DNA of 64,000 nucleotides from Actinopolymorpha cephalotaxi (GTDB lineage Bacteria > Actinomycetota > Actinomycetes > Propionibacteriales > Actinopolymorphaceae). Positions 1-64,000 of the stretch are shown in pieces. The notes under the pieces were generated by a model. That model was not told the origin of the DNA, did no database searches, and worked only from the letters and a program-made list of their open reading frames with translations. The stretch's first letter is position 1, and the number at the start of each line of letters is the position of its first letter. The stretch is taken from contig NZ_JACBZA010000001.1 of the NCBI RefSeq assembly GCF_013408535.1, positions 3,184,850-3,248,849 of the forward strand, read 5' to 3'. Made by a program: the position numbers and the translations under genes.

Positions 1-1034
1 CCCTTGGTGCCGTTGAACATGACGCGGTAGCCCTCCCACGGCGAGTACGCCGTGAGGTGGTAGGTGAGGGTCGCGCCGGAGCGGTACTTCACCAGCACCG
101 CCATGTCGTCCTCGATGCTGATGCCGTCGGTGAAGACGCTGCGGTCGCGGATGTAGCCGTCCTCGTGCTCGGCGTCGAGGTAGAGCGCGCGCAGCGTCGG
201 TTCGCCGGCGAGGTCGATCGCCCAGGGGTCCGACTCCAGGCCGGGGCTGCCGTGGCTGCGGTAGGGGCGGGGCGCCTCGCCGCGCTGCTCGGCGTTGTCG
301 CGGCCGTAGAACCGCAGGTCGCCGAAGCCGAAGACGGTCCGCGGTGTCTCGCCCAGCCACCAGTTGACCAGGTCGAAGTGGTGGCTGGCCTTGTGGATCA
401 TCAGCCCGCCGGAGTTGCGCTTGTCGCGGTGCCAGCGGCGGAAGTAGTCCGCCCCGTGCCTGGTGTCCAGCACCCACTCGAAGTGGACGGACAGGACGTC
501 GCCGATCGCGCCGGACTGGATGATCTCCTTGACCGCGGAGTTGCGCGGCGCGTAGCGGTAGTTGAACGAGACGGTCAGCTTCCGGCCGGTGCGCGCCTGG
601 GTGTCAAGGATGCGTTGACACTTGTCGGCGTCGGTGGTCAACGGCTTCTCGCTGATGACGTCGCAGCCGTTCTCCATGGCGGTGACGATGTAGTGGTCGT
701 GCGTACGGTCCATCGACGTCACGATCACCACGTCCACGCGTTGCTCGGCGAGCATCGAGACGAACTCGTCCGGACGGTACGTCGGGATCGGCTGGGTGCC
801 GTGGGCATCGGCGAACGACTTGTTGTGGTAGCTCATCCGCGTCTCGTTCGGGTCACACAAGGCGACCAGTTCGCCCCGGTCCCGGTACTCGGTGAGCAGT
901 GCCGTGGTGAACATCCGCGAGCGCGACCCGAGCCCGACCACGGCATATCTGGTCCGCGCTCCACCGGACCCGGCCACGGCGGCGGTTCCGGCGGCGACGG
1001 CGCTCTCCTGGGTGGACGGCTGCTCCGTGGTCAT
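1..1034 (-). CDS. Gfo/Idh/MocA family oxidoreductase (3' end outside window)
   Basis: The minus-strand frame is open from an ATG at 1034 to the window edge, so at least 344 residues are present and the C-terminus is missing. After a low-complexity N-terminus there is a Rossmann nucleotide-binding start (YAVVGLGSRSRMF, about residues 30-42), then CDPNETR, and a VISEKPLTTDADKC stretch holding the EKP motif of this family. A substrate-domain segment, HKASHHFDLVNWWLG, lies near residue 215. Enzymes of this family are cytoplasmic NAD(P)-dependent dehydrogenases acting on sugars, inositols or related polyols; the substrate cannot be read from the sequence. AGAGGGAG precedes the ATG and supports the start. 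The upstream region has a LacI-type palindrome, which would fit carbohydrate control. Confidence 0.93.
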   Translation of the reverse strand, partial: MTTEQPSTQESAVAAGTAAVAGSGGARTRYAVVGLGSRSRMFTTALLTEYRDRGELVALCDPNETRMSYHNKSFADAHGTQPIPTYRPDEFVSMLAEQRVDVVIVTSMDRTHDHYIVTAMENGCDVISEKPLTTDADKCQRILDTQARTGRKLTVSFNYRYAPRNSAVKEIIQSGAIGDVLSVHFEWVLDTRHGADYFRRWHRDKRNSGGLMIHKASHHFDLVNWWLGETPRTVFGFGDLRFYGRDNAEQRGEAPRPYRSHGSPGLESDPWAIDLAGEPTLRALYLDAEHEDGYIRDRSVFTDGISIEDDMAVLVKYRSGATLTYHLTAYSPWEGYRVMFNGTK

Positions 1035-1054
1035 CGAGACTCCCTCTCGGCGGT

Positions 1055-1240
1055 CTGCACCTGCACCTGCACTGCAACTGCACCTGCACCTGCGCGCCGA
1101 ACCGCTCTGTTCGGCGACCTACAGTGCCTTCTGCTCTGCGATCTGTTGTGCGAAGTGCCGGCGAACAGTTGCAAAACTGCCCTGCGAACCGCTGGGCAAT
1201 CTGTCCTGCGAACCGTCCTCCGACCTGCCCTGCGAACTGC
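1055..1240. repeat. Degenerate short tandem repeats in intergenic DNA
   Basis: Two simple-repeat blocks lie upstream of the oxidoreductase start at 1034. From about 1055 to 1099 the hexamer GCACCT/CTGCAC is iterated. From 1181 the nonamer CCTGCGAAC occurs three times at exactly 24-bp spacing (1181, 1205, 1229), with an 8/9 match at 1158. The bases between copies are partly conserved. The frame through it on the minus strand reads as an 8-residue RFAGQ-type repeat but has no plausible start, so I treat it as non-coding. Confidence 0.6.
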
Positions 1241-1317
1241 CGGCGATCCACACCAGCCGAACGGCGCTCCCTCCAACCCGGGCACGTCCTCCGTGGCTGG
1301 AGCGTCCGGGCAGGCGG

Positions 1318-1329
1318 GTAAGCGCTTGC
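1318..1329. promoter_or_regulatory. LacI-type operator-like palindrome
   Basis: The sequence GTAAGCGCTTGC contains a perfect 8-bp AAGCGCTT palindrome with a central CG. This is the usual core of operators bound by LacI-family sugar regulators. It sits between the divergent starts at 1034 and 1456. No LacI gene is present in the window, so the regulator is unknown. Confidence 0.35.
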
Positions 1330-1455
1330 TCGGAACGTAGACCACCGTAACCGAGGGTGGCAAGGCAAGGTCGGCCGCCGGACATGCGGAGTCCGGACTC
1401 TGCCGCCCGCTCGCCAATAGCGCATGATCGGCGGCGCAGACCCTAAACTTGCGCC

Positions 1456-2115
1456 GTGAGCCAGCTTCCCGAACCCACCGGCCCGAGCCACCTGCGGGCT
1501 TCGGACTCCGACCGGCAGCGTGTCGCCGAAGTGCTCCGCGACGCCGCCGGGGAGGGCCGCCTCACCCTGGAAGAACTCGACGAGCGACTTGAGGGCGTCT
1601 ACGCGGCCAAGACCTACGCCGAGCTCGAACGCTTCACCAGCGACCTGCCCGGCGTGGGGTCGACGGTCGAGCACCCGCCACGGGCGGCCACCGCCCCCGC
1701 TGGGCCGGACTCGCGGATCACCGGTGGGGCGGCCGGCCAGTCGTTCTCGATCGCGGTGCTGTCGGGGGCCACCCGCCGCGGCGCCTGGCTGGTGCCGCCC
1801 GCCTACACCGCGTTCGCGATGATGGGTGGCGTCCAGCTCGACCTGCGCGAGGCGCGCTTCACCCAGCAGGAGACGACGATCCGCGCCTTCGCGGTGATGG
1901 GCGGCATCGAGATCGTGGTCCCCGACGACGTCTCCGTGACCATCGACGGCGTGGGGATCATGGGCGGCTTCGACGGCACCTCCCAGCACTCCGACCCGCA
2001 GGACGGCAGGCCGATCGTCCGTGTCACCGGGTTCGCGTTCTGGGGCGGGATCGACGTGAAGCAGAAGCCCCGCGAGGATGGCGGCACGCAGCGCGCCGAG
2101 GTCGAGTCGGCCTAG
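1456..2115 (+). CDS. DUF1707 domain protein with C-terminal LiaF-like region
   Basis: A 219-residue protein with a GTG start. Residues 10-65 (HLRASDSDRQRVAEVL...LTLEELDERL) match the DUF1707 module, a SHOCT-like helical pair common in actinobacterial proteins. The second half contains repeated FAVMGGIEI / FAFWGGIDV beta motifs, as in the cell-wall-active antibiotic response (LiaF C-terminal, DUF2154-like) fold. No transmembrane segment is evident, so it is probably cytoplasmic or membrane-peripheral. Family members are tied loosely to envelope-stress sensing, but no precise role is known. Intergenic repeats follow it. Confidence 0.85.
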   Translation: MSQLPEPTGPSHLRASDSDRQRVAEVLRDAAGEGRLTLEELDERLEGVYAAKTYAELERFTSDLPGVGSTVEHPPRAATAPAGPDSRITGGAAGQSFSIAVLSGATRRGAWLVPPAYTAFAMMGGVQLDLREARFTQQETTIRAFAVMGGIEIVVPDDVSVTIDGVGIMGGFDGTSQHSDPQDGRPIVRVTGFAFWGGIDVKQKPREDGGTQRAEVESA

Positions 2116-2146
2116 GTCGCGTTCCGCAGCGGACGCCCAACCCCGC

Positions 2147-2277
2147 CCGTACTGCGTCGATGCGGGTGTCCCGACCTGCGCGTTCAGCGTCAGTGCGGGG
2201 GGGGCTGCGCCAGTGTGGTGTTCCTGACTCGCATGTTCGGCGTTCAGTGCGGGTGTCCCGCCCGCGCGTACTGCGTC
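2147..2277. repeat. Mosaic intergenic repeat with inverted order of modules
   Basis: TGCGGGTGTCCCG followed by a CC-rich/GCGCG tail occurs at 2161-2182 and again at 2248-2268. GTACTGCGTC precedes the first copy and follows the second. CGTTCAG follows the first copy (2181) and precedes the second (2241). The block lies between the 3' ends of two convergent genes and looks like a dispersed GC-rich intergenic repeat rather than coding DNA. Confidence 0.55.
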
Positions 2278-2698
2278 AGGCCGTGGATGCCGCGTCGTCG
2301 CGGAACTTGTCCAGCCAGGCCCGCTCGGGATCGGCCAGCCGGCGGGCGTGGCCGGCCTTCGCGTCGTAGGCGGCGAGCACACTGCGCGCCTCGGCGTGGA
2401 CCAGATCGTTGGTCCGGACCTCGTAGCGCAGCGAGCAGGACGAGTTCCGGATGTCGGTCACCCAGGTCTCCACCACGATCGGCTCGGGCCCGAACACCAG
2501 CGGGCGCCGGTAGTCGATCTCGTGCCGGACGACGACCAACTCCCCCTCGAACGTGCTCACCCCGGCGGTCCGCGCGCCCTCGAAGAACATCGCGACCCGC
2601 GCCTCCTCCAGGTAGCGGAGGTAGACCACGTTGTTCACATGTCCGTACGCGTCCATGTCGGACCAGCGCATCGGGCAGCGGAAGACGAAACGACTCAC
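2276..2698 (-). CDS. Hot-dog fold acyl-CoA thioesterase (YbgC/4HBT type)
   Basis: The motif WSDMDAYGHVNNVVYLRYLE near the N-terminus is the signature of 4-hydroxybenzoyl-CoA thioesterase-like hot-dog enzymes, including the catalytic-region Asp and His. Later strands (ELVVVRHEIDYRRPL, SCSLRYEV) fit the fold. These enzymes hydrolyse acyl-CoA thioesters in the cytoplasm; the acyl chain is unknown. I chose the GTG at 2698 (140 residues) because GAGAGGA lies 8 bases upstream and the length is normal for the family. An ATG at 2773 would add 25 low-complexity residues. Confidence 0.88.
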   Translation of the reverse strand: MSRFVFRCPMRWSDMDAYGHVNNVVYLRYLEEARVAMFFEGARTAGVSTFEGELVVVRHEIDYRRPLVFGPEPIVVETWVTDIRNSSCSLRYEVRTNDLVHAEARSVLAAYDAKAGHARRLADPERAWLDKFRDDAASTA

Positions 2699-2814
2699 GG
2701 TGGCGATCCTCTCAGGCCGCCCGCGGCCCGGGTCGCCCTGGTCCGCGCCGGGTGTCTGCCCCGCGCCCGTCATCGGGGCGTCGAAGCCGGACCGCTGTGC
2801 CGAAGACGCGCAAC

Positions 2815-2843
2815 GGGTGGCTCGAGCGACGCTCGAGCCACCC
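2815..2843 (-). terminator. Strong hairpin downstream of yceI-like gene
   Basis: GGGTGGCTCGAGC and its exact complement GCTCGAGCCACCC form a 13-bp stem with a 3-base loop. It starts about 30 bases after the stop of the YceI gene. There is no T-tract, which is common for actinobacterial terminators. Confidence 0.65.
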
Positions 2844-2873
2844 CGCTGCTGCCGTGGGTCGTACGGGCCGTAC

Positions 2874-3425
2874 TTACTTCTGCAGGACCGCCTGCACCGA
2901 GAGCTGGACGGCGATCTCGTTGCCGATCAGGAACTTCTCGCCACCGAGCGGGACGTTGGCGTCGACGCCGAAGTCCTTGCGGTTGATGGTCGTGGTGGCG
3001 TCGAATCCCGCGCGGGTGTTGCCGTAGGCGTCGTCCTCGACCCCCAGGAACTCGCCGACCAACTCGACCTGCTTGGTGACGTCCTTGACGGTGAGGTCGC
3101 CGACCAGGACGAACCCGTCCGCGTGCGGCCGTACGCCGGTGGACACGAAGGTCATCGCCGGGAACTTCTCGATGTCGAAGAAGTCACCGGAGCGGACGTG
3201 GTCATCGCGCTGCTGGTTTCCGGTGTCGATCGAGGCCAGCTGGACCTGCACGTTGACCTTGGACGCGGCCGCGTCGCCGGCGACCTCGAGGGTCCCCTCG
3301 AAGTCGCGGAACGAACCACGCACCTTGGTCATGAGGTGACGGACAGTGAAGCCGACCTCGGAGTGAACCGGGTCGATCGTCCAGGTTCCCGTGGTCAACT
3401 CGGTCGGGGTCGTCAGGGTGCTCAT
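2874..3425 (-). CDS. YceI family lipid-binding protein
   Basis: A 183-residue protein matching the YceI lipocalin-like beta-barrel: TWTIDPVHSEVGFTVRHLM at the start, then VRGSFRDFEGTL, RDDHVRSGDFFDIEKFP, LVGDLTVKDVTKQVEL and the closing NRKDFGVDANVPL. The family binds polyisoprenoid-type lipids. No signal peptide is present, as in many actinobacterial members, so it is probably cytoplasmic. The ATG at 3425 is preceded by GGAGGG at 6-base spacing, which rules out an upstream extension to 3536. The gene diverges from a MarR regulator with two palindromes between them, so it is probably the regulated target. Confidence 0.93.
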   Translation of the reverse strand: MSTLTTPTELTTGTWTIDPVHSEVGFTVRHLMTKVRGSFRDFEGTLEVAGDAAASKVNVQVQLASIDTGNQQRDDHVRSGDFFDIEKFPAMTFVSTGVRPHADGFVLVGDLTVKDVTKQVELVGEFLGVEDDAYGNTRAGFDATTTINRKDFGVDANVPLGGEKFLIGNEIAVQLSVQAVLQK

Positions 3426-3448
3426 AGATAGCCCTCCACAGCAGTATG

Positions 3449-3506
3449 TTGAAGATTCAACCTTCCTACGACCGCCATGGTGCCAGGTCTTTGGTTGAAC
3501 TGTCAA
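3449..3506. promoter_or_regulatory. Paired MarR-type operators TTGA-N4-TCAA
   Basis: Two palindromes of the same form lie between the divergent yceI-like and marR-like starts: TTGAAGATTCAA at 3449-3460 and TTGAACTGTCAA at 3495-3506, 46 bases apart. TTGA-N4-TCAA with this spacing fits a MarR dimer site. Each would cover the promoter of one of the two genes, giving target repression and autoregulation. Confidence 0.6.
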
Positions 3507-3526
3507 CCACCCAGTATGCTGAGCGC

Positions 3527-4102
3527 ATGGGATCAACGAAGTGGCTCAGCGCTGAGCAGCAGCGAGCCTGGCGCGCCTACCTCCTCGGAAGCGCGCAGTT
3601 GATGGAGCGCATCGACCGTGATCTTCGGGCCTTGGGGCTGTCGATGCCGGAGTACGAGATCTTGGTTCGGCTGTCGGAGTCACCTGGCCGCACTCTTCGG
3701 ATGGCCGAACTCGCCCAGTCGGTGCATCACTCCCGAAGCCGGCTCACCCACACCGTCGCCCGGATGGAGGCGGCCGGCATGGTCGAGCGGGAGGCCTGCC
3801 CGTCGGACCGGCGAGGTGTCCTGGCCAGGCTCACGGACAAGGGGTACGCCCAGCTGGTGGAGACGGCCCCTTCCCATGTGGCGGGTGTGCGCGACGGGCT
3901 CATCGACCTGGTGAGCGAAGAGGACCTGGCCGCGCTCGGCCGGGTGTTCGCCGCGGTGAGCGCCCGCAACACGGCTGCGTTGGCGGGTAGGCAGGTCGAC
4001 CGCGTGGGTGAGGTCGTGACGGTATGCCCGGGCGAGGAAGACGACAACGGGGTGGCAGATGCCAATGCATCTGCCACCCCGGAGACGTCGACTACCGGCT
4101 GA
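3527..4102 (+). CDS. MarR family transcriptional regulator
   Basis: A 191-residue winged-helix protein. LSMPEYEILVRLSESPGRTLRMAELAQSV is the first part of the MarR fold, SRLTHTVARMEAAGMVER is the recognition helix and wing approach, and CPSDRRGVLARLTDKGYAQL is the wing. It is probably a ligand-responsive repressor of itself and of the divergent YceI gene, acting on the two TTGA-N4-TCAA sites. The ATG at 3527 gives the usual N-terminus; an upstream frame to 3446 would run through the operators and is unlikely. The last 25 residues are acidic and low in complexity, because a hairpin lies in the coding sequence there. Confidence 0.92.
   Translation: MGSTKWLSAEQQRAWRAYLLGSAQLMERIDRDLRALGLSMPEYEILVRLSESPGRTLRMAELAQSVHHSRSRLTHTVARMEAAGMVEREACPSDRRGVLARLTDKGYAQLVETAPSHVAGVRDGLIDLVSEEDLAALGRVFAAVSARNTAALAGRQVDRVGEVVTVCPGEEDDNGVADANASATPETSTTG
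4049..4080. terminator. 13-bp hairpin inside the 3' end of the marR-like gene
   Basis: GGGGTGGCAGATG pairs exactly with CATCTGCCACCCC around a 6-base loop. It lies within the last 20 codons of the MarR gene and before the convergent ettA stop, so it may end transcription from both sides. The coding sequence is bent to hold it, which explains the odd acidic tail. Confidence 0.6.
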
Positions 4103-4191
4103 GCCCGACCTACCTTCGGTCGGCGCGCCTGCGATGACGTCAGGGTCGCGGCCGGTCGTCACCGGTCAGTGACTTCCGGCCGCCTGTCCGC

Positions 4192-5874
<1,683 letters not shown>

Positions 5875-6066
5875 GCGATTCCACCTCGGGGTCGGGGGCA
5901 AACGAGACAACTACCATCCTGCAACACGGGCGCCGTGGGGGTGCTGCCGGGCGGCGTCCGGGGGCACGTCCGCGGTGGGGGTGGGTTACACCGCGGCCGA
6001 GGCCGCCGCCCGGCAGCTGGAGAGGCGGGCGCTCAGGGAAGCCCGCGCACTCTCCTGGCGGGCTTG

Positions 6067-6702
6067 TCAGGCAGCCCGCCGATCGGCGTCGTCCGAGGTG
6101 GCGGCATCGGCCAGGGGGCTTCGGCCGCTGCCGCGCCGGCGCGTGGGCATCGCGCCGTCCTCGGGATGATCGACGCCGACATCTGTGTGCCCGTCCGGGC
6201 TGTCGGTGTCGCCTGGTGTCGCTTCCTCGCCGGCCAGGTCGGAGCCGTCGGAGCCGTCGGAGCCGTCGGCGGCTTCGCCGGTGTCCCAGCTCCTGGCCAG
6301 TTCCTCGGCCAGCGAGGTGTCGGAGGTGACCTCACGCTGCTCACGACGGGTGCGCCGGAAGGCCGACGTTCCCCGTGACAGATCGTGACCGAGCGCCTGG
6401 GCCTCGACCTCGACGGTCGTACCCGCCTTCCCGTCACGCTCCCAGTTCTCCACTCGGAGCCGGCCGAAGACAACCACGGGGTCGCCCTTGTGGAGACTGC
6501 CGGCGACGTTCTCGGCAAGGGTGCGCCAGCAGACGACCGTGACGTACGTCGTATGGCCATCGACCCAGCCGCCCTGGTTGCGGTCGTAGCGCCGCGGGGT
6601 CGATGCGAGCCGGAAGGACACGAGCGACGTGCCGCGATCTGAGCGGACGAAGCGCAGCTCGGTGGCGACGTTGCCGGCGATGGTGATCATCGTCTCGTTC
6701 AT
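6067..6702 (-). CDS. ssb: Single-stranded DNA-binding protein (paralogue lacking the acidic tip)
   Basis: A 211-residue protein. The N-terminal OB fold is clear: MNETMITIAGNVATELRFV, ASTPRRYDRNQGGWVDG, YVTVVCWRTLAENVAGSLHKGDPVVVFGRL and EVEAQALGHDL. The C-terminal half is disordered and acidic, with a GSDGSDGSD run. It ends in DDADRRAA and lacks the DDIPF-type tip by which housekeeping SSB recruits repair and replication proteins. It is therefore probably a secondary SSB used in competence, recombination or sporulation-like settings. It is transcribed towards ettA, about 190 bases away. Confidence 0.93.
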   Translation of the reverse strand: MNETMITIAGNVATELRFVRSDRGTSLVSFRLASTPRRYDRNQGGWVDGHTTYVTVVCWRTLAENVAGSLHKGDPVVVFGRLRVENWERDGKAGTTVEVEAQALGHDLSRGTSAFRRTRREQREVTSDTSLAEELARSWDTGEAADGSDGSDGSDLAGEEATPGDTDSPDGHTDVGVDHPEDGAMPTRRRGSGRSPLADAATSDDADRRAA

Positions 6703-6918
6703 GTGGCGACCCTTCTTCGTGATCCGTGGTCACCACTTTGGCCCGGATCGCCAGCGGGTCGGCCTGCCCGAATCTCGCCTGTGGACAAAGCCGCCGAACC
6801 GCCACCTGTGGACAGAAACCTGGCACGCCGGAGGCGGGTACTAGTCTGTCCGCGTCCGGCATGGCCACTACGCTCTTGTCGCGACGAAGCAGAACGCGGT
6901 CATTCCAGACGTGGACCA

Positions 6919-6991
6919 GCGCCCGTAGCTCAGCGGATAGAGCACCGGACTTCTAATCCGATGGTCGGAGGTTCGAATCCTCCCGGGCGCA
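6919..6991 (+). tRNA. tRNA-Arg (TCT anticodon)
   Basis: A full cloverleaf can be drawn. The acceptor stem pairs GCGCCCG (6919-6925) with CGGGCGC (6984-6990). The D arm is GCTC/GAGC, the anticodon stem CCGGA/TCCGA (one mismatch) carries the loop CTTCTAA with anticodon TCT, and the T arm is GGAGG-TTCGAAT-CCTCC. CCA is not encoded. The tRNA 3' end is a common integration target, and an integrase gene begins 92 bases downstream. Confidence 0.96.
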
Positions 6992-7083
6992 CCCGCTCTG
7001 ACCTGCGAATACGCAGCTTCAAGACCTCTCGACACCGAGCGCTGGGTGCGGAACGGGGTGCGAAAGTGCCTTAGACTGCGGGA

Positions 7084-8397
7084 ATGGCCAGAAGCGGGAG
7101 GCGTCGCCAACGCCACCGGGGCGAGATCGAGGAGCGCCCGTCGGGCAATCTCAGGGTCAAGGTCTACGTCGGCACCGATCCCCTGACGAAACGCCGCCGC
7201 TACCTCACTGAATCGATTCCGGCCGGGCCGCGTGCGTACGAGCAAGCCGAGAAGGCGCTCACACGCTTGCAGAACCAGGTGGACGAGCAGCGCCACCCGC
7301 GGACGTCGGCGACGGTCAACCAGCTCATCGACAAGTGGCTCACCGACGTAGTCGACGTGGCCACGAGCACCAGGACGACGTACGAGGGCAACATCCGCAA
7401 GCACATCCGCCCGATCCTTGGTCCTCTACAGGTCGGTCGCGTCAACGCCGAGGTCATCGACTCCTTCTACGCAGAGCTGCGGCGCTGCAGAGACCACTGC
7501 AACGGGCGGCGACGCACCGAGCACCGCACAGACCGACCCCACGAGTGCGACGCCCGCTGCGGAAAGCACAAGTGCCGGGGCCTGGCGCCGTCGAGCAGGC
7601 GGCAGATCCACTGGATCCTCAGCGGCATGTTCACCGCAGCGATGCGCTGGCGTTGGATCGCCGTGAACCCCATCGACCAGACCGAAGCGCCCGCCCAGCC
7701 GGCGCCCAACCCCACACCTCCCTCGACCGAGGAAGCCGCTCGCCTCGTAGAGGAAGCATGGAACCGGGATCCAGACTGGGGCACCTTCGTCTGGCTCGCC
7801 ATGGCACTCGGCGCCCGTCGCGGGGAGCTGTGCGCTCTGCGCTGGTCCGACATCGACCTCACCAACGGTCTGGTGTTCCTCCAGCGCGCGCTGACCCGGG
7901 ACCTGGCCGGCGAACTGGTCGAGAAGTCGACCAAGACGCATCAACATCGGCGCGTGGTGCTCGACCCCGAAACGGTCGAAGTGCTGGCCGAACACCGCAC
8001 CAGGTGCCAGGCGCACGCACAACTGGTCGGCGAACCGCTAGCCGGTGACGGCTATGTCTTCTCCCCCGAGCCAGGCGGATGTACGCCGCCGGCGCCGGCC
8101 TCCATAAGCCAGCGGTACGAACGCATGGCCGCCAGCCTCCGCATCCGCACGACGCTGCACAAGCTCCGCCACTACTCCGCGACCGAGCTGATCGCCGCCG
8201 GCGTCGACGTCAGGACCATCGCCGGCCGACTCGGCCACGGCGGCGGAGGAGCCACCACTCTGCGCGTCTACGCCGCATGGGTCTCCGAAGCCGACCAACG
8301 GGCTGCCAAGTCGCTGGCCGGAAGGATGCCCCCACGTCCGCGGCGTCGAGCCAATACAGACCTCGGCGTGAATCTTCCGGCACCGCCATCGGCATGA
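7084..8397 (+). CDS. int: Tyrosine site-specific integrase of a tRNA-Arg island
   Basis: A 437-residue tyrosine recombinase. An N-terminal SAM-like core-binding domain (about 60-200) carries a Cys/His-rich insert (CRDHCNGRR...HECDARCGKHKC) often seen in actinobacterial element integrases. The catalytic set is complete: Arg in ALGARRGELCALRW (about 245), HKLRH with His359 and Arg362, LGHGG with His385, and Tyr396 in LRVYAAW. It would integrate and excise the element at the 3' end of the adjacent tRNA-Arg. The stretch 7918-8333 is repeated without visible change at 14683-15098, so the C-terminal half is shared with a second, truncated integrase. The ribosome site is weak. Confidence 0.93.
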   Translation: MARSGRRRQRHRGEIEERPSGNLRVKVYVGTDPLTKRRRYLTESIPAGPRAYEQAEKALTRLQNQVDEQRHPRTSATVNQLIDKWLTDVVDVATSTRTTYEGNIRKHIRPILGPLQVGRVNAEVIDSFYAELRRCRDHCNGRRRTEHRTDRPHECDARCGKHKCRGLAPSSRRQIHWILSGMFTAAMRWRWIAVNPIDQTEAPAQPAPNPTPPSTEEAARLVEEAWNRDPDWGTFVWLAMALGARRGELCALRWSDIDLTNGLVFLQRALTRDLAGELVEKSTKTHQHRRVVLDPETVEVLAEHRTRCQAHAQLVGEPLAGDGYVFSPEPGGCTPPAPASISQRYERMAASLRIRTTLHKLRHYSATELIAAGVDVRTIAGRLGHGGGGATTLRVYAAWVSEADQRAAKSLAGRMPPRPRRRANTDLGVNLPAPPSA

Positions 8398-8756
8398 GCC
8401 CGGACGAGCGCAGGGCACACGGGGTGGGCCTTCCGTACTTCCGAAGGCCATTGACAGCTTTGGTGCGTACTGAGAGCACTTTCATCGCGCTCGACGCTTC
8501 CTCCGGCCAGGCCTTCACACATCAGTGGTTCGCGTACAACCACCTAATGCGCATCGGGTATGTCCTCGGCGCTACCTATGCGACCGCTTGCTGACATCCT
8601 ACGGTCGCTCCTGCAGCCCGCCATCGCGGCGGCACCCATGACTGCGGGCGGGGGCGGATGGGTTTCAATCCCTGCATGGATCGAAGCCGCTGACGCATAG
8701 AATCCATCAGTAGGTCGCCCAAACCTTTAGTGCAGTGACGCGCAAGGAGGACAGCG
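8398..8756. other. Non-coding gap after integrase
   Basis: I see no convincing gene here. The last bases hold AAGGAGG, the ribosome site of the next gene. No hairpin terminator or attachment-site copy was recognised. Confidence 0.5.
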
Positions 8757-10277
8757 ATGATGGCTCTGGTTACTGCACTCGCCTCGTCAGGATTCTTCGC
8801 GAACGCAGACCTGGTCACCGCGTACGTCGCGATTGGGACCGCCGCCTCAACCGGTCTTTGGGGAATCAAGAAATACGCCGACGCCCGCAACGACAGCCGA
8901 CGGCAGGAACTGGAGTTGGCGGAGCGCGAGTTGGAGCAACGCAGGAACGAGGCGTTGCACGCACGTCAACAGCGTGCCGCCGAGCTCATCAAGGCCGTAG
9001 GCGAGACGACGGACCCGACCGCCCGTCGATGGGTAATGAGCGCGCTCTCGTTGTACCCCGAAGAGGCGCTCGACCTGCTGCTCACCGCCCTCGGCGAAGC
9101 GTCGTCGCAGGAGGCCTCGGCGATCAAGCTGTCAGTGATCACGCTGGGCCGCACCGCTCTCGACAAGACCGTCCACTACAACCGGGTAGCCGCCCAGATC
9201 TGTGCCATCGGTGACGAGCCGGCGGGATCAGCCAACTCGACGGCAGACGCCCGACGCGCCGACGTCGCAGCGGCATCGCGGATGCGCGACCGCACCAGGG
9301 AGATCCTGCTGCACCTGTTGCTGCAGATCGATGAGGATCAACGCGCGAACGCCGACCTTGTCGAAGCTGACCTGACGAGCGTCAACCTCGCTCACGCTCG
9401 GCTCACGAGGACTAGGTTCCGCAAGGCCGTACTGGACAGGGCGATCTTCTCAAGGGCCGCACTGGGGCACGCCAACCTGCGAGGTGCGAGCCTGGAAGGC
9501 ACGGTCTTCACGAAGGCCACGCTGACCTCCGCCGACCTGACCGGAGCACGTGGCGCGATCCATGCCATCGGCGCGGACTGCGCCAACGCCTGCTTCGACC
9601 ATGCCCAGCTCGCACAGTCCCATCTGGACGGTGCCCGCCTCCAAGGCGCGTCGTTCAAGCGCGCTGTGCTGAGCGGTGCGTCCCTGGCGGGTGCACGGCT
9701 CAGTGGAGTGACCCTGGAAAATACTCAGCTCATCCGAGCGAACCTTCAGCACGTGTCCGCGACCAGTCACCTCACCGCGACAAGCGCCAATCTCAGCTAT
9801 GCCAACCTTTCGGGTGCACGCATTCCTCACAGCACGTTCGACGGATCAGCGCTGGTGAGAATCACCGCGCACTACATCGACGCCTCCGGGGCGAAACTCA
9901 CCAACACCGACCTGAATGGAGCCGATCTAACTCAGTCGCACCTACCTGAAAGCGAGCTGCGGGACTGCCTGATCGGCGGGGCCGTGATGCGGCAGATCAA
10001 CCTCGAGGGTGCAACAATCGCAAACTGCAGACTCGCCTCAACGGACCTTTCCAGTGCCCACCTGGCGCACACCACCTTTGATGCCTGCACCTTCGTCGGC
10101 AAGGTCGATTTCAGAGGGGCTGACCTGACCGCGACCGCGTTCAAGCGGTGCATTTTCCAGAAGGGCGCAGCTCTGCTGGTCGACAACGACAGCTGGAAGG
10201 GCGCCACATTCGATGAGACGGCTCGTGACGCGTTCCAGATCACACACGAAGCATCGAAGCCAGTCGAGCAAGAGTAG
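8757..10277 (+). CDS. Membrane-anchored pentapeptide-repeat protein
   Basis: A 506-residue protein in three parts. Residues 13-38 form a hydrophobic segment that could anchor it in the membrane. Residues 45-190 are helical, beginning with a charged coiled coil (ELELAERELEQRRNEALHAR). Residues 195-490 are pentapeptide repeats of the A(D/N)LxxA type (ADLVEADLTSVNLAHARL, ANLRGASLEGTVFTKATL), which fold into a right-handed quadrilateral beta-helix. The ATG at 8757 has AAGGAGG at 7-base spacing. The role is unknown; related repeats occur in gyrase-protecting proteins and in some defence effectors. Its place between two integrase copies marks it as cargo. Confidence 0.88.
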   Translation: MMALVTALASSGFFANADLVTAYVAIGTAASTGLWGIKKYADARNDSRRQELELAERELEQRRNEALHARQQRAAELIKAVGETTDPTARRWVMSALSLYPEEALDLLLTALGEASSQEASAIKLSVITLGRTALDKTVHYNRVAAQICAIGDEPAGSANSTADARRADVAAASRMRDRTREILLHLLLQIDEDQRANADLVEADLTSVNLAHARLTRTRFRKAVLDRAIFSRAALGHANLRGASLEGTVFTKATLTSADLTGARGAIHAIGADCANACFDHAQLAQSHLDGARLQGASFKRAVLSGASLAGARLSGVTLENTQLIRANLQHVSATSHLTATSANLSYANLSGARIPHSTFDGSALVRITAHYIDASGAKLTNTDLNGADLTQSHLPESELRDCLIGGAVMRQINLEGATIANCRLASTDLSSAHLAHTTFDACTFVGKVDFRGADLTATAFKRCIFQKGAALLVDNDSWKGATFDETARDAFQITHEASKPVEQE

Positions 10278-10368
10278 GCCTTCGCCCACCATTCGTCATA
10301 GTTAGCGAGTCCCACGTCGGGGCACGGTGACACTAAAGTAATCGAACTGGAATAGGGATCTGGTTAAG

Positions 10369-11601
10369 GTGCGAAAATACGATGCACCCAGCTGGGATGT
10401 ACTCAGCAGTCGACTCGCTGGCATTTCCATCAGTCCATCAGGCGCAGCCGCTCTTGAACACGCGATCAGTCAGGCCGAGCGACTCCTAGGTCCGACATGG
10501 CCGCGCCGCCAGTACGAGGCCAAAGGATGGTGGCCGGCCGAGTTCAATCTGCTTGGCTGCAACTCTCTAGTGCTGCCCAGGTTTCTTGCACTGGTAATGC
10601 AGTTGGAGGCTGCAGCAGAGGAGCCGACCTTCAAGACCGTCCTGCAGGGACTGAAGCGAGGCGTGACGAGCGACGGGTGGCGCCACACGCTACTGCAACT
10701 CGAAGTTGGTCGTGCACTTCGGGAGCCCGAGACCGTTATCCAGTACGAACCTAAAATTACCGGAAGTGCAAACCGGTCAGACCTGATAATCACGCACCCT
10801 GGTAGGCGACAGTTCATGGTTGAGACTACAACCCTAGGCCGCGGCGACACGGACCTAGAGTGGGAAGCTTACGAACACCGGATCCGAGAGGTCGTCACCG
10901 CGCTCGAAATCCGCTGTAACGTGCAAATAACACTAGAGCTAGTCACGCACGCCAACCAAGTAGAAACGGCGGAGTGGCTGGAAGCAATTGCCCTTTCGGC
11001 CCGTTCCGGCAACGCTACCGATGCTCGCATCGTTCAGTCCTCGGTAGGGACGGCACAAGTTCTGCCGCCCGGATATCCAAGCCCTCAGCGGACCTTCACT
11101 GGCGCCCGAATAGCCCGGAACGGTTGGCACCGCTTCGGGCGTGTCTTACAGGCAAAGGTGCGCCAGAGCGCAGGTCCTGCGCCGGTCTGGCTGCGCATCG
11201 ACGCATTAGATGGGCTCTTCCAGTTCACTGATTGGGCCAAGCTGGAACATGCTGAGCGAGTGGGCGAACTCGCGGCCGGAGTCCGCGACAACCTGGGCGA
11301 CATCCGGCATCTAGCGGGAATCGTTGTCTCATCCGGGTTGGCAGTGGCCCTGGGTTCGACAGACCACACAGCCGAGAACCGTACCGCGCTCACGCCGGAC
11401 GGCTACGGGATCAGGCGCCTTGTCAACGCGCACACGGTGCGCGAGACGATCATTCTCGCGCTCCACGACGACGCGATCTCCGAACGAGATTGGTGGGCCG
11501 CGGCGTACTCGGCGGAGCCTGATTGGCTCCGCCGAGATCTCGCCGAGCGCGGGTTCCCGCAACTAGAAACCTTCTATTCGAGGGAGAACGACGGCCAGTG
11601 A
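10369..11601 (+). CDS. Hypothetical protein with possible restriction-like nuclease motif
   Basis: A 410-residue protein I do not recognise. Around residue 140 the segment SANRSDLIITHPGRRQFMVETTTL has an Asp at the end of one strand and a Glu in the next, a weak match to a PD-(D/E)XK core (D-x15-E-T-T, lacking the usual Lys). The rest mixes helices and strands with no membrane segment or signal. The GTG at 10369 was chosen because the frame is open only from there. Codon use is less GC-biased than in the backbone genes. It is island cargo between the pentapeptide gene and a nuclease-like gene, so a defence role is possible but unproven. Confidence 0.7.
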   Translation: MRKYDAPSWDVLSSRLAGISISPSGAAALEHAISQAERLLGPTWPRRQYEAKGWWPAEFNLLGCNSLVLPRFLALVMQLEAAAEEPTFKTVLQGLKRGVTSDGWRHTLLQLEVGRALREPETVIQYEPKITGSANRSDLIITHPGRRQFMVETTTLGRGDTDLEWEAYEHRIREVVTALEIRCNVQITLELVTHANQVETAEWLEAIALSARSGNATDARIVQSSVGTAQVLPPGYPSPQRTFTGARIARNGWHRFGRVLQAKVRQSAGPAPVWLRIDALDGLFQFTDWAKLEHAERVGELAAGVRDNLGDIRHLAGIVVSSGLAVALGSTDHTAENRTALTPDGYGIRRLVNAHTVRETIILALHDDAISERDWWAAAYSAEPDWLRRDLAERGFPQLETFYSRENDGQ

Positions 11602-12069
11602 TCGGCAAGGTGAAATCGCTACTTACGCCGTTCGGCGATGATGACACCTGGCTCGACGACCGTCACGGCCACCGCGACATCGGCACCTATGGCCACGGGC
11701 TGATCTGAGCCTCCCGCAACTTCTCGTCCACGTAGGACAACGAACCGAGGATCCAACAGCTCAACTTGTAGCCCACGGCAAGCTCCCTGACCGCACCGAA
11801 CCGCAGAGGTTAGTAGGTCCTCGCCTCAATCGATGGCCTCGGTCCGCTGCGGGTTGAGCTTGCCTCCCAGGTCAGCGAACATATTGCAACCTCCCGCTAT
11901 GACCCGTGGGTTCGTCCTTAAAACCTTCCACAGACACCCACCTTGAGTCCCGCCACTTGCTCCCAGGCCCCGTGTCCTGAGACTTCCCACGGCCCCGATT
12001 GCGGCCCTTGTCAGTCACGGGTTAAGCCCCAGATTCTGGAGGACCATAGGTTTGACTCAACTTCTCACC
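11602..12069. other. Non-coding gap between convergent cargo genes
   Basis: This 468-base stretch separates the 3' ends of two convergent genes. I see no credible reading frame, RNA gene or clear terminator. Confidence 0.5.
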
Positions 12070-13680
12070 TCACCGGATACGATGGGCCGACAGGAAGCTC
12101 GGCAGTTGGTCGATCGTGACGAAGTCGTGAACGCGGTCGTCGATGTAAGCTGCGGGGCCCAACTCGCGAGTCACGAACAATCCCCGTACCACGAATGGCC
12201 ACGCCTCCGGCACACCGAGTTGAGTTGCGACTGTTGCGGGATTTGCGGCGATATCCTCAACCTTGTCCATCAGCTTCGCCAAGTGCCCCCTAGGACGGAG
12301 GTACTTGTCGAGCTCACTGCGGATGCGGCGCGGCGCGAATGGGATCGCTAGGTCCTTTGCTTCCAGAACCCAAATGGTCATCGTCTGTGGCGTGACCACC
12401 ACAGCATCGATCTCTGTGCGCACAGGCACACCAAGCACTCCAGAGGGCTGACCACGTTGGCTTTGCTTAACAGCCGTCACGTAGGCGAACCCCGTTGCGG
12501 CGAGGGTCCTTGCCAGATCAGCCTCGAACCCAGCAACAGGGCGCACGCGCTGTCTGCGCTGGTCGAGCGCTCTCCGTAGCTCTGTGTCCTGCCATGACAA
12601 CCGTTCAGGCCAGGTGCCTTCAAGAACACGTGCCAGCAGCACTACGCGCGCGAGCCTAGGTGCGTTCCGAGGGACCATAAGTGACCGGTCAGAGAGTTCG
12701 AGAATGGGTCGGCTGTATAGCCGACCAAACGATTCCCGATACTCGAACACCTGGAGTGGCGACCTTTGAAGGAGATCTTGGGTCCAAATCATGTGCTTGC
12801 ATGCCTCGGCCGCTCCGTGGGGGGAAGCGTCTGGCACGAACTTCTCAACGTTGGCCCTAACGCTGGAATCTAGGTCCTCGCGACAGGAGAACCTGCACCC
12901 GTGCACGCTATCATCGTCTGCGCCGCTGACCTGGCTGAGGAACTCCTGCGCTGCGATGAGATCGATGAATCCATACTCGCGGTCCGCTTTTAGCGCTGCA
13001 TCGATATCACCCAATTCGTCAGGAAGCCCCGTTCCGCTCTTGAGCGATCGAACCAGAGCTTGAGCAACGGCGTAGTCGGTAGCTCCTCTGCTGAGATCCC
13101 AGTCGGCCATCCGCCTGACGTAGGCGTTGTCAAACTGGGACGCCCGAAAAGGGAGCCGGTCTCGGACTTGGATGTCGAAGGTGCCTCGCTTGGTCAGTCG
13201 CGCTCGCCCTACAGTCACGAGTTGGGCTGCGACTCGGTCGGCCACTGGCCGCAACCGCACTAGCTCGTGCGCCAAGATCGCGAGTGCCTCGCGGTCTCGC
13301 GAGCTCGGATCCTGTCGACCGCCGTGAACCGGCTGCCGAGCAGCCAGCTCTAGGAGCAGGCTGTACACGGCTTCGCTGTCCGTGTACCGCTGCGCTTCCC
13401 GGGCCGCTCTTACCGATCTATTGGTGGCGGCGAGCGCGTCGAACCGCAGATCGATGCAGCGTGCCATCGCCCCTGCTGCCCAATGGATGATTTCAGGAGG
13501 GTTCAGTTCCGCTAGGCGGCGCCGTATGTCCAGTTCTACGGCGTCCGCTATACCGGCGATGATCCCGTTGGTGGCTGGACCGTCCCAGGGGCCGCGTCCT
13601 ACACCGGAGTCACGCAGGGACACTCTCAGGGATTCGTAGACCTGGTCTCGCGAGCTTGGAGAGCGTGACCTTCGAGGCAT
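12070..13680 (-). CDS. Nuclease-like protein with C-terminal PD-(D/E)XK motif
   Basis: A 536-residue protein. The C-terminal part contains EIDAVVVTPQ then IWVLEAKD, giving E423-x-D425 ... E440-x-K442, the core of a PD-(D/E)XK nuclease of NERD/Mrr-like type. The N-terminal 400 residues are mostly helical and unrecognised. Such proteins typically act as DNA endonucleases in restriction or related defence. The ATG at 13680 is the first reasonable start, but no ribosome site precedes it. The frame runs upstream to 13899, into the IS element that ends 74 bases from this ATG. The insertion may have cut off the native promoter or original N-terminus. Confidence 0.72.
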   Translation of the reverse strand: MPRRSRSPSSRDQVYESLRVSLRDSGVGRGPWDGPATNGIIAGIADAVELDIRRRLAELNPPEIIHWAAGAMARCIDLRFDALAATNRSVRAAREAQRYTDSEAVYSLLLELAARQPVHGGRQDPSSRDREALAILAHELVRLRPVADRVAAQLVTVGRARLTKRGTFDIQVRDRLPFRASQFDNAYVRRMADWDLSRGATDYAVAQALVRSLKSGTGLPDELGDIDAALKADREYGFIDLIAAQEFLSQVSGADDDSVHGCRFSCREDLDSSVRANVEKFVPDASPHGAAEACKHMIWTQDLLQRSPLQVFEYRESFGRLYSRPILELSDRSLMVPRNAPRLARVVLLARVLEGTWPERLSWQDTELRRALDQRRQRVRPVAGFEADLARTLAATGFAYVTAVKQSQRGQPSGVLGVPVRTEIDAVVVTPQTMTIWVLEAKDLAIPFAPRRIRSELDKYLRPRGHLAKLMDKVEDIAANPATVATQLGVPEAWPFVVRGLFVTRELGPAAYIDDRVHDFVTIDQLPSFLSAHRIR

Positions 13681-13753
13681 GCTCAAATGATGGTGGATAC
13701 GCGCGCTGTCGTGAAGTCGACGAGCCCCGCGCTGCACGAGGAAGAGGCCGTCT

Positions 13754-14683
13754 CTAGGGCGTGTCCTGCGGATCTTGGGTGATCGTTCGGTCACGATGTG
13801 TGGATGGTTGGACGGGGTGAGGTTACTGACCGGGCGTGGGCGCGTACTGAGCCGTTGCTGCCGGACGCTGGAACGCCTGGTGGCAGGTGGCGTGACCATC
13901 GGCAGGTGGTCAACGCCATCTTGTGGAAGCTGCGTACCGGGGCGCCGTGGCGTGACCTGCCAGAACGCTACGGGTCATGGAAGACAGCCCATGAGCGGTT
14001 AAGGAAATGGACCGCGGACGGCACCTGGGACACGCTGATGAGCGAGGTCGTCACCAAAGACGACTCGATCGGTGAGGTCGAGTAGGTGATCAGTGTGGAC
14101 TCCACCTACATCCGGGCACACCAGCATGCCGCTGGGGCCCGGAAAAAGGGGGCTGCGCGGACTGGATCGAAGACCTCGCCGTGCCCGGAGAGGCCCTGGG
14201 CAGGTCCAGGGGCGGGCTGACCAGCAAGCTGCACCTGGCCGTCGACGCAGCCGGGCTGCCGGTCAGCGTGATCCTCACCCCGGGTCCGGCGGGTGACAAC
14301 CCTCAACTGCTGCCGCTGCTGGATGAGATCGCGGACCTGCGGACTGACGGGGTGCGGGTGCAGGTCGGGCGAGTGCTGGCCGACAAGGCCTACTCCCATC
14401 CCTCTACAAGCCTTACGGCGCAGGCGAATCAAGGTCACCATCCCCGAGCGGGCCGACCAGATCCAACGCCGCAAACAACGCGGCCGAGCCGGCGGGCGCC
14501 CACCAGCGTTCGACGCCGAGATCTACCAGAACCGCAACGTGGTCGAACGCTGCTTCAACCGCCTCAAGCGGTTCCGCGGCCTGGCCACCCGCTACGCCAA
14601 AAGAGCCGCCTACTACCGCTCCGAAGTCCTCATCGCCTGCCTCATCCTCCTCCTCCGATGAAGATCCGCAGGACACGCCCTAG
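13754..14683 (+). mobile_element. IS5-family (IS427-like) insertion sequence with CTAG duplication
   Basis: The ends are perfect 19-bp inverted repeats: GGCGTGTCCTGCGGATCTT at 13758-13776 and its complement at 14661-14679. CTAG flanks both sides (13754-13757, 14680-14683), matching the CTAG target of the IS427 group. The element proper is 922 bp. Its right end lies directly on a truncated integrase gene and its left end lies upstream of the nuclease-like gene. The transposase frame is broken, so it is probably immobile by itself. Confidence 0.88.
13804..14661 (+). pseudogene. Disrupted IS5/IS427-type transposase
   Basis: The first part (VTDRAWARTEPLLPDAG, WRDHRQVVNAILWKLRTGAP WRDLPERYG) is the DUF4096-type N-terminal domain of this family. 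A TAG at 14083-14085 interrupts the frame; the same frame then continues with VDSTYIRAHQHAAGARKKG. After the A5G5 run near 14146 homology moves to frame 3 (DWIEDLAVPGEALGRS..., LHLAVDAAGLPVSV, VLADKAYSHPS), and near 14410 it returns to frame 1 (ALRRRRIKVTIPERADQ, RNVVERCFNRLKRFRG). One frame change could be programmed, but a stop plus two shifts indicates decay. Confidence 0.82.
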
Positions 14684-15098
14684 TCGAGAAGTCGACCAAG
14701 ACGCATCAACATCGGCGCGTGGTGCTCGACCCCGAAACGGTCGAAGTGCTGGCCGAACACCGCACCAGGTGCCAGGCGCACGCACAACTGGTCGGCGAAC
14801 CGCTAGCCGGTGACGGCTATGTCTTCTCCCCCGAGCCAGGCGGATGTACGCCGCCGGCGCCGGCCTCCATAAGCCAGCGGTACGAACGCATGGCCGCCAG
14901 CCTCCGCATCCGCACGACGCTGCACAAGCTCCGCCACTACTCCGCGACCGAGCTGATCGCCGCCGGCGTCGACGTCAGGACCATCGCCGGCCGACTCGGC
15001 CACGGCGGCGGAGGAGCCACCACTCTGCGCGTCTACGCCGCATGGGTCTCCGAAGCCGACCAACGGGCTGCCAAGTCGCTGGCCGGAAGGATGCCCCC
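14683..15098 (+). repeat. Direct repeat of integrase segment 7918-8333
   Basis: Reading both stretches side by side shows no difference over about 416 bp, offset 6765 bases. Divergence begins abruptly at 8334/15099. Two copies in direct orientation enclose the cargo at 8.4-14.7 kb and could recombine to delete it. Confidence 0.85.
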
Positions 15099-15162
15099 GC
15101 GGCCCCGACGACGAAGCGCTATGGACCTCGACGCACCTGCGCCCATACCGCCGTCAGCGTAA
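14684..15162 (+). pseudogene. 3' remnant of a second tyrosine integrase
   Basis: About 159 C-terminal codons of an integrase remain, including HKLRH, the LGHGG His and the catalytic Tyr, but the core-binding domain and first catalytic Arg are gone. It starts exactly at the CTAG beside the IS right end, so the IS insertion or an IS-mediated deletion truncated it. Identity with the intact integrase stops after 15098. The C-terminus then differs (RRSAMDLDAPAPIPPSA against RRANTDLGVNLPAPPSA), so this came from a related but distinct integrase. Confidence 0.85.
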
Positions 15163-15199
15163 GCCGCGCACCGGACCGGATGGCCCGATGCGCGGCTTA
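15160..15199. terminator. Bidirectional hairpin between integrase remnant and ABC operon
   Basis: TAAGCCGCGCA pairs exactly with TGCGCGGCTTA over an 18-base loop. It includes the stop codon of the integrase remnant and lies 47 bases past the stop of the convergent ABC binding-protein gene, so it could end both transcripts. Confidence 0.6.
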
Positions 15200-15245
15200 G
15201 TACTTCCGAACGCTGATGACATCCACCGAAGCGGTGACCGCAGGG

Positions 15246-16640
15246 TCAGGACCCATTCTGCTTCTGGTTAGCCTCGATCAGCTTCTGCGCCCGCTCCAGA
15301 GCATCATCGACCGTAGACCTGTTGTATGCCACCTGCTCCCAAGCTCGAGCCATCTGCTCTGAGAAGTAGGGTGCTGCTGCGTCCTTGGGGTAGATCGCAC
15401 GGCCGAGCTCGGCGCCCTTGGTCACGAGCTTCATCGCGTCTGCCATCGGGTTGCCCTCGTAGCCGTTCTTGTTGCGGATCTGCGCCTGTGTCTCGATGAG
15501 CTTGTCGCCCCAGGCTTGTGCCTGCTCCGGCCGGACGTACCCGTTCGTCGTCGGACCGAGCAAGTCGCCGTGCTCCCAGACCGTGTACTTCACGAAGTCG
15601 AAGGCAAGCTGCGGGTTGTCAGCTCCACGAGGGATCGCGAGCACCCATGCCACCGGTGCCAGAGCGGCCCACTCGCTGGTCTTTCCGTGCGGGGTTGGTG
15701 GCGCCGCCAGCTTCCACACGACGTCGTAGCAGGTGTCCATCTGCGCACCCGACCAGTAGGCGTCGAGGCTGAACAGAACCTTCCCGGTGAGGATGTAGGC
15801 CTTCGGCGAGCAGTTCCATACCGTCTGGTCGCCACTGATGAACTTCGTGTACTTCTGGATTCCGCCGTAGAAGTCGGCCAGGCGCTTGTTGAAACGGAAG
15901 TAGTCCTTCACGCAAGGGTCGTCAGCGTGGAACTTGTTCGTCGCCTGGTCATACGCAACCTGTCGGCCGCAGTACAGATTGACCCAGGTCAGGCCGGTAT
16001 CCACCGGAAGGCCGATGCGTTGGACGTTCCCCTTCGCGTCGAACTTCGTTACCTTCTTCGTTGCTGTCCACAGCTCGTCCCAGGTCTTGGGCATGCGGTT
16101 CGGATCTACACCCGCCGCCTGCACGAGCTTCGGAACGTAAAGAATCGTCCCGGTCGTAGGGTTGCTCGCGCCCGGCAGACCATACCAGTGTCCGTCATAG
16201 CGCACGTAGTCCGCGAGGGGCTTGAGGAAATAGTCGGGCTTGATACCTGCAGCTTCGTAGTACTTGTCGAGGTTTTCGACCGCACCGCGCTTGACGAGTT
16301 GCGGAAGTTGCCCATGGACGCCGATCAGGTCGGGCGGGTTGCCCGCATTTACCGCGAGCAGAGTCTTGGTAACCTCAGCATTGTCGTCGGCGACCTTGAC
16401 TTCCTTTATCTTCAGCTTCGGGAACTTCTTCTGCCAGAGAGGGTGGTAAATGCGATACCACGAGGAGATAGTGCTCTTCTCCTTGAGGGAGGCCGGTGTG
16501 AGCCCGGCGAAGATGCCCGCGTTGGTCATCGCTGTCAGGTCGTTGCTCTCACTCTTTGCCTGCTGCGACGGAGCACAATTGGCAAGCAACGAGAGCAGGG
16601 CGAGGAGCCCGGCCAGGAGAAGGAGGTGCAACCGGCGCAT
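15246..16640 (-). CDS. ABC sugar-type transporter, lipoprotein solute-binding protein
   Basis: A 464-residue family 1 extracellular binding protein. The N-terminus is a lipoprotein signal: MRR, a hydrophobic core, and the lipobox LLANC with Cys about residue 22. Family features include NAGNPPDLIGVHGQLPQLVKRG, MPKTWDELWTATKKVTKFDA and IPRGADNPQLAFDFVKYTVW. It would sit on the outer face of the membrane and deliver an oligosaccharide or similar ligand to the two permeases encoded just upstream. AAGAAGG precedes the ATG. The importer lacks an ATPase gene, as is usual for actinobacterial CUT1 systems sharing MsiK. Confidence 0.93.
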   Translation of the reverse strand: MRRLHLLLLAGLLALLSLLANCAPSQQAKSESNDLTAMTNAGIFAGLTPASLKEKSTISSWYRIYHPLWQKKFPKLKIKEVKVADDNAEVTKTLLAVNAGNPPDLIGVHGQLPQLVKRGAVENLDKYYEAAGIKPDYFLKPLADYVRYDGHWYGLPGASNPTTGTILYVPKLVQAAGVDPNRMPKTWDELWTATKKVTKFDAKGNVQRIGLPVDTGLTWVNLYCGRQVAYDQATNKFHADDPCVKDYFRFNKRLADFYGGIQKYTKFISGDQTVWNCSPKAYILTGKVLFSLDAYWSGAQMDTCYDVVWKLAAPPTPHGKTSEWAALAPVAWVLAIPRGADNPQLAFDFVKYTVWEHGDLLGPTTNGYVRPEQAQAWGDKLIETQAQIRNKNGYEGNPMADAMKLVTKGAELGRAIYPKDAAAPYFSEQMARAWEQVAYNRSTVDDALERAQKLIEANQKQNGS

Positions 16641-16660
16641 GGGACGGACCTTCTTTCTGC

Positions 16661-17575
16661 TTAACCCCTGAGGCCGGACAACTTGATTCCGGCGAGGAGC
16701 ATGCGCTGTGCAAAGAAGAACAGGACCACCAAGGGAGTCGTTACCAGTGCGGTGAAGGCGACAATCGCACCGATGTCCGGCGCTCCCCTCAGTTGAACGA
16801 ACTGGAAGACCGCCAGTGACAGTGTGTACCTTCCCGAATCGGTAAGGTAGATCAGCGGCCCGAAGAAGTCGTTGTATGTGTTTATGAAGACGAAGATCGC
16901 GCCCACGGTAAGCGCCGGCTTCAGCAGCGGAAGCATGATGCGCCAGTAGATCGTGAACTCGTTGGCACCGTCGATCTTTGCCGCCTCCGTCAGCTCCGAC
17001 GGAATTCCTAGCATGAACTGACGGAAGAGGAAGATGGTGAACGGGTCGCCGAACAGGTATGGCCAGGTCAAGGGTCTGAAAGTTCCGAGCCATCCGAGCC
17101 ACTTGAACAGTACGTACTGCGGAATCAATGTGGCCCACGTTGGCAGGATCATCGTCGCGATGAGGATGCCGAAGAGCACATTCCTTCCGGTGAACCTGAT
17201 GCGGGAGAACCCGTACGCGACCAGCGACGAAGAAACCAGGGTGGCTACGACGCTGAAGCCACTGATATAGAGGGTGTTGAGCGTGTAATCGCCCAGGTTG
17301 ACATCGGTGTAGCCGGCGAGGGACCGGAAGTTGGCCAGCGTCCAGGCGGTCGGCCACCATACAGGGGGTGTCTGCAGGAGAGTGCTGCTTGGCTTGAAGA
17401 TGCCGGTAGCGAGCCAGTAGACAGGGAACAGGAACGGCACGGCGGCGGCCACCAGAAGTGCATACATTCCGGCCCGCATGAGCGCTCCAGGCCGTCTCCC
17501 TGGGGCGGGCGCCGGCGGGAGTGGTTGCTGAGGAACAGCCGCCAGAGTGCTCGCGTCATCAGGCCTGGTGATCAT
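16661..17575 (-). CDS. Carbohydrate ABC transporter permease (MalG type)
   Basis: A 304-residue membrane protein with about six transmembrane segments after a Pro-rich cytoplasmic N-terminus. The EAA loop is clear: ELTEAAKIDGANEFTIYWRIMLPLLKP, with the EAA-G spacing that contacts the ATPase. The C-terminus AQRMLLAGIKLSGLRG is typical of MalG-type CUT1 permeases. It overlaps the upstream permease gene by 17 bases and lies 20 bases before the binding-protein start, forming a three-gene operon. Confidence 0.94.
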   Translation of the reverse strand: MITRPDDASTLAAVPQQPLPPAPAPGRRPGALMRAGMYALLVAAAVPFLFPVYWLATGIFKPSSTLLQTPPVWWPTAWTLANFRSLAGYTDVNLGDYTLNTLYISGFSVVATLVSSSLVAYGFSRIRFTGRNVLFGILIATMILPTWATLIPQYVLFKWLGWLGTFRPLTWPYLFGDPFTIFLFRQFMLGIPSELTEAAKIDGANEFTIYWRIMLPLLKPALTVGAIFVFINTYNDFFGPLIYLTDSGRYTLSLAVFQFVQLRGAPDIGAIVAFTALVTTPLVVLFFFAQRMLLAGIKLSGLRG

Positions 17576-18533
17576 AGTAGAAGACCCACCGCCTTCCGGT
17601 TCGGAAGAGAACCGCCGCGAGGATGATCACGACCAGGGTGAGAAGCAGGCTCATAGCCGCCCCGTAGCCGAGGCGGAAGTTCTGGAAGATCTGGGTGTAG
17701 AGGTACAGCGAGTAGAAGAGGGTGGAATCTGCCGGCCCACCTGGGGCGTGGGAGCCGCCGAGGCTGGAGGGTGCGGCCGAGACTACGAGGGCCTGAGTGA
17801 AGTAGCTGAAGGCCCAGATGGTGCCAAGCACGAGATTGAAGAAGATCGCGGGCGTCAGTAGGGGAAGGGTGATGTAACAGAACTTCCGGAAGGCGCTGGC
17901 GCCGTCGATCGATGCAGCCTCGTAGAGCTCGGCTGGAATGTCCTGAAGACCAGCCAGAAAGATGATCATCGAGGGTCCTACCTGCCAGAGTTGCAGGAGG
18001 AGAAGTGTCGGTTTGGCCCAGCTCGGATCCGAGAACCAGCCTGGGCTCCCCAAGCCAAGTCCACCCAGGATGCTGTTGATGGCACCACCGGCTGGGTTGA
18101 ACAGCCAGAGGAACAGAACTGACCCCCCGACGAACGGAACCATCGCCGGAAGGTAAAAGACTGTCCGGAAGATTCCGAGTCCACGGACTCGGCGGTTCAG
18201 CAGAAGCGCCAGAAGTACGCCAACCACGATTGACGTCGGCACACTGGTGACGACCCACCAGAGGGTGTTCGTCACCGACGGCCAGAACTGTGGGTCGGCC
18301 GTAAAGAGGGTGCTGAAGTTCTGTATACCAATCCAGTGTGGCGGAAAGTTCAGTCCATCGAAGTCAGTGAACGCGTAGTACGCGGTCATGAAGAACGGAT
18401 ATGCCTGCAGCACGACCAGGCCGACCAGCCACGGAGAGATGAAGAGCAACCCGTTCCGCAGGTTCCGTCGGGCTGTGGCATGGCGTCGTGGGCGTTGACC
18501 GAGACGGCGGCTGGTTCGGTCGTCAGTTCCCAT
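17559..18533 (-). CDS. Carbohydrate ABC transporter permease (MalF type)
   Basis: A 324-residue permease with six transmembrane segments. FISPWLVGLVVLQAYPFFMTAYYAFTDFD is the MalF-type first segment and ELYEAASIDGASAFRKFCYITLPLLTP is the EAA loop. The ATG at 18533 has AAGGAG 5 bases upstream and is preferred to the ATG at 18557. It is the first gene of the minus-strand importer operon, transcribed away from the oxidoreductase gene across a shared 351-base control region. Confidence 0.94.
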   Translation of the reverse strand: MGTDDRTSRRLGQRPRRHATARRNLRNGLLFISPWLVGLVVLQAYPFFMTAYYAFTDFDGLNFPPHWIGIQNFSTLFTADPQFWPSVTNTLWWVVTSVPTSIVVGVLLALLLNRRVRGLGIFRTVFYLPAMVPFVGGSVLFLWLFNPAGGAINSILGGLGLGSPGWFSDPSWAKPTLLLLQLWQVGPSMIIFLAGLQDIPAELYEAASIDGASAFRKFCYITLPLLTPAIFFNLVLGTIWAFSYFTQALVVSAAPSSLGGSHAPGGPADSTLFYSLYLYTQIFQNFRLGYGAAMSLLLTLVVIILAAVLFRTGRRWVFYYDHQA

Positions 18534-18807
18534 GGCCACTCCTTGGCGCATTGCCAAACTCTTGATTGGTGGAGGTGACTTTTAACGGGTGAAAGTTGGG
18601 CCTCAACGTAGTCCGGGCACGGGGCGCTGGCAAGAGCCCGGGTGACCACTTTTGCGTGGCCCCGCTCGCCTCGCGCCAGGGCCCCAGCGAGGCCTGTGCA
18701 CAGCACAACCAGCACCTGTGCCAGCTATGCAGCAGCAGGCGAGGCCCGCCGTCACCGCGACGCGGGGCAGTCCTCACCGCCCCTTCGCTGAAACCAGCCG
18801 CACGATC

Positions 18808-18873
18808 TTGACGACCCCCGAAGCCGGGAGTTTGATACAACCACTCAGTAAGACGCCTCTCCACTGAGTGGAA
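18808..18873 (+). promoter_or_regulatory. Promoter and IclR-type operator before the catabolic genes
   Basis: TTGACG (18808-18813) and TTTGAT (18831-18836) are separated by 17 bases and could be a promoter for the plus-strand genes. Just downstream, TCCACTGAGTGGA at 18860-18872 is a perfect palindrome around a central G, within the pattern TTCCACTGAGTGGAA of IclR-family operators. A half copy, CCACTCAGT, is at 18841-18849. Similar boxes precede the IclR gene and the second dehydrogenase. The rest of the 18534-18884 gap shows nothing else clear. Confidence 0.55.
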
Positions 18874-18884
18874 GGAGGACGGCG

Positions 18885-20159
18885 ATGCCTGCCAGCACGG
18901 ACATCGCGGTCGTCGGAGGCGGCATCATCGGGCTTTCCGCTGCCTACGAGCTCGCAAAGGCGACCTCGGCGCGGATCGTCGTCTTCGACAAGTCGACACC
19001 CGCGTCCGGCACCACGGGAGGGTCTGCGGGTGTCCTGTGCCTGTGCGACTTCCACGACATCTACGCGGCCTACACACTCCTGGGTGACGCACGGGTGCGG
19101 GAGCTCAGACGTAGCTACGACATCGGCTTCCATCCCTGGGGGTCCTTGGCGGTCTACTACGAGGGCAACACCTTTCCTCCTCCGCAGGATCCCTTCGCGA
19201 CCAGATTCGGCCCAGACAGGCCGGACAGCCTGTACCACCGCGAGGTCCTCGACGGTGACGAGTTGCTTCGCCGCTTCCCTTGGATCAAACCGGACCGGGT
19301 GCTCGGCGGTGCGGTCTATCCGAATCACGGCTTTGTCAATCCCTACCGCCTCGTCGACCTCTACGAGCGACTCGCCGTCGACACAGGACAGGTCGAGGTC
19401 CTACATGGCACACCGGTACTCCAGTTGCGAACGGACGGAGACCGGATAGCCACGGTTGTGACCCGCCGCGGCGCATGGAACGTGGGAGAAGTTCTCAACG
19501 CCGGCGGACCTTGGGGCGCGAAGGTGGCGGCTCTGGCTGGGCGGAAGCTCGCGTTGACCCCCCAACGTATCCAGGTCTGCGTTGCGACCGCCTTCGATGA
19601 CGGCATCGAGAGCGGACCGCTCACCGGGGTACCCGAGCAGGTCAGGGGTGAAGGAGTCTGGTGCCGCGGAGAGGAGGGTGGAACGTTCCTGTTCGGCCAG
19701 CACCACCACATGACCAAGCCCGGCTTCACCGTCGACCCTGACAGCGCCAACCGGGTGAACGACGACGACTATCCCATGGATGTCGCCGACGTCTACCGCC
19801 GCTACTGGCATCTGCCGAAGAGCGAGTTCCTGAACGGCTGGAGCTGTGTGTACGGGACGACAGAGGACGGCTTCCCGATCGTCTCCCGCGACGGAGAGGT
19901 CAGGAACCTTTTGCACGCCGTGGGCATGAACGGCCACGGCATCACCTGCCACGCGGGTGTGGCCCGGACCATCCGTGCACTCATGGTCGAGGGGCGAGGC
20001 GACATCGACCTCTCAGATGTACTCGGACGCCCCGAACGAATCGACATCACTCCACTCGACGCCGGCCGGTTCGAGCGTGGAGAGCTCATCGCGTTCAATG
20101 ACAGACCCGTAGCCCCGGACCTTGAACGGGCAGTTCCCGCAGCATCACCGGAGGACTGA
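18885..20159 (+). CDS. FAD-dependent oxidoreductase (DAO family)
   Basis: A 424-residue protein with an N-terminal FAD-binding motif, IAVVGGGIIGLSAAYELAK, followed by VVFDKSTPASGTTGGSAG, as in D-amino-acid oxidase, glycine oxidase and sarcosine oxidase-like enzymes. VLNAGGPWG near residue 207 and the GMNGHGITCHAG motif near the C-terminus fit the DAO fold. It would oxidise an amine or hydroxy acid in the cytoplasm; the substrate is unknown. GAAGGAGG lies upstream of the ATG. It is the first plus-strand gene of the catabolic set, placed after an IclR-type palindrome. Confidence 0.92.
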   Translation: MPASTDIAVVGGGIIGLSAAYELAKATSARIVVFDKSTPASGTTGGSAGVLCLCDFHDIYAAYTLLGDARVRELRRSYDIGFHPWGSLAVYYEGNTFPPPQDPFATRFGPDRPDSLYHREVLDGDELLRRFPWIKPDRVLGGAVYPNHGFVNPYRLVDLYERLAVDTGQVEVLHGTPVLQLRTDGDRIATVVTRRGAWNVGEVLNAGGPWGAKVAALAGRKLALTPQRIQVCVATAFDDGIESGPLTGVPEQVRGEGVWCRGEEGGTFLFGQHHHMTKPGFTVDPDSANRVNDDDYPMDVADVYRRYWHLPKSEFLNGWSCVYGTTEDGFPIVSRDGEVRNLLHAVGMNGHGITCHAGVARTIRALMVEGRGDIDLSDVLGRPERIDITPLDAGRFERGELIAFNDRPVAPDLERAVPAASPED

Positions 20160-20160
20160 G

Positions 20161-20889
20161 ATGCCAACGCTGAGACCAGAGCAGTGCGAACGATTCCGCG
20201 AGGATGGCTTCCTCGTCTACGGGCCTCTTCTTTCCTCGGAGGAGGTCGCGGCGCTGGGCGATCGGGTCGACGCCTTGGCGTCGGCCGAAGGCGATGCGGC
20301 CAAGGTCGCCGTCCGGATGGAAACGGCGGCGGCGACCCTGGAGGGTGTTTCCCGTCGCGACAAGGTCTGGCAGTTGATGATGGCGGCGCAGGCCGACGAG
20401 CTCATCGCGTCGATCGCGCAGCACCCGCAGATCCTGGATGTCATACGGCAACTGATGCAGACCGAGGACGTTCGCTACCTACAGGACCAAGTGCTGATGA
20501 AGCCTGCCTTCCACGGGTCGCACGTCTCGTGGCACCAGGACAGTGGCTACTGGACCAACGTCGAACCATGGATCGACCCGCCCGCGATTGTCACCTGCTG
20601 GGTCGCGATAGACAACGTCACAGAGGACAACGGCTGCGTGCGGATGGTGCCTGGATCCCACAAGGGTGGCGTCCTACCCCACGAGCCTGGAGGTGACCAC
20701 CTGCTGCACGTACAGGGCGTCGACCTCACATCTGCCGTTCCAGTCATCCTGCCCCCTGGAGGTGTGAGCTTCCACCACAGCTGCACCGTCCACGGCAGCG
20801 CGCCCAACACCACCCCGCATCGTCGGCGAGGCCTCGCACTGACGTACGTCCGGGGTGACGCGAAGGTCACCGACCGGCAGACCACCTAG
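20161..20889 (+). CDS. Phytanoyl-CoA dioxygenase (PhyH) family protein
   Basis: A 242-residue non-haem Fe(II)/2-oxoglutarate oxygenase. The metal triad is visible as HQD in VSWHQDSGYW (about 122-124) and a distal His in SCTVHGSAPNTTPHRRRGL, where the Arg would bind 2-oxoglutarate. DNVTEDNGCVRMVPGSHKGG is a typical core segment. The ATG is one base after the stop of the oxidoreductase gene, so the two are co-transcribed and probably act in one pathway. The hydroxylated substrate is not evident. Confidence 0.92.
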   Translation: MPTLRPEQCERFREDGFLVYGPLLSSEEVAALGDRVDALASAEGDAAKVAVRMETAAATLEGVSRRDKVWQLMMAAQADELIASIAQHPQILDVIRQLMQTEDVRYLQDQVLMKPAFHGSHVSWHQDSGYWTNVEPWIDPPAIVTCWVAIDNVTEDNGCVRMVPGSHKGGVLPHEPGGDHLLHVQGVDLTSAVPVILPPGGVSFHHSCTVHGSAPNTTPHRRRGLALTYVRGDAKVTDRQTT

Positions 20890-20951
20890 CTCCGAAGGCA
20901 CCCACCGCCGCTGGTGTTCGGTGCTCATCCGTAGCCTGGGCCCGAAATTCC

Positions 20952-20966
20952 TTTCGCTGAGTAGAA
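20952..20966. promoter_or_regulatory. IclR-type operator before the iclR-like gene
   Basis: TTTCGCTGAGTAGAA matches 12 of 15 positions of TTCCACTGAGTGGAA, the palindrome before the oxidoreductase gene. It lies 15 bases upstream of the IclR start, consistent with autoregulation. Confidence 0.45.
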
Positions 20967-20981
20967 GCAGAGGAGACATTA

Positions 20982-21779
20982 GTGGCAAAAGTTGCGGACT
21001 CTCGCGAAGATCGCGGGCTTCAGGGTGTCGACCGGGTGGTCCGACTGATCGAGGTCCTGGCTGCTGGGCCGGCGCCGCTGTCCCGGGTCGCGTCGGAGGC
21101 GGGTCTGAGTGATGCGACCACCTTCCGCTATCTCGGGAGCCTCGTTTCTCACGGGCTCCTCGAGCGTGACCCGGTGAGCCGTCAGTACCGCATCGGGCTT
21201 CGGATGTTCATGCTCGGGCGCGCCGCGATCGGGACGCGGGACTTCATGGGAGCCGCTACAGCAGTCATGGCCCGGCTGGTCCAGGATTTGGACGAGACGG
21301 TGAATCTCGGCGCGCGCGCTGGCGACGACCTTGTCATCGTCCACGCCCTTGAGAGCTCACAGCAAATCCGGAAGGGCGCCAGTATCGGAGACACGGACAA
21401 CTGGCATGCTTCGGGACTCGGTAAGGCTATTCTCAGTACCCTGGCAGGGACCGACGCCGAGAAGATCCTGGCCGAACGCGAGCTGGTAGAGCTCACCCAT
21501 CGCACTCTGACCGCGGTCGACGACCTCCGCCGGGAACTCGCCAGGATCCGCGAACGCGGCTATGCGGTCGATGACGAGGAATCGGTCGAAGGACTTCGTT
21601 GCGTTGCCGTACCCATCCGTGATGCGAGCGGAACTGCGCGCTACGCGATAAGCGTCAGTGCCCCCAGCTACCGCCTCCCCCACCACCGGGTTCATGAGAC
21701 CGGCCTGGCCCTCCAAGCTCAGGCTCAGCTCCTGGAAGCCCTTCTCGACTACCAGCCAGCTCAACACGAGACGAGGTGA
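20982..21779 (+). CDS. IclR family transcriptional regulator
   Basis: A 265-residue protein. Residues 12-75 are a winged helix (GVDRVVRLIEVLAAGPAPLS RVASEAGL, TTFRYLGSLVSHGLLERD). Residues 90-260 are the IclR effector domain, with ETVNLGARAGDDLVIV, DNWHASGLGKAILS and GLRCVAVPIRDASG. It probably senses a metabolite of the surrounding catabolic genes and binds the TTCCACTGAGTGGAA-type sites before the oxidoreductase, its own gene and the dehydrogenase. The GTG at 20982 is the natural start. Confidence 0.94.
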   Translation: MAKVADSREDRGLQGVDRVVRLIEVLAAGPAPLSRVASEAGLSDATTFRYLGSLVSHGLLERDPVSRQYRIGLRMFMLGRAAIGTRDFMGAATAVMARLVQDLDETVNLGARAGDDLVIVHALESSQQIRKGASIGDTDNWHASGLGKAILSTLAGTDAEKILAERELVELTHRTLTAVDDLRRELARIRERGYAVDDEESVEGLRCVAVPIRDASGTARYAISVSAPSYRLPHHRVHETGLALQAQAQLLEALLDYQPAQHETR

Positions 21780-21782
21780 GCC

Positions 21783-22418
21783 TTGACATCTCAAGACTTC
21801 GACGCTGCTGAGCCCGGATCCGTCGCGTCCGCAGACGAACCTCCCTACCGCCAGCTGCGTATGCTCTGGCCGGCCGGCATCCGACCTGCCAGCGCACTGA
21901 TGCACGCGCCTCGCGGGTACCAACTGCGAGGTGGCGCCGATGACGACGCCGAGGCTTTCCTGCAGCTGATGGCGCGGGTCGACCTCGGCACGTGGGACGA
22001 CGAGAAGGTCCTGCACTGGACCACGACAGTGGTTCTAGGCGGATGGACCGTGGTCGTCCACGAGGCGAGCGATCAACTCGTGGCCACTTGCATGGGGCAC
22101 CATCGGCCGATCGAAGACCTGTATCCCGAGGGCTACGAAGTGGGCTGGATCGCTGCAAGTCCTGACCACGCCGGGCATGGTCTTGGCCGGATCATCACCG
22201 CGGTCGCGACAGCTCGACTCCTGGACGCCGGCGCAAGGTGCATCTACCTCCAGACCGACGACTTCCGACTCCCTGCACTGAAGTCCTATCTCGATGTTGG
22301 CTTCGTTCCGCACCTTTGGGCGGAAGGAATGCAGGAGCGTTGGCGGACCATCTGCACCCAACTCCAGGTCCCGTTCACACCGAAGGAGTGGCCCGGCTAT
22401 CAAAGCGTCGGCCACTGA
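21783..22418 (+). CDS. GNAT family N-acetyltransferase
   Basis: A 211-residue protein with a TTG start preceded by GAGGTGAG, 3 bases after the iclR-like stop. The acetyl-CoA loop is DHAGHGLGRIITAVATARLL (Q/RxxGxG/A form), followed by YLQTDDFRLPALKSYLDVGFVP, typical of GNAT beta5/alpha4. The N-terminal half (RMLWPAGIRPASALMHAPRGYQLRGG) may form a partial second GNAT-like domain. It would transfer an acetyl group to an amine; the substrate may be an intermediate of the local pathway. Confidence 0.88.
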   Translation: MTSQDFDAAEPGSVASADEPPYRQLRMLWPAGIRPASALMHAPRGYQLRGGADDDAEAFLQLMARVDLGTWDDEKVLHWTTTVVLGGWTVVVHEASDQLVATCMGHHRPIEDLYPEGYEVGWIAASPDHAGHGLGRIITAVATARLLDAGARCIYLQTDDFRLPALKSYLDVGFVPHLWAEGMQERWRTICTQLQVPFTPKEWPGYQSVGH

Positions 22419-22804
22419 TCTCTCGGCCGCCTCACCTTCCAAGGTGCATCACTACAGGCTGATAGCCATCCCAGCAGTCGGGCCGGGACCGACCTACACG
22501 TCTTCTTGGCCAACAGGGCCACGTTGTGGAGATAGATGATGGATCTAACTGACCGTCTCCGGAACGGGCTCACGATCTCCTTGACGCCCACGCTCGACCA
22601 TGCATGAATGGGCGCAGTCAGTGAATGAAGCTCCTCTCCACTCAGCGAAGGTCTCTGGCGTGGCGAAGGAGCCCTCGTAGGCGACGGATCGACACCTCCC
22701 GTCGCTGCTGGGACGTATTGGCTGAGCAGGACCTCGTGCGTCCTCCCGGCTGGCACTTGAGACGTTCTCCTACTTCGGACCCCGGCCCGCGAAGGAAGTG
22801 GACG
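22419..22804. promoter_or_regulatory. Intergenic control region with IclR-type box
   Basis: No gene is apparent in this 386-base gap. CTCCACTCAGCGAAG at 22636-22650 matches 10 of 15 positions of the IclR palindrome seen at 18860, in a similar CCTCTCCACT context. AAGGAAG just before 22805 is the ribosome site of the next gene. Confidence 0.45.
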
Positions 22805-23959
22805 ATGAGCGGAGAGTCACTTCGGATTGGCATTGCCGGAGCCGCACGGGGCGCAGGCTTCGTCGCCGGAGTCCGGGTGGCGGAGTCGGCCGGTAAGGCA
22901 CGTCTGGAAGCCGTCTACGACCCGGACCCCTCCGCGGTAGAACGCTTCTCCCGCGAGCACGAGGTACCGGTCGGCTGCGCGAGTTTCGAGGAACTACTCG
23001 AACGCGTCGACGTGGTCGTGCTCTCCTCGCCGCAACACCACCACGCGCCCCAGGCTATCGCCGCGCTCGGCGCCGGCGTGCATGTTCTCTCCGAGGTACC
23101 CGCGGCAGTGAGCCTTCCGCAGAGCGAGGCGCTCGTCGGTGCCGTACGCGCAAGCACCGCCACCTATGCGATGGCCGAGAACTATTGCTATATCCGCGCG
23201 AACCTTATCGTCCGGTCAATGGCCAGGGCCGGGGTGTTCGGTGAGCTCTACTACGGCGAGGGCGAGTACCTCCACGACGTCCGCGATCTGCAGCACACCG
23301 CAACCGGACAGCGCAGCTGGCGGTCGTACTGGCAGGCTGGTCGCAACGGCTTCACCTATCCCACCCACAGTCTCGGCCCGCTCGTGCAGTGGTTCGACGA
23401 CCGGATCGTCTCCGTCAGCTGCGTCGGCACCGGAAACCGCACCGCGCCCGAGCACGAGATTGACGACACCGTGCTCCTGCTCGCCCGCACCCGCCGTGGC
23501 GCCCTGCTGCGGGCTCGCCTCGACATGCTGTCCAACCGGCCGCATCTGATGGACTACTACTCATTGCAGGGAACCAACGGCGCCTACGAGGCCCCTCGGG
23601 CGAATGGCCAGGAACCCAGAGCGTACGTGCGCGGCCGTAGCGCCGAGGGCACCTGGGAACCGCTGGACTCCTACACCACCGACTTCCTACCCGCCCGCTA
23701 CGCGCAACCACCAACCAGCGCGGGGCACTGGGGTTCTGACGCCTGGCCGATCCTCGACTTCATCGAAACCGTACGCGAGGGCCAACCACCGAAGGACTCC
23801 ATACCCGTCGACGTATACGCCGCCCTTAACATGACCCTGCCCGGCATCGTGTCGGAGACTTCCATCCATCAGGGCGGCGCCTGGATCGCCGTACCCGACC
23901 CGACCAAGTTCACCGATGGCATCGGCACCGAACCCGGCCGAGAAAGACCGCTGGCATGA
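22805..23959 (+). CDS. Gfo/Idh/MocA family oxidoreductase
   Basis: A 384-residue NAD(P)-dependent dehydrogenase. LRIGIAGAARGAGFVAGVRV is the Rossmann entry, SSPQHHHAPQAIAALGAGVHVLSE leads to SEVPAAVS in place of EKP, so the usual catalytic Lys at that position is replaced. AENYCYIRANLIVRSMARAG begins the substrate domain. Its substrate may therefore differ from classical inositol or glucose enzymes. AAGGAAG precedes the ATG. It overlaps the next small frame by 4 bases and follows an IclR-type box. Confidence 0.92.
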   Translation: MSGESLRIGIAGAARGAGFVAGVRVAESAGKARLEAVYDPDPSAVERFSREHEVPVGCASFEELLERVDVVVLSSPQHHHAPQAIAALGAGVHVLSEVPAAVSLPQSEALVGAVRASTATYAMAENYCYIRANLIVRSMARAGVFGELYYGEGEYLHDVRDLQHTATGQRSWRSYWQAGRNGFTYPTHSLGPLVQWFDDRIVSVSCVGTGNRTAPEHEIDDTVLLLARTRRGALLRARLDMLSNRPHLMDYYSLQGTNGAYEAPRANGQEPRAYVRGRSAEGTWEPLDSYTTDFLPARYAQPPTSAGHWGSDAWPILDFIETVREGQPPKDSIPVDVYAALNMTLPGIVSETSIHQGGAWIAVPDPTKFTDGIGTEPGRERPLA

Positions 23960-24219
23960 GCGGCAGAGCCGGCCCCTCCAGACGTAGGTTCCTATCTTTG
24001 GCGGCAGGATCGCTCGCCGCGACCGCCGTCGGGGCATGCGGCCCCGACAAGTTCACCTTGCCGCTCGAGCTCGCGCAGGCGTCCCAAACGCTCGGAGTGG
24101 CCAGTTACGAGACGGTGATCGCTGGAGCGTTACTCGCGAGCGTCCCGGGCCTCATCGTCTTCCTCACGTTCCAACGCCACCTGCTGAGGGGAGTCGTCGT
24201 CGGTGGCTTGAAGAGCTGA
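23956..24219 (+). pseudogene. Deletion scar: binding-protein N-terminus fused to permease C-terminus
   Basis: This 87-residue frame is a chimera. Residues 1-32 are a Tat-type lipoprotein signal (RRRFLSLAAGSLAATAVGAC) as found at the start of ABC sugar-binding proteins. Residues 33-87 match the last part of a MalG-type permease: FTLPLELAQ, then YETVIAGALLASVPGLIVFL and QRHLLRGVVVGGLKS. A binding-protein/permease/permease operon therefore seems to have lost its middle, roughly 2.5-3 kb, in frame. The ATGA overlap with the dehydrogenase gene shows that the importer once belonged to this operon. A function for the remnant is unlikely. Confidence 0.78.
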
Positions 24220-24269
24220 GGCACCGAGTCCAGGCATGGAACCGGGTCAAAGAAGAGAAGGGATCCAGG

Positions 24270-25640
24270 ATGGCAAGCTCCTATTCGGCTCGCGGGGTGT
24301 CTGAGACCACCGCTGCACGGGCACGTTCTGTCATGCCAGGCGGTGTGAACAGCGGGCAGCGCTCCATCCCGGGCCTCGAAGACCTCGTGATCACCCGTGC
24401 CAAGGGTTCCCGGTTCCAGGACGATACCGGGAAGGAGTACATCGACTTCCACGCTGCGTTCGGGCCTCCGATCCTCGGGCACAACGACCCCGACGTGGCG
24501 GCCGCGGTCGCTCACGCCGCCCGGACTGTCGACCTGTGCGGAGTAGGCGTAACCGACGCAGAGGTGCAACTGGCGGAAGTCCTCGTCGACCTGGTGCCGA
24601 GCGTCGAAAAGGTCCTCCTGACGAGTACCGGAAGCGAGGCGACGTTCCACGCCGTTCGGGTGGCACGGGCCGCGACCGGGCGCCGTCTGGTGGTGAAGTT
24701 CCAAGGCTGCTACCACGGATGGCACGACTCGGTGAGTCTGAACGTCATCTCCGCTCCCGGGCGTGTGGGTCGCCACGACCCGATCTCTGCCGGGATTCTC
24801 CCCGAGGTACTCGAAGCCACGCTGGTGCTGCCGTTCAACGACGAGGAAGCGGTGCGTAGGACGTTCGAGGAGCACGGGAGTGACATAGCGGCTGTCATCG
24901 TCGAACCCGTTCCGCACAACGTGGGATGCCTGCTGCCTACACCTTCCTTCCTGCAGACCCTCCGCGAGGCGACCCACAAGCACGGCAGCGTGTTGGTCTT
25001 CGACGAAGTGATCACGGGGTTCCGCCATGACCTGGGAGGCTGGCAGCGGATCTCAGGTGTCACTCCTGACCTCACGACCCTGGGCAAAGCGATCGCGAAC
25101 GGCTATCCGATTGGCGCCATCGGCGGGCGAGCGGACCTCATGGACCTGTTCAGCTCGCGACCAGGCGGATCGGCGTTCTTCGCGGGTACCTACAACGGTG
25201 CACCAGTGGTGGTCGCGGCGGCTGTTGCCACGCTGACGAAGCTGCGCAACGAGCCGGTTCACGAGCACATCTTCGGGCTTGGTGAGCGCATCCGGACTGG
25301 ACTGCGCGACCTGTACGCCGAGATCGGGGTACCAGCCGTTGTCACTGGGTACGGCTCCATCTTCGTGACGTACTTCATGTCCGGCGGAGTGCCGCGAAGC
25401 TACGAAGACTTACTAGCAAACCGCGGGGACCTGTTCGTCGGGTACCGCCGTCGACTGGTGAAGCGCGGCGTCTTCGAACTCCCTCTCGAACTCAAGCGCA
25501 GCCATGTGTCGTACGCCCATACCGACCACGACGTCGATCGGCTCCTCGAGGCAACCCGCGAAGCTGTGCTTGAGACGCTGCAGTTCGACGGGGTCGAGGA
25601 GGCCGGCGTCGCGAGGACCATGGGTGGGGTGACCCGATGA
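24270..25640 (+). CDS. Class III aminotransferase (glutamate-1-semialdehyde aminomutase-like)
   Basis: A 456-residue PLP enzyme. VMPGGVNSGQRSIPG is the N-terminal signature of the glutamate-1-semialdehyde aminomutase group. STGSEATFHAVRVARAATGR binds phosphate, VFDEVITGFRHDLGGWQ holds the cofactor Asp, and the Lys in TTLGKAIANGYPIGAIGG forms the Schiff base. Its place in a catabolic operon argues against haem synthesis; a transaminase or aminomutase acting on a pathway intermediate is more likely. GAAGGGA precedes the ATG, and the gene overlaps the next by 4 bases. Confidence 0.92.
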   Translation: MASSYSARGVSETTAARARSVMPGGVNSGQRSIPGLEDLVITRAKGSRFQDDTGKEYIDFHAAFGPPILGHNDPDVAAAVAHAARTVDLCGVGVTDAEVQLAEVLVDLVPSVEKVLLTSTGSEATFHAVRVARAATGRRLVVKFQGCYHGWHDSVSLNVISAPGRVGRHDPISAGILPEVLEATLVLPFNDEEAVRRTFEEHGSDIAAVIVEPVPHNVGCLLPTPSFLQTLREATHKHGSVLVFDEVITGFRHDLGGWQRISGVTPDLTTLGKAIANGYPIGAIGGRADLMDLFSSRPGGSAFFAGTYNGAPVVVAAAVATLTKLRNEPVHEHIFGLGERIRTGLRDLYAEIGVPAVVTGYGSIFVTYFMSGGVPRSYEDLLANRGDLFVGYRRRLVKRGVFELPLELKRSHVSYAHTDHDVDRLLEATREAVLETLQFDGVEEAGVARTMGGVTR

Positions 25641-26827
25641 TGCTGACAGTCGACAGGAGCCGGCCGACCACTCACGCGGGACGAATCAGCCGGGTCGAGA
25701 CCCTGACGCTCGGCACGGCGTGGCGGGACTTCTCCTTCGTACGCCTGCACACCGACGAGGGGCTCACCGGCGTCGGTGAGATCACCCATCCTTACCGCGG
25801 CAAGCAGGCGTGCGACCTGGTTGTTGCGATGGGTGAACGACACCTTCTTGGAGCTGATCCCTTCGACGTCGAAGAGATCTGGCTGCGTATGTATCAGGGT
25901 GACTTCCTCCGGGGTGGCGACATCGGCGGGATCGTGCTCAGCGGGGTCGACCAGGCCGTCCACGACATCATGGGGAAGGCTCTGGGGGTTCCCGTATACC
26001 GCCTCACCGGCGGAGCGTGTCGTGACAGCGTTCCCGTCTATGCCAACGGCTGGTACACCGGTGAACGCTCACCCGAGTCGTTCGCAAAGCGCTCTCGGGA
26101 GACCGTCGGGCGGGGCTTCTCGGCCCTGAAGTTTGATCCCTTCGGCACCGGACTTGGAGCACTGTCTCGCGAAGAGCGGACCCTCTCCCTCGACATCGTG
26201 GCCGCGGTGCGCGAAGCGGTGGGCCCGGATGTCGACCTGTTCGTCGAGGGCCATGCCCGGTTTGCCATGCCAACCGCCTCGCGCCTCGTGCGCGACCTCG
26301 AGCCGTACGACATCGGCTGGTTCGAGGAGCCTCTGCCGTGGACCCACATCGAGCGGTACGCAGAACTCCGCCAGCGCGCGACCATGCCGATCGCCGGCGG
26401 CGAACACTTCCACAACCGCTACGAGTACCGACACCTGTTCGCAAGCTCCGCCGTCGACATCATTCAGCCTGACCTGTGCATGGCAGGCGGCTATACGGAG
26501 ATCCGCAAGATCGCGGCTCTTGCGGAGATGCACGGCATGTTGGTCGCACCGCACAACTCGAACTCCCCGTTCTGTACGACGGCGACCGTTCACGCTGCCC
26601 TCGGAATGCCACAACTTCTCGTACTGGAGACCTTCGACAGTCTGCTGGAGGACTACGTCGCCGACGCTCTGCGGGGCGCCCTGCCGATCAGCAGCGGTCG
26701 CATCCAGCTGCCCACGAAGCCTGGCATCGGTATCGAGCTCGACGACAGCGTGTTCGCAGAACACCCGCCACGGTCCGGCTTCTGGAACATGTTCGCCCCA
26801 GGCTGGGAGAAGCGAGATCGCTCATGA
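25637..26827 (+). CDS. Mandelate racemase/muconate lactonizing enzyme family (sugar-acid dehydratase-like)
   Basis: A 396-residue enolase-superfamily protein. Metal-ligand regions are DLFVEGHARF, IGWFEEPLPW and IAGGEHFHNRYEY, with a later QPDLCMAGGYTE and the catalytic-region His in VAPHNSNSPFCTTATVH. This pattern is closest to acid-sugar dehydratases such as galactonate dehydratase, which remove water from an aldonic acid using Mg2+. It overlaps the genes on both sides by ATGA, so the last three enzymes of the operon are translationally coupled. The actual sugar acid is unknown. Confidence 0.92.
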   Translation: MMLTVDRSRPTTHAGRISRVETLTLGTAWRDFSFVRLHTDEGLTGVGEITHPYRGKQACDLVVAMGERHLLGADPFDVEEIWLRMYQGDFLRGGDIGGIVLSGVDQAVHDIMGKALGVPVYRLTGGACRDSVPVYANGWYTGERSPESFAKRSRETVGRGFSALKFDPFGTGLGALSREERTLSLDIVAAVREAVGPDVDLFVEGHARFAMPTASRLVRDLEPYDIGWFEEPLPWTHIERYAELRQRATMPIAGGEHFHNRYEYRHLFASSAVDIIQPDLCMAGGYTEIRKIAALAEMHGMLVAPHNSNSPFCTTATVHAALGMPQLLVLETFDSLLEDYVADALRGALPISSGRIQLPTKPGIGIELDDSVFAEHPPRSGFWNMFAPGWEKRDRS

Positions 26828-27666
26828 TCATCGACGTGCACTGCCACGCCTTCCAGTGTGCCGAGCACATCGGCGAACCCTTCCGCTCCGAGTCTGCCCG
26901 CGCCCACGGCGGCGAAGTGGACCTTACGACACACCGTGAGCACTACCGCAACACCAGCCCGGCCGACACTCGCACGATCGTCATCGGCGGCAAGGCACGG
27001 CGCAGTGGGCTCTGGGTCGACGACACCTCAATCCGCGACTTCGTCGCGCGGGAACCGGACCGCCTCATCGGCTATCTCTCGGTCGACCCGACCCAGCCCG
27101 GCTGGCAGGACGAGATGCGCTACGGCCACCAGGAACTCGGCCTCCGAGGCATCAAACTGATGCCAATGTATGCCGGCTTCGACCCTGCCGACCCGGCGTA
27201 CGATCCGCTCTTCGCCTACGCCGAGGAACACGGACTGCCCCTGCTCGTCCACACCGGAACAACCTTCGTCTCGACCGCGGTCCTCCGCTGGGCCCGGCCC
27301 GTTCACCTCGACGAAGTCGCAATCCGGCACCCCGAGCTACCCATGGTGCTCGCGCATATGGGTCACCCATACGAGGGCGAGTGCCTCGCCGTGATCCGCA
27401 AGCATCAGAACGTCTACGCCGACGTGTCCGCCCTGCACTACAGACCGTTCCAGCTGTGGCACAGCCTCCAGCTCGCCCAAGATTACGGCGTCACCCACAA
27501 GCTCCTCTTCGGAAGCGACTACCCCTTCACCACCGTGAACGAGTCAATCGACGGCCTCCGCGCAGTCGCCAGGGTCCCTGGCATTCCCGGCCTCCCTCCG
27601 CTCGACCCGGACAAGATTGAGCGGATCATCGCCCAGCCCGCTCTAGAACTCCTCAGGCTGGAGTGA
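26824..27666 (+). CDS. Amidohydrolase family protein (TIM-barrel, amidohydrolase 2 type)
   Basis: A 280-residue metal-dependent hydrolase. MIIDVHCHAF gives the HxH metal pair, LPLLVHTGTTF the third His, MVLAHMGHPYEG the fourth, and LLFGSDYPFTT the catalytic Asp. Enzymes of this type hydrolyse lactones or decarboxylate ring acids. After a sugar-acid dehydratase or dehydrogenase, lactonase activity is a reasonable guess. It is the last gene of the plus-strand catabolic run, coupled to the dehydratase by ATGA. Confidence 0.92.
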   Translation: MIIDVHCHAFQCAEHIGEPFRSESARAHGGEVDLTTHREHYRNTSPADTRTIVIGGKARRSGLWVDDTSIRDFVAREPDRLIGYLSVDPTQPGWQDEMRYGHQELGLRGIKLMPMYAGFDPADPAYDPLFAYAEEHGLPLLVHTGTTFVSTAVLRWARPVHLDEVAIRHPELPMVLAHMGHPYEGECLAVIRKHQNVYADVSALHYRPFQLWHSLQLAQDYGVTHKLLFGSDYPFTTVNESIDGLRAVARVPGIPGLPPLDPDKIERIIAQPALELLRLE

Positions 27667-27722
27667 CTCGGCTGACCAATCGACACTCGGGGCCGGATCA
27701 TGTCGTGAGTCGACCGCGTTCC

Positions 27723-28316
27723 TCAGGCATTGGGTACGTAAGAGCGGCAGGCCTCGTCGGCGGCCTGAGACGCCTGGTCGTGGTCGCCGATGACGTCGAC
27801 CCATGAGGTCCGCTGATCCCAGGCGGCGCCCGGCGGTAGCGACCACCACGAAATCGGGTTGTTGTAGGACCACCGACCCGTGCCCGGTGCTGGGCGGTAG
27901 ACGACTGCTCCAGATTTTGCGAGCAGCGCCAGGACGCTAGCGATGTAGGCCGAGGCGGTGTACTGCTTCCTCTTGAGAGCGTTGTGCCCCCAGCGCTCGA
28001 CCATCCGCGCGAAGGCCTCTGGTTGCCGCACGGCATATGATCGCTCAACCAGCCCGTACTCGAACCAACCCTCGCCCAAGGCCGCCAGTGCGGCCGGCAG
28101 TTCGACGTCAAGGCCGAGTTCCTGGGCCATCCCAACCACCCCGGGAAGATCCGGAGGGGGCGACACTGACAGCCAGGACCATTGCATGTTGTTCGGATGC
28201 CCCCTCGTCAGCTGGCACGTATACGACACCGAGCCGTCTGCGAGCCTGACGCCCGCTACTGACTCGCCGGCGTGTAGTGGGCAAACCTGGTGCGCCACGA
28301 GCTCCCCCATCGACAT
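27723..28316 (-). CDS. Hypothetical protein
   Basis: A 197-residue protein I do not recognise. It has no signal or membrane segment. The N-terminal third is beta-rich with VCPLHAGES...VSYTCQLTRGHP, where paired Cys and His residues could bind a metal. The rest is helical and Trp-rich (PISWWSLPPGAAWDQRTSW). The ATG at 28316 is the best available start, but GGAGGAGG lies 19 bases upstream, further than usual, so a non-canonical upstream start is possible. It stands alone between the catabolic operon and the defence operon. Confidence 0.65.
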   Translation of the reverse strand: MSMGELVAHQVCPLHAGESVAGVRLADGSVSYTCQLTRGHPNNMQWSWLSVSPPPDLPGVVGMAQELGLDVELPAALAALGEGWFEYGLVERSYAVRQPEAFARMVERWGHNALKRKQYTASAYIASVLALLAKSGAVVYRPAPGTGRWSYNNPISWWSLPPGAAWDQRTSWVDVIGDHDQASQAADEACRSYVPNA

Positions 28317-28518
28317 CAGTTGCAGGAGGTCCAATCCTCCTCCCTTGCCGCAGCCGACGTGACGGGATTGTCCACTCTGACCGGGCAGACGGCGGAGGCT
28401 CGGTGAGTGGTGTGATGCCGCGAGCGACCGGGTAAGTCTCCGATCACGCTGGGAAGCAATCTCGTACCGAGTTGTACGTCGCAGCGACCTCACGGATCGC
28501 CAGTATCGGAGTAGAGCT

Positions 28519-28764
28519 GTGGCGGCACACCGGCTCATCCATCGGGACGAGTTCGACGAATGCATGGTCTGTGGCCAGACGTTCGAGCAGGCGACAGACG
28601 ACCTGGCAGAGCTCATCCCCTGCCAGCCGTCAGCGACAGACCCGCACGTGTGGTCTGCCGTCGCCGGTGGCGCCGAGTGCGCCTACTGCAACGCTTTCGT
28701 TGACGACGAGACTCCGACGGCAGCGATACCCGCCGACTGCATCGACCGCTCGTCCGCGGGCTGA
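28519..28764 (+). CDS. Small protein with two CxxC pairs (possible zinc ribbon)
   Basis: An 81-residue acidic protein with a GTG start and GGAG 7 bases upstream. CMVCGQTF near residue 15 and CAYCNAF near residue 54 could together bind one zinc ion. No family is recognised. It is encoded on the opposite strand to both flanking genes. Confidence 0.5.
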   Translation: MAAHRLIHRDEFDECMVCGQTFEQATDDLAELIPCQPSATDPHVWSAVAGGAECAYCNAFVDDETPTAAIPADCIDRSSAG

Positions 28765-28876
28765 CTCAACGAGGCGGGCGGACGGTCCGAAGGCATTGCG
28801 TAAGCCGAAACGGAAACAGTCCGTAGTGTAGTGCTGGCTCAGGTCCCCGCTTTCGATGTTGCGCCCGCTGCCGGCT

Positions 28877-30124
28877 TCACAGGTGCATGCCCGACTGAAC
28901 CCAGTCGAACGCCGGCAGCTTGCTGTGCGGGTCATCGAACAGGACTGACTCGTCGTTGACGATCTCGTGGACGAGTTCCGGTGACAACGGGTAGTCCACA
29001 TCTTCCGACCGCGTGGCCCAGAAGTAGGCGAAAGTCAGGGAGTCACCTAGCTCGTTCAGCAGGGCGCCCGCGACATCGCGGGAGTAGCGCTTGACCACGT
29101 TCGCGCACACGTCTACGAAAGGCGCTTCGAAGTCGGGATCGTCAAGCTCCCAGCCCAGCTGGTCGACCGAGTTCAACGTGCGCAGGTGCTCGGTTGTGAT
29201 CCCGTCATCCACCCAGGTGCCCACGTCGTGGCGCCAGTCGCCCGCCGAGTGTCCGTCGCCATACGCGTTGAACTCGCAGTGCAGGGCCCACAGGCTCATC
29301 AGACATGCTGCTGCGCGCGCCTCCGAGACGTCGTCGCTCGCGGCGACCAGCCCCGCTGCCTGTAGAGTGCCGACCGCCCACTCGACGAAGGCGTCTTCGG
29401 AACCGATCCACCAGACGGAGAAGTGGCTCTTGGCCGCCTGCTCGAGAGCGCGCAACCGCTTCGGCCCATCCTCATGCTCCACTTCCGGCGTCGTGCGCTC
29501 GCTTCCGGCGCCTTCCTCCTTGACCCCTGCTTGCTGACGTTCCCGATGCCGGCGCATCACGGCGAGACGAGCAGCCGCCAGGGTGCACGAGCTGGCCCGA
29601 TCGAGCACTTCTGTCGGCGTCGCCTCAAGTTCACCGGACTCGCTGCCACGCAGACCAAGCGCCTCCAGCTCTGGGAGGTCAGGGCCCGTGGTGATGGTGA
29701 TACTTCCGTCAGGAGCGAACCCGTGCCTCACCATCATCCTGCCCTCTGCGGCCCGCAGTGCGCGCCACAGGTCGACAGCCTCGCCGACGGTGTCGATCTC
29801 GTACGACAGGTCGTCCCCTGCGGACAGGTCGTCTGCCTCATCGAAGCACGTGCCCAATCGGCGAGCCACTTCAGCACCCGAAAAGGCACCTGCCTGTATG
29901 CCGAACTCGCGGTCAAGGATCTCGACGAGCTGGTCCAGTTGCACACGTGCTAATAGGAACAGGCCGACTGCAGCCCAGTCACGGCCCGGGCGCTCTCCTC
30001 GCTGGTCGTGCAGTGAAGGATCCGAAGAGCGTCGATCCTCCTGAGCATCCAGTGCCTCTGAGGCCATCCAGAACCGTGTGCCGACGATGTCGAGCTGCAA
30101 CGGGACCCCCGCGAACCAGGCCAC
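28877..30124 (-). CDS. Unknown protein, last gene of the defence operon
   Basis: A 415-residue soluble protein of no family I recognise. The first half is acidic and helical (QLDQLVEILDREFGIQ, LYEIDTVGEAVDLWRALRAA in outline), with a charged low-complexity linker around 210-245. The second half is helical and Trp-rich (HFSVWWIGSEDAFVEWAVG, YGDGHSAGDWRHDVGTWVDD, LTFAYFWATRSED). The GTG at 30124 has AAGGAAG just upstream and follows the McrC stop by 10 bases, so it is certainly in the same transcript. It may be an accessory, sensor or effector subunit of the system. Confidence 0.8.
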   Translation of the reverse strand: MAWFAGVPLQLDIVGTRFWMASEALDAQEDRRSSDPSLHDQRGERPGRDWAAVGLFLLARVQLDQLVEILDREFGIQAGAFSGAEVARRLGTCFDEADDLSAGDDLSYEIDTVGEAVDLWRALRAAEGRMMVRHGFAPDGSITITTGPDLPELEALGLRGSESGELEATPTEVLDRASSCTLAAARLAVMRRHRERQQAGVKEEGAGSERTTPEVEHEDGPKRLRALEQAAKSHFSVWWIGSEDAFVEWAVGTLQAAGLVAASDDVSEARAAACLMSLWALHCEFNAYGDGHSAGDWRHDVGTWVDDGITTEHLRTLNSVDQLGWELDDPDFEAPFVDVCANVVKRYSRDVAGALLNELGDSLTFAYFWATRSEDVDYPLSPELVHEIVNDESVLFDDPHSKLPAFDWVQSGMHL

Positions 30125-30134
30125 TGTCTTCCTT

Positions 30135-31337
30135 TCATTGGCGTGCGATACGAACCTTCCGCCCCTCACCGGTGAGGACGGACGCCAGCGTGCGCACCTG
30201 TGCCTCCAGGCGCGGCAACGGTTGGGTCAGGTCAAGGCGGTGTACAGCGACAGTGACTCCAGTACCCAAGATCTCGTACGGCACGGGCTCGTCACCGCCA
30301 TCCGCGTAGATCAGGTGGCCCGTGCTGAGGCCGAGGCGGGCGCAGTACGTGACCAGCTGGTAGACGTCGGGGTTCGAGACCTTGCCGGCGTCGTCGAGCA
30401 GCTTGTACTTGGTGTCTGCCACGGCACAGGCGCCGCCTGCTCCCTGGCGCAGCAGGTCCGGGCGGATCGCCAGGGTTCCGCCCTCGTCGAGGGGCATGGT
30501 CTCCTGCGCGCTCCAGGCCGGGTCCGTCTCCTCGAACAGGCGCGCCACAAGGCGCTCGAAGAGGGTGGCCATGTTGAGGCGGAAGCCGTAGATCGGAGTC
30601 TCACCAAGTCTGTCCTCGACGCCGGCGAAGCGCAGCACGATCTCGCTCAGAGCAAGTAGCGAGTGCAGGCGGGCGTTGAGCCGGGTCGCGGTCCAGGCCG
30701 GCGGGACCTCGCCAGGCACGAGGGGCTGCGCGTCGACGAGCATTCGGTCGAGCCGGCGCAGGTCGGTCTCGGCCTCGTCGCCGAGGCCAGGCAGCTGCAG
30801 CAGTGCCAGGGCTGCTGAACGGATCAGTCGGTTCTCGGCGGTGTCCACCGTCCACTCGTCCACGGTCACTTCCAGCGGACTGACTTGCCCGAACCGTCGC
30901 AGGTGCTGCTCACGGAGGCGCACACGCCCGCGCAGAACCGGCAGGGTCTGGTCCTCGGTGCGGTAGCCACGCAAGGGACCCGCTGCCATGGCGTGCGCCG
31001 CCTCGGCGGTGAACAGTCGGGCAAGGACGACACTGAGGTCGGCGTCGTCGACGACGTGCACTTGCTCGGGGTCGATTGTCAGGTTCGCCGCCGCCTCGGC
31101 CCTGGCAAGCAGCGTCAAAACCTGCACGGCGCCGACCTTGGGGGCCACCCGGACCACCAGGTCGCCACGGCGCATCACACCAACCACATGCTGCGCGGTT
31201 ACCCGCCAGCCGGCCGCCTCTGGTGTGGCCGTGACCATTCCGGACGCGTTGAGGGCCGCCGCATCCCCTGTTGTAAGCGCCACCCCCGACAGGACTTGAC
31301 CCTCGCGTAGCCGCGCCAGGTCAGCTCTGGTCGCCAT
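30135..31337 (-). CDS. mcrC: McrC-like 5-methylcytosine restriction nuclease subunit
   Basis: A 400-residue protein. The N-terminal half (LSGVALTTGDAAALNASG, VVRVAPKVGAVQVLTLLA, LRGYRTEDQTLPVLRGRV) is the McrC DNA- and McrB-contacting part. The C-terminal half holds the PD-(D/E)XK core: FRLNMATLFERLVARL, LAIRPDLL (Asp near 292), VADTKYKLL (D-x-K near 307) and DVYQLVTYCARL. It would supply the cutting activity for the McrB motor. The ATG at 31337 overlaps the McrB stop by 17 bases, and the next gene follows 10 bases after its stop. Confidence 0.9.
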   Translation of the reverse strand: MATRADLARLREGQVLSGVALTTGDAAALNASGMVTATPEAAGWRVTAQHVVGVMRRGDLVVRVAPKVGAVQVLTLLARAEAAANLTIDPEQVHVVDDADLSVVLARLFTAEAAHAMAAGPLRGYRTEDQTLPVLRGRVRLREQHLRRFGQVSPLEVTVDEWTVDTAENRLIRSAALALLQLPGLGDEAETDLRRLDRMLVDAQPLVPGEVPPAWTATRLNARLHSLLALSEIVLRFAGVEDRLGETPIYGFRLNMATLFERLVARLFEETDPAWSAQETMPLDEGGTLAIRPDLLRQGAGGACAVADTKYKLLDDAGKVSNPDVYQLVTYCARLGLSTGHLIYADGGDEPVPYEILGTGVTVAVHRLDLTQPLPRLEAQVRTLASVLTGEGRKVRIARQ

Positions 31338-34053
31338 CTGCGGTGGTACTCGGTGATTCGTGGCCCGGGGCTTCGGACTGCTCGTCTGGCGACTCCGGCG
31401 GTGCGGCGGAAAGGCCCAGTCCGTGCAGCCAGCGAGAGAACGGGTACCACTCGTCGACCTGAGTGTGCTTCCCGTAGTGGTGCTCGATGAGCATCGGGCG
31501 CAGCTCGCGACGCCACAGCCGGTCGAGGGCGACCGGAGAGTCCAGGCCGGAGCGCATGAAGTACGAGGGCCCGAAGGCGAGGGAAGGGTCAAGGCCCCGC
31601 CGGAGCATGGTGGCGTTGAGCCGGTCGCGCAGATCTGCGAGCGCCGCCGGCATGCTGTTGCTCCCGCACCACCTGCGGAGCATTCCTGCCAAGGCGGGTT
31701 CTTCCGAGTCCATGGACAGAAAGACGAACCGGCGGCGCATCGCGGCGTCGAGCAGCGCGATGGACCGGTCCGCGGTGTTCATCGTGCCGATGATGAAGAG
31801 GTTCTCAGGCATCTGGAAACGCTCGCCGTCGCTGTACAGCAGCTCGATCTCGGACTCGCGGTACTCGAGCAGGTAGTACAGCTCACCGAAGACCTTGGCG
31901 ATGTTGGCGCGGTTGATCTCGTCGATCACCAGGACGAACGGCTTGCCGGGAGCCTTGGCGGCCTCCTCAGCAATCCGCTTGAGCGGGCCGGGTCGCACGG
32001 TTAGTGCCGCTCCCCCGCTGTCGGGGGTCTGCACGGGCCGGAACCCTTCGACGAAGTCCTCGTAGGAGTACGTCGGGTGGAACTGCACCAGCGCCCACTG
32101 CGCCTCGGTGATGTCGCAGGCTTCCAGAAGCCGCTTGACCAGGAACGTCTTGCCGGTGCCGGGCGGGCCCTCGAGCACGACCTGCTTGCGCTCGTTGAGG
32201 CTGACCAGTAGCTCCTCGAGCCAGCTGCTGTCTGCGTGGTGGAGCTGGTGGGCGAGGGCGTCGACGTCGCACGCCAACACGGCCGCTCCGGGAAGCGCGG
32301 CAGTGTCCGAGCCGTCGACGTTCGTGCGGTCCTCGGGCTGCGCGTCGGGTTCGTCGACCTTGTCGGTATCGACGAACCCGGCGAGGTCGTCGTTGACGTC
32401 TGTGAGCTCGGTGAGCGGTGTGGCGATGTCGGTCAGGTCGAGGACGTCCTCGCCCTTGAATCGCACGCGGGTCCTGATGGTGCCCGGTAGTTGCTTCACC
32501 TCGGGTGTGGCGTCCGGGTACCACGCGACGCGTCTTGTGAGCAGTGACAGCCCGCCGATTGACTGCAGTTCGGCAGGGCTGTCCTCGACCCGACCGAGCC
32601 GGAGCACGCCACCGTCGACAGTGGTGACGAGATCGCCAGGCTGCATGCCGAGCACGAAGGAAAGGACGTCGCGCTTCTTGGTTTCCCGCTTGACGACCGG
32701 AAGGTGCCCATAATGCTGGTCGACGAGGGAGCTCAACGCTCCCTGGTCGACCTGGGCGGGGAGCTGGGTGAGCTGGCCGACAGTGATGCTGACGTAGCCT
32801 TGCCGAATCCAGGCCGGGACTCGATTCTGCTGGTCGACCTCGCCACGCACGAGCCACGCGCGGGAGCCGCCGTCGGGCGTCTCCCTCCACTGCTGGAGCA
32901 GGGGTGCGACGTCGTACCGAACCGGCTGACCTCCGGTCTCCTGCTGGAGCCGGAGGGTGATGGTCCTGAGGTCCCGCTCGACGTCGTCAGTGAGGGCGTC
33001 GGACCCGGTTGCGAGCGTGGCGACGATGCGTGCCCTCTCGGCCGGGGCGAGCACGGAGGTAAAGGCAGTCGGATGCGCTACCAAGCAGACGAGGGACACG
33101 ATGCGCGGGTCGGCATCGGGGGCGGCGAGGACCAGGTCGCGAAACGCCCACGGATCGTTCCACGCCGCCGCGCGAGCCGGCTCTGGCTGCGCGAACCAGT
33201 GGACGAGGATCCGGGCGACCGACGCCAGCATCATCAGTGGGGTGGCGATCAGCGCCGGGCCGCCGTGCACGAAGCCCTGCTCGAGATCCGCGGACATCAG
33301 CAACGGCAGTCCGGGCGGGTCCACCATGGGGACGAGTGGATTGCGTACCCGACTGCGTTTGGTGCTCCCCACCATGTCGCTGAAAGGGGCAGTCAGCAGT
33401 GCCAGGGCCTCCGCCGCCAGAATCCTCGCCTCGTCGGGTTCCAGCCCTGGCAACGTCGCGTGCGGGGTCGACGTCCGGTCCAGGTAGTCCCGCAGTGCAC
33501 GGGCGTTGCCCGCGGTCCAGACCTCCATGTCTTCGGTGAATGCCGAGGCACCCGCTCGCCAGGCGTCGAGCAAGGGAGCGGCCGCGCGGAGCGCATGGAC
33601 CGTCCCGCTGCCGGCGTGGAGAACCTGGGTCGACGGATCGGCCTCCGGGTCCGGGAGGGTGGCCTTGCGGGACTCGTCCCACTCTCGGTAGGCGACGACC
33701 GCCGCGTCGTAGAGGTCCTGTGGGTCGGGGTAGCTCGCGAGGGCAGCCCGGCCGTCGGCGGCGAGCCGGAACCCGCCCTCGCTGGTCGCGTGCAGCCAAC
33801 CCGCGTGTTCGCAGATGGTGGTGAGGTTCCAGGCCAGGTTGTTCAAAGCCCGGACCGCTCCGCTGTTGGTGAGACTGGCGTCGTACGGCGTCAGCGGCTC
33901 CCGGGCGGCGGCGAGATCCTGCAGCTCCGTCAACGTGATTGGATCCGCCTGCTTGCCGAGCTCCTCCATCGCCGCACGGAGGCGTCGGCGGTAGCGGGCG
34001 GTCCAGTCGGGGTCCTGCTCCGGCTGCGGGCTGAGCATGGAGTCGGCAGTCAT
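31321..34053 (-). CDS. mcrB: McrB-like AAA+ GTPase
   Basis: A 910-residue protein. Residues 1-590 are an unusually long N-terminal region, helical at first and beta-rich near 400-590 (WLVRGEVDQQNRVPAWIRQG), perhaps an EVE-like base-reading module. The AAA+ domain follows: Walker A GPPGTGKT near 630, Walker B VLVIDEINRANIAKVFGEL near 707, and the McrB-type GTMNTADRSIALLDAAMRRR near 755. McrB forms GTP-driven rings that move on DNA and activate McrC. It overlaps the methyltransferase gene by ATGA and the McrC gene by 17 bases. Confidence 0.93.
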   Translation of the reverse strand: MTADSMLSPQPEQDPDWTARYRRRLRAAMEELGKQADPITLTELQDLAAAREPLTPYDASLTNSGAVRALNNLAWNLTTICEHAGWLHATSEGGFRLAADGRAALASYPDPQDLYDAAVVAYREWDESRKATLPDPEADPSTQVLHAGSGTVHALRAAAPLLDAWRAGASAFTEDMEVWTAGNARALRDYLDRTSTPHATLPGLEPDEARILAAEALALLTAPFSDMVGSTKRSRVRNPLVPMVDPPGLPLLMSADLEQGFVHGGPALIATPLMMLASVARILVHWFAQPEPARAAAWNDPWAFRDLVLAAPDADPRIVSLVCLVAHPTAFTSVLAPAERARIVATLATGSDALTDDVERDLRTITLRLQQETGGQPVRYDVAPLLQQWRETPDGGSRAWLVRGEVDQQNRVPAWIRQGYVSITVGQLTQLPAQVDQGALSSLVDQHYGHLPVVKRETKKRDVLSFVLGMQPGDLVTTVDGGVLRLGRVEDSPAELQSIGGLSLLTRRVAWYPDATPEVKQLPGTIRTRVRFKGEDVLDLTDIATPLTELTDVNDDLAGFVDTDKVDEPDAQPEDRTNVDGSDTAALPGAAVLACDVDALAHQLHHADSSWLEELLVSLNERKQVVLEGPPGTGKTFLVKRLLEACDITEAQWALVQFHPTYSYEDFVEGFRPVQTPDSGGAALTVRPGPLKRIAEEAAKAPGKPFVLVIDEINRANIAKVFGELYYLLEYRESEIELLYSDGERFQMPENLFIIGTMNTADRSIALLDAAMRRRFVFLSMDSEEPALAGMLRRWCGSNSMPAALADLRDRLNATMLRRGLDPSLAFGPSYFMRSGLDSPVALDRLWRRELRPMLIEHHYGKHTQVDEWYPFSRWLHGLGLSAAPPESPDEQSEAPGHESPSTTADGDQS

Positions 34054-37000
34054 CGGGTCGTCTCCGGGTGGCGTGGGCCCTGGCCGGGCGGCGGGTCGAG
34101 CGGGCTGGTGAACGGCACACCGGTCTCGGCTGCGTTGGACATGGCGTCGTAGGCGGTGAGCACCAGCCGCTTGGTGCGGAACTCGCCATGGTCGCGCTCC
34201 TCCTTCTTGTGGAGGACCGGGAATGAGTCGAGTACATGCTCCGCGTCAGCGCGGTCAAGTCCGTAGAGGTGCAACATCGCACCGTCCAACTCGGCGGCTA
34301 GCTGTGCCCGGCGCGCTGGCAGCCACCGAAACGGCGGCCCGGGTGTGCTATCTCTGGACAACGTGTCCGTCGCATAACCCGCCATCCGATGGTTGGTGTA
34401 GGTGAGTTCGAGGACTCGCGGCCGCACGAAATCCTCGACGGTCAAGTCTGTCCACGCTGGGACCTCCGCGAAAGCGGAAGGCGCAGGGGCCGCCAACTGC
34501 TTAGTGGTGAAGTACTTCATGTGAGTCCCGCTGAGTTTCTGGCGTGCGATGTAGTCGAAGATGAGCGAGGACCAGATGGTCTGGAGCAGGGGCGCAAATC
34601 TCGGATTCGTTGGGAAGGCGAGCAGGAACGGGTCGCCCGTTCCAGCAAGTGGCAAAGCGCTCGGTACGAATGTCCGTTCGTTGCCGGCATTGGTGATGTC
34701 GCGCCAACCCATCAGCCAGTCTCGGTCCCACCAGGCCGGGAGAGCGTCGAGCACCGTGTCTCTCGCGATCCAATAGCGAGTCAGCACATCATGGTCGGGG
34801 TCGTCGAGTTGCTGCTCGGTGAGACGAGGCAACGAGCCGAGGTTCAACTGCGCCTGGGTGGCCCCAGCGTAGGTCGCTAGCCGGCTGTTCCAGTGACTCA
34901 GCATTTTGGCTTCGTAAAGCGGTAGCCAGGACTCCATGTCGTTCGACCACGCCCAGCCGTCGTAGCGCACGTCTTCGTCAGCGAGGTCGTCGAAGGTACG
35001 GAACAGGCCACTGTCGCTCGCCATGTTGAAGAGGCCCTGTTTGAAACTGAGGCCCCACGGGTTGGCGCCGCCGTCGCGGATGAGGAGGGGGTGACGGCGG
35101 TAGCAGGCCAACGTGATGTCAGCGTCGCGGCGCGACCGAAAGACAGGCAGAGTCCCGGTGTTGGGGTTGAGCAGCAGCACCTCGTCGGCCAACAGCTCGA
35201 AACGGCGGGCCGGCACATCCAGGACATGACGAACCAAGAATGCGAGACGCACGTCCTTGACCGGCTCGCCGCCGGTCATCACTGAGACTGCGAAGCGGAA
35301 GGCGTGATGAACCCCTACGAAGATCTTGCCCTCGTTCTCGAAGTCGTAGAAGGCCGCGAGCCGGGCCGAGCCCAAGGTATCTGCGAAGAACGCCGCCGTA
35401 GTGGCGTCCGTAGCTAGCCCCGTGGGCGTGATGATCCCGCAACGCCCAGAGCTCGCGGTGATGGCGCGGAGATGCTCGGCGAAGACGCTGTAGGTGTTGA
35501 TCTTCCCCGTGGCCGTGAGCGGGAACCGGCCGCTGCCCCTAATGAGTGCAGCCTCGGCCTGACCACGCCGCGCTTCCGTCAGGTACTCCTGGAAGAGTTC
35601 TGAGTTCGACTGGCGCAGGGCACTGATCAACTGCTTGCGCTTGGCGGCATTGGGCGCGTTCGCGATCCGGTCGTCCCGCGTTGCGAAGAACTCCTTCTCG
35701 CTGAACTGCAAGGCTTCCCAGGGTGGATTACCCAGTACCGCGTCGAAGCCGCCAACCCAGCCGTAGGCGCCGTCGGTGGGACCGTCATCGGGGGTGCGGA
35801 ATACCTCGGGAAACTCCAGGTGCCAGTGGAAGAGCCGGTGTCGCTTCGCGACCGTGCGGACGGCGGCTAGGACAGTTTCGGGAGCGGTGCCGTCAGCGAC
35901 CCGCTGGACTACACGGTCAGTGATCGGCACGGCGTCGGCGCCTTTGGGACTAAGGAAGGCGGCGCACCAGGCGTCGGCGGCAAGCCGGTTGCGCACCGTC
36001 GCCGGCTCCTGGTCAAGATCTGCGTACCGCTGGGCCGCCCAAGCGATCGCGTCAACAGTCTCGTGGGCGGTGAGGCGGTCGGTGACCTCGTTGACGACCC
36101 GGCGGCTGGCCGTGAGGTCGAGCACAAGTCCGGAATCGTCGAACAGGGCATCCTGCCCCCGGTGCTTGCGGTCCTCGGTGTTGGCCTTCTTCCAGGTCGA
36201 CACGGTGGCCTTGTCGTCGCCAGTGAGAGCGGTGAAGGCGGTATTGGGGACGCCGTCGCGCAACAGCGCGGGGGTGGTGCCGAGCAGGGCGTTGCCGACC
36301 TTGATGTGGTGGTCGAGGAAGGACAGCGGCTTGCCGGGGGTCATCGCGGTCAGCCAGAGGCTGACCTTCGCCAGGTCAGCAGCCATCGGGTTGACATCTA
36401 CCCCGTAGAGGCAGCGGGCAACCACGTCGTGCAGCGCGTCACTGTAGTCGCTGGGGGTCGGGTCCACCTCGCCGGTGCGCGCGGTCGCCAGCCGCAACGC
36501 GATGCGCCGGGCCGCGGCAACCAGGAAGTGTGCCGACCCAACGGACGGGTCACAAACCTTCAGGTCGAGCAGGGCTGCTGCGCGCGCTTCCGGCGTGCCG
36601 GCGTGCTTCTCAACGCCGTCGAGCACGGGGTCGAGGGCCGTGTCGAGGACGAGCTCCACAAGCTCGGTAGGGGTGTAGTAACTGCCGGAGGTCTTGCGCT
36701 CGTTGCCGGCGAGCACCTCCAGGCCGAACTCGTGGCTGATGGGGTCGTAGCGGGGTACGAGCTCGAGGAGTGACTCGTATACAGATCCGAGCTCCTCGGC
36801 GCCGAGCTGCGCGAAGTCCACGCGGCGGCGTGGCTGCCCCGGGGGCTGGACGACCGAGAGGGACCGCACGGCCGCCAGCAGGGCGGAGTTAGGCAACCGG
36901 CTGCCGGCCAGCACGTCGGCCTCGGTGACCGTGAACAGGCCGCCGAGTGCGGGGAGACCGAGCCGAGGCTCGCCATCCCGTTTACCGAGCGCGTTCAGGA

Positions 37001-38066
37001 CAAGCTCGACGCCTTGCCACAGGTCGTCGTGGTTGCTGCCGTGCCGCTCGAGAGCGAGCTCTCGCAGTCGACGAGAGGAGAAGTACGTGTCGTAGCGATC
37101 TCTCGCCTCAGTCCCGGTTCCCGGGGCCAGCAGCGCTCCGCGGTCCTCCGCGACAGCCCAGAACAGTAGCCGGTAGACCGTGCGGAGCACTGCCGCGTGG
37201 ACGTCAGCCGGCCGGACCTCCCGTCGTGCGATCCGGTCCCGGAGATCGTGGTTGGCAGGGTGCTGGAGGAAGCCGGTGCCGAGGGTCGTCAAAGCGGTCT
37301 CGACGCCATCGCGGAGCAGGGCCAGGGCGCGGACACCCTGGGTCACGGCGGTGGTGCGCCAGGTCTCCAGCCAACAGCTGCTGGGCAGCTGATCGTTGGC
37401 CACCTCCACCCGGGACTGGTGGCACAGCAGGAACAGGAGGAGGAACTCGGCGTACAGGTCGCCGTCGAACATCCCCTCCAGATCGAACTCGACGTAGGCG
37501 ACGCCACTGAGGGTGGTGGAGTCGCGCAGCAGCCGCAAGACCCGGCCGTTGCTGACGATGCCCCACAGGTAGGCGTCGGTGCGGTTGAGTAGCTCCTGAA
37601 CCATCGCGTGGGGTGCGCGGGACGCCCCTGCGACACCAGGTGAGCGTGCATCCAGCGGTACTCCCCAGCCGAGCAGGTGCACTGGTGTCCGGCCCGAGAG
37701 GTGGCTGACGGGGTATTGCTTCTCCCCCGCTACGAGGCCACCGGCCGGGGTGGTGGGCACGCGGCCGTAGCCGAGCTGGTCCAGAAGCAGGCCGAGCCAG
37801 CGCTCGCGGGTGAGCCCGATCGCAGGGTCGCCCGCGGGGAGCCGGGCAAGGTCGTCGTGGAAGCGCCGGTAGGCACCGTGCAGGTAGGACCAGACGCGGG
37901 CTGCCGCCTCGCGTGGGTTCTCCGAACCGAGGCGGTAGTCGGCGCCGGCGAGCCCGTCGAGGGTGCCGCCCGTCACGGCGTCGAGGACGTCACCGGGTAG
38001 CAGGCCACCGGCGACGCGGACCGTGGTCAGGCGGGAGGTGGCAGAGCTTGTCGAAGTGCGCGTCAC
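34050..38066 (-). CDS. Large N6-adenine DNA methyltransferase (Eco57I/PglX/DrmMI-like)
   Basis: A 1338-residue class gamma-type methylase. Motif I is DPSVGSAHFLVAAARRIALR near 507, then YGVDVNPMAADLAKVSLWLT, and motif IV is VLGNPPWEAL near 777, the NPPW of N6-adenine enzymes. A long C-terminal target-recognition part follows (FRFAVSVMTGG, LYEAKMLSHWNSRLATYAGA). Size and sequence style resemble PglX of BREX and DrmMI of class 1 DISARM. It would mark host DNA, and possibly take part in restriction with the helicases. The GTG at 38066 overlaps the SNF2 gene stop by 4 bases; an earlier ATG at 38402 would lie deep inside that gene. Confidence 0.92.
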   Translation of the reverse strand: MTRTSTSSATSRLTTVRVAGGLLPGDVLDAVTGGTLDGLAGADYRLGSENPREAAARVWSYLHGAYRRFHDDLARLPAGDPAIGLTRERWLGLLLDQLGYGRVPTTPAGGLVAGEKQYPVSHLSGRTPVHLLGWGVPLDARSPGVAGASRAPHAMVQELLNRTDAYLWGIVSNGRVLRLLRDSTTLSGVAYVEFDLEGMFDGDLYAEFLLLFLLCHQSRVEVANDQLPSSCWLETWRTTAVTQGVRALALLRDGVETALTTLGTGFLQHPANHDLRDRIARREVRPADVHAAVLRTVYRLLFWAVAEDRGALLAPGTGTEARDRYDTYFSSRRLRELALERHGSNHDDLWQGVELVLNALGKRDGEPRLGLPALGGLFTVTEADVLAGSRLPNSALLAAVRSLSVVQPPGQPRRRVDFAQLGAEELGSVYESLLELVPRYDPISHEFGLEVLAGNERKTSGSYYTPTELVELVLDTALDPVLDGVEKHAGTPEARAAALLDLKVCDPSVGSAHFLVAAARRIALRLATARTGEVDPTPSDYSDALHDVVARCLYGVDVNPMAADLAKVSLWLTAMTPGKPLSFLDHHIKVGNALLGTTPALLRDGVPNTAFTALTGDDKATVSTWKKANTEDRKHRGQDALFDDSGLVLDLTASRRVVNEVTDRLTAHETVDAIAWAAQRYADLDQEPATVRNRLAADAWCAAFLSPKGADAVPITDRVVQRVADGTAPETVLAAVRTVAKRHRLFHWHLEFPEVFRTPDDGPTDGAYGWVGGFDAVLGNPPWEALQFSEKEFFATRDDRIANAPNAAKRKQLISALRQSNSELFQEYLTEARRGQAEAALIRGSGRFPLTATGKINTYSVFAEHLRAITASSGRCGIITPTGLATDATTAAFFADTLGSARLAAFYDFENEGKIFVGVHHAFRFAVSVMTGGEPVKDVRLAFLVRHVLDVPARRFELLADEVLLLNPNTGTLPVFRSRRDADITLACYRRHPLLIRDGGANPWGLSFKQGLFNMASDSGLFRTFDDLADEDVRYDGWAWSNDMESWLPLYEAKMLSHWNSRLATYAGATQAQLNLGSLPRLTEQQLDDPDHDVLTRYWIARDTVLDALPAWWDRDWLMGWRDITNAGNERTFVPSALPLAGTGDPFLLAFPTNPRFAPLLQTIWSSLIFDYIARQKLSGTHMKYFTTKQLAAPAPSAFAEVPAWTDLTVEDFVRPRVLELTYTNHRMAGYATDTLSRDSTPGPPFRWLPARRAQLAAELDGAMLHLYGLDRADAEHVLDSFPVLHKKEERDHGEFRTKRLVLTAYDAMSNAAETGVPFTSPLDPPPGQGPRHPETTR

Positions 38067-40939
38067 CGGAGACCTCCCGCCACCGGCATCAGCAGCTGCA
38101 CCGACAGGACGTCGACAGGGTGCTGAGCCTGGACCCTGAGGCCTCGGCGTGATGCCTGCGCCTCGCGGCTGGCGCCGGCCCGCGCACGCAGATGCGCCGA
38201 GAGGAGTCGATCGGCCCGCTGGTCGGCGACCGTGTTCAGCGCTGGAGTGAGCTCGTCGAGCTCGTTGAGAAGGTCTTGCATCCAGCCTCGGGCCATTCCC
38301 TCGATGACGTTGCCGGCAGGCGCCGCGACTAGGAGCGCCTCGGCGCGGTCGTCGGGCAACCACACTGCTTGGCTCGGAGGTCCCTCGAAGGCGACCACGC
38401 ATGCGTCCTCGGCGACCTGTTGCCGCGTTCCGGTCGGTGTCGGTAAACCGAGGTGGAAGCGGAGACGCAGCAGAAGCACGGTGGTTCTGGTGGTGACTGC
38501 GGTGGTGCGCATGACGCCTGCGCGGCGAGCCGGACGTTCGGCGGCAGGGACTGTCGGGTCGAGGGCGCTCTCGAGGACGTAGCGGGCGATCGCCTTCACC
38601 GCGGGGTCAGTGCGGGCGACGACGGCGTGACCGCGTTCGGCCGGCGGCTCGGTGTGGAACGGCAGCGGCTCTCGCAGTCCAGTAGGAAGGCCGGTGCGAG
38701 CACCCAATGGGAGCGTCGCGGTCACCGCCGTGAACCCGTCGTCCGTCGTAGAGACGGTGGACCCGAGTGCGGCGAAAGTCGAATCGAGGAACTCCCGCAG
38801 GGCACCGTGGGACCCGAGGGCCGCGCGGACCTCCTCCACCTCGACGGCGACCTCTTCAGGCCGGATGGTGTTCTGCGCGTAGCGGGCGCGAGAGGCCTTC
38901 TCCTTCTCAGCGGCGGAGGTCCAGGCCTGCTCGAGTTCGCGTGAACGCTCAGCGAGTTCGAGGTCGAGCATCAACTGGTCGCGGGAGTCCTCTCCGCGCA
39001 GCAGCAGACCCTCGGCGAGCGCGTCGATGAGGCCCTGGCCTTCGCCGGGTACCGGCACCGCTACGCCGGTGGCCTTGGCGATGGCGCGATGCCGCCGGAT
39101 CAGGACGTCGAGCACGATGCCGTCGATTCCGTTGTCCTCGCCGTACAGCGTGATCGCCCGCACGATGTCCTTGCGCTGCAGGAAGCGGTCGACACGGCCC
39201 TCGCGCTGCTCGTGGCGAGTCGGGTTCCAGCACAGGTCGTAGTGCACGACCGCGGAGAAGCCTTCCTGGAGGTTGACCCCCTCCGACAGGCAGTCGGTGG
39301 CGACCAGGACGTGGGTGCCGTCGGTGGCGGTCAGCTCAGCGACCCGCCTCTCGCGCTCGGCCGGGGGCAGCTCTCCGGTGACGCTGATGACGCTCACCGG
39401 CGCCCTCTTGGTGCCCAGCGCTGTGGTGAGGTGTTCCGCGACGTAGTGAGCGGTGTCGATGAAACGGCAGAAGACGATGGGTTGGTCTCCGCCGGCGAGC
39501 AGCAATCTCACCTGGTCGGTGAGTGCGGCCAGCTTGCGATCCTGCGCCGGGCCTCTGAGAGTGGCTGCGCGGCGGGCGAATCCCAGCAGACGTCGCCGGT
39601 CCCTGCCGCTCGCAGTGTCGGTGGCGTCCTCGGTGATGGCGCCCGGGGTCGTGTCGATGCCTTCGAGAGCCTCGTCGTCGGCGTCCAGCACCGCGGCACG
39701 GCCGACGGCATCGGCCTCCTGCACAGTGTCGGCGTCGATGTTGGCGGCGCGGGTGCGCAGCGTGGCCTCGGCGGCGCGCGGGCTGGAGGCGAGAGCACGC
39801 AGCAGGGCGAGCACCGACCACCACCGCACGCGACCTTTCGCGTCACCGCGGTCTTGGCGTACCTGTTCGCGAGCGTAGGCAAGCACGTCATCGAACAGGG
39901 AGCGGTACTCGGGCGCGAGCGTGTAGGGGACGTCGAGGGTCAGGCGGTCGCGCGGGAACGGGGTGTCCTCGTCGAGGTAGCTGCGGATGTCGCCGCGGCG
40001 GCGCTGCACGAAGTGGCGGGCCAGCAGTCGCCGGCCGCGCTCGGTGCCGAGGTCCGCGGTCGCCAGGTCGAGATGGCACAAGCCGATCAGATTCGCGAAC
40101 GCCTCGTCGTCCCCGGAGTGCGGTGTAGCGGTGGTCAGCACCAGGTGGCGGGTGGGATCGTCGGCCAAGCCCCGCAGCAGCTCGAAGCGTTGGTGGCGTG
40201 AGCGCTGGCCTTGTCCCGAGCCCCCTACGCAGTTGTGGGCCTCGTCGACGATCACCAGTTCGGGGCAACGTTGCAGGAAGTCGTGCCGTCTGCGGTCGGA
40301 CTTGATGAAGTCGGTGGAGACGATGACGTGGGGATGCCGGTCGAAGATCGATTCGTTCATCATCAGGTCCCGCTCGAGGCTCTTGACCGTGCTGGTCAGC
40401 ACGAGCACGGCGTCGATGCCGAACTTGGTCGCCAGCTCACGCTGCCACTGCTCGGCCAGAGCGGGCGAGCAGAGGACGGCCAGGCGCTGCACGGTGCCCT
40501 GCGCGAGCAGTTCGGCGGCGATCAGACCCGCCTCGACGGTCTTCCCGATGCCGACGTCGTCGGCGATGAGCAACCGGACGACGTCCTGGCGTAGCGCCAG
40601 CAGGAGCGGGACGTACTGATAGCTGCGTGGGCTGACCGCGGTCCCGGCCAGCGAGCGGAAGGGGCCGGCACTGGCCGAGAAGCCCACTCGCAGCGCTGTG
40701 CGCAGCAGGGCAGCGGCGGAGCTGTCGCCCAGGTCGTCGGCGCATGGTGGTGGGAACGTCGCCGGTTCCACGCCGTCCTCGTCAGGGAAGACTCCGACGA
40801 CATCGGCAGTGCCTCCGCCGAGGGGCTGGAGGAGCAGGAAGTCTGGTGTTGTCCCGGGGAGAACCACCCACTCGCGGCCGCGGGCGCGGACCAGACTGCC
40901 CACGGCGGCATCGAGCGGTCGGGGCGTGGTCGCAGTCAT
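38063..40939 (-). CDS. SNF2-family helicase (DrmD-like)
   Basis: A 958-residue superfamily 2 ATPase. LLIADDVGIGKTVEAGLIAA is motif I near 126, LVIVDEAHNCVGGSGQG is the DEAH motif near 231, VLTTATPHSGDD is motif III, and the second RecA lobe ends with DLCWNPTRHEQREGRVDR (motif VI) near 578. The set HSGDDEAFANLIGLCHLD and the QREGRVDRFLQ ending are typical of the RapA/SNF2 helicases found beside DNA methylases in DISARM and related systems. No nuclease motif is visible. It overlaps the genes before (ATGA) and after (GTGA), so it is part of a coupled operon. Confidence 0.92.
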   Translation of the reverse strand: MTATTPRPLDAAVGSLVRARGREWVVLPGTTPDFLLLQPLGGGTADVVGVFPDEDGVEPATFPPPCADDLGDSSAAALLRTALRVGFSASAGPFRSLAGTAVSPRSYQYVPLLLALRQDVVRLLIADDVGIGKTVEAGLIAAELLAQGTVQRLAVLCSPALAEQWQRELATKFGIDAVLVLTSTVKSLERDLMMNESIFDRHPHVIVSTDFIKSDRRRHDFLQRCPELVIVDEAHNCVGGSGQGQRSRHQRFELLRGLADDPTRHLVLTTATPHSGDDEAFANLIGLCHLDLATADLGTERGRRLLARHFVQRRRGDIRSYLDEDTPFPRDRLTLDVPYTLAPEYRSLFDDVLAYAREQVRQDRGDAKGRVRWWSVLALLRALASSPRAAEATLRTRAANIDADTVQEADAVGRAAVLDADDEALEGIDTTPGAITEDATDTASGRDRRRLLGFARRAATLRGPAQDRKLAALTDQVRLLLAGGDQPIVFCRFIDTAHYVAEHLTTALGTKRAPVSVISVTGELPPAERERRVAELTATDGTHVLVATDCLSEGVNLQEGFSAVVHYDLCWNPTRHEQREGRVDRFLQRKDIVRAITLYGEDNGIDGIVLDVLIRRHRAIAKATGVAVPVPGEGQGLIDALAEGLLLRGEDSRDQLMLDLELAERSRELEQAWTSAAEKEKASRARYAQNTIRPEEVAVEVEEVRAALGSHGALREFLDSTFAALGSTVSTTDDGFTAVTATLPLGARTGLPTGLREPLPFHTEPPAERGHAVVARTDPAVKAIARYVLESALDPTVPAAERPARRAGVMRTTAVTTRTTVLLLRLRFHLGLPTPTGTRQQVAEDACVVAFEGPPSQAVWLPDDRAEALLVAAPAGNVIEGMARGWMQDLLNELDELTPALNTVADQRADRLLSAHLRARAGASREAQASRRGLRVQAQHPVDVLSVQLLMPVAGGLR

Positions 40940-43900
40940 CGCGGGGTGGCGCTCCTTCCAGGGCCGAACAGCCATTCGTAGCGGTCGGCGACGGCCGACC
41001 AGTCGTCATCGTGCCGGAAGCGCACCACGAACCAACTGGCGTCCGTCAGTCGTTGCACGGCACCGTCGTCGCGCTGCTGTTGTGTGGCGGTGTCGTGGTG
41101 CGGGCCGTCGATGAAGAGGGCAACGGGGTTCCCGGGCAGGTCGTAGATGAAGTCGGGGCGGACCCGGAGTTCATCGAGGGTGCGTTGAGCATCGTCGGGC
41201 AGGCGGCGCCCGGTGTCGGTGAGCCAGGCGATGAACTTGGCCTCTAGCGAGGAGTCGCCCAGGCGCGCGAGCCACTCAGCCTGCTCCTCGCGCGGCCGCC
41301 CGCCTGCGCCGATCTCGACCCTGGCTGTGGTCAGCAGAGTGAGCAGATCGACGATGGCGTGCCGGTTGATGCGCGTGTGCTCGTACTGGTTGCCGTAGGA
41401 GAGCAGGCAGTCGTAGCAGCCGCGTTCGCAGCGCACGGTTCCGCCTGGCGGCATGTGCAGGTCGCGGCCGGTGCCGGGCTCGTAGTGGATGATCTCCAGG
41501 GCACGTCGGGCCACCCTTGCAAGAGCGCCCGGGTCCTCGATGATGCGGGCGAGCACCCCGGCCCCGCCTTCGGCTGCCTCCGTGAGGAGGAAGCGTCCGC
41601 GCTCGTCCTGATCGGGCAGCTCGCGGCTGTCGATCTCGGAGTCCTCCAGCTGGAACTCGGCCTCGACCGCACGCTCGAGGGCGACCCGTAACGTGACCGC
41701 CTGCTCGTCGGGCAGGCGGTGGGCCGCGCGGACGACGAGCAGGTTGCGGCGATCCTGCACGTAGGGCACCACCTTCTCCCGCTCGCGGATATCTTCGGCG
41801 TCGGGGAGGGCCTCAGCGTCGACGGTGGTGTCGGCGGCCTGCTTGTCCGACAGCCAGTTGCCCTCACGCAGGTCGAGCCAGAAGCCGCGTTCGTCGGGGT
41901 TCTTGCGGCGTCGGCGGCCGACGTTGGCAATGCGGATCTCCGCCGCCTCGGCCTGGGTCAGCTCGAGCGCAACCCCGGTGTCGGTGACGGCCTCGGCCCG
42001 GAGGCAGTCGCCGGAGTGGCCGCGGTCCGGGAACCGGTACGACACCTCCAGCTCGTAACCGGACTTGCGGCGTTCTTCCTCGTCGCTGCTGATCCGTTCG
42101 CGGCGGCGTGTGAAGACGGTCTGCAGGCGGAGCAGACCGTGCTGGGTTGTCCCGATCCTGTCGCCACAGTTCTCGCAGACGTCCAGTCCGACGCGCACCG
42201 GATGGTGGTAGCCACACCCTTCGCAGCGTTTGGCGGCCTCGGTGACCGCACCGCCGCCGGAGGTGTCTCCGGGGTCGCGGGGCAGCTGGACCCGGGTGAC
42301 CTCGTAGCGGGCCCCCTCGTGGTAGATCAGGCTGTTGGGGCCGAACTCGCTGATGGCGACGAACCGGGGGCGTTGCAGGTAGTCGCCGTCGACCTTCCCG
42401 CCGCGCCTGGCTGGGATATATGCAGCGAGCGGTAGCCGCGGGAAGGAGTAGCCAGGCAGGAAGCCTTCGCTGGCCAGGTAACGGTAGCTGTAGAAGTCGG
42501 TGGCGCCGGCTTCCTGATCGTCGTTGCGCAGGAGCGTCAGTTGGTTGCGTGCGTCGGCGCGGCGGCGCTCGGCCTGCCGGCGGGCCAGGCGGGTGGCGGT
42601 AGTACTGATCGCAAGCCGGTGCTGCTCGTTCACCTCTTGCAGGGCGGTGCGATACAGGCTGCGCCACCGGTCGAACGCGTCGTCGAACGCCCTGGCCGCG
42701 TGCTTTACCTGATCGTGCACCCAGGTGTTGGTCCACCACCCCGGGTCGCCGGAGTCCAGGGCCCAGGTGGCGCGCAGGCCCTCAAGCACTCTCTCTGCCC
42801 GAGCCTGGGACCGGCGGGCGACGCCAGGGTCGTTGACCGCGCTCCAGAGGTTGGGCAGCAGGTGCAACGTCGGTGCGTCTCCGTCGGCCTCGACGAGGTC
42901 GGTGATCGACGACTTCATGGACTCGTTGGTCTCCGCGAGCCAGATGGCGTGCACGTGGGAGCGGATCAGGTCCTGGTTGGTGAGGTCCAGGCGCGGGGCG
43001 ATCACGGAACCTGCCACCATCTCGCGCGAGCGTCGGAACCAGTAGCTGTCGTGAGCATTGCCCGTGGAGCAGTAAGTGAGCACGAGCGCCTGCTGGCCGC
43101 TGCGTCCAGCGCGGCCCGACCGCTGGGCATAGTTGGCCGGGGTGGGCGGTACGTTCCGCAGCGCGACGGCATTGAGGTCGGAGATGTCGACGCCGAGTTC
43201 CATCGTGGGAGAGCAGTAGAGCAACGGCAGATCGCCAGCGCGGAACTGCTGCTCGCGTTCTAGACGCTTGGGCTGCGGGACCTGTGCGGTGTGCTCGCGG
43301 GCCACGAGCCCGGCGTACCTGCGTGCAAGGTCGCGGTACAGGTCACGGAAGAACGGGTTGACCCGGGCCGTCTCCTCGCCACTGAAGGACTTCCGCAACG
43401 GGTCGATAGCGCCGTTGCGGCCATCGCCGGGGAGCCAGCGCAGGGTGCCTGCGTTGATGCGGTACTCGGCGCCGTCGGCCGCGTCGTAACGGGTGAGTAT
43501 GCCTGCCTGCTTGAGGACGCAAAACAGGTCGAGGATGACTCGTGAGGAGTCCTCCGACGTCAGCCCGGCGGAGTTGGGTAGTCCGGCTGCGTCGCGTCGC
43601 AGGTACTTGCCGAAGGCACCCCGTCCGGAGACGGCCAGGACGCCTCTGCGTCCTCCCGCACGCGCGGGTCGGGGAATCGCGACGCCCGCCTCCACCACGC
43701 GGTCGTCCTCCCCCACGCTCCAGGGCTCGATCAGGTGCGCGCGGGTGAGGCGCTTGAGCCGGTCGAAGCCCTCGTCAGTGAGGCAGTCGACGTCGATGGC
43801 ACGGACCCGGCGCAGCTCGTCGAGGAGGATCTGGCAAAGCTCTTGGCGCTGGGCAGGACTGATCTTGTCGAGCAGATAGGTGCCCTGCCAGGACTCCTCG

Positions 43901-46161
43901 TCCGCGGCAAGCTCGGGCAGGTCCCGGTAGGCGATGCGCAGGAGCCCCGTCTGTTCGAGGTTGGGCATCGTGACTCGCCAGCCGCGCTGGAGGTCGACGT
44001 AGAGCTGGTACTCGACCATTGCCCTCAGGGCCCGTTCGGCGTCCTTCTTCGCACCGAACTTGGCTTCTGGTGCCTGTGCGAAGTCGTGGGTGCTCAGATT
44101 GAGGGTCCGGGTGACCGTGTCACCGAGGGCCTCGTGGGTCAGGCCTTCGGTGCCGGCTGCGAGGAGAGCTGCGTGAAGTGCAGCCCGGAGCTGCGATACC
44201 TGGACGAAGTCGTTGAGGTGTCCGGCCTGGAGGCTCGCGTCCTGGCGGTTGTCGACGAAGGTAAGTAGCTTGCGGGCGCGGGTCGGCAACTGCGACTCGG
44301 GGAGACTCTTCAGGGCGGTGACGATAGACGCGCTGAGCAGAGACACCGCACTGGAGCGTCCCTCTGCATCGAGGGTCGCGAGCTTGCCGAAGTCGTTTCC
44401 CCGCACTTGTTCGTAGGCGACGCCGCAGCGCATGCAGAACGCGAACGGGGTGGAGACGAACCATGCGACCAGCCCGGTGCGCGTGTTGTCGACGGTTCCG
44501 TCGGGCCGCAGGTAGACCTTGGTGGGCAGGTACTTGCGCTTGCTGTCAATGATCTCGACCCGGTCCGTAGCTGGATCGGTGGCGAGCCATGGCTCGGGCA
44601 GGCGTCCGGAGGAGAGCGGGTCCTCGGGCCACGGGAGATCGCTGCTGATGTAGAGGTATCCGGTAACGCTGTCGCCGCCGCTGGCGTCGGCATCTCGGCG
44701 GGAGACGAAGGTGTCGTGGGCATCCGCAGTCGTGCGGGCTACGACGAGGTACTCCTGCCCGCACTCGCGGCAGAACCCGAGCGGCAGTAGGGCCTTCTCG
44801 GGTGCTCCGGGCACACGCACCTGGTACGTGCCAGTGATGTGGCGGCTCGCCTCCGGCTCAAGGGAGACGTACACCGTGTCGCCCTTGGAGAGGAACTGGT
44901 GCAGGCGAAACGCGAAGACGGGGCGGCCGGAGTCGGGGTGTCTGACGCCCGATCCTTCACGCAGCACGTTCTGCAGTGCCTGCTGGCAGGACTGCTCCTC
45001 GCGACCGGTGAGGTTGGCCAGCATGGCCGCGGCCATCGGAATCGTGACGGGCGCTCGTCGGACGAGCCGCTCGGTGCCTTCCTCAACGGTTAGCCCGAAG
45101 GTGGTCTCGATCCAACTCGCCAGCGGGTCGGAGGTGAAGGTCGCGAAGTCGCGTGCCTGCTGGACCTGGTTCTGCACTACCGATGCGCCCAGCAGCTGCC
45201 CGTCGTCCGCGCCCTCTGGCGTGGCTCGCACGAGCGTCTCGCCAACCACGTGCTCGGGACGGACCTCGGTACCGAAGAGGCGGGTGGCAACTCCGGCGAC
45301 CACGCGACTTCGGTCCTCGACCGTGCCGCCGCTGGACATCGTTGCGCTGGTCCCGATCACCTGCAGATCGTCGGCTGCGCACTCGTCGCGCAGCCGACGG
45401 ATGAGCATGGCGACGTCCGCCCCTTGACGGCCGCGGTAGGTGTGCAGCTCGTCGAGCGCGAGGAACCGCAGGCCTTGGGCGGCGCGGACCAGCTGGTTAC
45501 GTTCGTCTGGCCGGGTAAGCACCAGCTCGAGCATCACGTAGTTTGTCAGCAGGATGTCGGGCGGGTCGGCGAGGATGCGTCGACGTTCATCCTGCGCCTC
45601 CTGGCCTGTGTACCGGGCGAAGGTGACCGGTTCCTGGCCGTCGGGGTAGCCGTACCGCAGGAACTTGCTGAGCTCTTCGACCTGGGAGTTGGCAAGCGCA
45701 TTCATCGGGTAGACCACGATCGCCTTGACCCCGGGGTGACGGTCGCCGTTGGCGCGCTCCCGCAAGACTGAATCGACGATAGGCACGATGTACGAGAGAG
45801 ACTTGCCTGATCCGGTCCCGGTGGTGAGCACGTAGCTCGCGCCGGTCCGGGCGATCTCGACCGCCTCACGCTGGTGCCGATGAAGCACGATTGGGTCCCG
45901 GCCGGCGTCCTCTGCGTGTTCCTTGCGGCGGAAGATGCGGGCCGCCTCGGGGTGGAGCAACCCTTCCGCGACCAGGTCCGGCACCGCCCCGCCGGTGGCG
46001 AACGAGGGGTTAAGCCCGACCCATGGGTCCGGCCACTGCACGCCGTCTTCGAACTGCTGATCGACAAACGCCTTGATCCGTTCGTCGCGCACTTCTACAA
46101 AGCCAGATGTGAAGTCCCGATAGTCCGAGATCATCCGCTCATGGACCTCGAAGACGTCCAC
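40936..46161 (-). CDS. Giant DEAD/DEAH helicase with DUF1998 region and C-terminal nuclease-like domain
   Basis: A 1741-residue protein and first gene of the operon. Motif I is YVLTTGTGSGKSLSYIVPIV near 110, motif II is LALDELHTYRGRQGADVAML near 235, and motif VI is YAQRSGRAGRSG near 1010. A zinc ribbon lies near 1310-1335 (CEGCGYHH, CENCGD). A DUF1998-type cluster, CERGCYDCLLSYGNQYEH, lies near 1573. The last 90 residues read LRVRPDFIYDLP, VALFIDGPHHDT and WFVVRFRHDDDW, a Vsr/DUF559-like PD-(D/E)XK layout with Asp and a later Asp/His. In size and domains it resembles DruE of Druantia or a DrmA-DrmB fusion from DISARM. The start is the GTG at 46161. Confidence 0.9.
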   Translation of the reverse strand: MDVFEVHERMISDYRDFTSGFVEVRDERIKAFVDQQFEDGVQWPDPWVGLNPSFATGGAVPDLVAEGLLHPEAARIFRRKEHAEDAGRDPIVLHRHQREAVEIARTGASYVLTTGTGSGKSLSYIVPIVDSVLRERANGDRHPGVKAIVVYPMNALANSQVEELSKFLRYGYPDGQEPVTFARYTGQEAQDERRRILADPPDILLTNYVMLELVLTRPDERNQLVRAAQGLRFLALDELHTYRGRQGADVAMLIRRLRDECAADDLQVIGTSATMSSGGTVEDRSRVVAGVATRLFGTEVRPEHVVGETLVRATPEGADDGQLLGASVVQNQVQQARDFATFTSDPLASWIETTFGLTVEEGTERLVRRAPVTIPMAAAMLANLTGREEQSCQQALQNVLREGSGVRHPDSGRPVFAFRLHQFLSKGDTVYVSLEPEASRHITGTYQVRVPGAPEKALLPLGFCRECGQEYLVVARTTADAHDTFVSRRDADASGGDSVTGYLYISSDLPWPEDPLSSGRLPEPWLATDPATDRVEIIDSKRKYLPTKVYLRPDGTVDNTRTGLVAWFVSTPFAFCMRCGVAYEQVRGNDFGKLATLDAEGRSSAVSLLSASIVTALKSLPESQLPTRARKLLTFVDNRQDASLQAGHLNDFVQVSQLRAALHAALLAAGTEGLTHEALGDTVTRTLNLSTHDFAQAPEAKFGAKKDAERALRAMVEYQLYVDLQRGWRVTMPNLEQTGLLRIAYRDLPELAADEESWQGTYLLDKISPAQRQELCQILLDELRRVRAIDVDCLTDEGFDRLKRLTRAHLIEPWSVGEDDRVVEAGVAIPRPARAGGRRGVLAVSGRGAFGKYLRRDAAGLPNSAGLTSEDSSRVILDLFCVLKQAGILTRYDAADGAEYRINAGTLRWLPGDGRNGAIDPLRKSFSGEETARVNPFFRDLYRDLARRYAGLVAREHTAQVPQPKRLEREQQFRAGDLPLLYCSPTMELGVDISDLNAVALRNVPPTPANYAQRSGRAGRSGQQALVLTYCSTGNAHDSYWFRRSREMVAGSVIAPRLDLTNQDLIRSHVHAIWLAETNESMKSSITDLVEADGDAPTLHLLPNLWSAVNDPGVARRSQARAERVLEGLRATWALDSGDPGWWTNTWVHDQVKHAARAFDDAFDRWRSLYRTALQEVNEQHRLAISTTATRLARRQAERRRADARNQLTLLRNDDQEAGATDFYSYRYLASEGFLPGYSFPRLPLAAYIPARRGGKVDGDYLQRPRFVAISEFGPNSLIYHEGARYEVTRVQLPRDPGDTSGGGAVTEAAKRCEGCGYHHPVRVGLDVCENCGDRIGTTQHGLLRLQTVFTRRRERISSDEEERRKSGYELEVSYRFPDRGHSGDCLRAEAVTDTGVALELTQAEAAEIRIANVGRRRRKNPDERGFWLDLREGNWLSDKQAADTTVDAEALPDAEDIREREKVVPYVQDRRNLLVVRAAHRLPDEQAVTLRVALERAVEAEFQLEDSEIDSRELPDQDERGRFLLTEAAEGGAGVLARIIEDPGALARVARRALEIIHYEPGTGRDLHMPPGGTVRCERGCYDCLLSYGNQYEHTRINRHAIVDLLTLLTTARVEIGAGGRPREEQAEWLARLGDSSLEAKFIAWLTDTGRRLPDDAQRTLDELRVRPDFIYDLPGNPVALFIDGPHHDTATQQQRDDGAVQRLTDASWFVVRFRHDDDWSAVADRYEWLFGPGRSATPR

Positions 46162-46185
46162 GCCACCCCCAGTGTCGAAGTGGCC

Positions 46186-46214
46186 ACCTTAGAGGCAAGA
46201 CCGACCATGATCAA
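46186..46214 (-). promoter_or_regulatory. Probable promoter of the defence operon
   Basis: On the minus strand TTGATC (46214-46209) and TAAGGT (46191-46186) are separated by exactly 17 bases. Transcription would begin about 18 bases before the GTG at 46161, giving a short leader. The rest of the gap to 46456 shows no further gene. Confidence 0.45.
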
Positions 46215-46456
46215 GAAGCACGAGACATCGGATACCGCGTGGCCGGACCTGGTCCAACTCCGTGGGCAGTCCGGGTCAGGATCCGATTGCGGGATCGGAA
46301 GGTGGGGAGACGCTCCATGGCCACTTTCGGCCACCTCGTTCAAACCCGCCCGAGTGGGCGCAGGCGGTGTCATGCTGCCTTGGCCGCTTCGGGCTAGCGC
46401 CCTGACCGGGTTGCGGAACCTAGCTAGCTTCAAACGAAATCAAAGGCAACAAATAC

Positions 46457-46993
46457 ATGAGGCAATTCCTTTTCCTCGGCGCCATAGCCGGACCTATTTG
46501 GACCGCTTGGCCACTTGACCTGCCGTGGCGGCCAGAGTACATGGGGTTCAACGGAGCGAGCCTCCTCAGCGTCGGCGTAGCGCTCGTCGCGATCGCGGCT
46601 GTCATAAAATGGATTACTGGCTTGGCTGCCAACCGAGGAGCCATCCGTGGCAGCCTTGAAGTACTTAGCTTTATAGGAATGATCGGAGCCGGGTTAGCTA
46701 TCGGCGGGCTCGGTGCGACACTAATCGCGTTTTTTCGTCAAGACGGAGCGGTATCCGCAGGATTCCTCGCGCTGGCCGTCGGTGGATTCTTGACTCAATT
46801 CTTACTCGGCCGCCAAGCGGAGAAAATACTGGCGGTCATTGGCGCTCACGCGCGAATGATGGAAGCGAAAGTCGGCCCATACTCCGAAGCCGCACTCATG
46901 GAGGAGACGAGGCGTTTCCTGAAGGAGTCAGGCTACAAGACGACCGAGGATGACGGCCCAGCCGACACTCGGGCCGTAGGCCCTCTCAGTTAG
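46457..46993 (+). CDS. Small membrane protein
   Basis: A 178-residue protein with three or four membrane segments: about residues 4-20, 33-52, 70-93 and 98-116. The cytoplasmic tail is helical (ILAVIGAHARMMEAKVGPYS) and ends charged. AAGG lies about 10 bases before the ATG. No family is recognised. Codon use includes several AT-rich codons, unlike the backbone genes. It converges with the next gene, whose stop it overlaps by 8 bases. Confidence 0.65.
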   Translation: MRQFLFLGAIAGPIWTAWPLDLPWRPEYMGFNGASLLSVGVALVAIAAVIKWITGLAANRGAIRGSLEVLSFIGMIGAGLAIGGLGATLIAFFRQDGAVSAGFLALAVGGFLTQFLLGRQAEKILAVIGAHARMMEAKVGPYSEAALMEETRRFLKESGYKTTEDDGPADTRAVGPLS

Positions 46994-47810
46994 GCGTGGC
47001 GACTACCGGAGCCAGCCCGCCCCATCGGTGCCGGCAATCGCTCCACCGGCCACGGCCACATGGGCACTGGCGGCCACCCCTAGTAGGAACGAAGTTGCGC
47101 CAATATGACCGGCGGGTCAGGGTGGCAGCCGACGTGGTTAGCCCGAAGTCGTCAACGAGAGCCAGGGATTGTTCAAGCAGGCCAGTGATCACCTTGCCTG
47201 ATAAAATCAAGGAGTCAGCAACCGCAAGTGCGATAGTCGGCTCTAGGTCTTGAGTACTTCCTTTGCCCACTAGAGATAGGGGCGATCTCGCGTAGACCCG
47301 CATCATCACAGCACGAGACTGATGGCCGATCGGCGGCGACGAGTATGCAATCCGAGAGCCAAAGGCGGGGTGAGCGGCATCTGAAAGCCAGTCATACCAG
47401 TGCAGGACATTCTCACCGCCCGCAGTCTGCTTACCCAGCTTCTTCACTAGGGTGAGAACGTTCGTCGCCTGCAACGTTGCCAGGCTTTCCTTGGTGCGTG
47501 ACCCAAAACTGGCGTGTAAAAGAATTGGTGCGAGTGTATCCCGAACGGCCTGCGGTCGTGATAGCTCACCGGCGGGCGTTATCTTCCCTGTCTTCCAAGC
47601 TTCTCCGAGCTTTCGAGCTTCATCATTTAGAGATGCCGCTTCCTCTATCAGCGCTCGCCCAGTCACCGCTCCCGACGCGATCCGCCATCGCCACAGGTTT
47701 TCGATTGTGTCCTCGAGCAGATCGAGGCCCCGCCATGCATGGCAAAGCCACCAGCTGACCATTCGCGTGTGTAGTTCCGGATAGATGACGGCGGCGGCTT
47801 GATCCGCCAT
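46986..47810 (-). CDS. Hypothetical protein with C-terminal SEC-C-like cysteine motif
   Basis: A 274-residue protein. The body is helical and unrecognised (HTRMVSWWLCHAWRGLDLLE, ENVLHWYDWLSDAAHPAFGS), somewhat like proteins that act as toxins or phage-defence effectors, though no catalytic motif is certain. The C-terminus has CPCGRGRWSDCRHRWG, a CxC...C/H pattern like the SEC-C zinc motif. The ATG at 47810 has GGAGG 5 bases upstream. The frame stays open for about 97 codons before it without any normal start codon, so the 5' end may be broken. Confidence 0.62.
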   Translation of the reverse strand: MADQAAAVIYPELHTRMVSWWLCHAWRGLDLLEDTIENLWRWRIASGAVTGRALIEEAASLNDEARKLGEAWKTGKITPAGELSRPQAVRDTLAPILLHASFGSRTKESLATLQATNVLTLVKKLGKQTAGGENVLHWYDWLSDAAHPAFGSRIAYSSPPIGHQSRAVMMRVYARSPLSLVGKGSTQDLEPTIALAVADSLILSGKVITGLLEQSLALVDDFGLTTSAATLTRRSYWRNFVPTRGGRQCPCGRGRWSDCRHRWGGLAPVVATPN

Positions 47811-48181
47811 CCCCGCCTCCGACGGCTCGTCAACAGCCATCACCCGTGTGCCATCTGACGATGCTACGTAGACCCAGTTTTCGCCGCTCCAGCGAGCTTG
47901 ATCTCTCCACGATCGGAGCGCCTGGCCCTTGAGAGGAATAAGCAGGACGTCGGTCGTGTCTGCGTCGACCGTGGATGCCTGAAGCTCCGCGACCCGAGTT
48001 GAGAGTCTTGAAAGCTCTTCGGTGCGCTCATACCGAGCGCCTTCCTCACCGCCGCCTTTAGCCCAACTTTGTTCTCCACAAGGCCATTATTGAAGCATCG
48101 AAGGATGATGGCCAGACAGGACGCACAGCGGGTGGCACGCCCGGTGATGCGACGCATGACTCGTCCGTAGCCCCGGTCGAG
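47811..48181. other. Gap with open but startless frame
   Basis: The minus-strand frame of the 46986 gene stays open up to about 48080 and reads like protein (RTEELSRLSTRVAELQAS, RSWRDQARWSGENWVYVASS), but it holds no ATG, GTG or TTG. It is either a decayed 5' end or the gene begins in another frame after a shift. Nothing else is evident. Confidence 0.4.
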
Positions 48182-49231
48182 TCAGGCCGCACCGGTGCGC
48201 CGGCGGGCGTCGTTGCCCAGTCGAGCGGGATGGCATGCCGGACAGCGGTAGGGCCGGTGGTCTTCTGTCTCACGCATGCGTGTTGCTTCGTCGCATTGTC
48301 CGCACCAAAGTGATAGCCCGCTATGGACAGCCGGCGGCCTCGGAAGGTCGGCCAACCGGGCGGAAAGGACGGCGAACGGGCTGCGGACACCTTCGGGACT
48401 AGCTCGGAGGTGGTTGGCGAGGTCGTCCTTGGTCCAGCCAGCGTCGAGAGCGGAGTGGATCCCCGGTGTGAGTCGCTCGACCGCCCGTTGTCCGATCCGC
48501 CAATGCGGGCCGAGCGCTTCGATGACAGCCGCGACTTCGACGCCGGCACGCTTGCCGATGGAGTCGGCGATTCCCATGAGTTCGTCGACTCTTGTCGGCC
48601 CTCCTCCTCCATGATGTTTGTCGGTCGGTGCGGCTGGAGGAGGGGAAGGGGAGGAGGTAGGACTAGGTCTGGTAAGGGTTGACCGAACTGGCTGCGAAGT
48701 TCTGCTGCTGTTCGGCCGAACATCTACCGCACACAAGGCTCTGACCCGCGGTGATGCAGGCTCGGACGGCGGCATCGTGGTCTCGTCGGCTGTACCGGCG
48801 GCTTCTTGATTCGAGTTCGTGTCGTGAGAAGGCTTGGCTCGATCGTTCGGTTCGGTGTTGTTCGGGCGAACTTCTTCCCGGTGGTCGGGTCGGGTGCGCG
48901 GTGAACGTCGGCTCGCGCTGCGGGTTCGGCGCATGCGGTCGCGGGCGGCTGCACGGTCTTGCTGGACCTCCTGGCGTGTGGGCTGGGCGTCGTCCCAGTC
49001 GATGAACCGGTAACCGTCGTCTGTCGTCTCCCAGAGTCCGACGTCGACGAGCTTGCGCGCTTGTGCAGTGGTGCCGCCGAGGGCGGTGACCATGTGTTTG
49101 GGGACCAGGCCGTCGGTGAGGTTCTGGGCGCTCCAGGAGCCCGCTCGTACCCATAGGCCGATGGCGGCGTTGCCGGCGGCGACGGTCTTGTCGTTGAAGG
49201 CGAAGGTGTCGCAGACCCTGAACCAGGGCAT
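48182..49231 (-). CDS. Replication-type protein of an integrative element
   Basis: A 349-residue protein. The N-terminus MPWFRVCDTFAFNDKTVAAG, followed by GLWVRAGSWSAQNLTDGLVP, is the winged-helix-like start seen in phage and AICE replication-initiation or helicase-loader proteins. A long Arg/Ser/Pro-rich linker spans about 95-215. A helical domain (RVDELMGIADSIGKRAGVEV) follows, and the end carries a zinc finger with CGQC and CPAC. AGGAGG lies upstream of the ATG. It is the last gene of the coupled transfer operon, where actinomycete elements usually encode their replication protein. Confidence 0.72.
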   Translation of the reverse strand: MPWFRVCDTFAFNDKTVAAGNAAIGLWVRAGSWSAQNLTDGLVPKHMVTALGGTTAQARKLVDVGLWETTDDGYRFIDWDDAQPTRQEVQQDRAAARDRMRRTRSASRRSPRTRPDHREEVRPNNTEPNDRAKPSHDTNSNQEAAGTADETTMPPSEPASPRVRALCAVDVRPNSSRTSQPVRSTLTRPSPTSSPSPPPAAPTDKHHGGGGPTRVDELMGIADSIGKRAGVEVAAVIEALGPHWRIGQRAVERLTPGIHSALDAGWTKDDLANHLRASPEGVRSPFAVLSARLADLPRPPAVHSGLSLWCGQCDEATRMRETEDHRPYRCPACHPARLGNDARRRTGAA

Positions 49232-49297
49232 TCAGCGCCTCCTCTCGTTCCGAGTCCGGGCACGGCGATGCGCTTGAGCCAGCTGGTGCGGCGTCAC
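49232..49297 (-). CDS. Possible 21-residue basic peptide
   Basis: A GTG at 49297 overlaps the stop of the preceding gene (GTGA) and opens a frame encoding MTPHQLAQAHRRARTRNERR plus one Arg, ending just before the next gene's ATG. Its stop region includes the GAGGAGG ribosome site of the replication-type gene, so it may serve mainly as a coupling leader. Confidence 0.3.
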   Translation of the reverse strand: MTPHQLAQAHRRARTRNERRR

Positions 49298-49683
49298 GCG
49301 GCGACCGCCTGGCGCTCGAGCTGTACGAACGTGACCGGGACGGCCCCTGGTGTATCGGGTGTGGCGTCGCGCCAGTGGTAGACGATCCAGGGCTGCCAGG
49401 AGCACTGACAGTCGATGCCGGGCACGGCGGGGTCGGGTGCGTGGCAGCCGGGTGCGTGGACGTCGAAGGTGACCCAGGCGTGTTCTGGCGGCGCGGTGAG
49501 GCCAAGGGTGGGGCGCCACCATGGCTGCTTCCGGATCCGCCGGTCGATCTCGTGGGTGTCGAGGTGACCGAGGAGCATCTCGGTGCCGTCGCCGTAGACG
49601 TCCTCGACGACGTTCTCGTACGCCGGGTGGTCGCTGGTAGGCGAGCCGAACAGGTCCTCGGGTGTCAGCGGTTCGGAGGCCAT
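49294..49683 (-). CDS. Hypothetical protein of the transfer operon
   Basis: A 129-residue protein with a conserved-looking centre: WWRPTLGLTAPPEHAWVTFD, HAPGCHAPD and IDCQCSWQPWIVYHWRD. The Cys, His and Trp residues suggest a small metal-binding or stress-fold protein. No signal or membrane segment is present. The ATG at 49683 overlaps the previous stop (ATGA), tying it to the element operon. Its function is unknown. Confidence 0.72.
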   Translation of the reverse strand: MASEPLTPEDLFGSPTSDHPAYENVVEDVYGDGTEMLLGHLDTHEIDRRIRKQPWWRPTLGLTAPPEHAWVTFDVHAPGCHAPDPAVPGIDCQCSWQPWIVYHWRDATPDTPGAVPVTFVQLERQAVAA

Positions 49684-49967
49684 CAGAACGCCTCCGTCCC
49701 GCGGCCAGCGCGGAGTCTGTCCTCGCGGCGGGAGCACTCGTACTCAAGCGACCAGCGGTCCACGTGCCGGCGCATGTCGAGTGCGATCAGGGCGAGTAGA
49801 ACGCCGCCGAGTAGCTGCGGGACCAGGATGCTGAGGACGAATCCGATACCTGCGGCCGTCACAGCCAGGACAGCCCTCCCGGCCGGGGTGCCGGGCATGC
49901 CGGCATCGATAGTTTCGGCGGCGCGGACGTACCTGGAGTCGCGGATCCGGAACGAGTTGGGGTTCAC
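49683..49967 (-). CDS. Small membrane protein of the transfer operon
   Basis: A 94-residue protein with a GTG start. Two hydrophobic stretches, AVLAVTAAGIGFVLSILV and LLGGVLLALIALDM, form a likely hairpin in the membrane, with basic ends inside. It overlaps the next gene by ATGA. It may belong to the spread (Spd) group that helps DNA move between mycelial compartments, but no specific family is recognised. Confidence 0.7.
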   Translation of the reverse strand: MNPNSFRIRDSRYVRAAETIDAGMPGTPAGRAVLAVTAAGIGFVLSILVPQLLGGVLLALIALDMRRHVDRWSLEYECSRREDRLRAGRGTEAF

Positions 49968-49995
49968 TTGGTGTGCCTCCCTTGCTGGGGGTTGT

Positions 49996-50042
49996 GCCTG
50001 GGGGCGCGGTTCTGCTTGGCGGTAGGTGCCACGCCCCCAGGC
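49996..50042 (-). other. Hairpin after traB
   Basis: GCCTGGGGGCG and CGCCCCCAGGC are perfect 11-base complements around a 25-base loop. They lie in the gap after the TraB stop, one of the few non-coupled junctions of the operon. It could slow transcription or stabilise the upstream mRNA. Confidence 0.5.
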
Positions 50043-50070
50043 GCTTCAGATGGGCGGATGTTGTCTGGGG

Positions 50071-52287
50071 TTACTGAGCCTCCTGCCCGGGTCGGTAGGT
50101 GCCGCGGGCTTCCTTGACGACGGCGCCATCGTTCTCGAGGGCGCGGAGGGCACGCCAGACCTGGGTCTTGCCGTAGCCGGTGGCGTCCATCGCCTCGGTT
50201 GGTGTGGTTGCGCCGGCGACGACGGCGGCAAGTACGGCTTCCCGCGCTCCCCCACCACCCGCGCTGGGCATGGACGACTCCCCCGCCAGCCCGTCTGTCC
50301 GATCGTCGACGTGACCGCCGTCGATGACGCGGAGCGGCGGTGCCGGCGGGAAGTTGGGTACGAGGCCGATCGCCGTGACAGCGGCCAGGCCGTCGAGTTC
50401 GTCCAACTCGGTGGCAAGCGTGGCGAGGAGGTCGTGCTCGGCGTCGCCGCCGGTTTCCCAGGCGGCGAGTTCGTCGTCGAGGTCCTGGCGCTGTTGGGCG
50501 GCGATCTCTGCGCGGTGGATAAAGGCGTGTCCGGCGGCCTTGGTGGACCACTTGTCCAGGTCGCAGCCGCGGTAGGTCTCGAACATGGTGTCGGCGTCGC
50601 CGTTCTTGTCGTCGAGGAAGTCCGCGCGGAACGGTGCGGTGCGTACGGATTCGGTGCCGCCGATGACGTAGCCGTAGCCGGGCTGGGTGGGGAGGTCGCC
50701 GGGGTTGACCTTGATCCGCAGGATGTTCTGTGCAACAGCGCCGGCGGTGCGCAGGACGAGGGTGGTGTACTGCTGCAGCAGTGAGCGGATCTTGTCGTTG
50801 CCGAATGACTCCACCGACGGGTGCTGGGTGGCGGCCCAGAACCCGACGCCGACCTTGCGGCCGGTGCGGATGAGGCGTTCCCACCGTTCCAGGTGCTTGC
50901 TGGAGGGGCGCCAGAACACGTGGAACTCGTCGACGATCACCACGATCCCGGGCAGCTCCGGGGTGGGGTTGAGGCCGGGGACGCCGAACTTCTTCATCAG
51001 CTTCCCGCGCACCGCGTAGATCCGTTCGAGTGCCTCGAGGACGACGAGCTCGCGGTCCTCACCGGTTGGCGCCCAGGTTGCGTACCGCAGCAACTGCGGC
51101 GACGAGACCCCGTCCTGGCCGTCCAGGTAGAACACGACCGTGTGCCCGGACGCGCGGAGCGAGACGGCGGCGGCGTTGAGCATCGCGGACTTTCCCGAGC
51201 CCTGGCCGCCGATGATGGTGAGGTTGCGGATCGAGTTCGGCGCGTAGACGGGTACGCGGACTCGTGCGGCGCCGTCGGCGTAGGGGCCGATCTCGATCCA
51301 GGAGTGGTCACCGTCGCGGTAGTACTGCGGCCCGGTGAACGCCACGGTCTCCTTGACCGGGGAGGTGTGCACGATTGTCAACGCCAGCCGGGCAGGGTCG
51401 CGGGAGGGGTGGGGTTCGACGATGACCTCTTCCGCACCGTGGCCGAGGCCGGAGTAGACCTTGTCCAGGTTCGCTTCGATCGTCTTGATCGACTGCTTCC
51501 CGCGCACCAACTCCACGGTGTACTTCTCGGTGATGTCGTCGACCTCCCGGCCGGTCAGCCGCGACTTCGGCGCGACTCCACCGTCGGTGGCGATGTTGTC
51601 GGCCCACCGCCGGTAGATCGGCGTCTCAGGTACCTGCTCCTCCCCCGCGTCCGGGAGCGGCTTGTGCGCGGGCCCGTAGATGCGGATCGTGCGCCAATAC
51701 CCTGCGCCGAACACGAGATCGGCCGCAGCGATGGCCGTGGTCGCGTCCCAGGACGGGCCGGCCCAGATCGCGGCGGCCAACCAGCAGGCGGCGAACACGG
51801 CGGCCAGGCTGACGCGTCGGTGCCAACGCCACCGGCGCAGCTTCCCGCCGCGTACGACCCATACCGTGGCCAGTCCGGCGAGAAGTAGTCCGGCCGGCAC
51901 CAGGGCCAGCGGTTCGGTGAAGACGTGGTGGGTGGAGAAGTCGACCAACCAGCCGAGCCCGGCGAGGCCTAGTAGGACAGCTGCGACGCAGTGTGGAAGC
52001 AGGTGCCAGCGCAGCCGGTAGACGGTACGACCTCGCCGGTGGCGCTGCGTCTCGGCCTGCAGTTCCTCCGCACTGCGGCCCCGCTGCAGCACGGTTGTCG
52101 GTGAACCGTTGCCCGACCTGCGGCCCGCGGTCTTCGGCGTAGCGCGCTTGTCGCGGCCGCCGCGGTTCGGGCCGTCCCACCACTCACCCTCGTCGACGAG
52201 CACCAGCCGCTCCGGCACTGATGCGGCGCCACGCCGCGATGTCCGCGGCCTGGGATGGCTGTCAGTTTGGCGCGTCAGGAAAGGCAC
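50071..52287 (-). CDS. traB: FtsK/SpoIIIE-type conjugal transfer translocase (TraB-like)
   Basis: A 738-residue protein. Residues 1-90 are basic and disordered. About 97-180 hold membrane segments (VAAVLLGLAGLGWLV, LALVPAGLLLAGLATVWVV, VSLAAVFAACWLAAAIW). The ATPase has Walker A IIGGQGSGKSAML near 357 and Walker B IVVIVDEFHVFW near 447, with AATQHPSVESFG as sensor region. The C-terminus (ATTPTEAMDATGYGKTQVWR) is a winged helix like the clt-binding domain of actinomycete TraB. It forms a hexameric pore that moves double-stranded DNA between mycelia. The GTG at 52287 has AGGAGG 8 bases upstream. Confidence 0.92.
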   Translation of the reverse strand: MPFLTRQTDSHPRPRTSRRGAASVPERLVLVDEGEWWDGPNRGGRDKRATPKTAGRRSGNGSPTTVLQRGRSAEELQAETQRHRRGRTVYRLRWHLLPHCVAAVLLGLAGLGWLVDFSTHHVFTEPLALVPAGLLLAGLATVWVVRGGKLRRWRWHRRVSLAAVFAACWLAAAIWAGPSWDATTAIAAADLVFGAGYWRTIRIYGPAHKPLPDAGEEQVPETPIYRRWADNIATDGGVAPKSRLTGREVDDITEKYTVELVRGKQSIKTIEANLDKVYSGLGHGAEEVIVEPHPSRDPARLALTIVHTSPVKETVAFTGPQYYRDGDHSWIEIGPYADGAARVRVPVYAPNSIRNLTIIGGQGSGKSAMLNAAAVSLRASGHTVVFYLDGQDGVSSPQLLRYATWAPTGEDRELVVLEALERIYAVRGKLMKKFGVPGLNPTPELPGIVVIVDEFHVFWRPSSKHLERWERLIRTGRKVGVGFWAATQHPSVESFGNDKIRSLLQQYTTLVLRTAGAVAQNILRIKVNPGDLPTQPGYGYVIGGTESVRTAPFRADFLDDKNGDADTMFETYRGCDLDKWSTKAAGHAFIHRAEIAAQQRQDLDDELAAWETGGDAEHDLLATLATELDELDGLAAVTAIGLVPNFPPAPPLRVIDGGHVDDRTDGLAGESSMPSAGGGGAREAVLAAVVAGATTPTEAMDATGYGKTQVWRALRALENDGAVVKEARGTYRPGQEAQ

Positions 52288-52356
52288 CGGGTGTCCTCCT
52301 GCCTCCGGTCGCGACCTCTGGTCGCGTGTCTGTTGGTCGCTGGGTCTGGGTTGGGG

Positions 52357-52389
52357 TGCCTGGCCCGGGGCCGGGTCCCGGGCCAGGCA
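52357..52389 (-). terminator. Strong hairpin before traB
   Basis: TGCCTGGCCCGGG and CCCGGGCCAGGCA form a perfect 13-bp stem with a 7-base loop, 22 bases after the stop of the preceding gene. There is no T-tract. It may act as a partial terminator or mRNA processing site that sets TraB levels below those of the upstream genes. Confidence 0.55.
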
Positions 52390-52411
52390 GCCTTGTGGTG
52401 GTGGAGACGGA

Positions 52412-53668
52412 CTACTCGCTCTTGACGAACTCGCGGGTTCCGGCGTCAGGGTTGGCGGCGTAGGCCTCGGCCACACCCTGGTGGCGGTCCAGCACGCTGG
52501 ATGCCTGCTCGAACGCGCCGGCCGCCGCGGCGAGGGATTCCTGTGCGGCGGTCAGGTGCTGCAGGGCGGGTCCGGTGACGTCGCCGGCCAGCAGTCCGCT
52601 CATCGCGGACTCGATCGAGTTCGATCCCTGCCGGGTGGCAGCCGCCATCGACGCGACGTACTGGCGGGCGGACTGGAGTCCGGTGACTTCGGCGTTCACG
52701 GTGGTGTCCACGGTGTCGTTCCTCTCGCTCTCGTTGGTGTCCCTGCTGTTTGGGCTGGGCTTGTCGCTGGTGGCGCCTGGCTCGCCGGCGCTGTGGCCTT
52801 CCGGCGCTGGGGCGCCGGGGCTCGACGCCCCGTCGGGTTCACGGGTGGCGCGGTAACGGGCGTAAGCGGTCTGGTGGTCTGGGCGGGCGGCCGGCTCGTC
52901 GTTGAGGTGGCCGAGGGCGTACCAGTCGGCGTAGAACAGCGCCCGGTCCCCCGCACCGGCATTGCGGGCGTAGTCGTAGGCCTCCTTCCACAGATCTGCG
53001 TGCTCGTGCTCCCACCCACCAGCTCGGTCAGAGCGCGGTGCGGTGGGGAACGGGATGACCTGAGCCCCAACTGGCCCTGGCGTTCTTTCCGCGTCTGGCG
53101 AGGGGGCAGGCGGACGTGGTGCCTGCTTGCGGTTGGGGTCCGGGGCCGGAGGTCGCTCGCCGTTCTTGTCGGAGCGGCGCTCGCCACTTCCCTGCGGATC
53201 ACCCTGCGGCCGCTGGTCGAGACTCGGCTCGGCCGACTGGCGGTCGGCGGGTTCTCCAGAGTCGGCGAGTTTGCGGTTTCGCTTGTCTGTGCGGGTCTGC
53301 CAGGCGTTGGCCCACCAGGTGACGGGCCCGGTGTGCCAGCGCATGCGCAGGTGGTCCCGCATCGGCTGCGGGCCGGACGGCTCCTGCCGCTTGCGCCGCC
53401 AGGCGTCGAGCCGTTCGGTGTGACGGACCTGCTGGCGCTGCGCGAGGCCGTCCCAGGTGTAGGCCCACATGTCGGCGGCGTACTGCCGTGCCGGGTTCCG
53501 GGCAGGCGGGGTCGTGCCCGCAGCCGCGTGGCGTGCGGCGCGTAGCTCCATCCGCCGGGCCCGGTAGGTGTGGGAGGGGAACTGCCGTCCGGTCACGCCG
53601 GCCCACCAGTCGGCTGCGACCCGCTGGATCAGCCCCGCGATCACCAGCGCGAAGATGAGCGCTTCCAT
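52412..53668 (-). CDS. Transfer-associated protein with N-terminal membrane segment
   Basis: A 418-residue protein. Residues 2-18 (EALIFALVIAGLIQRVA) are a short hydrophobic anchor. The region 30-140 is basic and Trp-rich (DMWAYTWDGLAQRQQVRHTE, HTGPVTWWANAWQTRTDKRN), followed by a long Pro/Ser/charged linker. The C-terminal 100 residues (VTGLQSARQYVASMAAATRQ, LAAAAGAFEQASSVLDRH) are helical and probably oligomerise. Proteins of this layout are usual beside TraB in actinomycete elements, with no known catalytic role. Confidence 0.72.
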   Translation of the reverse strand: MEALIFALVIAGLIQRVAADWWAGVTGRQFPSHTYRARRMELRAARHAAAGTTPPARNPARQYAADMWAYTWDGLAQRQQVRHTERLDAWRRKRQEPSGPQPMRDHLRMRWHTGPVTWWANAWQTRTDKRNRKLADSGEPADRQSAEPSLDQRPQGDPQGSGERRSDKNGERPPAPDPNRKQAPRPPAPSPDAERTPGPVGAQVIPFPTAPRSDRAGGWEHEHADLWKEAYDYARNAGAGDRALFYADWYALGHLNDEPAARPDHQTAYARYRATREPDGASSPGAPAPEGHSAGEPGATSDKPSPNSRDTNESERNDTVDTTVNAEVTGLQSARQYVASMAAATRQGSNSIESAMSGLLAGDVTGPALQHLTAAQESLAAAAGAFEQASSVLDRHQGVAEAYAANPDAGTREFVKSE

Positions 53669-53681
53669 CCCGGCCTCCTTC

Positions 53682-54125
53682 TCACAGGTTGTTGATCAGG
53701 TCGCCGATGGCCTGCGACAGTGCCGATCCGGCCGAGGCGACGGCTTCGTTGACCCGATCGGGCAGGCTGCCCATCACCCCGCCGAACGTGACCACCAGCA
53801 GTGGGAACGCCAGCAGCGCCAGCCACGGCGTGACCCGGGACGGCTTGCCCTTCTTCGGGTGCAGGTCGATCGCGAGGATCCACGCGACCGCGAACCCGAT
53901 CACGGCGGGTACACCGACGCCGAACACGATCTGGGTGGCGGTGCCGCCGACCTTGCCGAGCGTGCCGGTCAGCCAGCCGATGACCGCGCCGAGGATCCCG
54001 GACATGCCGGTGCCGGCGAGCAGCATCAGCCAGTTCCGGGCTCGGGGCAGCTTGTTCTTGCGGATCGAGATGACGCCGGCGGTGAACAAGAACGCGCCCA
54101 CCGCGGCCGCGGACCATGCGAACAT
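53682..54125 (-). CDS. Polytopic membrane protein (Spd-like)
   Basis: A 147-residue protein with four likely membrane segments: AWSAAAVGAFLFTAGVISI, WLMLLAGTGMSGILGAVIGW, IVFGVGVPAVIGFAVAWILA and WLALLAFPLLVVTFGGVMG. The C-terminus is amphipathic. AGGAGGAG precedes the start. Its place and size fit the spread proteins that accompany TraB in intramycelial transfer. Confidence 0.72.
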   Translation of the reverse strand: MFAWSAAAVGAFLFTAGVISIRKNKLPRARNWLMLLAGTGMSGILGAVIGWLTGTLGKVGGTATQIVFGVGVPAVIGFAVAWILAIDLHPKKGKPSRVTPWLALLAFPLLVVTFGGVMGSLPDRVNEAVASAGSALSQAIGDLINNL

Positions 54126-54180
54126 CACGGGCTCCTCCTAGGTGTGTCTCGGGTTCGGCCGGTGTAGTGGCGGGCGGGTG

Positions 54181-54720
54181 TCAGGTGAGCAGGGCTCGGG
54201 CGGCGTCCATGGCCAGGTGCGCGGCGAACGCGCCAGGCGGGGTGAGAACGCACAGCACCGCGAGGACGAGGGCTGCGGCCAGCCGGGCGGGCCGTTCCAG
54301 CACCCACAGCAGGTAGTAGCCGGCCGTCAGCGCGGGCAGCGTGACCAGCACGGCGTAGGTGATGCCGAGGATCCGGCCCACCGTGCCTTGCCCGGTCCAT
54401 TGGCCGTAGGCGGCGTAGTGCCACACCTGCCGAAGGCTCGGCCGCCCGGTCTCCCACACCTCAGGCGGCCGCATCCCCCGCACCACCGGCGCCAACCGGC
54501 CGGCCATCGCGCGGCACCGCTGCCACATCGGAACGGAACCGGGCGGGTTCTCCTCGCGCGCGCTCGCGCGCGGCTCCCGCTGAGGGGCCGACGGCGGAGG
54601 CGACGTGGCGATGGAACCACCGGTGGAACCACCCACGGGCCCCCCAGGCGCGGGCGTGCTCGTCGACGTTGATCGCCGAGCCGGACCGCCAGTGGTTTCG
54701 TCGGGTAGGGGTGCGCTCAT
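54181..54720 (-). CDS. Membrane protein of the transfer operon
   Basis: A 179-residue protein. Residues 1-75 are Ser/Thr/Pro-rich and disordered. Residues 110-165 contain two membrane segments (GITYAVLVTLPALTAGYYLL, LAAALVLAVLCVLTPPGAFA). WHYAAYGQWTGQGTVGRILG before the first one resembles a motif common in AICE membrane proteins. GAGGAGG precedes the ATG, which overlaps the previous stop by ATGA. The function is unknown. Confidence 0.72.
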   Translation of the reverse strand: MSAPLPDETTGGPARRSTSTSTPAPGGPVGGSTGGSIATSPPPSAPQREPRASAREENPPGSVPMWQRCRAMAGRLAPVVRGMRPPEVWETGRPSLRQVWHYAAYGQWTGQGTVGRILGITYAVLVTLPALTAGYYLLWVLERPARLAAALVLAVLCVLTPPGAFAAHLAMDAARALLT

Positions 54721-54980
54721 CACAACCTCCTCAGGTTCGCGCTGTGCAGGGCCTCGGCCCGCTCGATCAGGTTGTTCGCGGCCTGCTCGGCCGCCGCCTG
54801 CGCCAAGTCGTGCGGCACCATCGCCAGTGCGGACCGCAGGTACTCCGCGGCCGCGGCGAACCGCTCGGCCGGGGTGTGCGCGGCCGCCATCCGCTCGTCC
54901 AGGCGCCGGCGACGGTTCACGCAGCGGGTGCGGCGCTGCAGCGGCCTGCCGGTGTTCCGGCTGCGGCGATGCCCGGCCAT
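54720..54980 (-). CDS. Small basic helical protein of the transfer operon
   Basis: An 86-residue protein. The first 35 residues are rich in Arg (GHRRSRNTGRPLQRRTRC, NRRRRLDERM), followed by an acidic-neutral helical pair (AERFAAAAEYLRSALAMVPH, AAAEQAANNLIERAEALHSA). It may bind DNA or the membrane. It is coupled to the next gene by ATGA. Confidence 0.65.
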   Translation of the reverse strand: MAGHRRSRNTGRPLQRRTRCVNRRRRLDERMAAAHTPAERFAAAAEYLRSALAMVPHDLAQAAAEQAANNLIERAEALHSANLRRL

Positions 54981-55081
54981 GTCGTCTCCCCTCTGACGTG
55001 CGGCGGTCGTGAATCGCGGTGGCGGTGACGCCGGTCGCTGATGCGCGGTTGGCGTCCTGAGCAGGTAGCGGTGGCGACCGG

Positions 55082-56131
55082 TCATGACGCCGCCTCTCCG
55101 GCAGTCGACGAGTGGGTGTCGGCCCGCTCGTCGGTGCTCTCGGTGGCGCTCGGCTGGTTGGCGGTTGTGGCGTCGAGTTCGGAGCGCCACTCACCGGCGT
55201 ACTTCCGGCCGAGTGAGGCGCCGGCGTCCTTGCCGGCGGCGCGGTTCAGGTCGGCGCCACTTGGCATCCGGCCTGCGGCGACCTCGGCGTCCCAGTGGCG
55301 ACGCATCGCCTGCTTGGCGCCACCGGGCCGCTCTGGCGTGTCGGTCTTGCGTACGCCACTCGTGGCCCGGGTTGGAGCCACATTCGGGGTGGCAGAGACG
55401 ACGTGACGCCCGCCCGGCAGTGCCACCAAACCGACCGGGGTGACGCCACCGACACTGCCGAAGGCAGCGCTACTGGCGGCGTCACCCGAGGTGGTCGACG
55501 TGCCGGCGCTGCCCGTCACTTCCGCTCTGGCGCTAGCGGCAGCTGTGGCGGTGTGGCGGTAGGAGCGGTCGACGGCGGCGGTGAGCCGGTGGCGGAGTTC
55601 GGGGCCGACCTCGGCGGCCGCCAGCACCAGCAGTGGCGGCACCGAGTGCAGCACGATCCCCGACGGGGACGCGGCGCCCCAGGACTGCCAGGTGTTCATG
55701 ACGTAGGTGGCGCCGAAAGTGAACCACTTCACCGCCCGCACGGTGCGGCCGGAGGCGATCCGGTAGCGGCCGGTTTCCTGCTCGGCCCACAGCACGCCGA
55801 GGAGGACGACCGACACCATCGGGTCCAGCAGCCACGCCACCGCCCACGGCAGTGACCCGGCCGGGGAGTCGCCTGCGGCGAATGCCTGCACGTTCGCGGC
55901 CGTGAATCCCAGGCCGAGCAGGATCCCGGCCCACATGCACCGGTCGACGCGCCGGCGAACCCGCTCCACTCGCAGTGCCACCACGTCCGGATGGACCTGG
56001 AGTCGCCGCAGTCGGGTGGCCTCCTCCGCTTCGACGGCGAGCTGTTCGACCGGCGATGCCTGCCCAGACTCACGGGCCGCAGGGTTGTTCCGCGGCGCCG
56101 GGCGGGTGGAGGTCTGCTGGGGCGTGTTCAT
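55082..56131 (-). CDS. spdB: DUF2637 membrane protein (SpdB-like)
   Basis: A 349-residue protein. The N-terminal 60 residues are charged. About 65-175 form four membrane segments, including CMWAGILLGLGFTAANVQAF, WLLDPMVSVVLLGVLWAEQE and WFTFGATYVMNTWQSWGAAS, the pattern of DUF2637 proteins encoded near traB. A low-complexity linker leads to a C-terminal DNA-binding-like stretch (MRRHWDAEVAAGRMPSGADL NRAAGKDAG), a short winged-helix form found in SpdB-type proteins. It probably helps spread the element through mycelium. Its ATG overlaps the WhiB stop. Confidence 0.85.
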   Translation of the reverse strand: MNTPQQTSTRPAPRNNPAARESGQASPVEQLAVEAEEATRLRRLQVHPDVVALRVERVRRRVDRCMWAGILLGLGFTAANVQAFAAGDSPAGSLPWAVAWLLDPMVSVVLLGVLWAEQETGRYRIASGRTVRAVKWFTFGATYVMNTWQSWGAASPSGIVLHSVPPLLVLAAAEVGPELRHRLTAAVDRSYRHTATAAASARAEVTGSAGTSTTSGDAASSAAFGSVGGVTPVGLVALPGGRHVVSATPNVAPTRATSGVRKTDTPERPGGAKQAMRRHWDAEVAAGRMPSGADLNRAAGKDAGASLGRKYAGEWRSELDATTANQPSATESTDERADTHSSTAGEAAS

Positions 56132-56574
56132 GCAGCCTCACCCGCCCGGCGGCGGCCACCACCGGGGCGACGGCGGTGGTGGGTCCCGGGCTGGGAGGTG
56201 GGGGGAACCTCACCAGCCCGGGACGACTCGGGAGTCGACGCTCCGGCGTGCGGTGCGTCGGCGCGCAGCCTGGTCTGTACGAGTGGTCGGCGCTGGTCGG
56301 GGGTGGTGCCGCCCCAGATGCCCCAGGCGTCCAGGCCGCGGGCCTCATGGCGTACGGCGAGTTCCAGGCATGCCGCCCGGACCGGGCACGGCCCGCACAG
56401 CCGGTCGGCCTCGGCGGCCAGGAAGTCCGGAGCCTGGCGTTCGGGGTACCAGGCGTCCGGGTTCGCCTCCGGCTGGCGACACAGCCCGTCCGTCGCGGTG
56501 TGTTCCTCCAGCACGCGCAGCGGCAACCACTCCACCGGCGTGTCCAGCGCGGTCACCATGTCAGTGGTGGTCAT
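56128..56574 (-). CDS. WhiB family iron-sulfur regulator
   Basis: A 148-residue protein. The four cluster cysteines are at GLCRQ, DRLCGPCPVRAACLELA (C-x2-C-x5-C), and the G(V/I)WGG turn is present as DAWGIWGGTTPDQRR. WhiB proteins bind a 4Fe-4S cluster and act with the main sigma factor. An element-borne copy may tune transfer genes to redox or development. The ATG at 56574 has AGGAGG 7 bases upstream. The C-terminal 50 residues are basic and disordered, longer than in most WhiB proteins. Confidence 0.92.
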   Translation of the reverse strand: MTTTDMVTALDTPVEWLPLRVLEEHTATDGLCRQPEANPDAWYPERQAPDFLAAEADRLCGPCPVRAACLELAVRHEARGLDAWGIWGGTTPDQRRPLVQTRLRADAPHAGASTPESSRAGEVPPTSQPGTHHRRRPGGGRRRAGEAA

Positions 56575-56831
56575 CGGGTGGCCTCCTGGGCGGGTACGGC
56601 GCGGCGAGCGCACCGGCGGCGTTCGGACTCAGCGACCTCGCGGGCCAGCTGCGCGGCGCGTTCCAGCGCCTCGGCAGCCTCGACTTCCTTCGGATCGGGC
56701 CGGCCGTCGCGGTGCAGATGGATCGCGCCGAACCGCTCCGCAGCCAGCTCGGCGACCAGCGCCCGACGTTCAGCCGCGACCGCGTGCTCGTCCAGCACCA
56801 CCTCGGTGTGCAGGCCCACCACGACACCCAT
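56571..56831 (-). CDS. Small hypothetical protein of the transfer operon
   Basis: An 86-residue protein, beta then helical: MGVVVGLHTEVVLDEHAVAA, then ERRALVAELAAERFGAIHLH and a Glu/Ala-rich helix. It overlaps the WhiB start by ATGA. No family is recognised. Confidence 0.65.
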   Translation of the reverse strand: MGVVVGLHTEVVLDEHAVAAERRALVAELAAERFGAIHLHRDGRPDPKEVEAAEALERAAQLAREVAESERRRCARRAVPAQEATR

Positions 56832-56835
56832 CGCG

Positions 56836-57282
56836 TCAGACCCCTCCCCGCGTCAGGGACTGCGCCGCTTCCTGGGCGAGTTCTTGGGCGGTGCGCCGCC
56901 AGGTGGCGACCTCGCCCTCTAGACGTGCCGCGATCTCGGCCGCCATGTCCGGTCGTCCGGACGCGACGTGCCCGGCCACCACGCGCGCCCGCACAGCTAC
57001 GCATTCGGCCCAGGAAGGCCAGCCCGCTTCGGCCTTGGCGATCAGCTCCTGCAGGTGTGTTTGGTGCCACTCCCCCGCGGCGGCGATCTCGCCGTCGTCT
57101 GTGGGCGGGTGGTCGACGCTGCCGTGCCAGCCGCAGCTGCACGCCGCGACGTAACCGGTGAAGTCCGCCGCCTGCGCCGTCCAGGTGCTCGTCAGGGACC
57201 CGTCCGGGAGTCGGCGGGCGGCGTAGCCCTCGTGGTCGGCGCCGATCAGTTCCGCGTACGCGCCGGCATAGACAGTCCCCAT
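56836..57282 (-). CDS. Hypothetical protein of the transfer operon
   Basis: A 148-residue protein. FTGYVAACSCGWHGSVDHPP holds a C-x-C-x-W-H motif, and two His-rich turns follow (GEWHQTHLQELI), so a metal site is possible. The C-terminal half is helical (MAAEIAARLEGEVATWRRTA). I chose the ATG at 57282 because it overlaps the previous stop and has GGAGG about 10 bases upstream; a GTG at 57291 is too close to that site. Confidence 0.68.
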   Translation of the reverse strand: MGTVYAGAYAELIGADHEGYAARRLPDGSLTSTWTAQAADFTGYVAACSCGWHGSVDHPPTDDGEIAAAGEWHQTHLQELIAKAEAGWPSWAECVAVRARVVAGHVASGRPDMAAEIAARLEGEVATWRRTAQELAQEAAQSLTRGGV

Positions 57283-57551
57283 CAGCCCCACACCTCCGTG
57301 CGGCTGACCGCGGTAGGGCGGGCAGCGGCAGCGCCGGGGCGAAGCGACTGCTCCAGCGCCTCAGCGTCAGCGGCCAGCACCCGAGCGGCCGCATGATGGT
57401 CAGCCGCGTCCGGGTCGGTACGCCAGTAGCCGGCCCGCGCGGCCAGGTCCGCCGCAAGCGCCGCGTGCTGATCAGACAACCGGCGCAACACCTCGGCCAC
57501 CAACGCGGCGAACTGATCGCCCACCGTCGCGGGTTCCCGTTCAGCGGTCAT
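57282..57551 (-). CDS. Small helical protein of the transfer operon
   Basis: An 89-residue protein made of two long helices (FAALVAEVLRRLSDQHAALA, AAARVLAADAEALEQSLRPG). It is coupled to both neighbours by ATGA. No family is recognised. Confidence 0.65.
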   Translation of the reverse strand: MTAEREPATVGDQFAALVAEVLRRLSDQHAALAADLAARAGYWRTDPDAADHHAAARVLAADAEALEQSLRPGAAAARPTAVSRTEVWG

Positions 57552-57814
57552 CAGGCCACACCGCCGGCCGGCACCCAGTCCCCGGCATCCACCACCGCCT
57601 GCGTACTCAGTGCGGCCTCGACCATGTCATCCAGCGCCTTCGCCGGCACGATCAGCCGGCCCCGGATCCGCACCGCCGGGAACTCCCCCGCGTGGATCGC
57701 GCGGTACAACGTCATCTCCGACGTGCCCAGGATCCGCGCCACCTCGGCGACGCTGTAGAACCGGCGCGGCTCCGCAGCCGCCGCCACACTCCTGCTCCGC
57801 AGCACTGACCTCAC
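57551..57814 (-). CDS. Helix-turn-helix protein, excisionase-like
   Basis: An 87-residue protein. RRFYSVAEVARILGTSEMTL YRAIHAGEFPAVRIRGRLIV is a MerR/Xis-type (HTH_17) winged helix, as in excisionases and small element regulators. It is the first gene of the minus-strand operon, so it could act as excisionase or as an activator of the operon. The GTG at 57814 has GAGAGG upstream. An ATG at 57859 would lie in the promoter. Confidence 0.82.
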   Translation of the reverse strand: MRSVLRSRSVAAAAEPRRFYSVAEVARILGTSEMTLYRAIHAGEFPAVRIRGRLIVPAKALDDMVEAALSTQAVVDAGDWVPAGGVA

Positions 57815-57857
57815 AGCACCTCTCCCCTCACATGGGCCGGAACTCTCATCCCGAGTC

Positions 57858-57885
57858 ACTGTAACAGCTGTATTAGCTGTGTCGA
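57858..57885 (-). promoter_or_regulatory. Transfer-operon promoter with internal AGCTGT operator
   Basis: On the minus strand TCGACA (57885-57880) and TACAGT (57863-57858) are 16 bases apart. The spacer carries ACAGCTGT, a palindrome, and a second AGCTGT in direct repeat. A GntR/KorSA-like repressor encoded just to the right would block the promoter by binding here. Confidence 0.5.
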
Positions 57886-57941
57886 TACTCTGAGCAGAGG
57901 CGAGTCTCCCAGTACAGAACCCGCCTGCTTAGCCTTGCCGC

Positions 57942-58331
57942 GTGAGCGGCAGACCCCTCGACTACTCCGACCCGCAGCAGCCCTACCAGCAGGTCGCTGC
58001 GAGCCTGCGCGCCGCCATCACCTCCGGCGACATCGCCGTCGGGGACCAACTTCTGTCCGTACGCGAACTCGCCAAGGAGTACGGCGTCTCAGGCGGCACC
58101 ATCCAGCAAGCCCTGCGCGTACTCCGTGAAGAAGGCCTCATCGTCACCTGGCAAGGCCGCGGCACCTTCGTCCGCCGCCGCGGCAACGACAAGGCCGGCG
58201 GTACCGACGCGGATGTCCCCACGATCATGCGCCGCCTTGACGAGATCCTCGACCGGATCGAACACCTCGAGGACCAGGTGGCCGCCGTCGAGGACGACCT
58301 GAAGAAGAAGCCTCGCCCGCCACGGCGCTGA
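57942..58331 (+). CDS. GntR family repressor (KorSA-like)
   Basis: A 129-residue protein with a GTG start. The winged helix is PYQQVAASLRAAITSGDIAV, LSVRELAKEYGVSGGTIQQA and LREEGLIVTWQGRGTFV. The C-terminus is a short charged coiled coil (RLDEILDRIEHLEDQVAAVE) and no effector domain is present, as in KorSA/KorA-type element repressors and small YtrA-like GntR proteins. It diverges from the transfer operon and probably keeps it silent. Confidence 0.9.
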   Translation: MSGRPLDYSDPQQPYQQVAASLRAAITSGDIAVGDQLLSVRELAKEYGVSGGTIQQALRVLREEGLIVTWQGRGTFVRRRGNDKAGGTDADVPTIMRRLDEILDRIEHLEDQVAAVEDDLKKKPRPPRR

Positions 58332-58342
58332 GACGTCTCTCC

Positions 58343-58363
58343 AGCCGCTCAAGCCGAGCGGCT
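58343..58363 (+). terminator. Hairpin after the gntR-like gene
   Basis: AGCCGCTC and GAGCGGCT form a perfect 8-bp GC-rich stem with a 5-base loop, 11 bases after the stop codon. Confidence 0.55.
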
Positions 58364-58545
58364 ACCACTTCCAGGCGTGCCTGCACTGCCGCCACGGCCG
58401 GGTCATGCGTCCTACTGTCCTTCGGCCGATTTCCAGGGCCTCTGTCCATAGAGACCCAGTCGACGCCGCCATGAACCCGCAGACCACGAACGCAGACTGC
58501 ACCTAGCCTGCACCTGCCTGACGTGGTTCTTCTACTGCCCGCTCC

Positions 58546-58576
58546 CGATGACGAGGATGGAGGAACCTCGTCATCG
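58546..58576 (+). promoter_or_regulatory. 5' leader hairpin with SD-like loop
   Basis: CGATGACGAGG pairs exactly with CCTCGTCATCG around a 9-base loop that contains GGAGGA. It ends 16 bases before the ATG at 58593 and includes an upstream ATG (58548). It may influence start choice or translation of the next gene. Confidence 0.45.
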
Positions 58577-58592
58577 AGAGGATGGGCTATCC

Positions 58593-59957
58593 ATGACCGC
58601 TACCGTTGTTACCCACACGCCTCCGGAGGGGAGCACCGTGGCCGTCTCGGGTAACGGAACTGCCGTCGGCGTCGTAGGCACGTGGGATGGTCGGCGAGCC
58701 AAGCTCCTGCGCCTCGCGCGCAGGTTCTCGACCGAAGCCTTCGCTCTTAAGCTCGGCGTCGGGGCGCGCACCGTGTCCAAGTGGGAGAGCCAGCCCGATG
58801 TCGTCCCTCGGATCGAGATTCAGCGGGCCCTGGACACCACTCTCGAGCATGCGACTACCTACGAACAAGTCCGCTTCGGCCTGTTCCTGGCGGCCGAAGG
58901 CGACACGTCGCCGGAGGCACCCCGCACCGTTCACCCAGGGCCGAGCGGCACAACGGATTCGCTGTTCGCGACCGCTACCCGGTCGACCATGCTGGACGCT
59001 GGCCGGATCGGCTCGAGGGTCGGTGACGATGTAATCGCCTATCTCTTCGAGTACGTCCACTCGCTTTCGCGCGACTACACCGAACGGCCACTCATCGAGG
59101 AGTTCGCGGACTTCCAGTTGATCCGCGACCAGGCCGTCGGCCTCCTGGAGAGGACCCGCCGACCGTCCGAGCTCGCCGATCTCAATGTGGTCATCGGCGA
59201 GTCAACCGCGCTGATGGCGTCCATCGGGTTCGACCTCGGCCGCTGGGACGACGCAGCGATGCTGGCCCGGGCGGCGACCATGTACGCGGAGAACGCAGGC
59301 CACGCGTCACTGGAGGCCTGGACGCTCGGGCTCCAGGGCACGCTCGCATTCTGGGCCGGAAAGCCAGAAGCCGCCCTGGACCACATCGAACTCGGGCTCA
59401 CACGAGCACCATCCGGTGCCTCGCGATTCCGGCTCCGCTACATCGCCGCACGCGCCCACGCCGTCGCCGGCAACCCACAAGGCGCAGCCCAGATGCTCCA
59501 AGCGGCGCAACGCGACCGCGAAGACGCCGAACGCTCCGCCGATCCCCTTCACGACGGTATCGGCGGCGAGTTCGCGTTCGACGACGGCCGTGCTGCCGCA
59601 TGCGCCACCTCCGTCTGGCTGGCAGTCAACGACGGCGAGCGAGTTGAGCGGGCCGCGGAACAGGCATTGAGGCTGTACGCGCGTGACGCACCCGACCGGT
59701 CGACGGCTTCTCCAGTCTTCGGGACACGCATTGACCTCGCTGCAGGTCGCCTACTGATGGGCGACCTAGCGGGCGCCGAAGCCCATCTGACGCCGGTACT
59801 GTCCGCGCCACCATCAACCCGGATGTCGCTGTCCGGCCGAATGGGCACAGTACGGCGCCTCCTCGCACGGCCACAATGGCAGCGCAACTCGCACGCCGGC
59901 GAACTAAGCAGCACAGTCTCCGACTGGCTGTCCGCTGGAGATGCAGAACTAAGCTAG
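58593..59957 (+). CDS. Helix-turn-helix regulator with TPR-like domain
   Basis: A 454-residue protein. Residues 35-80 are an XRE-like helix-turn-helix (LLRLARRFSTEAFALKLGVG ARTVSKWES). The remaining 330 residues are TPR-like helical pairs (DDAAMLARAATMYAENAGHA, AALDHIELGLTRAP, AARAHAVAGNPQGAAQMLQA). This layout is common in Streptomyces-type regulators that bind peptides or small signals. AGAGGA lies 11 bases before the ATG at 58593; an upstream ATG at 58548 is in frame but sits in a hairpin. Its link to the transfer module is positional only. Confidence 0.85.
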   Translation: MTATVVTHTPPEGSTVAVSGNGTAVGVVGTWDGRRAKLLRLARRFSTEAFALKLGVGARTVSKWESQPDVVPRIEIQRALDTTLEHATTYEQVRFGLFLAAEGDTSPEAPRTVHPGPSGTTDSLFATATRSTMLDAGRIGSRVGDDVIAYLFEYVHSLSRDYTERPLIEEFADFQLIRDQAVGLLERTRRPSELADLNVVIGESTALMASIGFDLGRWDDAAMLARAATMYAENAGHASLEAWTLGLQGTLAFWAGKPEAALDHIELGLTRAPSGASRFRLRYIAARAHAVAGNPQGAAQMLQAAQRDREDAERSADPLHDGIGGEFAFDDGRAAACATSVWLAVNDGERVERAAEQALRLYARDAPDRSTASPVFGTRIDLAAGRLLMGDLAGAEAHLTPVLSAPPSTRMSLSGRMGTVRRLLARPQWQRNSHAGELSSTVSDWLSAGDAELS

Positions 59958-60169
59958 ATCCGCTGTCGACGATCAGATAATTCCCCAAATGACGATCACC
60001 CGGTACCCATGAGAACGACGTACCACGCAGCGCGGGCGTCTCGTGCTGCCGTAAGGAGATCCCTACCCGGACGGACCGATTGTGATTAAGAACAGGATCC
60101 GGCGGGGACTCTCACGATCGCCTCGGAACACAGCGCCACGAAATCCTTGGTTACCCGAGACCGCCCCGA

Positions 60170-60660
60170 TCCGAGGTCGGATACCCAGCGTGTGGTTTTG
60201 CACCTCGTCAGGAGCACGCCGTCCGGGAAGATCTGGGTCTCCAGCAGGTTCAGGTTCACTCAGTTGTCCAGAGCAGCGAAGAACGGCGTGCCGCCGCCCA
60301 CCGGGACCGAGTGGATGACGATCGGGTAATCGTAGATCAGCACGGCCCACTGCCGCCACGTCCATGGAGCCGCCATCCTCAGCGTTGAGCCGAGTGATCT
60401 CGGCGACAGCGTCGCCAGGACCCGGCGGGCGTTCCAGTCGACAGCAGTGGTCCTCGAGGACCCATGCCAAAAGCGTCCTGTGCCTGATGCTCGACGGTGG
60501 TGTTCCAGTTGATCTTGACACTGGTCGTGGTCGGTCGGACTGTTTCGGAGGCATTATCCGGGCGCCGCTGACAAAAGAAGCTGCGACTTCGGATGCGGCG
60601 CAAGTATCTACAGTTGGGCGGCGTGTCCTGGCAGTTGGTGCATCGCTTTTCGCGAACAAC
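60170..60660 (-). pseudogene. Decayed dihydrofolate-reductase-like (RibD C-terminal) gene
   Basis: Homologous pieces lie in different minus-strand frames. KINWNTTV is near 60515, AVAEITRLNAEDGG near 60385, and VLIYDYPIVIHSVPVGGGTP FFAALDN ends in a stop near 60255, followed by VNLNLLETQIFPDGVLLTRC. These match the second half of small DHFR-family proteins. Frame changes and an internal stop show the gene is dead, and the N-terminal half is not recognisable. Confidence 0.65.
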
Positions 60661-60819
60661 CCTCCACCACTACCAATCCTCAGCTAGATACATGCCCAAC
60701 CATCGTGAGGATGGCCAACCCCGCCAGTCGGCCGATGCTGACGCGAGCCGGCCACGCTTAGTGTGAGCGTGTCTACTCGTACGTCGGCTTCGTCGATACA
60801 CACTGCGCGCCACGTTGGA

Positions 60820-61908
60820 CTACTGGCACTTTTCGCTCTTCCGAGGCTGCCGAACCGAGATTATTCTGAATGGCTGGCCGCTTTGCGCACGTTCGAGTAC
60901 GTAGTCCACGATAGTTACGCCCGCCTTTTTTCCTGCAGCCCAGTCCACGCCCGCCTCTAGCGTAACAACCTTATTATTGATGGAAGTGATTGACCGGACT
61001 TTGGCAGGTTGATAATGACAGTTACTCCTGGTCGGATTGGTCTTCAGCGGAGGCCGGCCGCAACGTTTGATGTAACAAACAAAGTCGTCTTCAGTCTCAA
61101 AAGGCGGCTGGTGACCGTAGTAATCCAGTGGGTAATCGTAGAAATCATGCGTCACTGCCGACGATGTTCTACCATATTCTTTGACCGTTTCCGACAAATC
61201 GGAAAAAAATACTTCAATCTGATGTTTGGGATCGCACCCGGGCGGCAAATTGACTACAGGCGAAACTACCTCGTTCGGATCGAGCGTCGAGACACCCATA
61301 TTCAGCCCGACAGTTGGGTATGAAGGATCGTACTCACGGATACCCTTCAGGAACTGTTCGGAGAAGTGGTCATCGTCGAATGAGGTTGTCCCCGCGTGTG
61401 TGACTCGCTTTGTGAGGGTCACATGTTCGCGGTTGTTGAGTGTGATCCGATATTTAACTTGGCCTGGGCCATTAGTAGTGAGATTGATCGTATAATTCAG
61501 CGGACCTGCACAGGCGTACCCTTCGGGGCTATCCCACTGAGCCTCCACCTCCACAACATGGAACATGTACCACCGGTTCATCAGAAGACTAAGGACAACC
61601 AATACGATGCCGAAAAGACCGAGAACTATTTGGCGACGTAGGCTGCCAATCCTCTCGATTCCTCCGTGCTTCCACTTGATGCCACCACCTAGGATGGCCA
61701 GGAAGATACACACCACACCAAATGCCCCGACGATCAGGCTTAATTTCACAGGCCCCCACGGAGTGCCTATGCTGGGCGGGCTATAGATAGCATCTGGCGT
61801 CGAACCACCAGCTGCGGCCGCAATTAGCGGTGTGATCCCGGTGAAAAATGTGGCCACGAGGGCCACGCACGCGAGGCGCCTTGACGACTTCGAGCGGCGA
61901 TGGGCCAT
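60820..61908 (-). CDS. Membrane protein with large exported domain
   Basis: A 362-residue protein. An N-terminal signal-like segment (LACVALVATFFTGITPLIAA) is followed by two membrane segments near 53-75 and 92-112 (LSLIVGAFGVVCIFLAILGG, IVLGLFGIVLVVLSLL). The remaining 250 residues carry several Cys residues and Tyr/Asp-rich segments (YDYPLDYYGHQPPFETEDDF) and are probably outside the cell. No family is recognised. Its DNA is clearly richer in A+T than the neighbours, suggesting recent transfer. Confidence 0.75.
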   Translation of the reverse strand: MAHRRSKSSRRLACVALVATFFTGITPLIAAAAGGSTPDAIYSPPSIGTPWGPVKLSLIVGAFGVVCIFLAILGGGIKWKHGGIERIGSLRRQIVLGLFGIVLVVLSLLMNRWYMFHVVEVEAQWDSPEGYACAGPLNYTINLTTNGPGQVKYRITLNNREHVTLTKRVTHAGTTSFDDDHFSEQFLKGIREYDPSYPTVGLNMGVSTLDPNEVVSPVVNLPPGCDPKHQIEVFFSDLSETVKEYGRTSSAVTHDFYDYPLDYYGHQPPFETEDDFVCYIKRCGRPPLKTNPTRSNCHYQPAKVRSITSINNKVVTLEAGVDWAAGKKAGVTIVDYVLERAQSGQPFRIISVRQPRKSEKCQ

Positions 61909-63103
61909 GTCTCCCCCAAAATAGGTTCACGGGTATTACTCCCGTATAGGGCAGCCTTGAAAGCCTGCATGCCCTAACTACTGCTAGTTGCGTCGATAGA
62001 ATGGGCCGAAATTCTGCTGCACACGCGGCCGGTCGAGAAGGCCGGCTCCTGTTCGACTGCCCCAACCGTTGACGAAACTGCGCTACTCACCTAGCGTTCG
62101 TCGCACTCGGGGACGAATCACCGAATTGCCGGTGGCGGCTTCGACTACTCGGAACGGGTATTTCGAACTGACCGGTCACGGGGTGGTGGCCAAACCTCCC
62201 CTAGCGTCAGATCGGCACTTCAGGCTCGAGGGCGTGTGCCAGAGCAAGCGGGACGAGGTATCGAGAAGCGCGACGAAATTACTGCATTCGAACACCGTCT
62301 AGACATCGGGCCCCATCCCCCCACCAGCAGTCCACAATGGACCTCTGACGATCATCACTTCGAAGGGTACATGTCCAGACTTGTGCTGTCCGGAGTATGA
62401 CGTACACAACCCGCCCACTCAGCCCGAGTGTCCGAAGCTTGCTTACGCGGCGAAGGGCCGTTTGATTGCGGGCATGCGGCGTATGCGACCGTGTTGGTGC
62501 GCCGAAGCGGATCCGGTTGGAGTTGTTGGGGAACCTCCCGACGCGGATTTACCCTCTTCTTCCTAGCATAGCCTGAAATTTCATACCTTTGGGGCTACGA
62601 CCCGCTAATTCACATACGTGCTTGGGCACACTCTTGCTGGGACCTCGTAGCGGATTTGGGCCAACCACCGGTTGCGCCGTGGGTCGGCCCAACCCGACGC
62701 CGTTCGACCGGGGCCGCTTCCTTCGTGGAGCAGCGGGTTGGTCGCGCCACCGCCATGCTCAACGACCGAACCGATCCGGCTATACACGCGTCTGCGACAG
62801 CTGCAATGGTTCTGGTCCGCGGCCTTAAGTTTGCCCTCGACAGGATGCGACAAGCACCAAGCGGTCACGATCGCCGTGTCCGAGTCCACTTTGATTGTCG
62901 AACTCGATGGCGGCGAAACCCGCGTCGTCCAGGAACTTTCCGGTACGCCACTTGTAACCGACCCGTAGCGAGATGGTCTCGGGCCAGGGCGCGTTCCGGT
63001 CAGGGATTGGATCACCCGAGACCCTCCGTTGGCCCCCGGCAACAGCTTCCCCGTGCGGGCACTGGACACTGCGGGCGGCGTATTCAACGACCAGCACAGG
63101 CAG
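61909..63103. other. Long gene-poor stretch with decayed DNA
   Basis: No intact gene is supported here. Short frames exist on both strands but lack ribosome sites and family features. A transposase-like fragment lies near 62810-62968. No copy of the tRNA-Arg 3' end was found in it. Confidence 0.5.
62810..62971 (+). pseudogene. Possible IS481/integrase-core transposase C-terminal remnant
   Basis: The frame reads HQAVTIAVSESTLIVELDGG ETRVVQELSGTPLV before a stop. This is like the beta-barrel C-terminus of IS481-type transposases, where a V(T/S)..VS.(S/T)TL.I..DGE TRVV pattern is usual. No DDE core or inverted repeat was found. Confidence 0.35.
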
Positions 63104-64000
63104 CTAGTTAGATCCGCCGACCATGGCGAGCAACTCGCGCTCACGCTCCGGGCTGAGTCCGAGTTCGACAGCCCGCTCGTGCATCTGCTCGGCCCCGGTC
63201 TCGACCAACCACTGCCACGTGTCTCGTACCGTTTCAGCCAGGGGGCGACAGTCAAGACCTGCACGTAGTGCAGGGGTCGAGTCGACTCTCCACACGCCCT
63301 CGAACGTCCGCCACAGCGGGAGCTCGGACCACTGGCGTACGCCCGCTTCGAGCAGCGCCTCGTCCGGGATCCACACGTACTCCGGATCCCCACCAGTCGC
63401 CTGCGCACACGCCGTAAGCAACCCGCCGAACGTCTCCCGACCTATCGGTGCCGTGACATTGAATGCCCCGGCGGTGCCGTGCTCGACACACCTGAGCGCG
63501 AACGCCGCGAGGTCGCGGACGTCGACGGGCTGAATCGACCGCTGCGGAGGTGCAGGCGCTACAACCCGTCCGCCCGCTGCAGCCCGCCGCAACCACCACG
63601 GAAGACGACCGACGTACTCACCAGGTCCGAGCACGACCCCCGGGCGCAGCACGGTCGTCCGCTCGGAGCCGAACACGTCTTTGACGGCGGCCTCGGTGCC
63701 CGCCTTCTGATAGCCATACTGTGTGGGCCCGTCCTCGGTGTCCTCCCCGAAGTCTGGCCCGGCGTCGGGTGGCGCTACAAGCAGTGGCGAGTCCTCGGAC
63801 AGGGGCTCCACAGGCCAGCCAGCGTAGACGCTCACCGTCGAGATCAGCACGTACCGCGAAGCCACCGGTTCCAGGCGCCGGGCGACGGCGAGCATGTTGC
63901 GAGGAACATAGGCAGAGGTGTCCACCACGGCGTCCCAGGGCCCGCACTCCGCGAGACGTGAAACGTCAGCCTCGACGGATCGATCTCCTCGGATCGCTTG
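63104..64000 (-). CDS. NAD-dependent epimerase/dehydratase (5' end outside window)
   Basis: The frame is open from the stop at 63104 to the window edge, at least 298 residues. LISTVSVYAGWPVEPLSEDS gives the Ser strand, and YGYQKAGTEAAVKDVFG the catalytic YxxxK of extended short-chain dehydrogenases. VLRPGVVLGPGEYVGRLPWW and RSIQPVDVRDLAAFALRCVE are typical downstream segments. The Rossmann glycine motif must lie beyond 64000. It probably modifies a nucleotide sugar or similar compound, but the substrate is unknown. Confidence 0.9.
   Translation of the reverse strand, partial: QAIRGDRSVEADVSRLAECGPWDAVVDTSAYVPRNMLAVARRLEPVASRYVLISTVSVYAGWPVEPLSEDSPLLVAPPDAGPDFGEDTEDGPTQYGYQKAGTEAAVKDVFGSERTTVLRPGVVLGPGEYVGRLPWWLRRAAAGGRVVAPAPPQRSIQPVDVRDLAAFALRCVEHGTAGAFNVTAPIGRETFGGLLTACAQATGGDPEYVWIPDEALLEAGVRQWSELPLWRTFEGVWRVDSTPALRAGLDCRPLAETVRDTWQWLVETGAEQMHERAVELGLSPERERELLAMVGGSN

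Follow-up and report, generated by a model that had tools for sequence, protein, structure and literature searches.

The window, a 64,000-nucleotide stretch of the Actinopolymorpha cephalotaxi genome, carries six open reading frames at 28877-46161 that form a single minus-strand run with overlapping starts and stops. The genes of the run and two regions within them were as follows.

40936-46161, minus strand: YprA/DUF1998 SF2 helicase, ArmC-like (1741 aa, GTG start; Pfam DEAD, Helicase_C and MZB/DUF1998; DruE models best in PADLOC)
40939-41325, minus strand: predicted Vsr-like PD-(D/E)xK domain of the helicase, residues 1613-1741 (D1670, D1685, G1686 and H1689 intact)
38063-40939, minus strand: SNF2/RapA-like helicase of the SNF2 family (BrxHII/DrmD/ArmA-like), its start within an ATGA overlap
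34050-38066, minus strand: PglX/DrmMI-like adenine methyltransferase, ArmB-like (Eco57I/N6_Mtase; GTGA overlap; NPPW motif)
34095-34946, minus strand: target-recognition-type region at the methylase C-terminus, one copy, homologous to separate genes in nine relatives
31321-34053, minus strand: McrB (AAA_5; ATGA overlap; weak Mrr_N-like winged helix, a middle region and an AAA+ GTPase with NTAD, of the form NxxD)
30135-31337, minus strand: McrC nuclease (PF10117, 4.8e-54; PD...DxK motif; 17-base overlap with McrB)
28877-30124, minus strand: orphan gene in a variable slot after McrC, behind a 10-base gap and outside the system by our count

The run had been described from the sequence alone, with these overlaps and the 10-base gap, as a composite defence operon whose parts resemble those of DISARM and of Druantia. 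All frames and families were confirmed, and the reading as a mixed defence operon was right. Searches against Pfam, NCBIfam and PADLOC, the last of which this sequence-only reading had proposed, assigned five of the six proteins and left the sixth without a family. The helicase, SNF2 protein, methylase and McrB were recognised by Pfam, PADLOC and NCBIfam, and McrC by Pfam and NCBIfam with no PADLOC match. The SNF2 protein matched best with DpdE, DrmD and BrxHI/II models and the methylase with DrmMI models, while Pfam gave AAA_5 and a sub-threshold Mrr_N match for McrB. Catalytic motifs were found in all five proteins of known family (Walker A, DEAH, NPPW, the GTPase motif and the PD...DxK of McrC), the SNF2 helicase having GIGKT as its Walker A together with DEAH. 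As the earlier reading had noted, no PLD nuclease, PglZ or BrxC was among the Pfam matches of the six proteins. A search for sigma-70-type promoters gave 0 matches against 0.7 expected, which says little here.

McrBC or the C-terminus of the helicase had been proposed as the source of nuclease activity, and both stand as candidates, McrC with its PD...DxK and the helicase with a C-terminus containing the motif RPDF...FIDGPxHD. A profile of 14 such C-terminal domains searched against the PDB returned 1cw0, 3hrl, 1vsr, 1odg and 3r3p as its first five matches at marginal E-values of 0.037-0.13, followed by two transporter proteins at E 0.5-1; 3hrl and 3r3p we take to be Vsr-like endonucleases. 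The AF2 model of the window domain had a pLDDT of 87.5, and Foldseek with this model returned nothing at E <= 0.001, the best matches being mostly PD-(D/E)xK nucleases. Against a profile built from loci without linked McrBC the window domain scored 139.5 bits. With marginal E-values and weak fold matches, the helicase C-terminus is probably a Vsr-like PD-(D/E)xK nuclease.

The triad of helicase, SNF2 protein and methylase was named ARMADA type I by Bell et al. 2025 (PMC12458937), who give its usual order as YprA gene, BrxHII-like helicase and PglX-like methylase, describe its helicase as ending in a predicted active Vsr-type nuclease and report the system to be abundant in Actinomycetota. The window has this gene order, and its helicase carries the C-terminal Vsr-type nuclease, for which the E-values are marginal alone and the conserved residues give support. 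No GajB-like ArmD follows the methylase, and McrB, McrC and the orphan stand in that place. The McrBC pair is canonical, with an NxxD McrB GTPase and the PD...DxK of McrC, and because the NTAD of the window McrB is of the NxxD form the set can be read as ARMADA type I plus canonical McrBC. We hold this identification of the first five genes with high confidence. The fuller reading, that the five genes are ARMADA type I extended by a canonical McrBC cassette on an integrated element and working as proposed below, we consider probable. When 34 helicases were placed in a tree, that of the window grouped with 31 other ARMADA loci, and the E. coli ATCC 8739 ArmC and DruE lay across one branch, both very long; the tree contained no published type I reference protein, and the placement lends weak support to type I as such.

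McrBC beside the triad had also been noted before (PMC11090510 and PMC12458937). Bell et al. 2024 (PMC11090510) associated McrB clades with a DISARM-like system and deferred it to a later paper, and the main text consulted of PMC12458937 mentions McrBC twice, both times in its introduction. In the literature consulted the published anti-phage test is of type II (PMC12458937), and no experiment on ARMADA type I was found there. The proposal of a new composite system has therefore been overtaken, since the triad is already named and its association with McrBC already published (PMC12458937, PMC11090510). The sequence-only reading had itself said that an already named type would count against it, and this is largely what was found, the triad being ARMADA type I and the McrBC extension being published as an association.

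The sixth gene had been counted as part of the system, and this did not hold. The orphan had no Pfam, PADLOC or NCBIfam match, and a comparison with 163 loci returned just the gene itself and a match of 62 residues (E about 1e-3) from a genome that has no ARMADA match. None was found in the plasmids or viral contigs searched. The slot after McrC holds an unrelated 434-aa gene in locus L064 and a TcmP gene in Nocardioides sp. JS614, and with no counterpart in the ARMADA relatives examined the orphan was rejected as a component. A categorically new six-gene system that includes the orphan is very improbable in view of these relatives, of the named triad and of the published McrBC association, the tight packing of all six genes being what speaks for it.

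The operon lies on an element marked by the following features.

6919-6993, plus strand: tRNA-Arg (TCT), integration site of the operon-bearing element (ARAGORN)
7084-8397, plus strand: tyrosine integrase adjoining the tRNA (PF00589, 1.8e-15)
6950-7011, plus strand: 62-bp perfect direct repeat of the tRNA end, with its second copy past the window end at 74668-74729 (10668-10729 of L156)

The operon is located between the tRNA-Arg and integrase on one side and the distal 62-bp repeat on the other, which bound an integrated element of some 67.7 kb. The tRNA end recurs in shorter form, on the numbering of the window, at 82079 (29 bp) and at 118362 (26 bp). A 300-bp exact direct repeat (7915-8214 and 14680-14979) places a duplicated piece of the integrase gene 6.8 kb away, and an 801-aa gene at 50071-52476 on the minus strand had weak mad8/HerA ATPase matches.

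Relatives of the helicase were counted at E <= 1e-100, with the window genome included in each sample and some genomes in more than one. The phylum sample had the helicase in 23 of 396 genomes, the order sample in 11 of 293 and the class sample in 31 of 384. Nocardioides sp. zg-1308 has a helicase 79 percent identical to that of the window, and plasmid pNOCA01 of Nocardioides sp. JS614 has one at 78 percent, its five genes being those of the window and arranged as there. A helicase scan of genome contigs returned a single true relative besides one short match. Where the sequence extends far enough, the helicase is followed by SNF2 and methylase homologues in almost every locus, the exceptions including a helicase fragment (L049) and Mesorhizobium L153. 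On pNOCA01 (L075) the ARMADA-McrBC operon is preceded, a few kb upstream, by DISARM drmA/drmB and a gene for a PglX-like methylase. In Deinococcus radiodurans R1 MP1 (L076) the ARMADA methylase is in pieces with an IS among them, and McrB lies about 1.7 kb past the last piece.

Linkage of McrBC to the triad varied with taxonomic distance. PF10117 was detected in 13 of 31 ARMADA genomes: all 11 of the order, two of the three others of the class and none of the 17 from other classes, some of which are incomplete. Within the order PF10117 occurred in 49 of 293 genomes, and so in 38 of the 282 without ARMADA, and all 11 McrCs of the ARMADA genomes lay near the helicase. This enrichment was strong (Fisher p 1e-9, uncorrected for kinship). 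Of the 28 loci of the class sample, 20 had a downstream McrBC on the strand of the triad, at up to about 21 kb past the methylase; 4 lacked it in their stretch, and 4 were undecidable at contig ends. Two of the four loci without linked McrBC came from genomes with an McrC elsewhere and two from genomes with none. In the 13 linked loci McrB and McrC distances tracked those of YprA (Mantel r 0.91 and 0.96, p 1e-4).

Despite this strong kinship within linked loci, a tree of 35 McrCs rules out a single origin of linked McrBC: the linked McrCs are not one clade (8 changes), unlinked ones are nested among them, and a one-clade tree was rejected. Locus L083 holds a deletion remnant (4711-5223) that joins about 80 residues from the N-terminus of the helicase to the final 48 of a recognition domain, with the McrB and McrC frames adjoining. 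McrBC is thus strongly linked in Actinomycetes and separable. The sequence-only reading had named a separable, only occasionally linked McrBC as evidence against itself; the absence from all 17 genomes of other classes, L083 and the McrC tree largely bear this out, yet the linkage is complete in the order and present in 20 of 28 class loci. Conservation of the neighbourhood across actinobacterial genomes, which it had proposed as a check, held for the triad and for McrBC at the level of the order and failed for the orphan and for McrBC in other classes.

The recognition parts of the system also varied. In nine relatives of the order (L065-L073), one or two stand-alone genes homologous to the methylase C-terminus lie between methylase and McrB. 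In four of them, those with two separate genes, the methylase itself stops before the recognition region, and therefore all nine have two recognition domains per locus. In a tree these domains split according to position into two moderately supported sets (85/87 and 94/97), and the window has a single domain, fused to its methylase. Among L065, L066, L069 and L070, whose helicases are 93 percent identical, identity is 58-88 and 47-87 percent in the two recognition domains and 62-86 percent in the McrB N-terminus, against 92-96 for the McrB GTPase. A row for L075 in this comparison came from its neighbouring DISARM methylase and was disregarded. Such divergence is what would be expected of exchangeable specificity parts.

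For the McrB N-terminal reader of the window Foldseek gave no useful fold match; an EVE-like modified-base reader had been expected there, and with no Foldseek support for it we make no such claim. The McrB of some relatives combines Mrr_N with a DNA-binding domain of the 6-O-methylguanine-methyltransferase type. The N-termini of L068, L069, L070 and L071 matched this domain at E 1.3e-6 to 2.9e-4, and L069 alone passed its curated cut-off. N-termini of this type are a possible modified-base reader.

We scored 67 Vsr-like domains with the profile built only from loci without linked McrBC; the table omits helicase fragments that stop short of the C-terminus, L031 as a duplicate, and the rows from E. 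coli. The four Vsr residues were intact in all 23 loci without linked McrBC. Among McrBC-bearing loci they were degenerate in 22 of 35 and intact in 13, the window included. Of the remaining loci, four undecidable ones keep the residues and the other five are proteobacterial. Intact domains scored 125-175 bits and degenerate ones with McrBC 17-85 bits, leaving a clear gap, and the association of decay with McrBC gave an uncorrected Fisher p of 2.7e-7. PF10117 was absent genome-wide in 19 of the 23 loci without linked McrBC. The call is weaker for the other four, two being in genomes with an unlinked McrC and two on plasmids (L077 and L078) judged from the stretch only, that of L078 ending 2 kb past the methylase. 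McrC kept its D...DxK in all 22 Vsr-degenerate loci, as PD in 20, AD in L033 and ID in G942.

A tree of 61 helicases, for which the Vsr columns had been left out, requires about 8 Vsr losses if loss is irreversible. All fell on McrBC-bearing branches, which make up 0.565 of the tree length (P about 0.01 for all losses lying there), and a test of independent pairs on the tree was not significant, with too few informative pairs. The idea of a handover of cutting from the Vsr domain to McrBC was formed on the first loci, which are part of the same data, and it also held once the class sample had been added. The final four plasmid loci to be scored fit the pattern of Vsr decay: the domain is retained in L161, L162 and L163, which have no McrC, and lost in L160, which carries an HNH gene. 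No earlier description of this pattern was found in the texts consulted, and among the papers listed on YprA-Vsr and McrBC-PglX/DISARM only those of Bell et al. concern these systems by title; to that extent the pattern is new here.

Eight proteobacterial plasmid loci were examined. The domain was intact in Roseomonas L078 and Paraburkholderia L161, neither with an McrC in its stretch, and no intact Vsr domain was found in Croceicoccus L150, Kozakia L151, Sphingobium L152, Mesorhizobium L153, Acidithiobacillus L154 and Mesorhizobium L160. In four of these six (L150, L152, L154 and L160) an annotated HNH endonuclease gene follows the methylase, directly or a few genes on. Croceicoccus L150 also has McrBC, located upstream, and Acidithiobacillus L154 has an IS between the helicase and a split SNF2 gene. 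Mesorhizobium L153 gave neither an SNF2 nor a methylase match in its stretch. Kozakia L151 has a complete triad with a Vsr domain that is not intact, an IS after the methylase and no nuclease gene annotated nearby. Such degeneration in Proteobacteria without a downstream McrBC counts against the handover. Because of the decay of Vsr on McrBC branches together with the HNH genes in proteobacterial loci, McrBC looks like an exchangeable nuclease arm, although 13 of the 35 McrBC-bearing loci, that of the window among them, retain both nucleases.

From the observed gene content, motifs, linkage and pattern of Vsr decay we infer the following working. The methylase would mark host DNA at sites read by its own C-terminal recognition domain, and the SNF2 and YprA helicases would engage and open unmarked DNA or, in the manner of DruE, single-stranded intermediates of replication. 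DruE itself has been shown to load on 3' single-stranded DNA and to cut (PMC13192584). In the window system the cut might be made by the Vsr-like domain of the helicase, by McrC driven by GTP hydrolysis of McrB, or by both, and the exchangeable N-terminal reader of McrB may extend the attack to DNA that slips past the methylation check, modified phage DNA for instance. The Vsr domain would be free to decay because McrBC can supply the cut, as its repeated decay in McrBC-bearing relatives suggests. Both nucleases of the window look intact.

Whether McrBC is an integrated nuclease arm or a mere neighbour we judge to be evenly balanced; the Vsr pattern favours the arm and does not prove it. A wider form of this reading, which we find plausible at somewhat short of even chances, makes McrBC an interchangeable nuclease module: the helicases would deliver phage DNA to McrC, the Vsr domain would be released from selection after McrBC was captured, and HNH would serve likewise in Proteobacteria. 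ARMADA type I would then be a helicase-methylase chassis on which both the nucleases (Vsr, McrBC, HNH) and the recognition domains can be exchanged, the latter encoded in part by stand-alone genes. The main rival to the integrated arm is that two independent systems share one transcript, ARMADA acting on unmodified and McrBC on modified phage DNA, with the decay of Vsr having another cause. It would leave unexplained why, in the sampled Actinomycetota, decay is limited to McrBC-bearing loci. It accords with McrBC pairs without ARMADA in the same order, partly near kin of the linked ones, with the retention of McrBC by the deletion remnant L083, with McrB N-termini far more variable than the GTPase, and with a BREX system and a type IV enzyme that complement each other on one plasmid (PMC8565348). 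We regard this rival as a credible but tentative reading.

It is also conceivable, and in our judgement improbable, that McrBC guards the methylase by killing or blocking cells with altered methylation, as E. coli McrBC is reported to do with foreign methylases. The window methylase looks adenine-specific, whereas the classic cue of McrBC is methylcytosine. A guard would agree with the report on E. coli McrBC and foreign methylases (PMC2614495) and with three attempts at an mcrBC deletion in Deinococcus radiodurans in which a wild-type copy was kept, although an earlier mcrB insertion mutant is cited in the same paper (PMC10085245). Returning to the integrated arm, the window operon with both candidate nucleases intact, together with relatives in which one is dead, offers a ready set for finding which nuclease acts. 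If McrBC is a recruited effector, a type IV enzyme that is usually pictured alone would join a methylation-guided system, and the presence of a type IV nuclease beside a methylase would be explained.

Several known systems were compared with the run. A BREX assignment was rejected, PglZ and BrxC being absent from the NCBIfam as well as the Pfam matches of the six proteins and from the listed PADLOC matches. One DpdE model gave the SNF2 protein 994 bits, and DpdJ was matched weakly by the helicase; no 7-deazapurine gene lies in the operon run (the remainder of the window was scanned in part), and the DpdE match is probably an effect of PADLOC labelling. Druantia was likewise set aside, as DruE models match the helicase and no partner gene, presumably DruH or DruM/DruF/DruG, is among the PADLOC matches listed for the other five proteins, the best 25 in the case of the SNF2 protein and the methylase. 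Druantia III shares with the window a YprA helicase fused to a nuclease, DruE, which engages 3' single-stranded DNA (PMC13192584), and differs in having a PLD nuclease and a DruH partner in a two-gene system with neither methylase nor SNF2 protein. DISARM class 1 has the SNF2 helicase and PglX-like methylase families in common with the window. It was rejected because it has separate helicase and DUF1998 genes (DrmA/DrmB) and the PLD nuclease DrmC, whereas the run of the window has a single fused helicase gene and nothing of the PLD family among its Pfam matches.

The McrB-like GTPase clades of Bell et al. 2024 (PMC11090510) share a canonical NxxD McrB with the window, and YprA, DUF1998, SWI2/SNF2 and PglX appear in their figure key. 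ARMADA type II of E. coli ATCC 8739 has three protein families in common with the window and is arranged as ArmA-ArmB-ArmC-ArmD with a UvrD-type ArmD, whereas in the window YprA comes first and ArmD is missing; type II protects without growth arrest and requires all four genes (PMC12458937). With ARMADA type I the window shares YprA, a BrxHII-like SNF2 protein, a PglX-like methylase and a C-terminal Vsr-type nuclease on the helicase, and it differs in that McrBC and the orphan continue the same run.
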